Shown piece by piece: positions 1 through 64,000 of a DNA stretch of 64,000 nucleotides. The translations under genes were made by a program, and so were the position numbers. The notes beneath the pieces are model-generated. The model ran no database searches and had not been told where the DNA came from. It saw nothing but the letters and a program-made list of their open reading frames with translations. The stretch is taken from NCBI RefSeq assembly GCF_964355755.1, contig NC_092673.1:26975001-27039000 (forward strand). The letters run 5' to 3'. This stretch comes from Antedon mediterranea (lineage: Eukaryota > Echinodermata > Crinoidea > Comatulida > Antedonidae). Positions within the stretch are counted from its first letter, which is position 1, and each line of letters starts with the position of its first letter.

Positions 1-1419
1 TAGTATAAAGAAGTAAAAAAGATAAAAACAAGTCTACCAGTAGTGCTGAATGTTATAGGCCTACAGTATTATTGATGAGGACTTTATTTAAACGCCTTCT
101 AAAGTTAGTGCTGCCACGCCCTACTATCTACAAAGTACTCACCGATATTACCAATTACTCTCTGTTTGATGAAGTCGATAGCAGTGTGCACACTCTACAT
201 GAAGCCTTTATATAAACCAGAACAGTGATTTTCGAAAATATGCGTAGGTTCCTTCTTTTATATAAGGATGTTATAGAGGGCACTCATTACATTATGAATT
301 TAATTTATGTTATAACCTACTTGTTTTCCAATCACGAGCTTGTTCCCATGATAATAACGTCTTTTTATTTAAAAAAAATCAGGTGACGAATGTTATAGCG
401 AAAAATGTCAAATAGACTGATTTTGATAATGCATCGAAGTAGGCCTAATAATTACTGCGCGACTTACAACCGCGCTCAGTTCAAATATTAATTTGTACAA
501 TGCCCCAGATTTGGTTACCTTAAGATCCTAAAAACTGATTAATATGAAACGCGTCGAACTATAATATTTAATATGAAACGCGTTGAACTATAATATTTAA
601 TCCTCCTTACTACCCATGCTTTCTGTCTTAAAAATAATATTTATTTTTCAAAAGAATCAGCTTAATTTTAGCAGACGGAAACCTACAAGACGCAGCGCCG
701 AATGACGATGAACCGAACGGACATTTTCTCCCTACCCATTCATGAATGGTTTTTTTATATTGTTCTTTGTTTAAAAACATTACTACTATTTTTTTTCTTT
801 TATTACTAAAAATATATTAATTTCATAATACTGTATTCATAACTTAACATATACAGTACATCTCCTTAATGTAAAGTTCACTTAGTTCTAGTAGTACTTC
901 ATTTTCTTAAACATAGGCCTATTCATTTCTTAACACAATTCATATTTTGCCATATTCATTTCTTAACATTATCATATTTTAGCATATTCATTTCTTAACA
1001 CAATCATTTTAGCATATACGTTTCTTAATACTATTTTTACACCAATAGCCGCCCATATTGTAGGCGTATAGTTGTAGCAGAAGTTATCGCAGCTATTTAA
1101 ACAGCAATTTTATTTTATGCCCTCCTGTCTCGCGTGTCATTTAAAAGCCAAAGCAATTATTCCTGTTTAGATATAATTCTGCAATTAACCAGTTAATCTA
1201 GTTAGGGCGTTTCATTTCTCTACGGAATTACTATCCGCAATTTGATTAAATTTGATAGAATCAAATTAACAAAATCAAACATTTTAAAGAAAATTGTGAA
1301 CAGGTTAATGTACCAATTCTAATGTAATTTTCATAAACACGCAATGTAAACATTTTCTTTTCAATCACGTTATTGCTATAGACTATACTTTATAACACAT
1401 TATAACATATTTTGGAGGT
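1..1419. other. Non-coding, AT-rich
   Basis: No gene seen. A short duplication GAAACGCGTCGAACTATAAT occurs near 545-600, and CATATTCATTTCTTAACA is repeated about three times near 920-1020. Confidence 0.5.
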
Positions 1420-1871
1420 AAATACCAACCACACCCCATACTATGAATAGAAAATACCAACCACACCCCATACTATGAATAGAAAATACCAACCACACCC
1501 CATACTATGAATAGAAAATACCAACCACACCCCATACTATGAATAGAAAATACCAACCACACCCCATACTATGAATAGAAAATACCAACCACACCCCATA
1601 CTATGAATAGAAAATACCAACCACACCCCATACTATGAATAGAAAATACCAACCACACCCCATACTATGAATAGAAAATACCAACCACACCCCATACTAT
1701 GAATAGAAAATACCAACCACACCCCATACTATGAATAGAAAATACCAACCACACCCCATACTATGAATAGAAAATACCAACCACACCCCATACTATGAAT
1801 AGAAAATACCAACCACACCCCATACTATGAATAGAAAATACCAACCACACCCCATACTATGAATAGAAAAT
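1420..1871. repeat. 32-bp tandem repeat, about 14 copies
   Basis: Unit contains ACCAACCACACCCCATACTA with perfectly regular 32-bp spacing and almost no variation among copies. Such homogeneity indicates recent expansion or active homogenisation. Confidence 0.95.
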
Positions 1872-3047
1872 AACTTTAACGGTTAAAAGAGGTACAATTC
1901 TTAAAAAATACAAATATACATACATTAGAATATTTTTATAGTAGCACATAAAATTATTGTTAATAATAACAATACGTTTTATTATTCACGGATACTTAAC
2001 TTAACTGAAATTAGTTTTTTAGTAAGGCTCAATAGAAAACACCAAGAAAACAAATGTAGCCTAAAAAGACCTTAATTACTATTAAAGCGGATAATAAAGC
2101 AATGGAATAAAATAATAAATATTTTTTATATGTTACAATATAGTATTTTTATATTTTTGTCTATGTTCGATGTTTATTCGTATTTTTCTAAGATCTTGTA
2201 TTTTTGTATTCATGACTTTTTATATTTATATTTAATTGTTTGAGAGTTTGTCAATGAAACGAATTTCTTTTTGGACCAATACATTTCTGTATTCTGTATT
2301 CTGTAAAATGATACATTTACATTTTAAGGAGAGAAAAAGATTGTGACATGGAAAATTGTTTTTGCTTTTCCACGCAGTTATCAATAGCTTGTATATTATT
2401 TTGTTATTTATTAGGTAAATGTACTTATATTGAATTGGATTACATTGAATATGAATGAATGAATGAGTTCATGACTCCTTTTTCTTTTTTATATCCTTGC
2501 TAACCGTCGCCTTGCACGATATCCCAATTTAACAACAAAGCAATCAAAGAACCACATAATTTATATGATCATATACCGAATGTTAAAAGTTCATTGTGGA
2601 TATGCTCTGTTCGGCCATCACCCTAGTGTCCTTGCTAGCCGTCATGTCTCACGATATTATTATATCTCAAATTAACAACAAAGAAATTAAAGATTTACAG
2701 CCTACATACCGGACGAGTACCGTTTGGGTTGATCAAGCAAAAAATTAACTTAGCGGTAGTTTGGTTTGACTACATTATTGATAAACATTTATTCAACGTT
2801 TGTTAATTAATTTTTATTATATGTTGTTTTGGCATCAGAAAAAAACATTTTATTTCTGTATTTTTTCCAAGTAACAATATAAATATCGTATCTTGTTATG
2901 TACACATGGCGTTTCATACATACATATTTGAGTTTAAATCACGTTATTTAACATCAATGTTAGTTTCAGCAAAGAATATAAATAGACTGGCGAGAAATGA
3001 CAGACAGAAAAAAAAAAATAAGTAACAAATATTTTGATTACTAGAGT
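1872..3047. other. Non-coding, AT-rich
   Basis: No gene or clear element. Two similar blocks containing CCTTGCTA-CCGTC and AATTAACAACAAAG at about 2496-2560 and 2630-2690 suggest an old local duplication. Confidence 0.5.
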
Positions 3048-3372
3048 ATTCACTCGAATTTTAAATAAAATGTCTTATCATCAGATCTCCCTATGTAATT
3101 TTATAATACTATTCCCTACAATATATTCATGCTTTATGGCGTATATTTAATTTGATCTTTATTAATTTGCAGTATAATTTTTATTTTTTTGATCCGAAAA
3201 TAAAAAACAAACTAAAATGGCTATAGCGAACCCATGAACTCATCGTGAACCCGGAAATTACTTTGACCGCGTACAATTGAAATTGAGTTGAAAATCTACC
3301 GATGAAATAAATAATTTTGTTTTAAAAATGTGTATAATATCTTTCTATTAAGATAGAAATATGGAACAAGAA
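3048..3372 (+). repeat. Dispersed repeat, copy 1
   Basis: Shares long blocks such as AATATGGAACAA, TCTCCCTATGTAATTTTATA and GGAAATTACTTTGACCG with 43727-44200 in the same orientation. Class unknown. Confidence 0.75.
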
Positions 3373-3929
3373 CAACTTGCATATTATAATATCATGTATC
3401 AAGATTTTAAGTCGGTATTCACTTACCCGACTTTTCGTTAATAAAAAGAAGTCATCAAATTTATAATCAACAACATAAAGCTACATAACAAAATGTGGCC
3501 AGTACCTGGTACAATGTTACCACAGTCATTCATCACGGATTTGGTCGAGAAAGCGCATGGGGGTCAGTAAACCATAGAGCCAACCGTTTAAAAAAAAGTG
3601 GGTATCTAGGCCTACTACAGGTCATAAGTAAATGCCGGACGGAGACACTGTGTAAGCTGTTTCAACTAAATATTTCCGTTATTGCTACAGTATTAAGGTA
3701 ATCGCAATGTCACGTTTCACCTTCGTATAACCGCACCACAGTTTTTGAGGGCTAAATGTAAACAAAATAATATGACGGAAAGAAAGGAAATGGAAATCAA
3801 CTTTTGATTTAAATGTCATATTTTTGTGGTATTGACAGGTAGGTGTTTTTTTTTGTATGTTGAAAAGCGTTCTAGTTGGGGAATAGGAAATTGAGAATTA
3901 ACAGTTTAATGTCGTCGTATTACAATTGT

Positions 3930-4930
3930 ATTTATTGATTACTATTGATATTGTATTGATTGATTACTATAGATATTGTATTGATTGATTACGATTGATA
4001 TTGTATTGATTGACTACTATAATATTGTATTGATTGATTACTATAAATATTGTATTGATTGATTACTATTGATATTGTATTGATTGATTACTATAGATAT
4101 TGTATTGATTGATTACTATAAATATTGTATTGATTGATTACTATAGATATTGTATTGATTTATATAAATATTGTATTGATTACTATAAATATTCTATTAA
4201 TTGATTACGATTGATATTGTATTGATTGATTACTATAAATATTCTATTGATTGATTACTATAGATATTTTATTGATTGATTACTATAAATATTGTATTGA
4301 TTGATTACTATAGATATTGTATTGATTGAATACTATAAATATGATTAAGATTGATATTGTATTGATTGATTACTATTAATAGTGTATTGATTGATTACTA
4401 TTGATATTGTATTGATTGATTACTATTGATATTGTATTGATTGATTACTATTAATATTGTATTGATTGATTACTATTGATATTGTTTGATTGATTACGAT
4501 TGATATTGTTTGATTGAAATTATATTGATTATTTAAGCCCACTATATAATTTAGACTATATTAATATTGTATGGATTGATTACTATTGATATTGTATTGA
4601 TTGATTACTATTACTATTGATATTGAATTGATTGATTACGATTGATATTGTTTGATTAAAATTGTAGTGATTATTTAGGCCCACTATATAATTTAGACTA
4701 TATTGATATTGTATTTATACTATCGATTGTGTACTAGTATTGATATTGTATCGATTACTATCGATTGTGTACTACTATTAATATTGTATTTATTACTATT
4801 TATTGCGTACTACATAACTATTGATATTGTATTATTGTTTATGATTGTGTACTACCAATGGTATTTCATTAGTATTGATTGTGTACTATTTCATTGATCG
4901 ACTACTATTTATTTTGTGTTGATTGATTAT
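3930..4930. repeat. AT-rich minisatellite, about 25-bp unit, with a higher-order block
   Basis: About 1 kb of degenerate copies of TATTGTATTGATTGATTACT. Two larger blocks (about 4498-4580 and 4656-4725) share GGCCCACTATATAATTTAG-like sequence, showing a longer duplication within the array. A short open frame here is repeat noise. Confidence 0.9.
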
Positions 4931-6011
4931 TATTGATTATGTATGTAGACATTTTCATGTTTGTAATAAACATTACAGTATTGAAAACGTTAGTTGAATT
5001 GTTTCCGTCTCTTCAGTCGTTCTTTTTAACTTTTTATAAAAAAATTTCCTTGGAACTCATTGTATCACAAAATGTAAAAAACCACCGCTAGATACCAGAA
5101 ATAAAAGGAGTAATGATGACTGTTATGTGACTCATGGGGTACAGTGTAATATAATCTTTCAAATGTATAAATATCAATAATTGGTACCAAAATGAGTCAC
5201 AGTGTACGCTGGATATGGTATATACCGATTGAGATTAACATTACCCGTTCATCAGAAAAGTGATTTCCTATGATAAATGTATTTTTCCTGATCGTGGGAT
5301 TGTAACATCTTTCGTTATGGTTTTATAATATTAGCTATTTCCTGATATATCTGACTACGTGTACTATAATTATAATGAGTGAAAACTCTTGCAGTGGTTG
5401 CACACATAGGCTTGCCCCAAGTATATATAATATAGCATATAATTATAATATATATAATATAATATAGTTATATTGTCTTTTTTATGTCCTTTAATTTAAA
5501 TTATACGTGTGAAACGCCATGCGTGCAACAATGTTTATCTGGACACAACATTAAGTCAAACAACCGTCTTGAACATACTCCACCGTTACTATATTGATAA
5601 TTTCAATACATTTGTTCTATTTTATCATGTTACAGATGTACCAGTTGGCAGTCTCCGTTAGTTCCTTGTTTTCCAGCCACACCCTACTCCAGAGTTTGTA
5701 GTACTGGCACTTGTCATCTAATCCACTGGACAACTGCTGCCATGTATTCACTGCTGAATGTACACGTTCATGATGTTTGTGGTTGTACTTGATCCCATGT
5801 TACGTGAAAAACAGGAGGTAGACTTAGATTTCGAATTAAATTCCATGTTTTTTTATATTAAACATTGAACTATGAATCCTTGATGTGACAAAAATACAGA
5901 TTACATTAAGAACAAATGATGTGTAAATACATGTTTCAAAGTCAGAAACGTTTTGGCCTACAGACAGTCCATGAAAAAAAAAAGAAAACGTCACAGGCCG
6001 TACGTCGGACT
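4931..6011. other. Non-coding, AT-rich
   Basis: Nothing coding recognised. An alternating AT tract lies at about 5425-5475. ACGTGTGAAACGCCATGCGTG at about 5504 resembles short motifs near 6795 and 14890. Confidence 0.5.
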
Positions 6012-6090
6012 TAAAGCTTGGTTCCCATTGCGAAACGAAATCAGGGTTTTCGTTTGTGATTGGTTAACGTGCGCTGCGTTTGTACGTAAA
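6012..6090. mobile_element. Fragment of the GTGGTTCCCACTAG MITE family
   Basis: TAAAGCTTGGTTCCCATTGCG followed by GTGATTGGTTAACGTGCG matches one half of the family. The opposite end is not recognisable. A short open frame that crosses it is not judged real. Confidence 0.4.
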
Positions 6091-6416
6091 TATAAAACAA
6101 AATGTGACTCACCAGAACCTGGTGAACATTTTGAAAAACAGAGCTGCTAGTTGGAACCGAACTTAAATCCATAATAATTTTTATTAAAATAATACATTTG
6201 TATTTTATGTGCGCTGCTGCGCCAGAGAACAGCCATAATTTATTCTGACCTTCTTTTAGTTAATTAAAGTGGATTTGAAACACAATAAGTGTCGTCTGAA
6301 TACGAGGAGAAGTTCAGTTAATATAAAGGGAGAGTCACAAAAGAGACACTGTAACATGACTTAACATAATAGCCCTGCCAATTTCACCGTTTTTGTACCA
6401 AGCATCCAAACACCCG

Positions 6417-6574
6417 TAAAGCGTGGTTCCCACTAGCAACGCAACGCAAGTGAATTGACCAATCACAAGCGATGGCTTATTCGCCTGTGATTGCTAACTG
6501 TCTATAACTTCGCGTGTCATTGGTTAAAACGTTTGCGTTGCGTTACGTTACGTTCTAGTGGGAACCAAGCTTTA
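6417..6574. mobile_element. MITE, GTGGTTCCCACTAG family, copy 1
   Basis: 158 bp with inverted ends TAAAGCGTGGTTCCCACTAG and CTAGTGGGAACCAAGCTTTA. Internally ATTGACCAATCACAAGCG pairs with a reverse copy. Related copies occur at 7109-7262, 6012-6090 and 51059-51108. Confidence 0.7.
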
Positions 6575-6582
6575 GTCTGTAG

Positions 6583-6759
6583 TTATTGCCTACTTTTGCA
6601 ATAGGGTTGGTGAAATCTGTCCATAATAGGTTACTTTTCTGGCCATAATAGGGGACTTTCTGTCCATAATAGGGACTAGAGGGCGCTGTTGTTTGTCCAT
6701 AATAGGTAACTTTCATAATGGACAGATTTCACCAACCCTATTGCAAAAGTAGGCAATAA
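6583..6759. mobile_element. MITE with 41-bp perfect terminal inverted repeats
   Basis: Arms 6583-6628 and 6714-6759 are nearly perfect inverted copies beginning TTATTGCCTACTTTTGCAAT. The interior carries repeated GTCCATAATAGG units. It lies 8 bp from the preceding MITE; no coding frame. Confidence 0.7.
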
Positions 6760-7108
6760 GTCTACTTTTGTCCAGTCGGCATTTAGATTTATACGTATGA
6801 AACGCCATATGTGCCAAAATATTGATTTTTTAAATTAATTTCGGTCTAGAAGTTTGTGAGCAGTGAGCTGCGAAACATGTGTTAGTGCTTATTTTATAAT
6901 TGGCACGATGTTAAAGAAATAGAAACATTCATGGTCATTTCTTAGCCCATAAAGTGATTACATTTGGAATATTTACATCATTTTGTTTAACTCTCTAGGC
7001 TTAATGCGTATTACATTATGACGAATGTAAAGAAAAAAACAGGTGTATACGCTGGAGTTATACAAGTTATATTCCATTTCACAATTTTAGTTAGGCCTAA
7101 TGTAATAC

Positions 7109-7262
7109 TAAAGCGTGGTTCTAGAGACGTAACTCAAGGACGAGACACATCGCAAACGAGTTGACCAATGACAAGCGACAATTCGAATTATCTATCGCTT
7201 CTGATTGGTCAAATCGCTTGCGTTACGCTTACATTCTAGCATTGCGTCCTAGTGCGAACGAT
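7109..7262. mobile_element. MITE, GTGGTTCCCACTAG family, copy 2 (diverged)
   Basis: Begins TAAAGCGTGGTTCTAG and contains GTTGACCAATGACAAGCG with an inverted partner TGATTGGTCAAATCGCTTG. Ends are more decayed than in the 6417 copy. Confidence 0.55.
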
Positions 7263-7710
7263 GTCATATTTCTGCATAACTTTTTATTTTGAAACATTAA
7301 TATTGTTCAATCACTTTCCAGCTTATATAATGATTAACGATGACTAATCTTAAGAAGAACAAGTCAAAACAGGTGTGTAGGTTCAGTTATATAATTCCAT
7401 TTTTTTCTTCATATTATAGATATGTTACTCATGTAATCACTAACGATGCCAGGTATGTGTTTGAAATCTTTCCAACTTTTTGAGGGACAAAAAAAAAGAT
7501 TCGATTCCAAACCTTTTAATTATTTATAAGAAGCTTTAGACCTACTTTTTTTAGTTGCACATGTAAGCCTGAGCCAATGTTTAGAAGTTGTACATTGTAT
7601 TTGTTTGTGCTTCCAGGCAAAGTAGTGACTGTATAAACACATAATATGCCATATGTCTTGGCCATCATTAGGCGACTATTATAAAAAGGCTAAAGATTCC
7701 CTTCCCCATC

Positions 7711-7930
7711 TAATACTCTGCAACATCCCCCTCATACATACTCATCCCAGCAAATCTCCCACCCTGCCTGAAAGGAGAGTGCCCCATCGGAGGTGCTAAC
7801 CGGTCGTTGGCGACCAATGTCTAATACTCTGCAACATCCCCCTCATACTCATCCCAGCAAATCTCCCACCCTGCCTGAAAGGGGAGTGCCCCACCGGAGT
7901 TGCTAACCGCTCGCTGGCGACCAAAGTCTT
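7711..7930. repeat. 111-bp tandem duplication
   Basis: Two copies starting TAATACTCTGCAACATCCCC and ending near GGCGACCAA, with a 4-bp length difference and a few substitutions. GC-rich relative to its surroundings; no gene assigned. Confidence 0.85.
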
Positions 7931-8125
7931 TTACGTGTTTTTTTTTGCACATAATTGTTGTTGTATGTTGTATGTATGCACATGTATAAAATGCATTTAA
8001 ATAATACTCGCTTCTTTTTGGTGAACTGTTGGGTTTTGTTGTTTAATTGTAATAATTTAAATTGTAAATATATAAATTGTGAATTGTAAATAATTTCTAG
8101 GTTTACATATTGGATTCGTTTATGT

Positions 8126-8293
8126 TATGGAAAGCCAACCCCGCCAAAAATACATACCATCCACCAATAATTCATTCATACAAAATTCAAGCCATCCAAT
8201 CTTATCACATGCAGTTCTCAAGAGATAAGATTAGATTACTTGAATTATTGGTGGATGGTATTATGTATTTTTTGGCGGGTTTGGCTTTCCATA
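8126..8293. mobile_element. 168-bp near-complete palindrome (MITE or hairpin)
   Basis: TATGGAAAGCCAACCCCGCC at the left pairs with GGCGGGTTTGGCTTTCCATA at the right. Pairing continues inward through CCATCCACCAATAATTCA and CAATCTTATC to a loop near 8209. Small bulges occur. Folded, it gives an unusually long stem; either a MITE or a fold-back RNA source. Confidence 0.6.
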
Positions 8294-9894
8294 GCCGCCT
8301 GTACACTACATTTATAGCGTTTCCTGAATTCGCCCCAGTGATAAATTGGTATAGATCGCGACATCAACCTCAGTACCTTGATTTTTCGAATTTGATTTAG
8401 GATACGTCAACAGCAAGGCTACAAAATACAGCTGTATTTATCGCGAATCTAAACAAAAAATATTCGTTTGCACTTTTTACCACACTAAAATATGTTTGCT
8501 GTTAAACGCTCATATTACGCCTATTTATCACCCGACTGTCTGTACTATCTCCACATATGGCATTAAATGTGCAGATATCACAGGAAAATTCTATAATACA
8601 GTGTCACATATGTATCACATGTGACCGCTGTAGGCCTACTTGAATTTCCTTTCGTTACTCGAGACGAGTATTTTGTGGAATAGCTTTGAATTCTCCCCAT
8701 CCCGCGCGCATACTACAGAAGAAGACATATGACGTCGATATGTTTTGAATACCGCCTTGAATTCATACTCGACATAATATGACGTTATTATTTTGTTTTT
8801 ATTGTTCGCCCGAGACAACTCCACCCCAGACCCCACTCAATCCCACACAGATTACTAGGCATTAAATATTTACAACGTAATTGACAGCAAAAGTACATTG
8901 TAAATAAATTATGATCTAGTTTGAAATCTTGTCAGCAGCTTGTAACCTAGCCTAGACCTTTGTCAGTACATGTAACCTAGCCTACATGTCTAAATTGTAA
9001 TTAAATACATCGTAAATAATAAGTTCGTTTGGGTTCTATTATATAAAATCAACAACCTTATACTTGTTGTTGATTTATGATAGAATGTTTTCATTCAATG
9101 AACATTGTTTATCGTTCGAAAAGAACATGTTTGAAATATTTGTATAATATAACAATATCATTATTTATTTAAATGTTTTTAAACGAAATTATAAAAAACT
9201 AATTGCGTTGCATTTTTATAGGTTTTCGTGGTACTAATGTTGTGCGACGACATAACTCTTTCCAAATTACAGATGAATTACGTTTTAGTTTTTTAAGGGC
9301 ATTATATTCAGCCTGGTAGTGAACCCGTCGCTTGGAAGTAGGCCTTATAATGTATGTCAGTTAGTCTGTGATTGTTTATCGGCAAACCATCGTTTGTTGC
9401 CGTTACGTCAATCAAGACAATCTAACAATGGGATGCTGAGCTCCGAAGATCAAAGAGTTTATCTGTGGCTGCGACATCAACACTACCATGCGCCTTAACA
9501 CAGACACCTCACGCTGCGGAGAACATGTCCATACTACATAAGATCAAATGAATGTTCAAGTTCCTATCTTGGCAAGGCCAGTTCAGTGTAATGTAAGATT
9601 TTGACAGAACATTAGGCCAATCAGTCTTATCGTGTCTGACCATGGGCAGACATACCGTTTTCGGCCAAAGGGTCTTTTTCGACTGGTGTCAGAAAAAAGG
9701 GTTTCATTTCACTACGGTACTACACCATAGCATTTATTTCTTATTTTCAATAACATTTTGCTGTCAAAACAAAAAGAATAATATCTTAGTTAACAAACTG
9801 TTCAAACCAGAAACGTTTTTGGCTGACAGCCCTTTCAAGATGACAAAACCACTGCAACTGAATGGGGAAAACTGAATATGGAACACCAGATCAA
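8294..9894. other. Non-coding
   Basis: Short open frames up to 77 codons occur on both strands but show no recognisable domain, splice context or codon signal. I assign none of them. Confidence 0.45.
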
Positions 9895-10020
9895 TGTCTT
9901 ACCTGTGGGAAACTGACAACTATGGAACGCCAGTTCAATAATATTGTCTTACCTGTCAAATGTGGGAAACTGACAACTATGGAATGCCAGTTCAATAATA
10001 TTGTCTTACCTGTCAAATGT
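9895..10020. repeat. Short tandem duplication of about 57 bp
   Basis: GGGAAACTGACAACTATGGAA and CAGTTCAATAATATTGTCTT occur twice in tandem. A 92-residue open frame across it is not recognised as a gene. Confidence 0.75.
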
Positions 10021-11377
10021 TTGGAGGTTACAATTTCAGATGATTTAGTCAGAAGATCAAATATTGCATTATTGTCAGATTGTTGCTTATTTATTATCTA
10101 TCAATGGCCTGATGGCATGGAAAGTACAGCAACACTTTAATAATTCTGGCAACGTGATGAGTCATCGTGAATTACAACTAACAAACCTAAATTTTATTAT
10201 AGGAATTACAAACGAAAAAATAGACTAGGACAGTTCTAGGATCAAAACTTTAGTTTTCTTTGAGAAAAAAATGTATGTTTCTCGTTTATCTGTCGTCGAT
10301 GATCGATATAGTATAAATGGTACTTTACTCTGATATGATTCGGATCAGTTAACACAAATCTATAGTGCGTGTGAACACGCCTTATGATATTCTTATATTT
10401 ATATTCCAGTGCAACAATAATTGTTGAATTACATAACAGCGGTCGATTTGTTTTCAAACGTTCAAATCATAAATAATATAACAGATGCGATATGAGTAAT
10501 TAAAACACGCCTTATTAAAATTAATATGAAATTCATTTCATATATTTTTTAAATTAAATTATCGGTATACTTTACAACAATTCTGAACAAAGTCATTTGT
10601 TACTTTTATTCGTGTTTTTTTTAGGGTTAACGATCGTTGCAGATAGTTCAAATTTCGGTAATGTAGATTATAAGTTTAAAATTGTCATGATGAATTTTGT
10701 TCGAATCATTTTTTTTAATTAGTGTAATGTCATAATGTGTAACATAATATCTGATTTTTATGATTAGAAAACAGATAATATTGTTATATAAATTTACAAA
10801 CTTAAATTTAAATGAATGTGACATCCTTTAAAGTTCGATAAATAATGTTGGCATACTCATTTACCGTCCGCATGCGCTGTGCCTAAATCATCGCGTGAGT
10901 TTATCGTTAGGTAACAGTGTCCCACTTAAAATAGGCAATTTTAGTGCAAATATTAAAATTTGTCGAGTGATATAAATTAGAAAGGGACATTAAAATTGGT
11001 CATCAATTTCGTCGAATGTTAAAGGTTCAACTTAAGTCGTTTTAACATAATTGAATGTGAATTGTCACATTCGAGTTTTAGATTTTAAACATTGATTTTT
11101 GTGTGTAGTACGTGGTTATTCTGCTTAAATCAATGGCACTCGGGGAGCGATCAAAATACGATTAAAAAGTAATATCAATTTTTACAAAATGTATACTTGT
11201 TTCCGTCTAATTAGTTATCTTGAGATTGGATTTAGTGAATACATTTATAGATTATTTTTTTCCATAATTTAATCATTTGTGAGAGATGTGGCGCGCCCAG
11301 AAAGTTATTTTATGTTGACATACGACGTCCATTGGATAGGCGCGTGGGTACATCATTACAAAGAAGAAGGTTCGTCT
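10021..11377. other. Non-coding, AT-rich
   Basis: No gene, array or inverted repeat seen. Confidence 0.45.
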
Positions 11378-11660
11378 ATAGATAGTATCAGAAAGTGTTC
11401 CTATCATTAATAATAAGCCTACAATTTTCAACAAGATGTGTGTTGGTTGGTGGATATGTTTTTGTCAAGCTTTAAGCGTATCCTGTGATACCGGTAGTCC
11501 TGTCACTTATAAGGTAGACTCCTAATAGATATAGAATCAGAAAGTGTTCCTATCATTAATAATAAGTCTACAATTTTCAACAAGATGTGTGTTGGTTGAT
11601 GGATATTTTTTTGTCAAACTTTAAGCGTATCCTGTGATGCCGGTAGTCCTGTAGACTCCT
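11378..11660. repeat. Tandem duplication of about 148 bp
   Basis: ATCAGAAAGTGTTCCTATCA through GCGTATCCTGTGATxCCGGTAG occurs at about 11387 and 11535 with few differences. Non-coding. Confidence 0.85.
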
Positions 11661-11825
11661 ATTTCCGAATATTTAACTTATTTTTCAAAACTTCTTCCAA
11701 GTAATAAACACATCACATTCTGCACATGCGTTTCTACTTCCGAACGCCTTCTATTTTGAGACAATTTAATTAGGTTAATTTCTAAACCGAATGCTCATCC
11801 TATTGAAGCTTAGGATATGCCCTAG

Positions 11826-14014
11826 CAGTGGCGTATCCAGTAGGGGGGCCGAGGGGCGATTTTTTTTTTCGTACATAAGTTGGGGACCCCTTCATGAAAC
11901 GTCACAAAATAAACATGAATAATTCATCAGTTAAATTTGTTGTTCCGTGTGCACCCAAGCGTATAGCAACAAGAAGTGATTACACAACTGCGATACGATA
12001 CTTTCTACAGTAGGCCTAGGATTATAAGTTAATTCACGTGATTGCCTTCGCGCACTCTTCTTTCACACACAAAATGTGTCGAATCGAGGCTATCGACAGC
12101 TAGGCAAGTACGGCAAGACATTAAACTAAGTAGTAATTCATTGGACATAGCCCAAAGAAAGCTTAGACCCACAAGAATAAAGAATGTGTATAATTTGTGT
12201 AGGCCTACTGTATTTTTTTAATTCTGCTATTTTATTATCAAACAATATGCATGTACTCAAAGGAACTTTAAAAATGCGCGTATATGAACACATGAGATGG
12301 GAAGATTTGACCCACGAGAATAAAAATGTATTTTTGTGTAATGTTTATTGTTTAATTTTGCTGACTTATTACTCGGATTGTGTCATACCAAAGATAGTGT
12401 AACTATCTTTGGTCATACCTAATACACACACACCCACACAGCTACTACTAGAATAGACATGGGTTTAGAGACTAATAATTAGGCCTAATAGTATTAATAG
12501 AAACTATAGTTTTAACACGTAATTCTTTAGTAAAAAATTATATTAAAAACACCATAAACTAAAGGCTGATTATTTCGACAATCCACACAAAACGCCGCTA
12601 TTCTTCTATGAAATCGCACGCCGCAACAACAGCGGAGATAGGCCTAGAATCGTACCGCACTTGTGTAATCACTTCTTGTTGCTATACGCTTGGGTGCACA
12701 CGGAACAAGACAATTTAACTGATGAATTATTCATGTTTATTTTGTGACGTTTCATGAGGGGGTCCCCAACTTATGTACGAAAAAAAAAATCCCCCCCCCC
12801 CTGATTTCGTTTCCGTCGGCACATCATCGCGGCCGTCGGCAAACAAAGGTGCCGGGGAAAAAAATAAACTATTTATTCTGACAATAATTGAACTGTAAAC
12901 ATAATTCTTTTGAGTGTTTGTTTATTTACATATCATATCATCATTGATCCCTTCATATCAACTATTTTTTATTTTCATTACATCTAACGAAACACGTAAA
13001 CAATGTGTAGCACGTACGTACGGCCGTACGCGGTAGATTGTTTACTCAAAAGTTTTTGACCTTTACCCTAAAACCTTGTTTTTGCATGCAGTTGAGCCTC
13101 TCATGACCTGGGATTTGTATGTCTTCCTACGCTAAGAGATTATATAGTTCCACATGCCATGTGCTTTTTTGTCTAAGATATATTTATTATAAGTGCCAAA
13201 AACCCGGGTTTTTTTTCGATATGAGGCCTTTATTATTCAAAATTTTTAAAGAAAAAGCACATATACCATAAAAAATATCCATGTATTTCATTTTTGAAAC
13301 AGAATATTCCGTGAGGCTCAACTACAAAACCACCATTTTGTGATATGTGATATGATGTCATCATAAGCCAACCAAAGCTGAGCTTTCTCGCGATTGGCAT
13401 TGCTCACGGTTGAATGATTTAGGATTCTAGCTGATTTGATTGGTGGATGCGAATCACCCGCAGCGGAATGTTTTCTCTCGCGCGTGTACCATGAATCTCT
13501 CTGATCGTTACTACACAATGTTGAACAATGAATTTGTCCGAATTCCGTTAAGTAAACAACTTTATATATTTTATAAGCATTTAATAACATGTTTTATTGA
13601 TATTTCCAATGGTGATATATAAAATAAATTACTAAAAAACGTAATTATATGTAATTATTTTAACCAAAAATGGCGTAGTTAATAGAATTGTTGACTGAGG
13701 CCGCAAATTGTTTTACTTCTTTCGTGGCTAAAAACGATCATTTTCGGCGATGTTTTAGACCCTATATTTCGAAAACTACAAATCAAATTTTCCTACTTCT
13801 TTCTTTATTGTAATATGAATACAACATACTAACAGATAATGTTGGTTTGGTTTTAATTTTGCATCGTTATCCCATATAAGACAATATGACTATGTAATCC
13901 TAGAACATTGATCAGAGACGTCGTGTATGTACAGATAATGACACCAATTTTGTCGGCAAATTGGCAATTCCCGCCCCCCCCCCCCTCAACTTCAAAATCC
14001 TGGATACGCCACTG
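11826..14014. mobile_element. 2.2-kb hAT-like non-autonomous element
   Basis: Perfect 15-bp termini CAGTGGCGTATCCAG and complement. Flanking octamers TGCCCTAG and CGCCCTAG agree in seven of eight bases, fitting an 8-bp hAT target duplication. An internal fold-back pairs about 11869-12010 with 12650-12785. I see no transposase; 12790-14000 is non-coding to my reading. Confidence 0.65.
11869..12785. repeat. Long internal inverted repeat with about 135-bp arms
   Basis: Left arm 11869-12010 (CGTACATAAGTTGGGGACC to TTACACAACTGCG) is repeated in reverse at 12650-12785 with few mismatches, separated by about 640 bp. It may be an older MITE or a duplicated terminus that became inverted inside the larger element. 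Confidence 0.7.
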
Positions 14015-14019
14015 CGCCC

Positions 14020-14530
14020 TAGTACACCGGTTTAGTGTCGGTACTAGGTATAGAATGTGTCACAGAGGAATATGATTAAATGGTGTAAAGTCTGAGCGAA
14101 TTCCTCGTGTTTTCTTGGCGTTTAACACCTTTCTCATTATGACGCGAAAGAAAGCACATATCTTTCTTTGCAAAAGGATTCCTTAAGCCTAATACACCGT
14201 TTTGCAATGTTTAGTGTCGGTACTAGGTATAGAATGTGTCACAGAGGAATATGGTTAATAAGGGGTGGAGTCTGAGCGAAGTCATCGTGTTTTTTTTTTT
14301 TTTTTGCCGTTTTTCCATCTTAATATCTATAAACTACTGTGTTGACGGCGAAAGGAGGCACACAATATCTATCTTTGCAAAAGGATTCCTTAACCCTGGT
14401 ACACCGTTTTGCAAGGTTTAGTAGGCCAGAACTTTTTCACAGGTGAATCGAAGCAAATTTGCCGTTTTCCATATTGTAACACCAGCAGTCGTTAGTTTTT
14501 GACGCGAAAAGAACACGATCTTTCATTGAA
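14020..14530. repeat. About 180-bp unit, two full copies and a partial third
   Basis: AGTGTCGGTACTAGGTATAG recurs at about 14033 and 14212, and the GGTACACCGTTTTGCAAGG start recurs at 14395. The block adjoins the right end of the hAT-like element. Confidence 0.75.
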
Positions 14531-16509
14531 AAAGTTATCAGTTATGTTTGAGGGCAGTAGATTGCATTTTTGTTTCGTCAGAACATAGAGAAACGTAAGT
14601 ATAATATTTAGTTTTTACAGCCCATTAGTTTCCGTCCGTCTGTCTGTATGTCTCCCTCCCTCCCCCATGTCATTGGTGGCTGTTTTTGCACTTTTCTACT
14701 AAATGTATTTTAACCACAGTGCTAAAAAAGGAGGTAAGGGAATTTCACCGACGAATACAATCCAATTTCTTTATTAAAGAACTCAATACGGTGATGTAGA
14801 CTTGTCTTCATTGTTGGTTTTTTTTAAATTTATTTGTTTTTATTTCGATTTTTGTCTGAAATCCAAGCTCAAGTAGTATACGTATGAACGTATGAAACGC
14901 CATATGTGTCTTTTTAAAACAAAACTCCGTCTGGAGCCCAGACTAACGGTGATGGTGCAATCAGTTACAGAATAGTTTTGGGGAATTCCACCGATGAATG
15001 CTAAACTTCCCAGGAAATATTAATTCATATTACAGTAATGAAGATAAAACTATTAAGCACATGAATGTTTATTGCTGGCAATGATTTGATCGAAGTGGCT
15101 AAGCAAATACAAAAACACACACACCTTAACACACACAACAAACCCTGTATTTGAAATACATTAAATAAACGGGGAAACTAGTATAAACAATAATAGTAAT
15201 TCAATTTTAGCACTACCAACCAAACATTTTTAATGCATAGCACTTTTATGGGCCTACATAAAATGAAAGTACAATATTTTTTCAAGAAACATTATAGGTC
15301 TTTTTCTCGGAATGGAAGACTTAACAATGCTGTGCAGGGAAGCGTAACCAACAAAAATAACATCGTTTTCAGGGGTATTGTATTGTATGCTAACTCATAA
15401 TATCACCTACTAAATTGTATGGCCTATGACTTATTTATGGTACATTGAAAATATTTCCTGTTTACATGGCAAACATCACATAGGTTTTGCATCAAACTTA
15501 TTGAATACAACCAAATGTTGTAAAGCAAAGTAAAAATGTCATATAATAGAATACAATTTAAAACAAATTACAAAACCATCATCTAAACATTATCTACGTA
15601 TGTACATGTTAATATTACTTGCAACTGTTTGATAATATATGATTTTACCAGGCACCTATACTACTGGTAATTCAAAGTTCCTCATCAAATACACCAGCTG
15701 GAAGTACATGTAGTATAATGTTATGTTTGATGGCAAAAAGTATTTTCTTTTTTATTTGGAATATTAGAGTAATATAAAGTGGTTTACAAATTAAATAAAC
15801 CTTCCATTCACGATGTCAAATTGTAATACTGCTATATACATAGTAGTAATTACTGTTCAGCTTTTAAATGATTTGTTAGTTATCACATAATCAAGATTTA
15901 CAGTTTTAATAAATAATATTAAATTAATTTTACATTGACTGCACACACACAGAGAACTATTAAATACTTAATAATTAATACGTTAAGAGAATTGTAAGAA
16001 AAAAATAAATGAAAACCTGATCTACAGTATTTTTACAGATATAGAAACGCCTTCAAACTAAATAATATAGCAAACTCAGAAGATAAAATACTGTATAAAA
16101 TAATGTATAATAATGTATAAACATAGCATATATACAGAAACATATTTAATGGAATCTATATTCAAAAAATTATTCTTTACTCCATGATTCCAGTCACACT
16201 GGGATAAAACATTAATAATGATAATTGTGTTTTACACTTCAAAATAAAATAATGAACATTAATACTACATGATTAAATTGATTGATTAACACAATGTAAA
16301 AAGCAAAGAGAAATGTTGTCTTTTGGCATTTTAAGATATATAGTATATATAAAAATTTGTAGAAAAAAAGAAATATATTACAAAATATGTGATATTAGCA
16401 CCAATGACTTAAACATACATCTTTTTCTGTGTTTTTATACACATGATCTAACTTAAAGTAACTCGCTAATTACATGATATTGTTACATCAATACTACTTA
16501 TGTTACAAT
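14531..16509. other. Non-coding, strongly AT-rich
   Basis: No open frame of note. A short tandem CGTATGAACGTATGAAACGCC lies near 14880. Confidence 0.5.
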
Positions 16510-16920
16510 TTACATAATAAGCTTTAGGCCTACTTGCTAAACAAATAAGCTTGACTCATTTCAACAAACAAGTTTGAACTGTTTAAGCAGAAACAATAAG
16601 CTTTAATTTTTAAACAAATAAGCTTTAATTTTTAAACAAATAAGCTCAATCAGTTTAAACAAGTTGTAAGCTTGACCCGTTTAAACAAATAAGCTTGACC
16701 CGTTTAAACAACTTGTAAGCCTGACCCGTTCAAACAAAAAGCTTGACCCATTTAAACAAGTTGTAAGCTTGACAGGTTTCAACAAGTAAGCTTGACCTTT
16801 TCAAAAATAAGCTTGACCAGTTTAAAAAAGTTGTAAGCTTGAACCGTTTAAACAAACAAGCCTACCTGTTTAAACAAGTAAACTTAACCTGTTAAAGAAG
16901 TTGTAAGCTTTAACAGGCAT
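16510..16920. repeat. Degenerate 24-34 bp tandem repeat
   Basis: Repeated AAGCTTGACCCGTTTAAACA variants with variable spacing, in the 3' flank of the minus-strand gene. The unit includes HindIII-like AAGCTT. Confidence 0.85.
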
Positions 16921-17129
16921 GGTTGCCCTTATTGGGAATGTTAGGCTAGCTGTCATTTCCGAAGAACTATTATAAAACCTATGAAAAGTTCTTGTCAAAA
17001 GTCTTGAAAAGTTAAATGTGAATTTATATTCTATTCTAGTGACTGTACATAATACATTTATATATAAAATGTTTTGTTACATTAAAAAAAAAATTTCTCC
17101 AGCTTAAAATATTAATACTACAGGTAAAA

Positions 17130-17135
17130 TTTATT
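17130..17135 (-). terminator. Candidate polyadenylation signal of the STAND-like gene
   Basis: TTTATT on the plus strand gives AATAAA on the minus strand, about 235 bp past the stop codon. It is the plausible canonical signal in this AT-rich stretch, but chance occurrence is possible. Confidence 0.35.
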
Positions 17136-17368
17136 TGTTAATCGTAATCTATTTAAATTACTGTATGTGGGAATGTAACGGTTTGAGGCTTGCATGTTTT
17201 ATATGAAGTGTAACATTTCAATCTAGGGTTTGCTAAGCTTACCCAAACCCTTTTGAAATAAATAAGTTAATTGATGCTATGCAGAAGAAACAGATACCAT
17301 TACCAGAGTCTATGATATACTAACTTAAGTTGTTTTTTCTCTTAGTCTTGTCTTGCTAGTGTTTGGAT

Positions 17369-19378
17369 TTAAAGGTATTCAAACGATTTGCCGCCAGGAA
17401 CAATTCTTCCAGCATATTCAGCAGTTGCCTGCTCATGCAGGCTAATGTGTGAAAAATCAAACACTGATGGTTCTTCATTAGAAGCATTGTGGCGTCCACT
17501 TGGCTGCTCATGGTTGTTATTCATTGACAAATCGAACACTGATGGTTCTTCATTAGAAACATTGTGGCGTCCACTTGGCTGCTCATGGTTGTTATTCATT
17601 GACAAATCGAACACTGATGGTTCTTTATTAGAAACATTGTGGCGTCCACTTGGCTGCTCATGGTTGTTATTCATTGACAAATCAAACACTGATGGTTCTT
17701 CATTAGAAGCATTGTGGCGTCCACTTGGCTGCTCATGGTTGTTATTCATTGACAAATCGAACACTGATGGTTCTTTATTAGAAACATTGTGGCGTCCACT
17801 TGGCTGCTCATGGTTGTTATTCATTGACAAATCAAACACTGATGGTTCTTCATTAGAAGCATTGTGGCGTCCACTTGGCTGCTCATGGTTGTTATTCATT
17901 GACAAATCAAACACTGATGGTTCTTCATTAGTACCGTTGTGTCCAGTTGGCTGCTCATGGTTATTATTCTCTAATGACTCAAAATCTGCCATTGTCATCA
18001 AAGGTGATGGTTCAGGATTAGAACGACCATCACCATAATAGATGGTTTTTGCATTAAACGCACGCTCTCTAAATCTTTTTACTTCGTTTTTAGAATTAAG
18101 TGTTGCAGATTTCACAAACTTTTCAGCAGTGTGGATGAGTTTTTCGCAGTCTTTGTCAACTTGAGTTTCACTATGCTCAGTACTATCAAATAATTTCATT
18201 TGGTCCCATAATTCTTTAAGTTGGGGTTCATCTTGTTTCCAACACCTTTTAAAGTCATTGTCGTCTTCTTCTGCATAGCTTTCCAAAGATTCGTAAACAA
18301 GCTTGTCGATTTGAATGACAAAAGGAGTTTTGAATTTTGTTAACTGGTTGACATTTAATGAATTAACAAGAAAGGGTAGCATTGTACAACTGTCTTGATG
18401 TTGGTTTAACAGTAAATTGCGTCTTAAAGGGTGTACAACTTCTAGTTTGAAGTCTGCAGTAGGGATATCTAACTTGGTTACTGTCATCATCTCTTGAATA
18501 GTTACTTTTTTCCTTTCAGGAAGATCAGCAAAACGATCAACATACTTCTTCATCCTAGGAGATAATTTATCCACCATGTATTCCAGCTTGGAATCCAGTT
18601 GATCTGTTTGGGAAGCTGCCTCATTACTAAGTGTAAGAAGAGGCTTCTTTATTAGAAGCTCTGTCAATTCCTTCGCAGTGAAACCGTCGACCAAGCCATC
18701 TGCAAGAACCATAATAAGAAATGGCCAACATTCTACTAGTTCGGCAAGCTTTTTCAACTCTTCATCTGTTGCTGTTACCTCGGGAGCATCTGTACAGTTA
18801 TACTTAAAAATGTCTATTTGCTGTCTGAAAAACTGGACAGAAAATGTGTCCAGCGGCTTACAACAATGTGTCAATGCAGTATGGTAGAGTGTGTATTGAA
18901 ACTGACTTGTAAAAATCACAAACAGATTTTGGCATTGTTCAGTCCAATCCTTCAAAGTTTTTAAAAACAAGTCAATGCCAAACAAATCAACATCATCAAA
19001 AACACATACAAAATATTTGTCACGTTGACTTCTTAAAAACTGATGAAACCATTTTACTGGTTTGTCAGTAAACTGCCCACTTCCTTCCAATTGTTCAAGA
19101 ACCGACCTATTCATAGTTTTTTTAATGTTTTCATTCATTTCCTCTGCACACTCCATTTCAAACGGCAGGTCTACTCGAAAGCAGTAAGATTTCTTATAAG
19201 ATTTAGCACTTAATGCTACTTTCCGGGCCAACTCCCTTCCTTGTCTGTATTTCCCACTGAATGGTCCTCCACAGATTTGAACAATACGCATTCTATTACA
19301 TTTACTATGGAGATTTTTTATTTGATCTGAAGAATCAAAAAAGGCATCATGGTCATCTTTGTTCATATGGTCTTCCAT
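17369..19378 (-). CDS. NB-ARC/STAND-like P-loop NTPase with seven C-terminal 25-residue repeats
   Basis: A single large exon encodes 669 residues. Residues 31-45 (RIVQICGGPFSGKYR) look like a Walker A loop, but the usual Thr/Ser after GK is Tyr44. Residues 122-131 (YFVCVFDDVD) form a Walker B strand, and LFVIFTSQ at about 152-159 is placed like sensor 1. CWPFLIMVLADGL recalls the GLPLAL motif of NB-ARC proteins. A predicted helical middle follows, then seven repeats from about residue 471 to 645 with a core of HEQPSGRHN and EPSVFDLSM. No death, CARD or TIR domain is visible at the short N-terminus. STAND proteins are nucleotide-switched signalling scaffolds, often in innate immunity or apoptosis; this role is inference. 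The ATG follows an acceptor-like CTTTCTTCCAG, so an upstream exon is likely (see 20826-20830). Confidence 0.72.
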   Translation of the reverse strand: MEDHMNKDDHDAFFDSSDQIKNLHSKCNRMRIVQICGGPFSGKYRQGRELARKVALSAKSYKKSYCFRVDLPFEMECAEEMNENIKKTMNRSVLEQLEGSGQFTDKPVKWFHQFLRSQRDKYFVCVFDDVDLFGIDLFLKTLKDWTEQCQNLFVIFTSQFQYTLYHTALTHCCKPLDTFSVQFFRQQIDIFKYNCTDAPEVTATDEELKKLAELVECWPFLIMVLADGLVDGFTAKELTELLIKKPLLTLSNEAASQTDQLDSKLEYMVDKLSPRMKKYVDRFADLPERKKVTIQEMMTVTKLDIPTADFKLEVVHPLRRNLLLNQHQDSCTMLPFLVNSLNVNQLTKFKTPFVIQIDKLVYESLESYAEEDDNDFKRCWKQDEPQLKELWDQMKLFDSTEHSETQVDKDCEKLIHTAEKFVKSATLNSKNEVKRFRERAFNAKTIYYGDGRSNPEPSPLMTMADFESLENNNHEQPTGHNGTNEEPSVFDLSMNNNHEQPSGRHNASNEEPSVFDLSMNNNHEQPSGRHNVSNKEPSVFDLSMNNNHEQPSGRHNASNEEPSVFDLSMNNNHEQPSGRHNVSNKEPSVFDLSMNNNHEQPSGRHNVSNEEPSVFDLSMNNNHEQPSGRHNASNEEPSVFDFSHISLHEQATAEYAGRIVPGGKSFEYL
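17440..17970. repeat. 75-bp coding minisatellite inside the STAND-like gene
   Basis: Seven units, exactly 75 bp apart except the first protein unit (72 bp), encode the 25-residue repeats. Alternation of GCATTGTGG/ACATTGTGG and TCTTCATTAG/TCTTTATTAG variants among units suggests duplication of two-unit blocks. Confidence 0.95.
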
Positions 19379-19379
19379 C

Positions 19380-20825
19380 CTGGAAGAAAGAAATTAAGTA
19401 TTAATATTGAGTTTTAAATGTTAGGTTTATAACGCATTACATAATAAGACATTATGCTACAAAATAACCCCTCTCTATTATTATAATGAATTTAACTGTT
19501 AGGTTAGGAAATTATATTTAATTATATGTATGAAATAGTATGATGTAATGCAGAACAAACAAGAAAGAAGGGCACTCTGAGAGTGCATACCTCCATCAGA
19601 GTATAATTCCCCTACATATGATTTCCCCCGAAATTTTTTTTATTTTTGTGTCTTAGTGCAGAGTGTGATTAGGCTAATTGCATTACAACCTTGTGAATGC
19701 GAGTTAGTGTTGTAATGGTTATATATCCAGGTTTTTATACAGTTGAGATCTCTGGTTCAATTCCTGCTGAGAAACCTTTTTTTTCATCATCTTTATTATT
19801 TTTTTTTGGTTATTATTATTATTGTTATTTTTTATTCTTAATAATATTTTTTTTTTACTATGAACCTAATGTTACAATAAGATGCTCAGTAACAGCTCTC
19901 CGGCTTTTGAAAATTGTCTGCTATCTTTAAACACTATAGCAGGTCTGAAAATAATAATAAAATGTGGTCCAGATTTGGGATCCTGGTCCGGGTTTAAAGA
20001 AGTGATACATCTAATCTGTCACTTATGCATATAATGTAAGTCAATATGTACCTGAGGTAGTTTTATTTATTTATTTTTTTCATATAAAGTTTTTAACTCT
20101 GCAACTTTTTATTACGGTTAATTTGTTACATTGATATTACTCATATCTAGGCTACTCAATTCATTATGTATTTTTCCCAAAAGGTCAAATTCCATTTAAA
20201 AAATCTAAAAATAGATTTAGATTTTCCCCATCATACTAAAATCAAACAACCAATCAAATTAGACATTGCGATTGCATCATCCAATGATTAGGTAGTTTAT
20301 TTACCTAAATGCATACTTATAACAACTCCCTGCTTATAGTAACAATAACCACAGCCATAAAATTGTTATAATAATTGTAATAAAGTTATTATTTTTATAT
20401 TACTTAATAATTTGCATTGTATAATAATTATGAACAAAAGTGAAAAAACAAAGGGTCTGATTTTAACCTAATTTTCAAAACATTGCTAATATTACACATA
20501 GTACACAAAACAAACAAAAACTGTTTAAATATTCTAAAATTATTCTAAAATTAAAAATAAAATAAATAAGTAATAAATTAAATTCTTTGTTTCCACTGGA
20601 CCAGTCATTCAAAATTCAACCAATAAATAAACGAAAGGTATCACAAAAAATAGCTGGAATTAATTCAACAAAATAATATAACAATAACTTTAACAAACAC
20701 AAGTTTGCATAGATAATCAACATTAATTGATAAACAAGCCCATGATAATAACATACTTAATCATTGACAGTATTTAATAGTAATTGGTAATATAAATATA
20801 TACCTAAAGTGCAAAATATTGTTAC
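19380..20825 (-). other. Inferred intron of the STAND-like gene
   Basis: Bounded on the minus strand by a GTAAC donor and a TTTCTTCCAG acceptor. Interior is AT-rich. A tRNA-like B-box GGTTCAATTCC occurs at 19754 (plus strand), followed by a T run near 19777. Confidence 0.4.
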
Positions 20826-20830
20826 CTCAT
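20826..20830 (-). CDS. Possible first coding exon (ATGAG) of the STAND-like gene
   Basis: On the minus strand an ATG with A at -3 is followed by AG and a GTAAC donor at 20825. Joined to the acceptor just before 19379 it gives ATG AGG ATG GAA, in frame with the large exon, adding Met-Arg and defining a 1446-bp intron (19380-20825). The upstream exon could equally be 5' UTR, with translation starting at 19378. This is inferred from splice motifs only. Confidence 0.4.
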
Positions 20831-21449
20831 TTTGATCTCTGGACCTCACTCAGTGAGACTGATCTCAATACTAAATTTCAACTAAGATGACGTCTAAGAT
20901 CATGCTCAGATTGGTAGCTACACGTAGCATAAATCGCAGCAGAAGAACAGAAGATATTGATACTATAAATAGTAGTGTTGGAAAATCCTAGAATAGAAAC
21001 AACATTATATACAGTATATGCTGAACCAAACAGGTGGTGGTTTTGGCATGGTAGATGCCCATCTTTTTGTTCCTATATTCTAGACAATTCATTTGTTGTT
21101 TTTCTTGCAGGAGGTGGAACTCTACTACTAACCCTTACTACTACTATACCTGTCCTCAGCGGGAGGCCTACACCCAGCGTGCATCCCCTCAGCTAACGCA
21201 CTTGCAGCTTCATTTTACCTATCTCTATGATTTTGCAGATGATACAGTAGTACTAAGTAGGCCTACTACTAGCTAGCCTAAATCATCATGAGTAGATGTT
21301 CTTGATTATTACCTTAAATCAAACGAAACTCTACTAAAAACACAATCATCTGGACAAATTGACGACCAAACAAAAACAAACAAACATATGTATAATAACA
21401 AGCCGTCTCCCGTATATAAACGTTTTGATTTCAGATCTGTGTGTTATTG

Positions 21450-21560
21450 TGTGTGGTGGAAAGAGTGAAGAGGGGAGTGGAGGGGGATTTCCCTTTTTTG
21501 TTGTTTCTCTCGTGACATCACATACCACGTGTCTTTTCTTGATGTTCATACTCTAGCGCC
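21450..21560. promoter_or_regulatory. Candidate shared upstream region with kappaB-like and E-box sites
   Basis: Between the head-to-head STAND-like and COLGALT genes, GGGGATTTCC at 21483-21492 matches the consensus kappaB pattern exactly, and CACGTG at 21526-21531 is an E-box. A purine-rich G tract surrounds the first site and a second lies at 21700-21755. No TATA box is evident. Function is inferred from motif match only. Confidence 0.3.
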
Positions 21561-21852
21561 CTCTCTCCAAACAACTACTACTCTCTGTACTGCTGTGTCT
21601 ATACAATTACAAGATTCATTTTATATTTAAAACCTCTAATTATTTCTTTTAAATAATGATAAATCCTGTTGAAATATTATATATATATACGTATTTGACT
21701 TGTAGGGGTGGGGAAGAGGGGGAGGCCCAGGGGAGAGAGATAGTAGAGAGGTGAATGTGAAAGAAAGGAATAAATTAAAAGCCGGCCACGACGAATGCAA
21801 CGCTTCACTGCACTTTACCACTTGCGCACATTGGAGACGGTGTTGAACGAAG

Positions 21853-22058
21853 ATGTTTCGTGTTCTTTATGTGGTCTTTATTTTTCTTATTTTTCAAAGT
21901 GATATTTTAATCAAAAGTGCTGAACTGCCTGATCCAACAGAAGTACTATGGCCAACAATATTTATACCAATACTTGTCCGTAATAAAGCACACACTTTGC
22001 CAACGTTTTTCGGGTGTTTAGAAAACCAAGACTATCCGAAGGATCGAATTTCGATATG
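21853..22058 (+). CDS. COLGALT: COLGALT exon 1 (start codon, signal peptide)
   Basis: Starts with ATG after a C/G-rich leader and encodes a strongly hydrophobic N-terminus (Phe/Leu/Ile/Val-rich through about residue 20, then KSAELPDP), which reads as a cleavable signal peptide for ER entry. The remainder matches the family's opening strand and the helix with HTLPTFFG. It ends in a GTAAGT donor at phase 2: the split codon TG|G restores the conserved Trp before IRSDHN. Confidence 0.9.
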
Positions 22059-25000
22059 GTAAGTTTGTACTGTGTATGTAATCAAACAGGCGGCGGAGCG
22101 ATGGTCTTTGCCTAGCTACTGTAGGCCCTAGCATGCATAAAAGTACGGCCTAGGCCTAGGGACATGGCGTAGTCTTTACTTAGCTCAATATGTTTATCCA
22201 GTTTGCAGTAGATTGGTTAAGGTTCTATTACTTATTAGAATTTGGCCGACTCAGTCGAACCAAAATCTTTTATTTAGACGAGTAAAGTTTTTAAAACTTT
22301 TTACTGACTTTTTAGTTAGTAGCCAAAATATTGAGTTTGAACCAAGAAGGTTTTAATATAAAAGAGTTTGATGGTGAGATGAGGTGCATAATTTAAACAA
22401 ATACTTTTTAATAGCTTAGTAAAGTAAATTGTACATGAATTCATTAAAAAAAAAAATGTAAAACTATACCGTATTAATTATGTTGGCGCGGCGCTACTGT
22501 AGATACTTTTGTATGTTGAACAAACTTTTTCACTCACAATTTGGGGAGAAATTGAGAAGACAATATATTTATTTATTCTGTCTTTATACTGAATGACACT
22601 TTCAATGCTAAAAGCATTTATTTACAAAGTACTTCAGAAACAGTAGAGAAACATTAACAATATAATAAAAATAATTAAAAGACAATTAACAAGGTAATTT
22701 ATTTACATTAGAACACACACATTTACAAAAAGGTAAACTATCTACAAAACATCCAGTATATAATAACATGAAAATGTGTTGAGCCATTTTTTGGTATGAA
22801 AGAACACATGAAAAAAACCATTCAGTAAAAATAAATCATTTTAGAAGGCTTGTTGATTAGTAAATGGGTGTAAAAAAAATCAACTATACTGTATTTGGTT
22901 ATTAGTTGGGTCTATCAGTGGGACTTCTTTTATTTTGTGATGTGGCAACTTTGGATCGCATTACAATAGTATGAAGGAATGACTAACAGATTCGATAGTT
23001 AACCCTGAGGTCAAGATACAGGTTTCCAACTGAGCTTAAAGTGATTTGGATGGATTTGACACCAAATCATGGCAGAAACTTTTTAGACACCTATGTTTTC
23101 TGTGTAAAAACTAAATTAAATTGTTTTATATCCAATAGATGGCCACATCTATAGTAAATTCGGCTGTTGGAAAGTCGGTATCGAATTGGTGAGCTACAGT
23201 ACTGTAAATGGTGTCTATGGTTTAAAATGACACAGAGTTAACAATTTGTGGTTAGTAGAATATAATATAGATGTCTGGACTTTTAAACTAAGCATGTACA
23301 ATAAAAGGACACCTTCTTCCTAGTGTGATGACACAGCTCTGCTATCATATCACATGTAAATAAATTAAATACTTGTGGAGAGCTAAGTTAAGCAATTAGT
23401 TAAATTAAATGCGTGTCTTTTGTCTAAAAAAGTAAATAACAATTTACATTTTGGTTTACAAGACTTTAAGAGAACTTGGTTAACACACGGAATGACCCAA
23501 TTATGTGGTTCTGATTTTAGCCAGGTCTCTGCTTAGATTTGAAGGAAGTGATTGAGTTCCTTGTAATACTCCCACCTTGATGCTTGTTCTATTTCCCATG
23601 ATCCCAGCAGAAATTGACCTTGTAGAGCAAGAGGCAATTGAATAAGAGATTTGGAAAGTGCAGTTTGAGTTTTAATGTACTCTAATCAGTAAAAACATTT
23701 GTGACTGCATTGATGTGAAAAATAAACAAGTCTCTCTCATAGCGTAGGTATTTACCAGGTACTCCGCTATTCACCAGAGTTAGTTGATAATTTTCTTCGC
23801 CCATGAAACCATGGAGGAAAAAAATTTAAACAATAATGGAATAATCAAGAAATAACAGCCAAATAACAATACATCTGGGGGAAAATGAAGAAGGCAGGAT
23901 CCCAGAAAGATACAGGATCTTGAGTCTGCCTGGGAAACAAAACAACAGGACAAAGACAAGTCATGAATAGGGCCATGGGCTAAATGGATTAAACAATTTC
24001 TAAATAACAAATAACAAAAAAATAATAATACATTAACATACAATGATAAAATTATATTATAATAAAGATTATTCTGCCCACGCACTTATGTGAATATAGT
24101 CTGCATCTTCAAAACATTTAATCACTCAAATAGTTTTAAAAAGTCAGGATTTCTTGCCATTTTAAAATTTCCAATTTAATTGGAAAACTTAATAACATTT
24201 CTGATAATTACTGATTTACAAAACAGACCCTTTTATGTCACAAATACTGTTCATTATGAGAGTACAGTAACATGTTTTTTGGCATAGGTGACTTTTTCAC
24301 ACAGTACTATTAACTGAAGTGAAAGTTGCCAATAAATAAAGTCGCACATACTCCTGAGATTTTTGTTTTTCTTCTGACAACATAATTGTTTCGCACATTT
24401 TGGAATGAATTTCTCCTTGTCACAAATTAATTATTGTTGTTGTTGCTATATAAAGATATGTTCCCCTTTTTTTTACATTTTTGTAGTTAAATATGCCTTA
24501 TCCACTTTGACCAAAAACTGGATTGAAAATAACAAATATTTTCCTGAAAAAAATTTAATTCAAAGCAAAAAATACCTAAAAATTGTCTGTCAGACAGTGG
24601 TTTTTGGTTAAAATTAACCGTTTCTTTTGTCTGTTTACAAGTTAAATAATTGTTTTTGTGGATTTTTTTATGCAGACTGAATTGAATTGAATAACTGCAC
24701 AATTGCCTCTTTAAAGTCAGATTTTTTTTAATCTTCATTTTTCATGTTTTTTGGGGAAAATACAATTTAACAGGTGAATGAATGTTTTTTTGGTTACAAC
24801 ATTTGTTAAATTGTTTGACCTTGGAGGACAGGTAAAAGATTTTGACCTTTTCCTGACCATAAAACAGTTGTTCAGGATACAAAATTGAAGCAGAGAAAAT
24901 AGATAACAAACAACTCAACAAGTAACAATTGTTGCATTATAATCAGGGCCGTAGCCAGCAAGAGGCAGACGAGGCACAGACGTTGCCTCGTCTAAAATTT

Positions 25001-28000
25001 TCATTTTTCACCACCCACCCCAATTCCCCAGCTGAGATTGTCATATTTTATATTAATAATAATTATATTTAAAGCATCTTTGTCTGTTTTTAATCTCTCG
25101 GCCTTGATAATATATAGCTTACAGTATTCAGAAGAAATTGTCATATTGATACTGCTTATAAAAATACTACAAATAATTTGTCATTGGCCCTGTTTCTGCT
25201 GCCAACTAAATACCGTATATTATACGGTATTTTTTGAATACCGTATTTATACGGTATATTTTTGGCAGCAGAAACTGCGCTCATAAAAAATTTACCGTAT
25301 TTTGTATATCGTATTTTCCCCACAAAATTTGTGGATAAAATACGGTATTTACAAATTTATACCGTATTTTTTGTACCCGTTTCTGCTGCCAATAAAAAAT
25401 ACCGTATTTTTTTTTTACATGGCAAAAGGTCAACATTCGTGTTTTTATTTTCTGTCGCTGTCAGCTCTTTTACACACGTGTATATATATATTCGGCGAAA
25501 ATGTGGAGCGAAGACGTCACAGTTTTACTAAATAAATTTGTGTGGGGAAGCTAAAATGTCTGGCCAACTAAAAGGTAATAAAAAGGGACAACCACGTTTA
25601 TAAAGACATTTCTAAAAAAATAAAGCAGGAGTATGGAATAGACTTGTCTCCAAAGCAAGTAAACTCAAAGCTGAAGAGCCTGCGAAAGCAGTACAATATT
25701 GCAAAATACAATAACTCGGGGAGGGAACGAATTAATTGTCCCCATTACGATGTTTTCTGTGCTCTCACAACATCTCTATCACTAGGGCTAGGCTGTTGAA
25801 AGTGAGACGTAAAACTTCTTTTATTGCAACTTTTAATTATCGATCAAATAAATGAATGACAATTTGGGTAAAGAAGATAAAATTTAACACGACCACCCAA
25901 GAAGTATTGTTAGCAGAAACGGGGTACTAAAAAATACGGTATAAAAAATACCGTATTTTATACCGTATTTTTATACCGTATTTTGAGCAGTTGCAGCAGA
26001 AACAGGCCCATTGAATTCCAGAATGTATGCTAGATGACAGCTGATAAATCTACTACTAATAAAAAACTCTATTTGATCTTTGACCTCCTACCAGTTAAAC
26101 AAATATCTAATCTCTCATTGGTCAATTGTAAAAACTCTTGGCTTTACTTAATTAAATGTACAGTATGTAATTTCTAATAGTTTAATTGAATGTCTTTTTA
26201 CATTATTTTGAGAGGCATACGTCTACATTATGAAATTGTCCATGTCATTTTAACATGTGGTATATTGTATAATATCCATGGCTCAGTACTTATAGGATTT
26301 AATGGTAAAGAAACTATTGAACAATTTTATATATAAAATTTGAGTTGAAACAAATTTCTATATGAGGTATGCCCAAATAAGGACAGAACCCACAGGATAT
26401 ATATTGTACATCTGGACTTACTGTAGTGCTGTAATTGACTGTTAACAAATAGTCTAATAAAACTGTGAGAATAATATTGTGAGAAGAATAAAACTCAAAC
26501 AAAATCATAACAATATTAAAATAATTTTGTAGCAGCTGGTTTGATATGGGAATGAAAGGAAAATCCAAAAGCCTTCTTGACCTTTCCTGCTGGAGGTCAC
26601 TCATGTTTTATATATCCCAAAGGATACTGTTCTTTGTATGTAAAGTACAAATTACAAACAAAATGTAATCTTTATGAGTTATTGTTAGTTGGGTAATATT
26701 TCGTATTGTATGAATGGTGCTGGATGTATTTAATGACATGTCAAATGTCAGGAGTCACATGTCAGAATGTCAGGTGAAGAAAAAATGAAAAAAGCTTGTC
26801 AGCAGAAATAGGTGGGTTAATGGGATACCCCCCCCCCCCCCCTCCTCCCCTTCCTCCTCTTCCTCACTTAATTTTACAAGGTACCTTTTTGTTGAAACTT
26901 GAAGGTTAAGAAATAGTAAAGTGACCATTTTTTTGTTTGTCAGATTTGGAGTTGCAACCAGACAGGTGTACATGTATAGTTACTAAAGACTTTAAAGTTA
27001 CTTACATTTAAGTAATTTTTAAGCAATTAAAAAAGTCTATAAACTAAATACTTGATGTGAATGTTATTAGTCAACGTTTATGTTGTCTATACAATAAGAA
27101 GTTATAAACTTTCACTTGATATAAGTTTATTTGTCAACTTTTATGTTGTCTCACAATTAGAAGAATTTATAAAGTTTGACTTGATTTAAAGTTTTATTTG
27201 TCAACTTTTATGTTGTCTCCCAATTTAATTAATAGAAGTTATAAACTTTTACTTGATTTAAGTTTTGTCAACTTTTATGTTGTCATATGTTGTAAACTTA
27301 CAAAACAAAGTGACATTTACACAGAACTTTCAATTTCATGATTTTTAACACCTTTCATCATTCACAAATTGTAATTTAATTTTTGTTATTAAACTTTATT
27401 TAAAACTCCTACAGGAACATATTATATCACCGTTACAGTTCATTAAATATCATAAATTGTTTTTGTATTTCAAAATAGGACCCTTGAGATTTACACACTT
27501 ACCTATCAGACAAGCAATCAGACACTGGATATATGAACTTGGAATATCACCAACAATTTTTTTTGTTTTTAAAAATATTAATAAAGCATATTTTCTTGTG
27601 GAAAGTTATTTAAAAGGAAAATTTCTGAAGTGATCTCCACAAGGAATGGTTAATGGCTTCAGTTTTTTAATTTTCTTTCTTAGCATTTTCATTTTTCAAC
27701 AATTTTTCAATTATAAGAATATCAAATATAAAATTAATGTTTTGCCTCCAATCTCTTGAGAATATGAAAAAACTAAGTTCGATCTTTCTTATCATAAAAA
27801 ATAATTAAATTCTGCTTATCAATATTTAAAACATTTAAAATTTAAAGCTCTGTTTACACTATCAAACTTTTATGTGAGAACATGTGATGTGAAATGACAT
27901 GATTATGTCATATCACTACCATATTTGGCCACAAAACACTATATTTTTGTCAAACTAGTATAGTTAGATAGTGTAGCTTTAAAATAAATGTCTGTTTCGC

Positions 28001-31000
28001 ACATAGCTTACCTGGATAAACCGAAAGAAACATTAAACACCCCTATCAGACAATGAAACAAAAAATGTTAAATTCCAACTTCTTGAAGTTAAAATTGTGT
28101 TTTGTTAACCTTTCTACTCAATCACGTTTTGTTGTGAAACGCATGTTGTTATGAAACCAGTACACGGTTAGTGTCACTTTGCAGCATCACCAACAAATTA
28201 ACAAATAGTACAGTCACACTCACAAGGACATAAACAAAAACAAACAATAGATCATCATTTAAATTCACATGCAATGAATATATTTACCGGTGTCATAGAC
28301 ATTCAGAAAAAAAAAACCTTTCTATTTCTTCCATTCAAAATATGTTACACTTCCGTTGGCGATGTTAAAAAGGAACCAGACTCTATTTTTATTTATCACG
28401 TTAAACAGGACAACGATTTTGCATTTGATAGTGGCTAAGATATTTGGCACGTAATGTTGTTTTAAAGGAACAATACAAACAAATATTTCACATTTGATTG
28501 TACTATCTTTGTTCGATTGATTCAATATTAGAAAGTGAAAATAATTCATATCCTTCCTACAACCGGCACTCATCATTATTTGAATGGGATCATTAGAAAT
28601 GTGTCTAGAATTACGGAACTAAAAATGAAAGGAGTACATTTTTGCGGTTTAAAAAAAGGTCATTCATAATAATAATGTTTCCAAATAAGGACATCGAAAG
28701 TTTTTACTTTGGTCTTTTGTCAAATTAATTTGGATTATGTAATGTATTATTTTTTATTTAATACATTTATTCCTTTTGTCATGTCATGCATGTATTTCTA
28801 TAATAAAGATGTTATCAATATTTTGACATAGTGTACATCTTAATATTAAAGTCAGATTTGTGTTCATCAATAACGTAGACCTGAGGAACTTTAAGAGGCC
28901 CTCCAACGCTGGAGGCCTTGGGCACTTTTAGCCTTTTTTGACATATTTTAATGCCTTTTTTCCTCTGGCCACTGCTCAGAGTGGCACTCATAAGCTCCGG
29001 GGTCCCTGGGTTTAACCAGTAAGCGCTCATAGCTGTTACGCCACTAGTGTTCATTGGCTTTTTTCCTCTGACCACTGCTCAGTGGCACTCATAAGCTCCG
29101 GGGTCCCTGGGTTTAGCAAGTGAGCGCTCATAGCTCTTACGCCACTAGTGTTCATTGGCTTTTTTCCTCTGGGCACTGCTCAAGGGCCCTCATAAGCTCC
29201 GGGGTCCCTGGGTTTAGCCAGTGAGCGCTCATAGCTGTTACGCCGCTAGTGTTCATTGGCTTTTTTCCTCTGGCCACTGCTCAAGGGCCCTCATAAGCTC
29301 CGTGGTCCCTGGGTTTAGCCAGTGAGCGCTCATAGCTGTTACGCCACTAGTGTTCATTGGCTTTTTTCCTCCAGACACTGCTCAAGGGACTCATAAGCTC
29401 CAGGGCCCTTGGGTTTAGCCAGTAAGCGCTCATAGCTGTTACGCCACTAGTGTTCATTTGTTCGTTGTTGTTTCTTCTTAGGATAAGAAGTGATCACAAT
29501 GAAGATAATTCAACTGAGATGTTAAAAGAATGGGTCTCAAGAGCTCAGCATCTATACCATGTAGTAGATTATAAATACGATGACAGTGTTAGTAAGTATC
29601 AAGATGAGGCGGGACCATTTGATTGGCCGGAGGAAAGGTTCACACATATTATAAACCTCAGGCAGGCCGCACTTGAGGAGGCTAGGAGACAGTGGGCCCA
29701 ATATATGTTTGTAAGTATGGATAATGAATGTTTATAAGTTAAATAGGCAAGTCAGGCTTTCAACAAATGAAATGATTCTCCCAATTCAACTTATATGCAT
29801 TATTAAAGGACGTTGATCCTTTCATTAAAAACTCATCTATTTAAGTTATCTTTCGACTAATTTCTCTCTGTATATTTTTGTTTTGATGTAAAGCGCATTG
29901 GGGCTTTTAGCATAATGCGCTCTATCAAGCCTGATTTATTATTATTATTATTTGGTTTCATTTTTTCAAACTTTATTTGTAGCAGAAGAACTGAATCTTC
30001 CTATACCCATTCCCACTATAGTATTTATACACCTTACTTAATAGCTTACTTAATTACTCAATCAGTCATGTGACATAAGTAAGTACTGATAATGACATGA
30101 AAACGTGAGAAATAAACTATGTCAATTGCCAATAGAAGGTTATTACACTTTTGTTGTCAATATATAATAAAATATAAAATATTTTTAAAGGTTGCGTTTG
30201 GTTTGATAAAAACCTCAATTGTATTATTATAGGATCCGTGAACTTTCTATACCCAATCCTACTAATTTTACTCAATCAGTCACATTATGGTACTGTACTG
30301 GTAATATATCGTGACTAATAACTATATACTATACATTGCCAATGAAAGGTTCATTACACTTTTCTTGTCATTCTAGAATTCACCACAAACACCACTGATT
30401 ACCTCATCCAATTCCACTCTCCTTTCCTATTGTACACTCAGTACCAAAATTCACATGGTTATACTGGTTAGCATAATACACTATTATAACACTTAAATAA
30501 ATTCCTGTCAGTTGACTAGACAATTATGGGTTACATGGCATGCAATAGTATGCACTATTGAACAGTCGTTTAATAGTACTTTTTTTCGGGTTCGAAAAAA
30601 CAAATCTTATGGCGTTTTCTTATATTTTTTTTATACTATTGCTTTAGAAATACAACAGCGCCACCTATTAAGTACTTCCGCCGCGGATATTCAGTGTGAT
30701 GACTGATATCGACGGAAGAACATTTTTGGAGAGATATGTGTACTAATTTAAACCAAAAAAAGCATGTATATTAGCTTTAAATCGTTTTTTGTGATTTTGA
30801 TTATTTAATGGGAACATCTCTACAAGATGTGGAATTGTTGGGAAAAACAGAATTAGCCTAGATGAGTTCCAGTTGCCTGTTGAAGTTTCATAATGGTATC
30901 GCTGCCTTTCTTGCCCTACACAGCCAATATTCCTCCACTTTCAGTGGCAGATCCAGGATTTTGAAAGTAGGGCCTTGAAATTAAAAAATGAACTTTTCTT

Positions 31001-34000
31001 ATAAATGAGTCTTAATCTTTTGCATTCAACTCAAATGATGTTTAATCTCAATTTTAGGACTTGCACACACCTCCGCCTAATACTGCACATACTTTAATAA
31101 AAGGAGTGCTGTATTCAATGCCTACTCAAAATTTCCGTAACTTGCACACCCTCTACCACTGCCCTTTCCTACATATTGCAATTAACTGTATTCAACCTAA
31201 TCAAATGTCTATCAGGACTCTCGTACACCAATTGCCGCTTTCCATATCATGTGTAGCATTGGTAACGGTAATGAAGTAGTGTATTTCAACTTTAATGTTT
31301 CAATTCCAGTAGTCGCACACATCCAAACTCTTATTTCAAACATGTTATATTATCAGTTACCAAATCCAACCACACACAGATAATCAAATTTCCTGTGCAT
31401 TTATTGAAGGTGATTTCTGTAGGTTGATATTTTGTGACCTAACTTTAGATATATATAACCTTGAAACTATACTTCCTTTACTAAATAATATAGAAATTAT
31501 GGAAGATTAGTACAGTGTATAATGTATAGTATCAGCAGTTGGTAAAGTATGTTTATTGCCAATACAGCAGACCGCCAAAGACTCCCGATAATTGCTGGAG
31601 ATTTTGATATTTTATGATACGATACCTGATAAAGGTGCAATCTTTCACAATTTGTTTTGGATACTACATAAAAGCATCCCTATATTACATAGATTTACCA
31701 TTTGCATACCTAGTGCATTGACACACTTTGGTAACAAATGGCAAACAATCAAATGCATTTTCAACTTTTTAACAAACTCACATTTTTCGTATTCAATTGA
31801 GACTTTTAGTTACCGTTGAGTACACTTTTTCCGTTGAATACTTATTTAACAGAGTATTTTGAGCGTTGAGATTGTTCTTACCGTTGTCAATGTTTTCTAA
31901 TCAAATGAATACGACAGTTATATGCATGGCACATAGCATGCAATGCTTGGGAAGTGCCTGCCATGTTTAATATAGATGTTTTTGAGATTTTTTGTAATAG
32001 CATAATCTATGTTTTGGATGTATTTAAAAACAATTATAGCACCCTCTATGGTTTGGCCACACTTTATTAAGTAAAATTTTCGGGAACTCTGATATATTCT
32101 TTATTTTACTAAAGAAAGATTGAGTATGTCGGAAGGGAGTCATCACTATTGTCAGCAAACTTTTTTTTTCATTACACGTAACTAGACAATGCCTCATATG
32201 TTTTTAGTGTAGACAGAATACATTGCTTGAAAGGTAGCAATTATAAATCCGTAGACCACACAAAATAGTTATTTTTTTATGATGAGAATTTAAGTTGAGT
32301 TTTGCAAAGAACTTTTTTTCAAGGAAATACTGTAGTGATGAATTTCAGATGTATATAATCCTATCTCTGAAATAGAATGTTAATTCTCTTTACATAATCC
32401 TATATCTATAAGCTCTGCTACTTAACTGTATTTAGTTATATTAGTAATAATTCCCTGGAAAATTGACCCAAAAAAAAGTCATTGTTTGCTTCATACATTA
32501 GGATCTAATTTTAATCCCTTTAATAGTGGTTGTTCTACTTCAATAGAAAACCACATAATATGTGGTTTTCTATTGCAGTTCAGAACCCAATATAGTGTCT
32601 GTTAAACTCCCCTTCCCTACATTTTTTAGATCTAATTTAAGATCACAAACTATATTTAATGTAAAAAAATAATACTATATGACCCTATTGCGATAACTTT
32701 CTTCGTCATTAAACGGTTAAAAATGTGAAAAATAAGTCGATTCTAATAATTATAGAGACCCGCTATAAATCTCAAAATGCATTGCAAGCGGATTGATATT
32801 TTTGTTTTTCTTCTGTAATTCACTCACTTTTCGATCGATTGTGAGGCCAAAACAAATGGAAGACTCCTAACTTTTCAGCGAAAATATCGGGTTTTCCCCA
32901 ATTTGTATCAGCGGAGTTTGGCAAAAATATAAAGACAATTAATGCAGCAACTATACAACATCAGGCTAGGTACAGTATATAGCCAGCGTACGATGTTCGT
33001 ACGTTACTGATGTTTACCAGCTAGGCCTACAAAACTAAGCCTAGCTAGGCTAGGCCTAAAGACCGTCCACGATAGGTCATTCGCCGCAAGCTACTTAGGT
33101 AGTGCATTGTTTCTCACTTTTTATCATAATTTACCATAAAACGTACATTTATAACAAGGAATGACCTGGTTAACTGTTTTAAAAGTAATATATATGTATT
33201 ATTTTTACAAAACGTCACAAATTGTAGGGAAGGGGTCTTTAAATAGAGGTTGGCTGTAATGTTAAAATATATAGTTTCCCTGTCAATTTCACAGTGTCCC
33301 AGGATTCTGCCTATACAGTATAAAGTTTGATCTTAATAAGATTGTTAATAAATTGTGGAATGATATTAACTACAGTAGAACTTTTGGGCACCTCTATTCA
33401 GGGGACACCTATATTACAAAGACACTCGGTTGAGTCCCAAAGGTGTCCCCTTAATAGAGGCGTTCTACTGTACAATTAACAATGCTTTATTCAAGAATTC
33501 TACAAATATCTAGGTTTCCCTTATCCCACATGCATGCTTTTCTGCTGTTGAAGTTCTCTGTGGTATTTTCCCTATTTTCAAGTTGTTTCTTCCTCTAGTT
33601 ATAATAGCCTTCTTCCCATCCCTAATTGGGTAATTGTTCTCTGAATATTCAAATAGTCCCTAAAATACTGCTTAAAGGGAAAACTATCATTCTGACTACT
33701 CTTCTTAGAGAAACGAAAATGAAACTAGAATCGTGTATCATACAAGAGGCTTAATACTGACAGATAAACTAAAAAATCTATCTGCCTATCAAACAGCGAA
33801 AATCAGAAAAGTTGGTTTTTCAATTTTGTATGTTCTTATTTTTTAATTTCAGGCAATAGATGCAGACAATTTCTTAGAAAATAAAGAAACGTTGAAGATT
33901 CTCGTTAGCGCTAAAAAGCCTATGATTGCGCCAATGCTGGAATCAACGACTATGTACTCAAACTTCTGGGCAGGAACTACAGAACATGTAAGTATTGTTT

Positions 34001-37000
34001 CTGCAATGACATATGCTACAACATCCTGGTATTTAAAGAAAATCGGTTGAATATGCCGTACCCTAATCTTAGCCAATCTTGGAGGTATACAGTATACATA
34101 ACTTAGTAACGTACAAAATGCAGATTAGAAACTTTTGCATATGCAGCACAAGCCTCATCAAGGAGCACCTTCGGTACGGAAAGTGCCCCTGAATAGGGGT
34201 TGACTGTAGTGTTAAAATATATTATTATTGCCCTTTCGTTCGTATCACAGGAAAGTGTCCCTTTGATAGAGGTGTCAACTGAATAGGGGTGTCCCAAAAG
34301 AGGGTGTTCTCAAAATGAGTAAGACAACTTCTCTTGATGGTCATGTTCGGGCTCCACGTGGCTTAGTGGAAAAAGCAAGGCAATTAAACCAAGGTTTAGC
34401 TACAGTAGGCTTGTGGTTACAATACATGCTTGGTTTATTTGGATTGCCTCATTAGAACAAAACTATTGTATGTAAACTTACATTTTTTGCAAAAATCTGG
34501 TGGTAGTATTTCGATTTTGATGCTAAAACTTCTGGTCATAAAATCAAGAACTTTGCGAAGTGTGTAAAAATACACTAAAAAAGGTACGAATTGGCCGTTG
34601 AAACAACTGTACAATCACATGAGTATCATGAGTATAAGATTGATGAAAATGAATGAATAATAATAATAATGTTTACGAGACGAGATCACAATTGTTGCGT
34701 TTTATTTGTTGGACAATTTGAACTCTATGGCATTTAGTTACTGTACTATTATTTCTATGCCAAGAGGAAATAAAGTTTTGCAACATCAAGAGTTTTGTAT
34801 TATGTGTCTTTATTCTATTCATCCCTGATCTATTATGATGTCATTTTGACAAAGGATGCTAAATCATTATTTTGTATTTAATCTGTTTACAGACGCTTTC
34901 TTAAATTAAATTTATTTCACTTTTCTACCTTTTCCCCAGCTCTGTCTACATTATCAATATAGTTTGATAAAAAATATGATGTGCCCATATATGGTAGTGA
35001 TATGACATCATCATGTCCACATTTTTTGTCACACAAAGTTTGGTACATAGTGAGCAGAAGAATCATGTCAAAGTTATTTTATTTTACTGCAGTACCTGTA
35101 CTTTGTTTCTTTAACATGTTACGGCAAATTTAGCAAGATTGTTTAAATCATTGTTCAGAGACTGATTGAAATGAAACAAACCAAAGTCACACATTATTGC
35201 AGTTTAAAACAAAATTAGTTACTGCAGTAACTGCAGTAGAGTAATTTATAAATGTTCACATGATCCCTAACCATCATGAATGATTTGAGGAATTAAGCTG
35301 GAATACATGGAAGAACCAGAGTGGAAAAATATTTATTTACTTTCCATTTGTTCACACTATTATAAAGCTAGGTAAACTTCCTGCCTGTCACCAACTATAC
35401 ACACTTGTCTGTCTGTACATTTAATTTGTCTTAATTTCTAGACAGATTGTTTGACCTGAAAGGTCAATTCATACACTTACCGTACAATGCTTGGTTTCCT
35501 TCCGATAATTAGCACCACTTTAGGCTGTGTTCACATAAACAATTCAATTGTCTTACTTAAGTATTTTATTACAGAAAATAGCATTCCTATATAGACATCC
35601 CATGTAAACTGAATTGATATGTGTCTCTAAATGTGTAAAAATAAACAGGTTGAAAAAATAAACTTCTAAAAAATGTAATAATTAATTTTAGTGGAGATCT
35701 AAGGTGGCTGATTTCCACCAAAGAAAAAAATCATTTTATAATAATATGGCGCCCTAAATATACAATCTGTTCACACGTACATGCGCATGCGTAGTACATT
35801 AACAAACCTCTCAGCGCATTCACAGATTTTAGAAAGTCACGTGGTACATTACTGGCCATCTTTGTGTCCAACTATGCCTATGTAGAGTATGGAGTCGAGT
35901 TTTTTGCTTAAAAAATGTATAACATTCACAAGGTTTTAAATATCAAAACAATCAATTTGTTTAAAGGTTTTTGTTAAAGACCCCTTCCCTGCAATTTTGG
36001 ACGTTTTTTGGAAAATAATATATATATATCACTTTAAAAACATTAAACCATGTCATTCCTTGTCTTAAATGTACGTTTTATGGTAAATTATGATAAAAAG
36101 TGAGAAACAATGCACTACCTAAGTAGCTCGCGGCGATCGACCTCTCGTGGACGGTCTTAGGCATAGCCTAGCTAGGCTTAGTTTTGTAGGCCTAGCTGGT
36201 AAACATCGGTAACGTACAAACATCGTACGCTAGCTATATACCTAGCCTGACGTTGTATAGTTGCTGCATTAATTGTCTTTCTATTTTTGCCAGACTCCGT
36301 TGATACAAATTGGGGAAAACCCGGTATTTTCGCTGAAAAGTTAGGAGTCTTCCATTTGTTTTGGCCTCACGATCGATCGAAAAGTGGGCGAATTACAGGT
36401 GAAAAACAAAAATATCAATCCTCGCGCAGTGCATTTTGGGATTTATAGCGGGCCGCTATAATTATTAGAATCGACTTATTTTTCACATTTTAACCGTTTA
36501 AAGACAAAAAAGTTATCGCAATATGACCATATAGTATTATTTTTACATTAAATATAGTTTGTGATCTTAAATTAGATCTAAAAAACGTAGGGAAGGGGGC
36601 TTTAAGATAACCCAATCATAAAGTTACTGCGAAGATGATTTTAAACAACAAAATGTAAAAACAATGCATTACTGTACAGAATCGCTGTACAAAATAAACG
36701 CGTAGAGCGTGTATGGAGCGCACAGCCAGAGCCGTTAAATTAAATGGATTAAAGCTATTTTTTGTTTAAAATCATCAAAATAATGTTATTATTGATTTAA
36801 CAAATTGATTGAACCCATTATTCAAAGTCGCAACTCTTATGGCTCTGGGTTTGTTGATGTACGCATGCGCATGTACGTGTGAACGGATTGTATAATTAGG
36901 GCGTTATAACGCCGTAATTAGGGCGTTATAACGCCGTATTATTATAAAAGAATTTTTTTCTTTGGCGGAAATCAGCCACCGTAGAGATCTGTACATAGAT

Positions 37001-40000
37001 TATTGACAAAAAAAAACATGATCTGGAAAAAAAGTTGTGTTTTAAAAAAGATATTTTGATTTTTTAAAAGATGACCTAAATTTACTTCTTCTATTTACTT
37101 CATTTTTTTCAATTTTAACTCATTTCATTTTTAACTCATTTCATTTTTAACTCATTTCATTTACGCATCGCAGTTAGCAGAGCACTTGTTTACGGAAGAC
37201 AAGAAAAAAAAAATGACATAATTATCCTTGTACAGAAATTATTGTGTTCCTTCCTGTGAAACTAGTTTACTGCCCTCTAGTGGCCAATTTTTCCAAAAGA
37301 TTCCTGTTTTATTAAAGTCAGAGGGATTGAATTAAACACCTGCCTGTGATACAATAGAAGTATACGGACTGAAAGCAGAGTCCTCAGTGGCATAACAAGG
37401 GGGGGGGGGGGGGTTTAGGACTCCTAAGGGACCCACCAACGCTGGGTAGTTGCATTGGGCTTGGCCCCAGGGTTAGCAAACAAGCACTCATAACATAATC
37501 CTCAACTTGCTATACAATAATTTATTTCAGTAGTCATTGATAAAAAATGTCCCTAGTCCCTAGTCAGTCATTCTGCTGCGCATTTGCAAATGTTTCTGAG
37601 CGTGTGCATAATGATTTGCTAACTTTTGTAAAGATTTAAGATCACTACTATATACAACTATCCTTCACTAACTTTTTCATAATCTTGTGCCCTCCCCACT
37701 ACCTATCTATGCACACCTGGTATTGCTTTGGGCTTGGCATATATCCTATAAAAAGAATATAAAATTCGAACCAACAGAATGCTGTAAATCTTTATAAACT
37801 TAGGCCGGCTTTTTCTCCCTCCCAGTGTGTAATCATGCAGGGACACTATTGTTCACAAAGGCTTTGATCCTACTGTATAAGCCTGGGGCAGTCCTTCCTT
37901 GTTGTAGCCAGATTAAAAGGATATGAAAATACCTTTCTATTGTGAATGTGTAATTGATTTCCATGTGCAGTGGAGCACAGTTATCCAGCTAGGTCAGTTG
38001 TATTCAATTTACTTGAGAATCTTGCAGATATTTATTCAATCAAACTTATATAGTAATTTTTTAAACAATATATCAATATTAAATACAAATAACATTTAAA
38101 ACTTTGTACCGTAAAGGCGTTATGGAAGATTCATACAGTTTTTTTAACACAGAATTTAGAATTATTCCACCAAGGTTGAACCTTAATTGACAACCAAACA
38201 GCCTTGGTATACCATGGTTTTATGCCACCCACCACTCCAGCATGCTTTTACCATATTTACAGTAAGGCACATCCATATGCCGATAACATTTATCAACTTG
38301 TTTTTAGGATCATAAGTTAATGTTTATGTTTGCACATATTTTTTTTTCATAACCAAATATTTTAACAAGCTGTGTATCTTTAATCAAGCCTAAATGCATA
38401 CAGTTTAAACAAAAATAAACTTGTGTTTATCTTCAACATGCTTGATAATTCCATGATAATTCCTCACACTCAAAATAACAATTGTAATTGGTTAATACTG
38501 GTTGAATTACTTGCTATGAATAAATGCTGCAGTACTAGACAGCCACGACAAAATATTGTTCAAGGAAGAATGTACTAGGCTATACCATGTATGACAAAGT
38601 ATACAGTAATCCCAGGGGGCAGTGACAGGACAGCTATGAGCACCCAGGTGCCCTGTAACTTATGAGGGCCCTGAGCAGTGCCAAGAGGAAAAAACAGGCA
38701 TTAAAATATGTCGAAAAAGGCTAAAAAATACCCAAGGCCTCCAGCATTGGAGGGCCTCAGGCCTCTACGTTATGCCACTGCCAGGGGGCCTGTCTGAAAT
38801 TAAGATAAACATTATATTTTGCTTGTTTTTTTAAAATAAAGTTATTAACCTGTTCTCATCTCTTTTCACTCATTTCTTCTAAAACTTTTTTAAAAGACAC
38901 CTAGTTCTTCCAAACTTTTTTAAAAACACACTCGGTTCTTCCAAACATTGTTTTAAAACACACTCAGTTCTTCCGAAACTCTTTTTAAGACACCTAGTTC
39001 TTCCAAAACTTTTTTTTAAGATACTCAGTTCTTCCAAAGATTTTTTTAAAAGAACACTCAGTTCTTCCAAAACTTTTTAAAGACACTCAGTTCTTCCAAA
39101 CCTTTTTAAAGACAGTCAGTTCCTCCAAAAATTTTTAAAGACACCCAGTTCTTCCAAAACTTTTTTTAACTCATCCAGTTCTTCCAAAACATTGTTTAAC
39201 ACGCCCAGTTCTTCCAAAACTCTTTTTAACACACTCAGTTCTTCCAAAACTCTTTTTAACACACTCAGTTCTTCCAAAACTCTTTTTAACACACTCAGTT
39301 CTTCCAAAACTCTTTTTAACACACTCAGTTCTTCCAAAACTTTTTTTAAAACACACTCAGTTCTTCCAAAACATTTTTTAAACACACACAGTTCTTCCAA
39401 AACTTTTTTAAAACACACTCAGTTCTTCCAAAACTTTTTTAAAACACACTCAGTTCTTCCAAAACATTTTTTAAACACACCCAGTTCTTCCAAAACATTG
39501 TTTAACACACCCAGTTCTTCCAAAACATTTTTTAACACTCTCAGTTCTTTCAAGACTTTTTATTAACATACTCAATTCTTCCAAAGATTTTTTGATAAGA
39601 AAGAAAGTGAAAATATTTGTTTCATACCGCACACTTCCTGCTGTGTATGTTGCTCTAAATGATTCCATGTATTCTGTATAAACTGCCGACTAAAGCATTA
39701 TTTTGAAAATTACGAACATCCGGTAGTTTTGGATTGGATCCTGAAGTAGATATCATATTGATAATTGTTTAGCAAGCAAACACAAAAACTTGGCTCAAAT
39801 CCCATCATTTTTTCCATTCATGCCGAGTTAAAAATGCAGCTGATCCCTATGAATTTAATACAGGAATAGTTTACTGGTTTCTACAGGGGCGGATTGCTAT
39901 AAGCGGTCTATAACCGGTCTTAGCACTTAGCCGGCTATAATTCGTGACGTAGCAAGTAGTCTTACATTATAGACCATTGCTATACCGCGGTCTAACCTGT

Positions 40001-43000
40001 AAACGGTCTTTAAAATTAAAGCCTACTCGAAGGAGTCTTAAAACAGTCTTAAACCTCTCTTTTTGTGACTTTTACGTATTATTTATCGTCAAAGACAACC
40101 AATAGAACGAGTTTTAAGTGTTAAATCAAATAATAACGGTGATTTTATTCTTTATATAGCCCTAGAATAGATTTTCTTGCGTAGAAATGTACGTACTGTT
40201 ATGATTGTGAATTGAACAAGCGTGACAAACATTACCTTATTTGGTATTCTACACGCAAAGTACGCCCTCAATTTGTTACTTTACGCGGTCTTATCTAAGA
40301 CTGTTTTTATAGCAATGGTCTAACAGGGGTGGCTTTAGTAAGACCGTCTATCAGATAAAGCCGGCTTTAATCGGGGAGTTAAGACCATTAGTTAAGACTG
40401 TTTTATAGCAATCCGCCCCAGTTTTTCTTTTCAAAGTACCGTAAATGTATTTGTAGCATTAAGCTCTGTCTACACTATCAAACTCTATGTGTAAATAAAT
40501 GTGATGTGCCCATATATGGACATGATGATGCCATATCACTACCATATTTGGGTATATCACTACCATATTTGGGCATATCATTACCATATTCATTGAAAGT
40601 ATGGATGAAGTCTGTCTGTAGTGCCTGTAGAATGGACGTGACTCACATCAACTTTTATTTATTTGAATATTTTGTAATACTTTTCTGAATCTCTTACACA
40701 TAGGCATATTTTTTTAGAACAGGGCATTAGATTACCTAATAATTATTAGATTATAAATAATTATTTGTGAGACTAGTGCGATCCTTTGTTGGTCAAACTC
40801 AAAGAAAAATATATAAATATATATATTATTTTTTTCAGTAATTTGCCTTTGAATTTATATATATTATTTATATAAATGATTAAACTTATCAACTTTTTCA
40901 TCTACTGTACTGATTCAACCTTCTGTATCTAAATATTTATCGTGGAATATTTAGGATATAACATCTGTTTGAAATATAATTGATAAATAATTTACTAATA
41001 ACTGAAATCAAAAATTATTATAATCAATATTGTAGTTTTTAACATAGTAAAATCTGTAGTCCGTCTTACTATTCAGTTACCTTCGCATTTGTTTAGTTGA
41101 ACCCTGGAAAATTTATACTATTCATAAATTCAGTTACACTAATCACGACAATTGAGACAACTTGAATAGAGATGGTGCGATGTTTTGAATAACGGCTCAA
41201 TGAATGCAATTGAACAATAGGCACTTTGTCGCATACCTGCAGATTTAAATAACTTTGTGAATTCACGAAATGAGATTAATTTGGCACAATACAAATTAAA
41301 TATACAGAATTGCTGACTTTGTCAAAAGTATTCAGTTATGTAAAAGTCAGAGAGAGTGGTTGTTATTCAACCTGTATTATTTAATGGAAAATTATTAAAG
41401 TATGAGGAAGTGGTAACAAAAAGAAGGGTGGGTGAATTGAAGCATATGGGAATTATATTTTGATAAATAATTCAACAACTTTCATCATTTGAACCCTTGG
41501 ATGTATTTTGTCCCCCCAAATTAATGAAAAATGAAGATTTATAAAAATGTACTTTGAATAGGTCATTTTGTAGATTTAATCAAGTTATTCACTTCCAAAA
41601 ATGAACAAAAATAATGGTTTCACTGTATAAAAAAAATCCCCAAAATAAACTATTAAATTTAGCCAAAAACCCACAGTCTAATAGACAAATTGACTATTTT
41701 TTGCTTAAAATACAAAATACAATTTTTCAGATAATTTTTTTTTTTAATCCAATTTTTGGTTAAATTAATAACTATTATGTGACATTAAAATGGCAAATAT
41801 TAAAAAAAAAATATTTTTACAAATTGTTTTTTCAGGGGGACAATATATCTTTAACAAAATGGTTTTCATAGAGTTTTGGTATACAATGACATCATCCCAA
41901 CATTATTTTGCAATATGAAAGATGTTTTGGCTGTAGAGGTAGAGAAAAATGAATTTTTCCACCAATGTATTATGGAAAATTGAAAAAAAAAAATGAACTT
42001 AAAACTTGTTTGATGTTGTGTAAATGCTTTAAGAATAGATTCACACTTGACCACTGTTTAGCATTGGTCAAGCGTGGATAGTCTGACTTACATCACTTAA
42101 AACTGACCCTTAGGCACTCTTGAACTAGGCTAGCTAAACTAGGTACCAATACCTCTCATAATAAAATAGAATTAGTCCTAGTGCTTGATTTGAATTCAAT
42201 GGATACCTTTGTTCTGTATTGTTTGCAACCAGAACTCCTTGTCACTTGTCCCAATTTTTAGGACAATCATTTATAAGTTCCATTGTGATTGTAAGAATTT
42301 TATAATCTCTACTGTACTTTGAATGAACTGTCAACCCTGATGTTGCAAGTTATAGTAATTTTAACAAGTTTTTAACACATTTGTGTTGGGAATATGCACT
42401 AGCTACTCTTCATTTACAATAGAACCCCTCCTTTTGGACACCATTATGCCACTATTCAGGAGACACACCCATAATAATGGCGATACTGTACTGTAAGTTA
42501 GGTGTTAAAAAGTACAACAAAAATAGTTTACTCGTGGACCTCCGCTTAGAATTTTAAAAATACCTTTGAATTTGATTCCTTTATTCCAGGTCAATTGTGT
42601 GAAACGTTCTCATCTCTCGTATTGGTGTAGAAATTCCTTTTTATATCCAAGTTTGATTATCTGAACCAGGGGTACTGATACGTTGTTAACCTCATGGTGA
42701 ACTCGTTATTGTTGATTCTGTAGTTTTTAATTGTCTTTTTTCCATTCATTTTATAGATAGTTTCTCTTTTAGTAAATCATAAAGATTATTCTGTACTATA
42801 TAGTTATTGTTTAAAGGCTTCCATGTCGAATATACATTAAAAAAGTTAGTAAAGTTAGGTTTGCGGTACACCATGTGCTTTCAAAAGAAAATAAAGTATT
42901 TTTGAAAAAGTTTCTTCAGAAAAGGTTATAGCATACCAACCAAAACGTAAAGGTTTTCTGCAAAAAAAACAAAACAATTTTTTTTTGTATGTACGTACTC

Positions 43001-46000
43001 TAACAATTTGTTAAACTAGAGGGTGAGCTCGCTTCGCTCGCTCCCCCTCTAGGAAGTGTAGACGATGGTTCTCGGAATGATAATGTTCTCCTTATACATT
43101 TTCTGTCGGTTACCATTATTGAAAATGCTTGACATTCGTAAAACTAAACTACTTTGTTTCACAGTGTTTTAGATGATTAAAAACATTTTAAAGTATAGTT
43201 TTTATTGTTTGGTAGGGCCCTTTGGGGAGGCGGAGGTCATTTGAGGGAGGTGCTTATTCGAGGGATATATGTTAAATTTTTTAGTTCTAATAATATGGTA
43301 ACATTTATAATCAAATGAAATCCTCTCATAGATATGAAAAGTGGTAAAAAAGAATAACAAATGCTTGGTAAATTGCAGATAACAGTGCGGTGAATTCTAC
43401 TACAAATAGTATAATTGTGTTATTATAAATATGTGGATGGACGTTTATTAGATAGTTGGGTTGTGGGGTGGGGGGGGGGGGTTTATTATTCAAAGTGATG
43501 TTTTATTGGAGAGGCGTTTATTCAAATGAATACCATCCTAATAATTATTAATACATTATTTAATTTAATCATCTTTTGAAACTAACTGCCGTGACAGAGT
43601 GGGCCCAAGAAAGAAGACATTACGGCTTGCAACATGGGCAGACATCTCGGTCCTAACGGGACACAGGAAGATAGCCTACAGTTATTCCTGCAAGCTTACT
43701 CAATAAAACTCAGCTATCGGGATTTCACTCGAAAAATGTCTTATCAAATCTCCCTATGTAATTTTATAATACTATTCCCCACAATATATTCTGATTCTTT
43801 ATGGCGTATATTTAATTTGATCTTTATTAATTTGCAGTATAATTCCTATTATTTAACTACTGTACCTTCACACACGTGTGGTATGTTTTAAAATAAACAA
43901 AAAACTGAAATGGCTATGATAAATGGCCAATTTTTTTTTCGTCTTCCAAAGGGACACTGTATTGATTGATGGAAAGTGCCTGTTTCCAGTCACCTTTAGG
44001 GTCAAATCTATTATTTTAACTGCTCCCTTGTGTATAAAAGAGAGGAAATATTTGAAACAAAGTTGAACTTATCTTAAACCCGGAAATTACTTTGACCGGG
44101 AAGAATTGAAATTGAGAGGAAAATCCAATGTTGAAATCATAAATGTTGTTAAAAAACTCTTTATAATATCTTCCTAAGATATAAATATGGAACAATAGCG
44201 TCGGCGTGCACACTAATGTTATCAAATCTACGTTTCGCGGTACATATCGGATAGATAAGGTAGGTATCCAAGGCGGAGATTTGTAGAGAAGTTTTTGCAT
44301 TGTGCTCGCCTATGTCAGAATTAACCATAATTTATATATAGATACATTGTGCATTGACTTTAAAATACTGTACAAAATGGCAATCCCATTTCTGATGGCA
44401 ATCCTGTTTTTGATGGCAATACCATATCTGATGGCAATCCTATTTCTGATGGCAATCCTATTTCTGATGGCAATCCTATTTCTGATGGCAATCCTATATC
44501 TCATGGCAATCCTATATCTCATGGCAATCCTATTTCTGATGGCAATCCTATTTCTGATAGCAATCCTATTTCTGATTGCAATCCTATTTCTGATTGCAAT
44601 CCTATTTCTGATAGCAATCCTATTTCTGATTGCAATCCTATTCTTTTCAGGGATATTATAGAAGAACACCAGAATACTCTGAGATGTTAGAACGCAATAT
44701 ATCTGGCATAATCCAAGTTCCTATGATACACTCAACATATATGATTGACTTACAACTACAGGTGTCGTTACAATTACAGTATTCACCGCCACCAGAGTAC
44801 GAAGGCGATATTGACGACATGCTTATTTTTGCGTATTCTGCACGTAAAGCAAGTGAGTAGATTCTTATTTTATTTAATCACTTGTATAGTGCCGATAGTA
44901 TTTGGTCTGAAAAATACACTTTTGGCAAAAAATAACCACCCTAGTCGAATGAATAAAGAGGTGTTAAATTGATAATAATTAGATTATGCAATAAAAAAAT
45001 ATTTGTGAAAAATTTATGTTTAATTTAATCTTTAATAATAATTTCATTACAGAAAAAAATGCATTACATCGTTTGTTTTTTACAGAAATACCTATGTATA
45101 TAATGAATGCTGCGTTCTTTGGTAGTCTTTCTACCCCAGCTGGTGTCCAGAACACGTTAGAAGAAGATGAACAACAAATGATATTCCAACGAATCGAGGT
45201 CATGGGTTAGTATCGTTTTGATTCAACAATAATAGGGAGGTTTCGCAACCTTACGAATACGATAACGAAAACGGATACGTCATACATTTGTGAAACTTTT
45301 GAGCTGATCCCCATTTCATATTTGTAAAGCGTATTCGTGTTGACGAATATCACCAGTCATGTTCGTAACTACAAAACGAGTATAGTTTTTGATCAATTTT
45401 GCACATTTTGCATTTGAATCAGGAATGATTCATGATTATAATATAATTATAGATTTATTGAAAGTAATTTACTAAAGTAATTTACTAAAATGCCAAGTCA
45501 ATTTTGATAAATAGCAGTTTTTAAAGTCCTCACTCGCTTTGATGTTACGCTAGGCCTAGGCAGCCAAGCACCAAGCAACACGTCGTACCTGCGCTTCGCT
45601 CAAATTTACCGCAGTCATATTTTGGACGCGCCTCAATGTTTCGTTGCCATGCGAAACAGATTTGTTTATGGCTTAGGAAAACGAATACGTGTGCGTGACG
45701 TATCTGTTTTCGTTATCGTATTTGTAAGATTGCGAAACCTCTCTAATAAACTGTTTGATCTACCGTAGATAAAGAAATGTAATATAATATTGTTCTGGTG
45801 GTAGAACAAGTCTTGGCAGATAGTGCCTTAACTGGCGGTCAAGTGTGCAAATCTGGCTCATTTGCACAATTGCAATAATAAGAGTTTATTCCAGTGTACT
45901 GTACAAAATCTTTAACATATTTTTGTTTTTTATTTTTTTAGTCGAAAATGAGCCTATGCCATTGTCTGCGCATATCACTCTGCCTCCCAAACAGCTGTCT

Positions 46001-49000
46001 AAGTTTGGTGCAGATAAGATTTATATGATCAATTTAAAACGAAGACCAAAAAGAAGACAGCGAATGGTTCGATCGTTACATGAATTATCTTTAAATTATA
46101 CCATTTTCAATGCTGTGGATGGAAAGTAAGTGTAAATAAAAGAAAGATACAAAATGACATGCACTTTATTTTTATGTAAATTTATATTTTATTGAAGATT
46201 ATAATTAAATTGTATCAGTTTTTAGCTTTTTGTTGATTGTCCTTTTCATGTCATTGTCATTTTTTTTTTATAAATTAATATGGTGAATAAAAACAAAGGT
46301 GATACAAAAATTACATTAAGATTTGTGCCGCAAAATCATATCTTCCCATCATTCATTATCTGAGCATCCTCACAAGGCTTTCCACCATCTAAAACTCATT
46401 TACTTTCCGAATTATTCATATTATGTAGGTTAGTAAGAAGTGTTCATTTCTGGATGCCAGTAATTGCTTTCTAATGTCAATATTTTTTTATTGTAGACTG
46501 TTAACGGATGAAAAATTAAAAGAAATGGGAATTGATATGATGGAAGGCTATAAAGATCCCTTCCACGAGCGGATCCTAACTAAAGGAGAGATTGGATGCT
46601 TCCTGAGTCACTACAACATTTGGGTTGATGTAAGTGTATAGTCATTTTCAATAACGGATCCATTGGGTGTGCAGAATGGTTACTATCAACGCCGCAGTAA
46701 AAAAAAACTTATTGAATTTAGTGCCACCACACAGCCATTTGTTTTATCCTATATTTTGTGGAAAGGTACATTTGCCCAAAGAATTTTGAAAATAATGAAA
46801 TTGCTCCTTGAAAAAATTATTTACAGAGTTAATTTTACCAACTACCAATGTGTGAACAACCTGGACCTCAATGCAATGAAATATTTGGTAATATTCTTAG
46901 TAATTCTAAGTTACTGTACACCTCAAGATAGTTTGTTTGTTTTGTTCAATGGGTTCCTATGACATTTGTTTTTTATTAATTTGCCATGTATTGTTATCTA
47001 AAATATTATTGATAATGTTTTGGGGTGTTTTTTTCAGATGATTGAAAAAGGTTATGAGACAGTTATTGTATTAGAAGATGATGTTAGATTTGAAGCTTTT
47101 TTTACGATGAAGCTTAAAAAACTTTTAAATGAACCACAAAAGTTAGACATAGCATGGGAGTTAATGTAAGTGGCGAATAAATGTTATATTCATTGCACAA
47201 ATCATGATTTTGTATGTCGTAAGGGATATTGGACTAGCATGTGAGAGGCATGCAGTGGGACAGCCAGTCGACAAATCGTGTCAAATTTCGACTCGGAGAG
47301 GGCGCCCTACTTTTCTAATTTAGTTCAAAATTGCTAAATTTTAGGGTGTTGGAAAAACACAATATTTGTAAATTTAGCTGATTATCGGAAAAATATTGTT
47401 AGTGAAATAAATTCATAAATGGTTTTAATATATTGTCATGTAAAATTAAATGTATTTGAACAAAACGATAATCTGTAATTTAACGGCAAAATCAACCAAT
47501 GTCTTTTTTCCGAAATTGTACCCTAGAAAATCATTAAAATAAAATATTTAGAAAAATTGAACAGTCCTGAATTTAAAATCCCTGTTAGAAAAATTAATAA
47601 TCTACAGAATACGATATTAAGATACAAAATTCGGTGGTTGGGATGCAGCTCCGACTATTCAAACTAAAGGTACCACTATTTGTTCCATCGAAAACTAGCG
47701 AAACCGCCATATTGTAAACACATCGTCATCGTGTTTATGAATTTATTTATATCGAACGATATACGCGATGTTTATAATTGTCCGCGTAAAAGAATTCATA
47801 TAAATAAATACATTCCAATACAACGTATATTATTACTTGTTTATTTATCACAGTATACATTTTAGTTGAGGAATATTTATCATAACTATTATAATAGCTT
47901 TTATACGAGTCCGAGGCCTAGCCCTATTAGCGACCGATTGTTCCAGGGGCGGAAAGTCACTTAGTGACGTTGTGATCGGGCGCGTCGGGCCTAGCTAATA
48001 TTAATAATATGACCTGAAATAAGCGGCTAACAAGAACTGTTATATACTTGTGATGAACAAACAAGCAATTAGATTGAATAACAAATTATTTATTCATTTT
48101 TTTTGGGTAAAAACATGTACAAACTAGTACTGTATAATATAAATTATAATAATAGTAATATTAAACTAATACAGTATTAATAAAATATAAAATAGGCCTA
48201 ACAATAACATACAATAAATATTCAATTTTTAAGGTCTACCACATGACAATAACATAATTTACAGAGTATAGTGTAGTAGGTTTGCATTCAACATAAATAT
48301 TTGTATTGTAATTCATCTAAATCCTCTGCAACATACATATATATTTGTAATTCAACATTTTGTTTTAAATAATTAAATTATAGTTTGGGTATGACAATGT
48401 CGGTAGGTACCGGTGTCATCTTTGTATCCACTTCACTCTCAGTTTGAAGTCACAAAGACAAAGAACTCTGCATCATCAACGATTCCTGAAAGTGTCAGAA
48501 AAAATAATAAATATTATTTAAAAAAATGTTAATGTCTGGTTGTATATATAATTATAATATTATATGATGACATAAAAGTAAGGCAAATGGAAGCTGTATT
48601 TTATTAATTAAATTACACTTACAGTATTTACTATTATTTATTTATATAATCTAGGCCTACTAGCACTAGTAGTCTAGCTAGGCATCTATTGAGCCTAATA
48701 AATCAAATAATAAATGAAAAATAAAATAATAATATTAATACTGATTGAAAAAAAGTATTTTGTTGGGGGGGGGGATCAGCGATCAGATCACCAGGCTAGG
48801 CCGGCCAGGACCAATGATACTCGTAATCAGTACAACTTATAAACGACTATCGGATCAGCATCAACACAGTACAACACACGTCTCGCTATCGCCTATACTG
48901 ACACACGTGTCTCGCGTTGCCGAAACCACGCTCACAGCTAGAAAATGTACCTACCTTTCGAGGCCTGAGAATACACCAACAAATTTTGAACAGGATAGAA

Positions 49001-52000
49001 ATATATCATACTCGATTAAACTAATATTATTCTTGATAAAACAATTGATTATAATGTTTTTAATTTGTTGGGATGCACCTCCGACTATTCAGAAAATGGA
49101 CAACAAAACAGTAGTCAAATCGTACCACATTTATAAATTTCACGAGTCCCGACTTCAGTCGCCGAATGTATTGTATTAGCTTCGGTTTCTTTGAAGGAAA
49201 CCGATTGGTTATTCAATAATACTTATTAGAAAATGCTTTTACCATAATAGGTAATGTTGGGCGGTTCTTAAATATTCATGAGAGCTTAAAATAAAACAGC
49301 ACTTATTTGCTAGGCGACGAAAAATCGTGGTTTCAGTTTTCAACGATAGGTGGCGCTTCAAAATCGTCAATGCGGAAGTAAGTCGATTTTACACGATTTA
49401 ACGGTCAAAACGCGAAGTGGCTTTCCCACTGGCATGGGTTCGAGACTTATCTGTGCTATATTGCTTGTATCCTTTGGCCAGTAATACTTTACTCTCATTG
49501 CATCGTCCTTCAGATGGAATGTAAAGCAGTTGATCTGAAAATGGACCCTCTCAAAGAACAATCTTGCACAGCACAAACTGCCATGCATGCAATCCACCAC
49601 AGAATATATGTAACTCTCCTCTCCCTCTTTTTGGTGTAGCTAATTATACATATACAGTTCAATACTTTTCACAGATCAGTGCTCACACCACTTACCGATT
49701 TCATCTATAAATACGACTATGCTTTTGTAACCCTTCAAATAAAAGACCTCTACAAATGTATCCCCTTAGGCTCTACTTGGCCCTGACACAAAACACAATA
49801 TAAGTAAAGTGCTTAATTATAATATTTTAAGAAACCAGTTTTAAATGAGCATCTAATGGTCACTTGTCTGAAACGTTTGTGAGAGTTAAAAACATTGTTT
49901 GATCATTTACGGTAACTAAATAAATCAACAAATATTTATTTCTTCCAGATACCTTGGACGTAAGATATTAAACCACCGGCTTGAATCATGGGTCAGTGGA
50001 TCGGACATGCTGCTATGGCCTAGCTATTCATATTGGACGTTAGGATATATTATTAACCAATCAGGTGCCAGGAAACTTGTGGAGCAGAATCCTTTAGGTA
50101 AAATGGTCCCTGTTGATGAATACTTACCCATTATGTTTGACCAACATCCGGAGTAAGTAATTAATTAATTTTAATTTTGTTTAATTTTAAGTTTTCTGAT
50201 AATATTTAAAGTTAAGGTCTCTGATACGGATTTTTTATTATTATTAAAAAATTGAAAATAGAGGTTGGCACATCATTAATTTTACTTGATGTAATAGGGT
50301 ACCTTAAGGGACCATGTCAAATTATTCTAATGCAGTTACTGCAGTAATTATTTTGTTTTCTCTTTAACCTGTTTATGCAATTATTTAGCAAGCTTTTTTT
50401 TAGGTAATCATACAACACACTGTTTTATTGCAGAGACTGTCTCATAAACTCACATTGAAATTAAATAAATTATACATTGCTGCAGTAAAAAAATGTAACT
50501 ACTGCAGCAGTAGGGTCTTTCACACATGTACCGGAACGGCGCATCCAACGTCAATGTTTCGTTTTCATGATGCTCCACGCGACTATGCACCAATCTATAT
50601 TTGCCCGCGTCGGACCGGAACCCAGCCGGAACAAGTTTGAAAGACCCTCTATAATCTAATCATTCAACTATCATTTTTCATTGTCCTAATCATCATCATT
50701 TAATAGTTGTAATCATTTGTATTCTTCATTCATCATTCATATTTATTATATTTTTTAATATTTTTATATTTTTTTTTACTTCACACACAGGGGCGGATCC
50801 AAGACACACCCCCCCCCCCCCTAAAATGTGCAAATTGTAATGCAAAAGATAGGAGATCAAATGAAGCTCAGCCCATCATTTCACCATTTTTAGGCCTTGC
50901 CCAAAATCCTGGATCCGCCACTGACGCATTTCAAGCATTCCTTAGTGCATGTAGTTTGTACTTTGCATATCTTGAATGTTGTTTTTTCACACTTTAACTT
51001 CAGCCATAATGTTTCATTCATTTCATTGACTCTTACGTATGCAAACCGCATGTGTACAATAAAGCTTGGGTCCCACTTGCGTTGCTCCTACAGTGGGAAC
51101 CAAGCTTAAGATCAAGAAACGTATGTTTTACATGCATAAATCAGTTTCTGACGAAATAACAAATATATTTAACTTTACATAATGTTAGTTATGATGAAAT
51201 CAAATAGATTATGAAAAGTGGAGTGTATTTTAGATCAATGGTATTAACATTGATGGGTTAGATAACTTTTAATTTGTCGCTTTTTTTATAGGTTAATTCA
51301 TATCGTACACATTTTATATACGTTTTTTACAGAGACTTATGGAAAGAACAATTTACTAATCGTAATCTTATAGCATACTCCGTCTCGCCTCTCATAATGT
51401 TTCCCACTCATTATGTCGGTGATAAAAATTACTTAAGCGACACGGAGGCCTCAAATATCTGGGATCACGTTTGCAACGAGGACGATAAAACACGCTGTCT
51501 AGCCAAGAAAGATCGACAAAACATTAGCAACCATGAATTGAGGCAAAGTGCTAATTTGAATTTACCCAGTGGACACTCCGAGTTATGACACACTTGGTGA
51601 GAAAAACCGATCATGTTATATGACAGTTCCATCTCATCTTAGCCTAGAAAATGCATCCACACAACCATATAGTAGTAGAGTTCTGAAGACCCTATATCTA
51701 TCCAGTTTCTATTGAAACAAATGGAATATCTTTAACCATCATCCTTGATTTCGATCCAAGTCGGCCCTAAACCGTCTCGGCCAAAGTCAAGTTTGCCCCA
51801 AGTCAAGTCGGCCCCAAGTCAACTCGGCCTCAAGTCAACTCGGCCTCAAGTCAACTCGGCCTCACGTCAACTCGGCCTCGGTCAACTCGGCCCCGTTAAA
51901 GTATGGAACGCAAAAAGTGCAAATGAAGGGGATTGATAAAATAATATTTCTTCACAATTTTTTAACTATAAATAATTCTGACTTTTAATGAATATTAATA

Positions 52001-54234
52001 TTTAGACAATAATATATTTAGGGAAAAAAAATAGGAATGATTTCACCAACTTTCCTTTATTTACGTTTAATAAAATTTCAAATTGCCTTCCTGCGCCTTT
52101 GGCAGCTTTTTCGATATCTACAACTGCTACGTGTTTTCACTGACCGGGGGATTCCCCTTTTTTAAAAACGCAAATCATGGACAAAAACGATATGTACGAT
52201 CATTTTTTCTATGGCTAAATGGTGGAACGTAGGCCTCCGTCTTCGATTTACTAAAATGCGGTACCTGCACGTGACGGTTTAGGGCCGACTTGACCTGCAC
52301 CCGTTTAGAATATCACTCTCTATAAAATAAAAAAAAATAAAAAACAGACTTTGAACCATTTAAACAGAAATAACTTTTTAATGAAATCTCAAAATCATAA
52401 ATTGTTTATATAATGGGATTATTATCATTATTTTATTTATTTTAAAATTTGCATACATGTGAATGATTGCATATTGAGTGCATGCTTCTGTTTGTACTAC
52501 TCTGTGTAGTTTATGCTTCCAATTATCACCTGTAATCTTATAATTAACTTTGAACTTTGACTTTTATGTAAATTTAGGTTGTAGTTCAGACCAGTCAAAG
52601 GTCAACAAGTCAAAGTTATATTAGATTATGGGCGATTTTTGTGAATTACTGTACAATACATTGTTTGCATTAACAAAACATTGCATGATTTATAATAAGT
52701 TACTTCATTCATTTTTAATAATGCATGTCATTATTAAATTATCATTCTTTGCTGGTTTATTGAATCATTTACAAATTTTTACTGAACGTTCAAAGGGCTT
52801 ATTAAACCGCATGCTTGCGCGCAGTAACACAATTTTGAAAATTGTTCATGTTTGCGGGTCCAACATCTTTGTGGAGAAGATAAAGACAGTTTAGTTGAAT
52901 AATAAAATATTGCATTAATATTACATGACAATGGTGATGTATGCTATTATCATCTACAATTGATGAGATACTGTAGTCCTTTGAGAAACCCCTATAAGGG
53001 GACACTTTCTTATGAAACAAATAAGGGACAATACATATGTTTCATTGCCAACGCTATAAAGAATACTTTTTGGTCCTAAAGATGTCCTATTAATAGTATT
53101 CCTCATCTTGTGTTTGCCAACTTTACTTTGATGAAATAATTTTTTTTGTCATTTAATAATAATATACAGTATTACCATATAATTATATTATATCCTAAAA
53201 TATGTTTTGTTTTGCCATATAATATAATATAGTACAGTATTAACATATAATAATATTTGATATATTTTAAGTATTGTTTTTATTTATACTGTACACTGAT
53301 CCTGATCTCTAACTTGTGTATATGTACCTTACTATTAGTTTTTTAAACAAATTTCCAATCCTAAACTTATTTTCCTTCTTACTAATTCAAAACTTGTGTG
53401 TCTGTCTGTTTGTCTGTCTGTGTGTCTGTATGTGTGTCTGTCTGTATCTCTGTCTCTGTATGTGTGTCTATCTGAATTTCTGTGTGTCTGTCTGTGTATA
53501 TGTTGGTCTGTCTATCTGTCTGTATTTCTGTCTGTCTGTCTGTCTGTCTGTCTGTGTGTCTACCTTACTTTTAAAGAAACTCTTTCAGCTTCTTCCTTTT
53601 ATCTTCTGCTTCACCTATCAGTCTGTCCTCAACTTGTGTATGTCTGGCTATTAACTATCTTGCTTTTAAATGAATTATCATAGCTTTTTCCATTTTTCCT
53701 CTGTCATAAGATAATGTCAACAAATACATATTGCATAAAAATAGATTTTTTAAATTTTAATTACATTTATAACAATATTAATGAGTGCAATTAATATAGA
53801 TACAGTAATAGTAATGTATTAGTGATTTTAATAGTATTTTTGCATAAAAATTATGAAAATAATATTTATTATAGTATTAGTAGCATTATGATGATAAAAC
53901 TATACTACTACAAATAAATTAACAATTCTGTTTTTACAATGTTTTTGTAATAACCAATTTAATGAAGTTGTTCCTTTTAATTTGCAGAGAAAGTTGGAAA
54001 GAGCACTTTTCACCTCGTGACCTCATAACCTACTCCGTCCAGCCACTACTAGTGTACCCAACTCACTACTACGGGGAACCTAACTATTTCAGCGACACGG
54101 AGGCGTCAAAGTTATGGGAGAGCGTCTGCGAAAATCACGATTCACTTGAATGCCTTGAATTGAAGAATAAACAAATGGGTGAGAAAAGTTTGGAGAAAGA
54201 AGGAACGGATCAACATATACATCCCGAGTTATGA
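21853..54234 (+). CDS. COLGALT: Procollagen galactosyltransferase (GLT25D/COLGALT family), ten coding exons with two alternative last exons
   Basis: The family transfers galactose from UDP-galactose onto hydroxylysine of collagen-like proteins in the endoplasmic reticulum. Joining 21853-22058, 29482-29710, 33853-33987, 44651-44852, 45086-45205, 45942-46125, 46497-46629, 47038-47165, 49949-50152 and either 51333-51588 or 53988-54234 gives an uninterrupted frame of 598 or 595 residues, close to the roughly 620 of vertebrate relatives. Seen directly: an N-terminal hydrophobic signal peptide (about residues 1-23), a first glycosyltransferase domain with D148-A-D150, a family 25 domain opening with KIYMINLKRR, an E416-D417-D418 motif, and PVDEYLP before the C-terminus. 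All introns have GT-AG ends with matching phases. The two C-termini end HSEL and HPEL, in the place where vertebrate COLGALT1 has an RDEL retrieval signal. Introns are transposon-rich, up to about 10.7 kb. Family assignment is firm; exact exon edges are inferred. Confidence 0.93.
25186..26009. mobile_element. 824-bp Harbinger-like element with degenerate Myb/SANT frame
   Basis: Imperfect terminal inverted repeats CCTGTTTCTGCTGC (left) and its complement (right), flanked by ATT on both sides (25183-25185 and 26010-26012) as a 3-bp target duplication. Many copies of the palindromic motif ATACCGTATT or its parts crowd both subterminal regions, as transposase-binding repeats do. The centre holds a broken Myb/SANT-like frame. 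PIF/Harbinger elements typically carry such a DNA-binding gene next to a DDE transposase; no transposase is present. Confidence 0.7.
25501..25799 (+). pseudogene. Frameshifted Myb/SANT-like DNA-binding domain remnant
   Basis: One frame gives MWSEDVTVLLNKF from 25501, stopping at 25554. A different frame from 25602 gives KDISKKIKQEYGIDLSPKQV, then KLKSLRKQYNIAK and CPHYDVF, ending in a stop at 25797-25799. The start Trp-Ser-Glu-Asp, the KQV-KLKSLRKQY helix and the terminal CP-YD resemble Myb/SANT-like proteins encoded by Harbinger transposons. The break between the halves indicates a non-functional relic. Confidence 0.6.
27842..27982. mobile_element. MITE of the AGCTCTGTCTACACTATC family, copy 1
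   Basis: TTAAAGCTCTGTTTACACTA at the left and GATAGTGTAGCTTTAA at the right, ending in TTAA on both sides. Related sequences begin at 34939 and 40460. Confidence 0.6.
28876..29457. repeat. 101-bp tandem amplification of a dispersed element, about five copies
   Basis: GCGCTCATAGCTGTTACGCC recurs every 100-101 bp. The first copy carries extra 5' sequence also found inverted at about 38615-38790, so the array is an amplified end of a dispersed TE. A related fragment lies near 37385-37480. It stops about 25 bp before exon 2 of COLGALT. Confidence 0.85.
29482..29710 (+). CDS. COLGALT: COLGALT exon 2
   Basis: 229 nt following a TTTCTTCTTAG acceptor. It completes Trp69 and encodes 76 residues beginning IRSDHNEDNS and ending RRQWAQYMF, the segment that in this family leads into the first DxD motif. 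It ends phase 0 at GTAAGT. A five-copy 101-bp tandem repeat stops only about 25 bp before the acceptor. Confidence 0.92.
32602..33242 (+). mobile_element. piggyBac-like TTAA element, copy 1
   Basis: 641 bp bounded by TTAA at each end and short inverted termini (ACTCCCCTTCCCTAC left, GTAGGGAAGGGGTCT right). No coding capacity is visible. It is nearly identical in inverted orientation to 35974-36605. TTAA targets are the hallmark of piggyBac-type transposition. Confidence 0.7.
33371..33473. mobile_element. MITE of the CCTCTATTCAGGGGACACC family
   Basis: ACAGTAGAAC at the left pairs with GTTCTACTGT at the right; CCTCTATT-AGGGGACACC motifs occur at both ends. Sibling copies or fragments lie at 34160-34315, 42418-42500, 52965-53105, 54445-54530 and 58035-58190. 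Confidence 0.55.
33853..33987 (+). CDS. COLGALT: COLGALT exon 3 (first DxD motif)
   Basis: 135 nt, phase 0 at both ends, flanked by TTTCAG and GTAAGT. It encodes 45 residues starting AIDADN; D148 and D150 form the DxD-type motif of the N-terminal glycosyltransferase domain. It continues to APMLE...YSNFW, a highly conserved block of the family. Confidence 0.93.
34160..34315. mobile_element. Diverged copy of the GGGGACACC MITE family
   Basis: Contains CTGAATAGGGG twice and AGTGTCCCTTTGATAGAGG, arranged around an AT-rich centre just after exon 3. Ends are approximate. Confidence 0.4.
34939..35060. mobile_element. MITE of the AGCTCTGTCTACACTATC family, copy 2
   Basis: AGCTCTGTCTACATTATCAA followed by TGTGCCCATATATGG and a TGATATGACATCATCATG block shared with the 40460 copy. 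The right end is degraded. Confidence 0.45.
35695..36990. mobile_element. TIR element with about 150-bp arms, interrupted by the piggyBac-like copy
   Basis: The left arm from AGATCTAAGGTGGCTGATTT to the CGCATGCG region near 35795 is matched in reverse by 36850-36990. The arms share GGTGGCTGATTTCC near the tips and ACGTACATGCGCATGCG inside. The right arm has an extra tandem copy of ATTAGGGCGTTATAACGCCG. No coding frame is seen; the central 632 bp is the nested element. Confidence 0.65.
35974..36605 (-). mobile_element. piggyBac-like TTAA element, copy 2, nested
   Basis: 632 bp, TTAA at 35974-35977 and 36602-36605, with termini AGACCCCTTCCCTGC and GTAGGGAAGGGGGCT. It aligns with 32602-33242 in reverse and sits inside the TIR element at 35695-36990, so it inserted later than its host. 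Confidence 0.7.
38615..38790 (-). mobile_element. Inverted single copy of the 28876-29457 element
   Basis: On the minus strand this shares the AGGCCCTCCAA-GCTGGAGGCC, GACATATTTTAATGCC and GCACTGCTCA blocks with the first unit of the array upstream of exon 2. Confidence 0.6.
38875..39595. repeat. 30-bp minisatellite, about 24 copies
   Basis: Unit CACTCAGTTCTTCCAAAACT plus a T tract and AA. Because 30 is a multiple of three, several frames on both strands are open over the array; they are not judged genes. Lies in intron 3 of COLGALT. Confidence 0.92.
39884..40421. mobile_element. 538-bp TIR element in COLGALT intron 3
   Basis: Terminal CAGGGGCGGATTGCTATAA pairs with TTATAGCAATCCGCCCCAG. Interior has several self-complementary GGTCTTA/TAAGACC blocks. 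No coding frame; flanking duplication is not clear. Confidence 0.6.
40460..40600. mobile_element. MITE of the AGCTCTGTCTACACTATC family, copy 3
   Basis: TAAGCTCTGTCTACACTATC at the left, then GTGATGTGCCCATATATGG. The ATATCACTACCATATTTGGG unit is repeated about three times near 40535-40590. Confidence 0.45.
43727..44200 (+). repeat. Dispersed repeat, copy 2
   Basis: Collinear with 3048-3372 but carries about 150 bp of extra central sequence. No coding frame is conserved between the two, so it is probably an old transposon. Confidence 0.75.
44375..44642. repeat. 18-bp minisatellite adjoining the exon 4 acceptor
   Basis: About 15 copies of a unit like ATGGCAATCCTATTTCTG, with ATTGCAATC variants toward the right. 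The array ends at 44642, within about 9 bp of exon 4. Period 18 leaves both strands open in frame. Confidence 0.92.
44651..44852 (+). CDS. COLGALT: COLGALT exon 4
   Basis: 202 nt starting GYYRRTPEYS and ending AYSARKA plus one base (phase 1), donor GTGAGT. It contains VPMIHSTYMIDL, typical of this family. The 18-bp minisatellite of intron 3 runs almost to the acceptor TTCTTTTCAG, so the polypyrimidine tract is effectively made by the last repeat unit. Confidence 0.92.
45086..45205 (+). CDS. COLGALT: COLGALT exon 5 (two possible in-frame acceptors)
   Basis: 120 nt encoding KIPMYIMNAAFFGSL through QRIEVM, ending phase 1 before GTTAGT. I chose the acceptor TTTTTTACAG because the resulting length fits the family. 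An upstream acceptor, TTTCATTACAG ending at 45052, would also be in frame and would add 11 residues without a stop. Confidence 0.85.
45235..45743. mobile_element. 509-bp TIR element filling most of COLGALT intron 5
   Basis: Ends GGGAGGTTTCGCAACCTTAC and its inverted partner pair over about 50 bp, through CGATAACGAAAACG. TAATA flanks both ends as a probable target duplication (45230-45234 and 45744-45748). The intron is only about 736 bp, so this insertion makes up most of it. Confidence 0.65.
45942..46125 (+). CDS. COLGALT: COLGALT exon 6 (start of the family 25 glycosyltransferase domain)
   Basis: 184 nt after a T-rich tract and TAG acceptor. The reading VENEPMPLS leads into KIYMINLKRRPKRRQRM, the characteristic start of the LPS-type family 25 glycosyltransferase domain. 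It closes with FNAVDGK split by a phase 2 GTAAGT donor. Confidence 0.93.
46497..46629 (+). CDS. COLGALT: COLGALT exon 7
   Basis: 133 nt: one base completes Lys359, then 44 codons from LLTDEKLKEMG to SHYNIWVD. The segment contains LTKGEIGCFLSHYNIW, the most diagnostic motif of family 25 glycosyltransferases. GTAAGT donor, phase 0. Confidence 0.95.
47038..47165 (+). CDS. COLGALT: COLGALT exon 8 (EDD motif)
   Basis: 128 nt after TTTTTTCAG. It encodes MIEKGYETVIVLEDDVRFE; E416-D417-D418 is the acidic metal/nucleotide-sugar motif of the second domain. It ends within Ile446 (phase 2) at GTAAGT. Confidence 0.94.
47166..49948 (+). other. COLGALT intron 8
   Basis: 2.8 kb. GTTGGGATGCAxCTCCGACT occurs at about 47638 and 49068 as a short direct repeat. 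A 77-codon minus-strand frame at 49367-49600 is unrecognised and not annotated as a gene. Confidence 0.6.
49949..50152 (+). CDS. COLGALT: COLGALT exon 9 (last exon common to both forms)
   Basis: 204 nt after TTTCTTCCAG, completing IYLGRK and continuing through SYSYWTLGYIIN, GARKLVEQNPL and PVDEYLPIMFDQHPE. It ends phase 2 at GTAAGT. Both downstream terminal exons supply the A needed to complete Glu514. Confidence 0.94.
50512..50649. mobile_element. 138-bp MITE in COLGALT intron 9
   Basis: GGGTCTTTCA at the left and TGAAAGACCC at the right, flanked by TA. The inner GTACCGGAAC and CGGACCGGAAC are further self-similar. A 70-residue open frame crossing it is not judged real. Confidence 0.5.
50788..50923. 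mobile_element. 136-bp MITE with CAGGGGCGGATCC termini
   Basis: Left CAGGGGCGGATCCAAG and right CCTGGATCCGCCACTG are imperfect inverted ends; a C homopolymer follows the left end. Resembles hAT-type MITE ends. Confidence 0.5.
51059..51108. mobile_element. Minimal 50-bp copy of the GTGGTTCCCACTAG MITE family
   Basis: AAAGCTTGGGTCCCACTTGCG and CAGTGGGAACCAAGCTTA face each other with only a few bases between them: an internally deleted copy in intron 9 of COLGALT. Confidence 0.5.
51333..51588 (+). CDS. COLGALT: COLGALT alternative terminal exon 10a
   Basis: Acceptor TTTTTTACAG, then 84 codons and TGA. It encodes DLWKEQFTNRNLIAYSV, PTHYVGDKNYLSDTEAS, a spacer, and a C-terminal HSEL. It is homologous over its first two thirds with the exon at 53988, including the PTHY-G-NY-SDTEAS core, and enters in the same phase. 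Position 2 of the tetrapeptide (Ser) departs from the usual ER-retrieval pattern, so retention strength is uncertain. The first downstream AATAAA is at 52069. Confidence 0.88.
51758..52291. mobile_element. 534-bp TIR element downstream of exon 10a
   Basis: Perfect 19-bp ends AAGTCGGCCCTAAACCGTC and complement. The left part, 51775-51895, carries tandem copies of a 14-16 bp unit around AACTCGGCCTCAAGTC. It lies between the two alternative terminal exons and contains the AATAAA at 52069. Confidence 0.6.
52069..52074 (+). terminator. Candidate polyadenylation signal for COLGALT form 10a
   Basis: First AATAAA after the stop at 51588, about 480 bp downstream and inside the 51758-52291 TIR element. 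If used, that transposon supplies the 3' end of the 10a transcript. Confidence 0.35.
53396..53568. repeat. TCTG microsatellite
   Basis: Long run of TCTG/TGTG units, imperfect, in intron 9 just upstream of alternative exon 10b. Cys- and Val-rich open frames here are repeat artefacts. Confidence 0.92.
53988..54234 (+). CDS. COLGALT: COLGALT alternative terminal exon 10b
   Basis: Acceptor TTTAATTTGCAG, then 81 codons and TGA. It encodes ESWKEHFSPRDLITYSV, PTHYYGEPNYFSDTEAS and ends HPEL. It is a diverged duplicate of 51333-51588 that enters from exon 9 in the same phase, so either exon gives a complete protein. Both copies keep open frames and conserved core residues, which argues against one being a decayed copy. 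Confidence 0.88.
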
Positions 54235-54934
54235 CGTCGTTGACATTATCAATGTAGACTTGTTAATGACTTTAAAATTCCTCCAAGCTAGGAAGCATCG
54301 GCGCGTAATTTTAGTAGGTTCGTAACAAATTTCAAATTGATCTATTATATTAGACTGAAGCATTTTAGGAAAATAGTTACAAAAAGTATGTCTTGTTAAT
54401 AGAACTCATTTGTAGCGCCTCTTTCAAAGGACAAATGAGGGTCAATGTATGATCAAACCTCTATTTAGGGGACACCCCTATTATTGGTACACCCTGTTTT
54501 GTCCCTTTTATAGGGGTTCTACTTTCTAGTCATGTTAGCGTTTCTAGGTATCCTATTCGATTTATCCATACTGACTGTGTTATTATTGGTGCTATAATGT
54601 TCTGTATTGTCAACAATATAAATATTTATTATATTATATATTTTTGTAATCCTTGCCATAATTGTATCTTTTTTACTACTGTACTTTTTATAACATCTCA
54701 GAATGTGTACATGATTATTCTGCCAGTGAAAATCAGTTTTTAATTCTTTGTTATTTTTGCTTCAATTCATGATTCAATTTTATATTCTTCTACAGTGGGC
54801 GTTTTGATTTTTGCCCGTAATATGACACGCTATGTGTGCCAAAATGTTTGTTTTTTTAGGGATATTAATCTGCCATCTAGGACCATAGAAATATTATACT
54901 TCACTATATAATATCTATTCTAGAACTTCAAACC

Positions 54935-54940
54935 AATAAA
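54935..54940 (+). terminator. Candidate polyadenylation signal for COLGALT form 10b
   Basis: First AATAAA after the stop at 54234, with further copies at 54961 and 55311. Any of them could end the 10b transcript. Confidence 0.35.
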
Positions 54941-54981
54941 TGGGTACTGGAAAAGACAAGAATAAAACAGCAGTTTAATTC

Positions 54982-55129
54982 GAGGGCGGATCTAGCCGGT
55001 AGCGCTAAGACGCACTTCCCCCTTTTGACAGCTAAAATCAACTATGTTTTGATATATGTTTTAGACGGACACCTAACTATTAATGTTAAGAATGAATTAA
55101 TCATGTAGCGCTCCTAGATTCGCCCCTGT
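54982..55129. mobile_element. 148-bp MITE downstream of COLGALT
   Basis: GAGGGCGGATCTAGCCGGTAG at the left pairs imperfectly with CTAGATTCGCCCCTG at the right; AGCGCT is shared inside both ends. Confidence 0.45.
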
Positions 55130-56432
55130 GCGTTACTAACGTTCAGCCTAAAAAAGGAACCACTGGTGTAAATGGGTAGGCCTACTAGAAGGCCTCTTAA
55201 GATAATAAAATTCCTATTTGTTATGTTATTGTAGTGAATGATGTTTTCATTTATTGATTTTTTATGTTTTTAATAGTGAAACAAACTAAATAAATGATGT
55301 TAAAAAATTTAATAAAATTTGAATCGTATTTTTTCATTGTACAATATCAACATAACATTAAAGATGTATGAAACACACAAAATGAAGGTCAAAATATTCT
55401 AAATTTAAGTTATTCACTTAAGTCGAAAATTCGTGCCAAAAACAATTTCAGAATTAACAGGTAAATTAGTTTGATTACATTTCGTCTGGAAAATCGTCAC
55501 GAGCGAAAGTAAACAAAGATTTCAAATCACGAGTATGCAGTATGCATGATGCTAATTAGGATTGTTTACAACTCATCACGGTTGAGAAGGTGTTTTTCAC
55601 ACAGATTGCGAGGAAGTTTTATGATTATGCATACAGAGTAGCATTGCATTATGAGATATGTTTTGATCGAAAACTTTGACTGGAAGTCAAAGTAATTTTT
55701 TGAACTAAAAAACGTCTGTATTTCAGTTAAATAATTTTTTTTTTCGACCAATTTTTTTTTTTAAGTTAATAACTATTCTGATACTTCAAAATAACCCACT
55801 TTTTTTCGAAATCTTCTAATTTAAATTTTTTGGGAATTTGACAAAGGGACAATACATCTTTAATATAATATCGCCCTCAACCAGTACAGTAATTATTATA
55901 TCAAGCAATAATATATGCGTGTAAACATTCTCGATGTGAATTGAGTCATATCAATATCATATGTATCTCCGTGTTCTTAAATATTAGGGACCACGTCAAA
56001 TCTATTCTACTGCAGTTAATGCAGTAACTTGAGTTTGTTTAATGCCCTTGTGGATTGCCTCATAACCTCATCTACGTTGATACAAACTTATCATATGCCT
56101 ACATTATTGCAGTAAACGTGGACTATTGTTGGCATGATTCCTTAATTCTTTATATATTAGATCTAAATCATTAATATGAATTCATGCCATGTAAAAATAT
56201 TGTTGTTTATTATTATTATCCCTCATTAATGAGTGTCCTCCGTTTCCGTGTTGTTACCAAGGAAACTCAAACTATACAATGTCTGTTGCCACAGTCTGGG
56301 TAATAGGCAATGAATGTGAAGCCTAAATTCGATCAATATCAAATTTATTACAAATATGGATTTTTCTACCGCACTTGAAAGATAGACGGTAAATGTGTAT
56401 GACAAAGAATTTAAACATGTGGTACTGTATAC

Positions 56433-56486
56433 ACATTGTCATCAAGTAGCCCAGTTTACAAAAACTGGGCTACTTGATGACAATGT
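56433..56486. repeat. Perfect 25-bp inverted repeat with a 4-nt loop
   Basis: Left arm 56433-56457 (ACATTGTCATCAAG... ending CAGTTT) and right arm 56462-56486 are exact complements with ACAA between. It lies in otherwise unique sequence about 2.2 kb past COLGALT. May be a recent fold-back insertion. Confidence 0.8.
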
Positions 56487-56931
56487 ACCACTATACCTTC
56501 AATATTTTATTTATTTGTTTAATCTGGTGGCCATGACTGTAAGTTTTGCTCCAATCTTATTTTGGCCTCCTTCTGCACACTTTTATTTTACTAGTGTAAT
56601 TTGTGTAAATGTTGTGTGTGTGCGCAGAGAAACAATAAAAACAAACACACGTTTCCAGGTCGATTAAAACGCTTCGTGGATAACAACCCAGTTTAAACGT
56701 AAATGCTTTCGCCCTGTTGATTCATATTATGATCCATCAATTTTAGTGAGTCACATGTTGAGGGTGTGTAGGTAGGTACTACCAAGCTCTAAGGGCGTGT
56801 TACGTAAACTGATGTCTACCTACATGTCATAATAACTGGTAAAACAAATGACAATCGCCTTTTGTTTAGTTTCAACAACAAACTAACGGTATTTAATTAA
56901 TCGCTCATCCGAATAGTGTACAGTAGGCTTA

Positions 56932-57180
56932 TAAAACTGCTAAACCAGATCTGCTGGGGCGTCTCGCGCATAAAAACTGCTAAACCAGATCTGCTGGGGC
57001 GTCTCGCGCATAAAAACTACTAAACCAGATCTGCTGGGGCGTCTCGCGCATAAAAACTGCTAAACCAGATCTGCTGGGGCGTCTCGCGCATAAAAACTGC
57101 TAAACCAGATTTGCTGGGCGTCTCGCGCATAAAAACTGCTAAACCAGATCTGCTGGGGCGTCTCGCGCATAAAAACTGCT
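56932..57180. repeat. 40-bp tandem repeat, about six copies
   Basis: Unit contains TAAACCAGATCTGCTGGGGC and GTCTCGCGC, spaced 40 bp with one 39-bp copy. CpG-rich compared with its AT-rich surroundings. Confidence 0.93.
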
Positions 57181-60100
57181 TATTTGTCTAGAATTATAGC
57201 AAATAACCAAAAACGTTTTACACTCGACTCTCTCATCCTAAACCGCATTACCAAAAATCGCGCCGTTTGGAACATTTTTATTACATTTTGGCAATTTGTC
57301 CATTGACGCCAATTTCTTTGCGAGAAAAGCGTTTTTAGACTAATTTCACGATCAGGTCCCAGAAAGGTCATCGTCAATTCACTAATTAGGGTGGACGGGA
57401 AACTTGTATTTATACTTTATATTACAAGACAGTATTATTAATATAATTTGCATTTAAACGCAGCATCCTTGTTAACCATGACTTTTCGTGTTTTGCGTGC
57501 CCATCACCGCCAAAGTGTTTTTATTTAAAGATATAAAGACAACTAGAGTATGTGAGTATTTCAACATTCTCATTTTACATCGGAGACCGACTGATTTGTA
57601 GACGTATTATTCGTAAAATACACTATCGGTGAATTCGACTGTAAAGCAGTAGTATAAATTTACATGGAATTGTGTTAATAGCGCCACATATACCTTCCAA
57701 ACGTTTTAATCCAGGTTTTCCGCTTGTAATTAAGTTGTGAATTATATTTGAGCTTCATTTGAGTTAGTATGTAGGCGCATCGAACCGAAGGTAAAGACCC
57801 TGACCCTAGCCCTAAAGCCGTACCTTACCACAAAACAAGTTAAAGAATATTTTATAAGCCAACCGAATTAAGCTGATCGTGAACATGGGTTTGAGAATAT
57901 CTTCTTTGGGGCGACAGTATTAGGCTACTTCTGAAGTGACTTACTGGAATACCAGCCAACTTACAAACGTATTCAAAATATGAAAGACGGACTTGTTAAG
58001 TTAGATATAATAAAATAATATATGTAATATATATGGGGTCAAAATGATGTCCCCTTAATAGGAGTGTTCCCTGAATATTAGTTGGTGGTATAGTTAAGAC
58101 ATGTGACTTTTCACGTTTCGGGAAAGTAGGCATAGTCCTATACCTTAATTTTAATATGGGTGTCCACCTGAACAGAGGTTCCACTGATAACTTAAAGTAA
58201 CCTTTAGGCCTATACGTTTGTTAACAAATATTGTACTGATGTAAAAGCGTTTCTTCTCCATTTGCATGTAAAAAACGCTGGGTTTAACATAATATAGCTT
58301 TATAGTGATAGTGATCTTAAAAGTACACGTATCAGCATTGCTTTAGATTCTGTACCATTCAATACAAAACACCGATTTTGTTATACAAAGAAAATAACTC
58401 ATTTTTATAGATACTTTGTCCCATTCCATCCACAATAGAGCTATTCATTGTAAATACAAGTAACAACAATAATAATTGTCATACCTTCTTTGAAGTGTAT
58501 AAAGCATTTTGTGTGAAACCATTTATATACCCCATGGTTGCCTGGTTAAAATAAACTAGATATTTCCAAAACGGGTTTTTACCGTTTGGCTGGAAATCAT
58601 AGTATATGAATACGAATAATTTTAGATAGCAGAATCTGATCATTGGAAATCTGATTTCAAATATTCAAACCAAACATTTTAAGATAAACACTAAAGAGAA
58701 ATATCATTGCTCGCGCCACACAAGAATAACATATTGAAATGTCTTCGAACTATAAAATACAATAACATAAGAATTTAAATAAGTTAAATATTGCATTCAG
58801 AAATATATATATATATATAACAAATTAATAATGAACTGGCCACATACCAAATTATATTACCTTGTAGTAATAAATAAATGAATACAAAAGAAATGCGTTT
58901 ACTTATCTACAAACGAAAGAAATGATTTTTTAACTTAATTAAATATTGTCTTATCAACTTTGTTCTTTCCTAACCCTTTTCAAACTGAATTATTATATTT
59001 CTATGATGATATATTTTATACATTATGTTTCAATAGAAAATATATTTGAATGTCAATTTTTTAAAAATAACGAGATGGAAGAAGAAACTATGCATTTGTT
59101 GATAAAAAAGAATTAAATTTTCCAACCACAAAATAGTATAAACGTATTAGCACGTTGAACGTGGGTGAAATTTCGCCTTTTTAACTTCCAAGGTTAAGTT
59201 TTATTTTATTAGTAAACCAGTTCAATTGAGTAAACCACATCTTGTTCTTAGAAAGTTATTTATGTTTTGTTTTGGAGAATAAAACCTGCGGAATTATGTT
59301 GTGATGTATTGTAATTTTTATATATTTCGTGCAATGAATGCGGATATATATTTTATGTTACGAGTACAGTAATATAAAAGCATTTGCATAAGCCTAATGC
59401 ATTTTACATCAATCGAATATAGGAATAAAAAAGAGGTTCATAAATATTATCGACATGGAATTTGTTTACATCGTTGAAAAAATCAAGCCAAAATGTTTCA
59501 GTTTGAATAGAGAAAAAATAGTTAAATCACATACAGCCACATTATTTTATTTCTAAATAGATTTATATTTTGATACCTGCAGAACATTTAACTAATTTTT
59601 CAACTATTTTAAAATCTACTAAGCCGTTTAAAATGGATTTTTTAAAACTAGTTTTCTAATATTTAAAACGTAACTCGACATAAATATACAAATTAAAAAC
59701 ACTATTGTCACAGTGTTCTAGATTCGATGAATATAATACAGAATCTATTGTTTCTTTTCAAAATAAAACTGTGAGCAATACAATTGTTTCAGCAACAAAT
59801 CATTTACAACTTTGTGCCTACTATTCTTCTGATAACTCAGCCTAAAGGAAAAGCACACTGTCAACAAGGGAACCCGCCGTACTTAAGTTTTTTTAACAAA
59901 GGTGTACAATTTGGCCCTTGTTCAACTTGACTCGAATTTGTTGAAGGATAATTATAGTTTTATTGACCTCTTTACGTGCAAACAGGGTGTGTCATGTACA
60001 CTTCACATGTTTAATCATGTTTTAATGACTTTGTAGTTAGAAAAATAATATTACGAGTAAAATGTTTGCAAAGTTACCCCATTCTTCTCGTTTCTAAAGG

Positions 60101-60240
60101 CATACGTAAATAGAAATGATTTTAAAGACAATTTCTAAAATTTTAAACAATTATTACTGTTCAACAAATATGTATACAAAAAGAAAACTCAGTATTAGTT
60201 ACCCTAAAGTTGAAAATAATTTTGGCAGCTAAAATTATTG
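57181..60240. other. Non-coding, AT-rich
   Basis: Apart from the MITE near 58035 and an AT dinucleotide run near 58806-58820, nothing is recognised. Confidence 0.45.
58035..58190. mobile_element. Diverged copy of the GGGGACACC MITE family
   Basis: ATGTCCCCTTAATAGGAGTG at the left and GGGTGTCCACCTGAACAGAGG at the right. Short copies also occur at 52965-53105 and 54445-54530. Confidence 0.4.
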
Positions 60241-60460
60241 ATTGTCATTTTTTCAGTGGATATTTTATTTTGTATCTCCATTGAGAGCCAGTCACTGATA
60301 CCCACAGCATTGTCATTTTTTCAGTGGATATTTTATTTTGTATCTCCATTGAGATACAGCCACTGATACCCACGGCATTGTCATTTTTTCAGTGCTTATT
60401 TTATTTTGTATCTCCATTGAGATCCAGCCACTGATACCCACAGCATTGTCAGTGGATATA
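60241..60460 (+). repeat. 68-bp tandem repeat, about three copies
   Basis: ATTGTCATTTTTTCAGTGGA and GCCACTGATACCCACAGC recur at 60241, 60309 and 60377 with a partial fourth at 60445. The same unit occurs inverted at 62229-62366. Confidence 0.88.
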
Positions 60461-61712
60461 TAAATATGTTTCTGTACATTAGAACAATTTCTTAAATTGA
60501 AAGGAATTAAACAGTTGTTGTTACTAAAACTATTAGGTATCTTTTAATAAATACGTAAAAACAGAAAGAAAACTCGATTTTAGTTGCCCGAAAATAATAT
60601 TTTGTTTGGGAACCAATTGGAACTGATGTATTTCTTATTTTATTTTCCATAATTACATCAACAATAATTTTCATTTACTGATAGATACTTTACTGAAGAT
60701 ATTTTTATAATATACTGCTGACCCACTTTTGTGTACAGGTTAAATAAGTAACGTACACATTTTAAGTTTAGGCCCCCTAATCCGTTTTATAATATTAATT
60801 TTCCTAAATAATAATAGTTTTTTTGCCCGAAAATTGCATTTTGTTTTGGTACCACTGGTCTGTAACTGCTGTATTTGTTTTTCTGTATAATTACCGTTTT
60901 ATTATATTATTTCTTCTGCACAAATGTCATAATTCTAAGGTTGCTTGTGATTTTACTTCGTTATTTACTTAAACTTCCACCTAAAGAAATATATGTTAGT
61001 TTTTAGATTATCACCCGGGCGGGCCAGAATTAATGTTTGTGGTGTTAAGTATACACTGTAAATGCAAAAATAAAATACGAGAAATAAGAACTGATTGATT
61101 ACAAAGAAATGTATATATTCAAAATGACTATGTAACAAAATATTACATAAAGGTGAATGAATCTCACAAAAGAGAAAACCAAAAAGTCCGCCTTTTTTAT
61201 AATTTTTTTTTTCTAAATTAAAATTTTACCTGTATTCTGTTTATACATTTTAAATTTAACCGGTTACTGGTGGTTCTAAAATTAAAAAAATATATATAAA
61301 TAAATAGATTCACGATGTTTTTAAAATGCAGAAAATAAAATGTTATTTTAGATTGTATTTAGTTAAAATAATATTATGTAGAAGTATGACAAATATATCG
61401 ATGAATTATTAATATGGTTATAAATGTATCTGGTGGGTTATGAATAATAACAAATTAATAATTGTATTGTATTTGACATCACAATCATGACTCTCTGCTT
61501 GAGTGACTCCTCTGCCCTGTCAATAGTATTCGACAAGTATCTTTGGCGTGGTGTGAGACTCGAACAAACGAACGCCGCTTGCTTGCTTCCAATAGGTGCA
61601 CTCAACCGTTGATTTGGGTACAATACCTTCTTGACTCATTTTAATATGAATGGACCTTTTTATTATTTGTATAGAGGTAGTGTAAGCTAAGGTATCAGTC
61701 AGTTACTCGATC

Positions 61713-61781
61713 ATGGAGACTCGTACGTTAGCATTTGTGGTGCTCTGCTGTGGCTTAATATGCCCTGGAAATTTCTCACCG
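61713..61781 (+). CDS. Probable first exon of a secreted or membrane protein (signal peptide)
   Basis: ATG opens 23 codons reading METRTLAFVVLCCGLICPG then NFSP, ending exactly at a GTAAGT donor in phase 0. A basic residue, a hydrophobic core (LAFVVLCCGLI) and a small-residue exit are typical of a signal peptide. The rest of the gene is not recognised; large introns elsewhere in the window make it likely that exon 2 lies beyond 64000. Function unknown. Partial gene. Confidence 0.55.
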
Positions 61782-62228
61782 GTAAGTTTGTATTATATTT
61801 AATATATTTTAATGGTGGTGAAATATAATAATAATTCTGCGTTAATTTTAAATGTGTTATCTAGAAAAAAAAACTTGGTGAATATTGATAACAGTTAGAA
61901 TGTCTTTTAGGCCTTATGAAATAATTATCCTTGAGATATGTTCAATAAAAGTGGTTTTCCTTATTTTATCAACATTTTGAACGTTTTGACACAATTCTTG
62001 TTGATATTTTTCTAGTTCAATAGTCTTGTTTGAAAGACACTGTTATTTTAGACAATTTTAAGCTGTGGTTTTGAAAGTGAAAGTTTTGATTTTAAAAGTC
62101 TGTCTACATGTTGTTACTAATATACACATGTGGTCAGTTCATATAATGGATACAATACAAGCATGGCCAAAATAGATTGCCTCAAAAAGTTTTGCATTTT
62201 CTAACACTTTCACACTAATGGAAATTAC

Positions 62229-62366
62229 TGAAAACATGACAATGCTGTGGGTATCAGTGGCTGGATCTCAATGGTGATACAAAATAAAATAAGCACTGAA
62301 AAAAATACAATGATGTGGGTATCAGTGGCTGGATCTCAATGGAGATACAAAATATAATAAGCAAAA
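62229..62366 (-). repeat. Inverted pair of the 68-bp repeat
   Basis: GGGTATCAGTGGCTGGATCT occurs twice, the reverse complement of the unit at 60241-60460. The two blocks flank the probable signal-peptide exon at 61713. Confidence 0.85.
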
Positions 62367-64000
62367 AGTTAAATAAAAAAGTAAAACAGCCAGAAAGATG
62401 GTGCCAAACTTTTGCAAAACAAAGTAAATTTGTATTCATCCCACATAGGGAAACTAAATGAACACTATTTCTTCCATTATAATAGACTAGAAGATGAAAC
62501 CCTTTCAAAGCACTTGGGTCTAATCTTATTTTAATCAAAACTATTGATTCCAAATAACCAAAACCTTGAAATAAAAATAACCTTGAACTTCACCATTTTA
62601 GCAGTATTTTGATAATTTAAATATAGGCATACTCTGCCATACAAATTATATATTTGGCAATGTGTATCTTAATGTTTTACATCACTTGTATCTTAATGTT
62701 TTGTCGTCTAAATGTTAATATGCTTACTTACTGCACTTTGGATTACCGTTCAATTGTGGCGGAATTAAAATCTCCGCAATGGAATTTGTAGAATAATGGG
62801 CGTTGGCAAACCCAATTTGTACTATAAGCCATCGTCGCCTTCTTAAGTAGGTTCTAACAAAACAGATTAATTGTCAATCTTGAGGATTAATAATGACATA
62901 GCATCCTCAGAACACTATAGATTACAAAGGAACTATTGTTTTAATTATGGTGTGAGATTTCTTAAGAAGCTTGCACAACGTGTTGAGTTTCTACTTGTTC
63001 TAAAAGGAGAAGTTTAACAGTATGAAGTCTTCATGAAAGATTTTCCCTTATCAATGAAAATATTTTATGCATTTGGCTAATATTGTGTGTTTGCAGGAGA
63101 GAATACTGTCAAGAACTCAACACATATTCTAACACATGTTCCTGTTTATCGGGTATAAATGATATACTTAAAAGATTCGTTATTTTCATATTTTAAGTTG
63201 CATGCTTTTACTGTACTTCAATATTAACCACCCAATATTTTTTTAGTTCCCTGTGGTATGCTTAAATGAATGCCTAGTTGCCCAAATATAATAGACTGAG
63301 ATTTCAGGGAGTGTCAACCCTCGGATCAATTTTTAGCTTAGTCTTTCCAAGGTGTATGCACTTCCGTAACGGCACTTACTGGTTCCATTGTTAAAGAACC
63401 CTATTGTCATTCTTACAGTCAAATAGCTCTGTTAGCCTGTCATCGACCACCAGAGTGAGCTAAGCGGGCGCGGTCTGGTACTGACATGCGGCGACAAATT
63501 AATAAATAATTAATCATATAGTAATAATAATAATATAATAATAATTTATTAGGAAATGACACCTTTGCATCGGTGGCACACACAGAAGTGGTGCATCCAA
63601 TTTAACATAATACATCAAAACAACACATTATATGACGGATACAGGTTCTTAAACTATTTGCAAAAATATAAAAGAAAAATCCTTATCAATATGGTAATAC
63701 AGGTACTCTATTAAATTGTTCTACAGTATCATAGGTTTGAGTTGATAATTTTAAAAGGTATATAAAAATAAACATAAAATATAGTAAAGAGTTTACATTA
63801 CAAACCATTGTGTTTCAACATCAGGTACTGAAGACCTATAGTTGTTATCACAGGTGTATAATATTTATTATTTTTAACCATAACAGAATTAAAAGACGTT
63901 TACTATATAATTTCAATATAACATTTCTGAACAGATTATTATTAGGCCTATTAATTTTATATTGAAACCATAACAGAACCATAGAATAACATTTCCATTT
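62367..64000. other. Non-coding or intronic
   Basis: No exon that convincingly continues the 61713 gene is visible. A weak acceptor TGTGTTTGCAG before 63097 opens only 11 codons before a stop. Confidence 0.4.

What the first reader, a model, noticed from the sequence alone, without database searches (positions are those of the whole stretch)
51333..54234. Duplicated, phase-matched terminal exons give two C-termini for a collagen galactosyltransferase
Both exons start with AG then A to complete Glu514, share W-K-E-x-F, YSV-PL, PTHY-G-NY-SDTEAS, keep full frames, and end in HSEL or HPEL. They lie 2.4 kb apart, and each is followed by an AATAAA. Vertebrate COLGALT genes, as far as I know, have one such exon. 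The substrate-facing C-terminal part of the second glycosyltransferase domain could therefore be switched by splicing and polyadenylation.
Basis: partly seen in the sequence, partly recalled or inferred. Interest (0 to 1): 0.72.

Follow-up and report, generated by a model that had tools for sequence, protein, structure and literature searches.

The report
Duplicated last exon of collagen-sugar enzyme
A gene of an animal's collagen-glycosylating enzyme family carries two old, diverged, intact versions of its last exon, so the cell could build the enzyme with either of two versions of the flap that closes over its active site; whether both are used has not been tested with RNA.

Summary
A 10-exon COLGALT/CERCAM-family gene (21853-54234, +), the only one found in the genome, ends in two homologous exons, A (51333-51588) and B (53988-54234). 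Both have good acceptors, complete the same Glu514 codon, have open frames and end in HSEL or HPEL. They are not haplotype copies: about 140 bp of exon aligns (70%) and the introns are unrelated. The conserved block looks constrained (pN/pS 0.42); the tail is not clearly so.

Two points weaken. AATAAA is no evidence: most 1-kb stretches contain one, and the one behind A lies inside a young high-copy repeat. A donor-like TTG|GTGAGA 8 nt after A's stop allows another route, in which A is a stop-bearing cassette exon sharing B's poly(A) site. Second, the DxD motif essential in human COLGALT1 (D461-D463) reads A-x-E here, so "galactosyltransferase" is family, not proven activity.

Phylum, age and use in RNA are untested. 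Duplicated terminal exons are a known kind; limited paper searches listed none in this family.

The parts
21853..22058 (+). exon 1: hydrophobic, signal-peptide-like start and beginning of the N-terminal GT domain
   Evidence: tblastn to human COLGALT1 (recalled sequence) and splice/phase check
29482..29710 (+). exon 2
33853..33987 (+). exon 3: holds DADN (human D166xD168)
44651..44852 (+). exon 4
45086..45205 (+). exon 5
45942..46125 (+). exon 6: start of the GT25 domain, holds the Arg equivalent to human R351
46497..46629 (+). exon 7: GT25 domain
47038..47165 (+). exon 8: GT25 domain, EDD metal site; A-x-E where human has D461-x-D463
49949..50152 (+). exon 9: last shared exon, ends CCG GA|gtaagt
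51333..51588 (+). terminal exon A: loop (Thr562-Glu580 equivalent), Asp570 kept, CX7C, sequon N577, ends HSEL-stop
   Evidence: acceptor rank 1 of 162 AGs
51594..51602 (+). donor-like site TTG|GTGAGA (boundary 51596/51597), 8 nt after A's stop
   Evidence: 7.2 bits with recalled human weights; 54 of 3574 GT sites on the + strand of the window score as high, but 284 of 3574 do by a matrix from this gene's own 9 donors; 1.7% of 20-nt and 4.6% of 55-nt stretches hold one by the human weights
51749..52292 (+). copy of a high-copy repeat with 23-nt inverted arms and a 16-bp tandem array; contains the AATAAA (52069) that follows exon A
   Evidence: inverted arms; tandem array; 39 other near full-length copies at 89-94% among the 40 of 555 candidates that were scored
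53988..54234 (+). terminal exon B: loop, Asp570 kept, CX7C, ends HPEL-stop
   Evidence: acceptor rank 3 of 162 AGs

Best explanation
The last coding exon of a COLGALT/CERCAM-family gene, the only one found in this genome, was duplicated in tandem long ago, and both copies were kept as coding exons. Exon 9 is spliced either to A or to B. Each choice gives a full-length ER enzyme with the same two glycosyltransferase domains up to Glu514. What changes is the last 84 (A) or 81 (B) residues: the end of the catalytic GT25 domain, including the mobile loop that closes over UDP (human Thr562-Glu580), and the tail with an ER-retrieval-like end. I infer that the exchange tunes donor/acceptor handling and ER retention while the key loop residue is kept. 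For how A-mRNAs end, I favour slightly the mode in which A is a stop-bearing cassette exon spliced on to B (stop 8 nt before the junction, shared poly(A) site) over a separate poly(A) site behind A. Shown: homology, frames, splice signals, constraint in the block, loop position. Inferred: use in RNA, functional difference, ending mode.
For: Homology and non-artefact: only exon sequence aligns well (139 bp at 70.5%, E 8e-14), introns do not; just these two copies found in the 354-Mb genome. Splice-readiness: acceptors rank 1 and 3 of 162 AGs between 50171 and 54301 by a matrix built from the gene's 8 other acceptors; identical phase. Constraint: pN/pS 0.42 in the 43-codon block (bootstrap 0.22-0.75), 0.58 over 81 codons (0.41-0.88); block differences by codon position 11/6/23. 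Neutral drift of one exon to the observed identity (0.60) leaves its frame open in 151 (A) and 102 (B) of 5000 trials with uniform bases, 29 and 23 of 5000 with the window's base make-up; if only half the divergence lies on that exon, 427 and 252, or 171 and 105, of 5000 (the first version of this trial was wrong because it kept the stop codon). Function: human loop 562-580 and Asp570, described as contacting Arg351 on UDP binding (PMC13382579 section 5), map into this exon; D570, R351 and E435-D436-D437 are kept. Shared CX7C in both tails, absent from human (alignment in 26), suggests a common ancestor exon after the split from the human lineage. Cassette mode: donor-like site 8 nt after A's stop, none of 12 poly(A) hexamers between stop and repeat. 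General prior: in human proteomics more than 20% of detected splice isoforms swap homologous exons, all older than 460 My (PMC4465641 abstract).
Against: No RNA evidence at all. The tail is not clearly constrained (pN/pS 0.72, bootstrap 0.43-1.32). dS is near saturation, so the ratio is rough and averages over both exons; it does not show that both are constrained today. An open frame after half the divergence is not very rare under neutrality (2.1-8.5% of trials). The donor after A is ordinary by a matrix from this gene's own 9 donors (284 of 3574 GT sites score as high) and was noticed after the fact.
Confidence: 0.7

Rival explanations
1. Classical alternative last exons: A-ending mRNAs are cleaved and polyadenylated behind A, B-ending ones behind B, and splicing competes with polyadenylation. 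This is a sub-case of alternative use, not its opposite.
For: It is a common way to use duplicated terminal exons (general knowledge). AATAAA occurs behind both exons, at 52069 and 54935.
Against: AATAAA is present in 1004 of 1260 sampled 1-kb stretches. Between A's stop and 51749 there is none of 12 common hexamers, and the first AATAAA is inside a repeat whose 39 other scored near full-length copies are 89-94% identical.
Confidence: 0.3
2. One of the two exons (which one is unknown) is a silent relic or is used only as splicing noise; the enzyme in practice has one C-terminus.
For: [quoted passage not shown] The tail's pN/pS interval includes 1. If half the divergence fell on the relic, its frame would stay open in 2.1-8.5% of neutral trials.
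Against: Both frames, acceptors, loop residues and C-terminal EL are intact at 60% nucleotide identity; with all divergence on one exon, neutral drift keeps its frame open in 0.5-3.0% of trials; block pN/pS is below 1.
Confidence: 0.25
3. Assembly artefact: two haplotype versions of one exon placed in tandem.
For: None found.
Against: 36 of 81 aligned residues are identical, so more than half differ; introns are unrelated, and the window has no N.
Confidence: 0.02
4. The gene is catalytically silent as a collagen galactosyltransferase, like CERCAM/CEECAM1, so the exon choice changes binding or localisation, not catalysis.
For: D461-x-D463, essential in human GLT25D1, is A-x-E here, and RMQV (471-474) is I-L-N-gap. 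Both regions also differ in inactive CEECAM1 (PMC3244457).
Against: It is the only gene of its kind found in the genome. The EDD site, R351, D166xD168 and D570 are kept in both isoforms.
Confidence: 0.25

Closest known systems
KRAS exons 4A/4B (mutually exclusive last exons)
   Same: Two homologous last exons in tandem swap the C-terminus of one enzyme while the main domain stays intact (PMC9882654, a preprint, passages). That KRAS4A mRNA keeps 4B as untranslated sequence with its stop close to the junction is recalled; the passages I searched did not state it.
   Different: KRAS swaps a membrane-targeting tail. Here the exon also holds the nucleotide-sugar loop of the catalytic domain.
Tropomyosin and other mutually exclusive homologous exons
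   Same: Ancient homologous exons exchanged by splicing (PMC4465641 section 10).
   Different: The five families named there as using mutually exclusive homologous exons (enigma, alpha-actinin, dynamin, plasma-membrane Ca-ATPase, tropomyosin) are not glycosyltransferases.
Human COLGALT1/COLGALT2/CERCAM (GT25)
   Same: Same two-domain protein; isoform B matches COLGALT1 chains 9evj, 9u7h, 8zgc over residues 32-579 (best E 1.7e-166).
   Different: Vertebrates diversify by paralogous genes (55% identity CEECAM1-GLT25D1, PMC3244457 section 4). Here one gene was found and its end is duplicated.
PLOD2/LH2 alternative exon 13A (recalled)
   Same: A collagen-modifying ER enzyme regulated by splicing.
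   Different: An internal added exon, not a duplicated terminal one. From memory only, no call.

Membership tests
COLGALT/CERCAM family (animal GT25, two GT domains) | N-terminal GT2-like plus C-terminal GT25 domain | tested here: met
   isoform A: PF13704 residues 43-156 and PF01755 residues 322-504, both above Pfam cut-offs
COLGALT/CERCAM family (animal GT25, two GT domains) | Full-length similarity to COLGALT1 | tested here: met
   isoform B residues 32-579 aligned, E 1.7e-166
Active collagen galactosyltransferase | E435-D436-D437 metal site | tested here: met
   role from PMC13382579 section 5
Active collagen galactosyltransferase | UDP-stabilising loop with Asp570 and its partner Arg351 | tested here: met
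   both residues kept with either exon; the loop is two residues shorter than human near its end
Active collagen galactosyltransferase | D166-x-D168, essential in human GLT25D1 | tested here: met
   D-A-D kept; essentiality from PMC3244457
Active collagen galactosyltransferase | D461-x-D463, essential in human GLT25D1 | tested here: not met
   A-x-E; essentiality from PMC3244457
Active collagen galactosyltransferase | RMQV at 471-474 | tested here: not met
   I-L-N-gap
Active collagen galactosyltransferase | transfer of galactose to hydroxylysine | not testable with these tools
   needs an enzyme assay
Alternatively used homologous terminal exons | homologous exons in tandem, same phase, both with splice sites and open frames | tested here: met
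Alternatively used homologous terminal exons | both junctions present in RNA | not testable with these tools
   no transcript data available
Alternatively used homologous terminal exons | a poly(A) site for each exon, or a donor and shared poly(A) site | tested here: inconclusive

The most novel reading that the evidence does not exclude
In this animal one COLGALT-family gene does by splicing what vertebrates do with several genes. A stop-bearing cassette exon, included or skipped, exchanges the UDP-closing loop and the ER-retrieval tail of the only such enzyme, so tissues make two enzymes with different collagen glycosylation. The loss of the D461xD463 motif would then mean that catalysis relies on EDD and the exchangeable loop.
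Probability: 0.2. Interest if true: 0.6.

Novelty: new member of a known kind. Interest (0 to 1): 0.4.

Why it matters
If both exons are used, this is a natural experiment on the loop that, in the human enzyme, is reported to stabilise UDP. The same enzyme body would come with two versions of it, in a pathway (collagen hydroxylysine glycosylation) where the role of the loop and of the retention tail is still being worked out. It would also show collagen glycosylation being diversified by splicing instead of by gene duplication. If only one exon is used, it is an ordinary relic.

Tried and rejected
Assembly duplication was rejected because the introns do not align and the proteins differ at more than half of aligned positions. 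A second gene downstream, or a further copy elsewhere, was not found: the full protein and exon B match only this locus in the genome. A weak PF01755 match on C5 (E 2.65) was not returned by the COLGALT protein search; I fetched it and read 601 bases of it, and at most it is a distant GT25-like scrap. AATAAA as evidence was rejected. Phylum identification failed: a COX1 search of the assembly gave no match, and paper searches for a crinoid genome report and for the assembly size gave none. Viral relatives as an outgroup: none confirmed. Structure prediction was not attempted, because the tool takes proteins read straight from the window's DNA and the useful object is spliced. The two COLGALT1 structure papers (Nat Commun 2025) are not held, so loop details come from a later perspective article. 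That article assigns D461-D463 to the N-terminal domain, while PMC3244457 places it in the C-terminal one; I follow the latter. My first neutral-drift trial (36 and 30 of 2000 open) was wrong, because the sequences still carried their stop codon; one search replaces it and the conclusion stands, somewhat weaker for the half-divergence case.

Full report
What is there. Window + strand 21853-54234 holds a COLGALT/CERCAM-family gene. I rebuilt it from tblastn of human COLGALT1 (sequence recalled) and the splice signals: exons 1-9 at 21853-22058, 29482-29710, 33853-33987, 44651-44852, 45086-45205, 45942-46125, 46497-46629, 47038-47165 and 49949-50152, with GT-AG introns and one continuous frame. 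Exon 9 ends CCG GA|gtaagt. Two exons can follow: A (51333-51588) and B (53988-54234). Both complete the codon GAA (Glu514) and end in TGA, giving proteins of 598 and 595 aa. Isoform B matches solved human COLGALT1 chains over residues 32-579 (E 1.7e-166), and isoform A has Pfam PF13704 and PF01755 above their cut-offs. Up to the end of exon 9 it shares 213 of 513 aligned residues with human COLGALT1.

Are A and B truly homologous, and not an artefact? DNA of 139 bp aligns at 70.5%, E 8e-14, and nothing else between the two neighbourhoods aligns comparably; the next match is the 23-nt pair of arms of a repeat. In protein, 36 of 81 aligned positions are identical. In searches of the 354-Mb assembly, exon A DNA and exon B protein find only A and B, and the full protein finds only this locus, 11 matches in all. 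So this is a diverged tandem exon duplication in a gene for which no second copy was found. Those searches score only the best candidates, and a withheld stretch would be missed.

Age and constraint. In the conserved 43-codon block A and B share 26 residues, A and human 23, B and human 24, so A and B are scarcely more alike than either is to human. Both tails, however, have a CX7C pair that human lacks, which favours duplication after the lineages split. dS is 1.0 in the block, 1.5 in the tail and 1.2 overall, near saturation: old, but not datable here. pN/pS is 0.42 (bootstrap 0.22-0.75) in the block, 0.72 (0.43-1.32) in the tail and 0.58 (0.41-0.88) overall. Neutral drift of one exon to the observed 60% identity kept its frame open in 151 (A) and 102 (B) of 5000 trials with uniform bases, and in 29 and 23 of 5000 with the window's base make-up. 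With half the divergence on that exon the counts are 427 and 252, and 171 and 105, of 5000; insertions and deletions were not modelled (replacing a faulty trial). The block is under purifying selection on average; the tail is not shown to be.

Splice signals. With a matrix from the gene's 8 other acceptors, A's acceptor scores 10.0 and B's 8.9 (leave-one-out range of the 8: 4.8-11.8). They rank 1 and 3 among 162 AGs from 50171 to 54301; rank 2 is a site at 50434.

What the exon encodes. According to PMC13382579 (passages and section 5), the catalytically active C-terminal domain of COLGALT1 has a metal site at E435-D436-D437 and a flexible loop, T562-E580, that stabilises UDP, with D570 contacting R351. 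All these residues agree with my numbering. The loop lies wholly in the duplicated exon: human TGDDGYVSDTETSVVWNNE, A VGDKNYLSDTEASNIW--D, B YGEPNYFSDTEASKLW--E. D570, E572 and W577 are kept in both. So the exchange would alter the active-site closure while keeping its key residue, and would also change the tail: A has an extra N-glycosylation sequon at N577, tail pI is 6.3 against 4.7, and the ends are HSEL against HPEL. Neither end is the classical KDEL/HDEL/RDEL. That other HxEL ends can work as ER-retrieval signals is recalled knowledge, not tested.

Caution on the name. Mutating D461-D463 inactivates human GLT25D1, and this motif and RMQV (471-474) are altered in inactive CEECAM1 (PMC3244457, abstract, passages and first part of the Results). 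Here the positions read A-x-E and I-L-N-gap. I therefore file the gene in the family and leave its enzyme activity open.

How A-mRNAs end. The window has 118 on the + strand, and 1004 of 1260 sampled 1-kb stretches contain one, so this has no weight. Between A's stop and 51749 there is none of 12 common hexamers. From 51749 to about 52292 lies a repeat with 23-nt inverted arms. Of 555 candidate copies in the genome 40 were scored: this one and 39 other near full-length copies at 89-94% identity. The first AATAAA (52069) is inside it. Eight nt after A's stop is TTG|GTGAGA. With recalled human weights it scores 7.2 bits, inside the range of the gene's real donors (4.6-10.5), and 54 of 3574 GT sites in the window score as high. 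Of all 55-nt stretches, 4.6% hold such a site. With a matrix from this gene's 9 donors it is unremarkable (284 of 3574 as good). It was found after the fact, so it suggests rather than shows that A could be an internal cassette exon with its stop close enough to the junction to avoid nonsense-mediated decay. KRAS 4A/4B is the known parallel for swapped homologous last exons (PMC9882654, a preprint, passages).

Known or new. Homologous exon swapping is well established. Abascal et al. report that more than 20% of splice isoforms seen in human proteomics are of this kind, all older than 460 My (PMC4465641, abstract and section 10). Mutually exclusive exon differences lie close to small-molecule and protein-interaction sites more often than random (PMC7954323, passages). 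For COLGALT, the listings (the last showing 20 of 237 papers) showed no report of duplicated terminal exons. None of these searches paired COLGALT with an exon-duplication term (one search had 'splice variant' as one of six terms), and the library holds only open-licence papers. Of the COLGALT papers listed I looked inside four: PMC13382579, PMC11012932, PMC3244457 and PMC8999070 (sections or passages). PMC8999070 says human COLGALT2 has 13 exons with GT25 encoded by exons 7-12; it does not settle whether vertebrates have a single terminal exon of this type.

Taxon.

Verdict. Interest is moderate.

Noticed in passing
44377-44642: An 18-bp tandem repeat (14.8 copies, ATGGCAATCCTATTTCTG) runs to within 9 nt of the acceptor of exon 4 (exon starts 44651), so repeat-derived sequence seems to supply its pyrimidine tract.
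   Followed up: partly
51749-52292: High-copy repeat with inverted ends and an internal 16-bp tandem array, about 160 nt downstream of exon A's stop; 39 other near full-length copies at 89-94% identity were scored out of 555 candidates.
   Followed up: partly
17369-19393, - strand: 674-aa open frame with seven tandem copies of a roughly 25-aa unit (NNNHEQPSGRHN[AV]SN..PSVFDLSM; HEQP counted seven times) and a GGPFSGKY stretch resembling a P-loop; no Pfam match at E 0.01.
   Followed up: partly
L003, about 3532-3717 (- strand): Weak GT25-like stretch on another contig (PF01755 E 2.65) with a stop inside, not returned by the COLGALT protein search; possibly a decayed or unrelated GT25.
   Followed up: partly
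38867-39593: 30-bp minisatellite, 23.8 copies, in the intron before exon 4, open in several frames on both strands.
   Followed up: no
50790-50919 and 54984-55128: Short stretches bounded by GGGCGGAT and a reverse-complement-like partner, on either side of the exon pair; they look like small transposon remnants.
   Followed up: no
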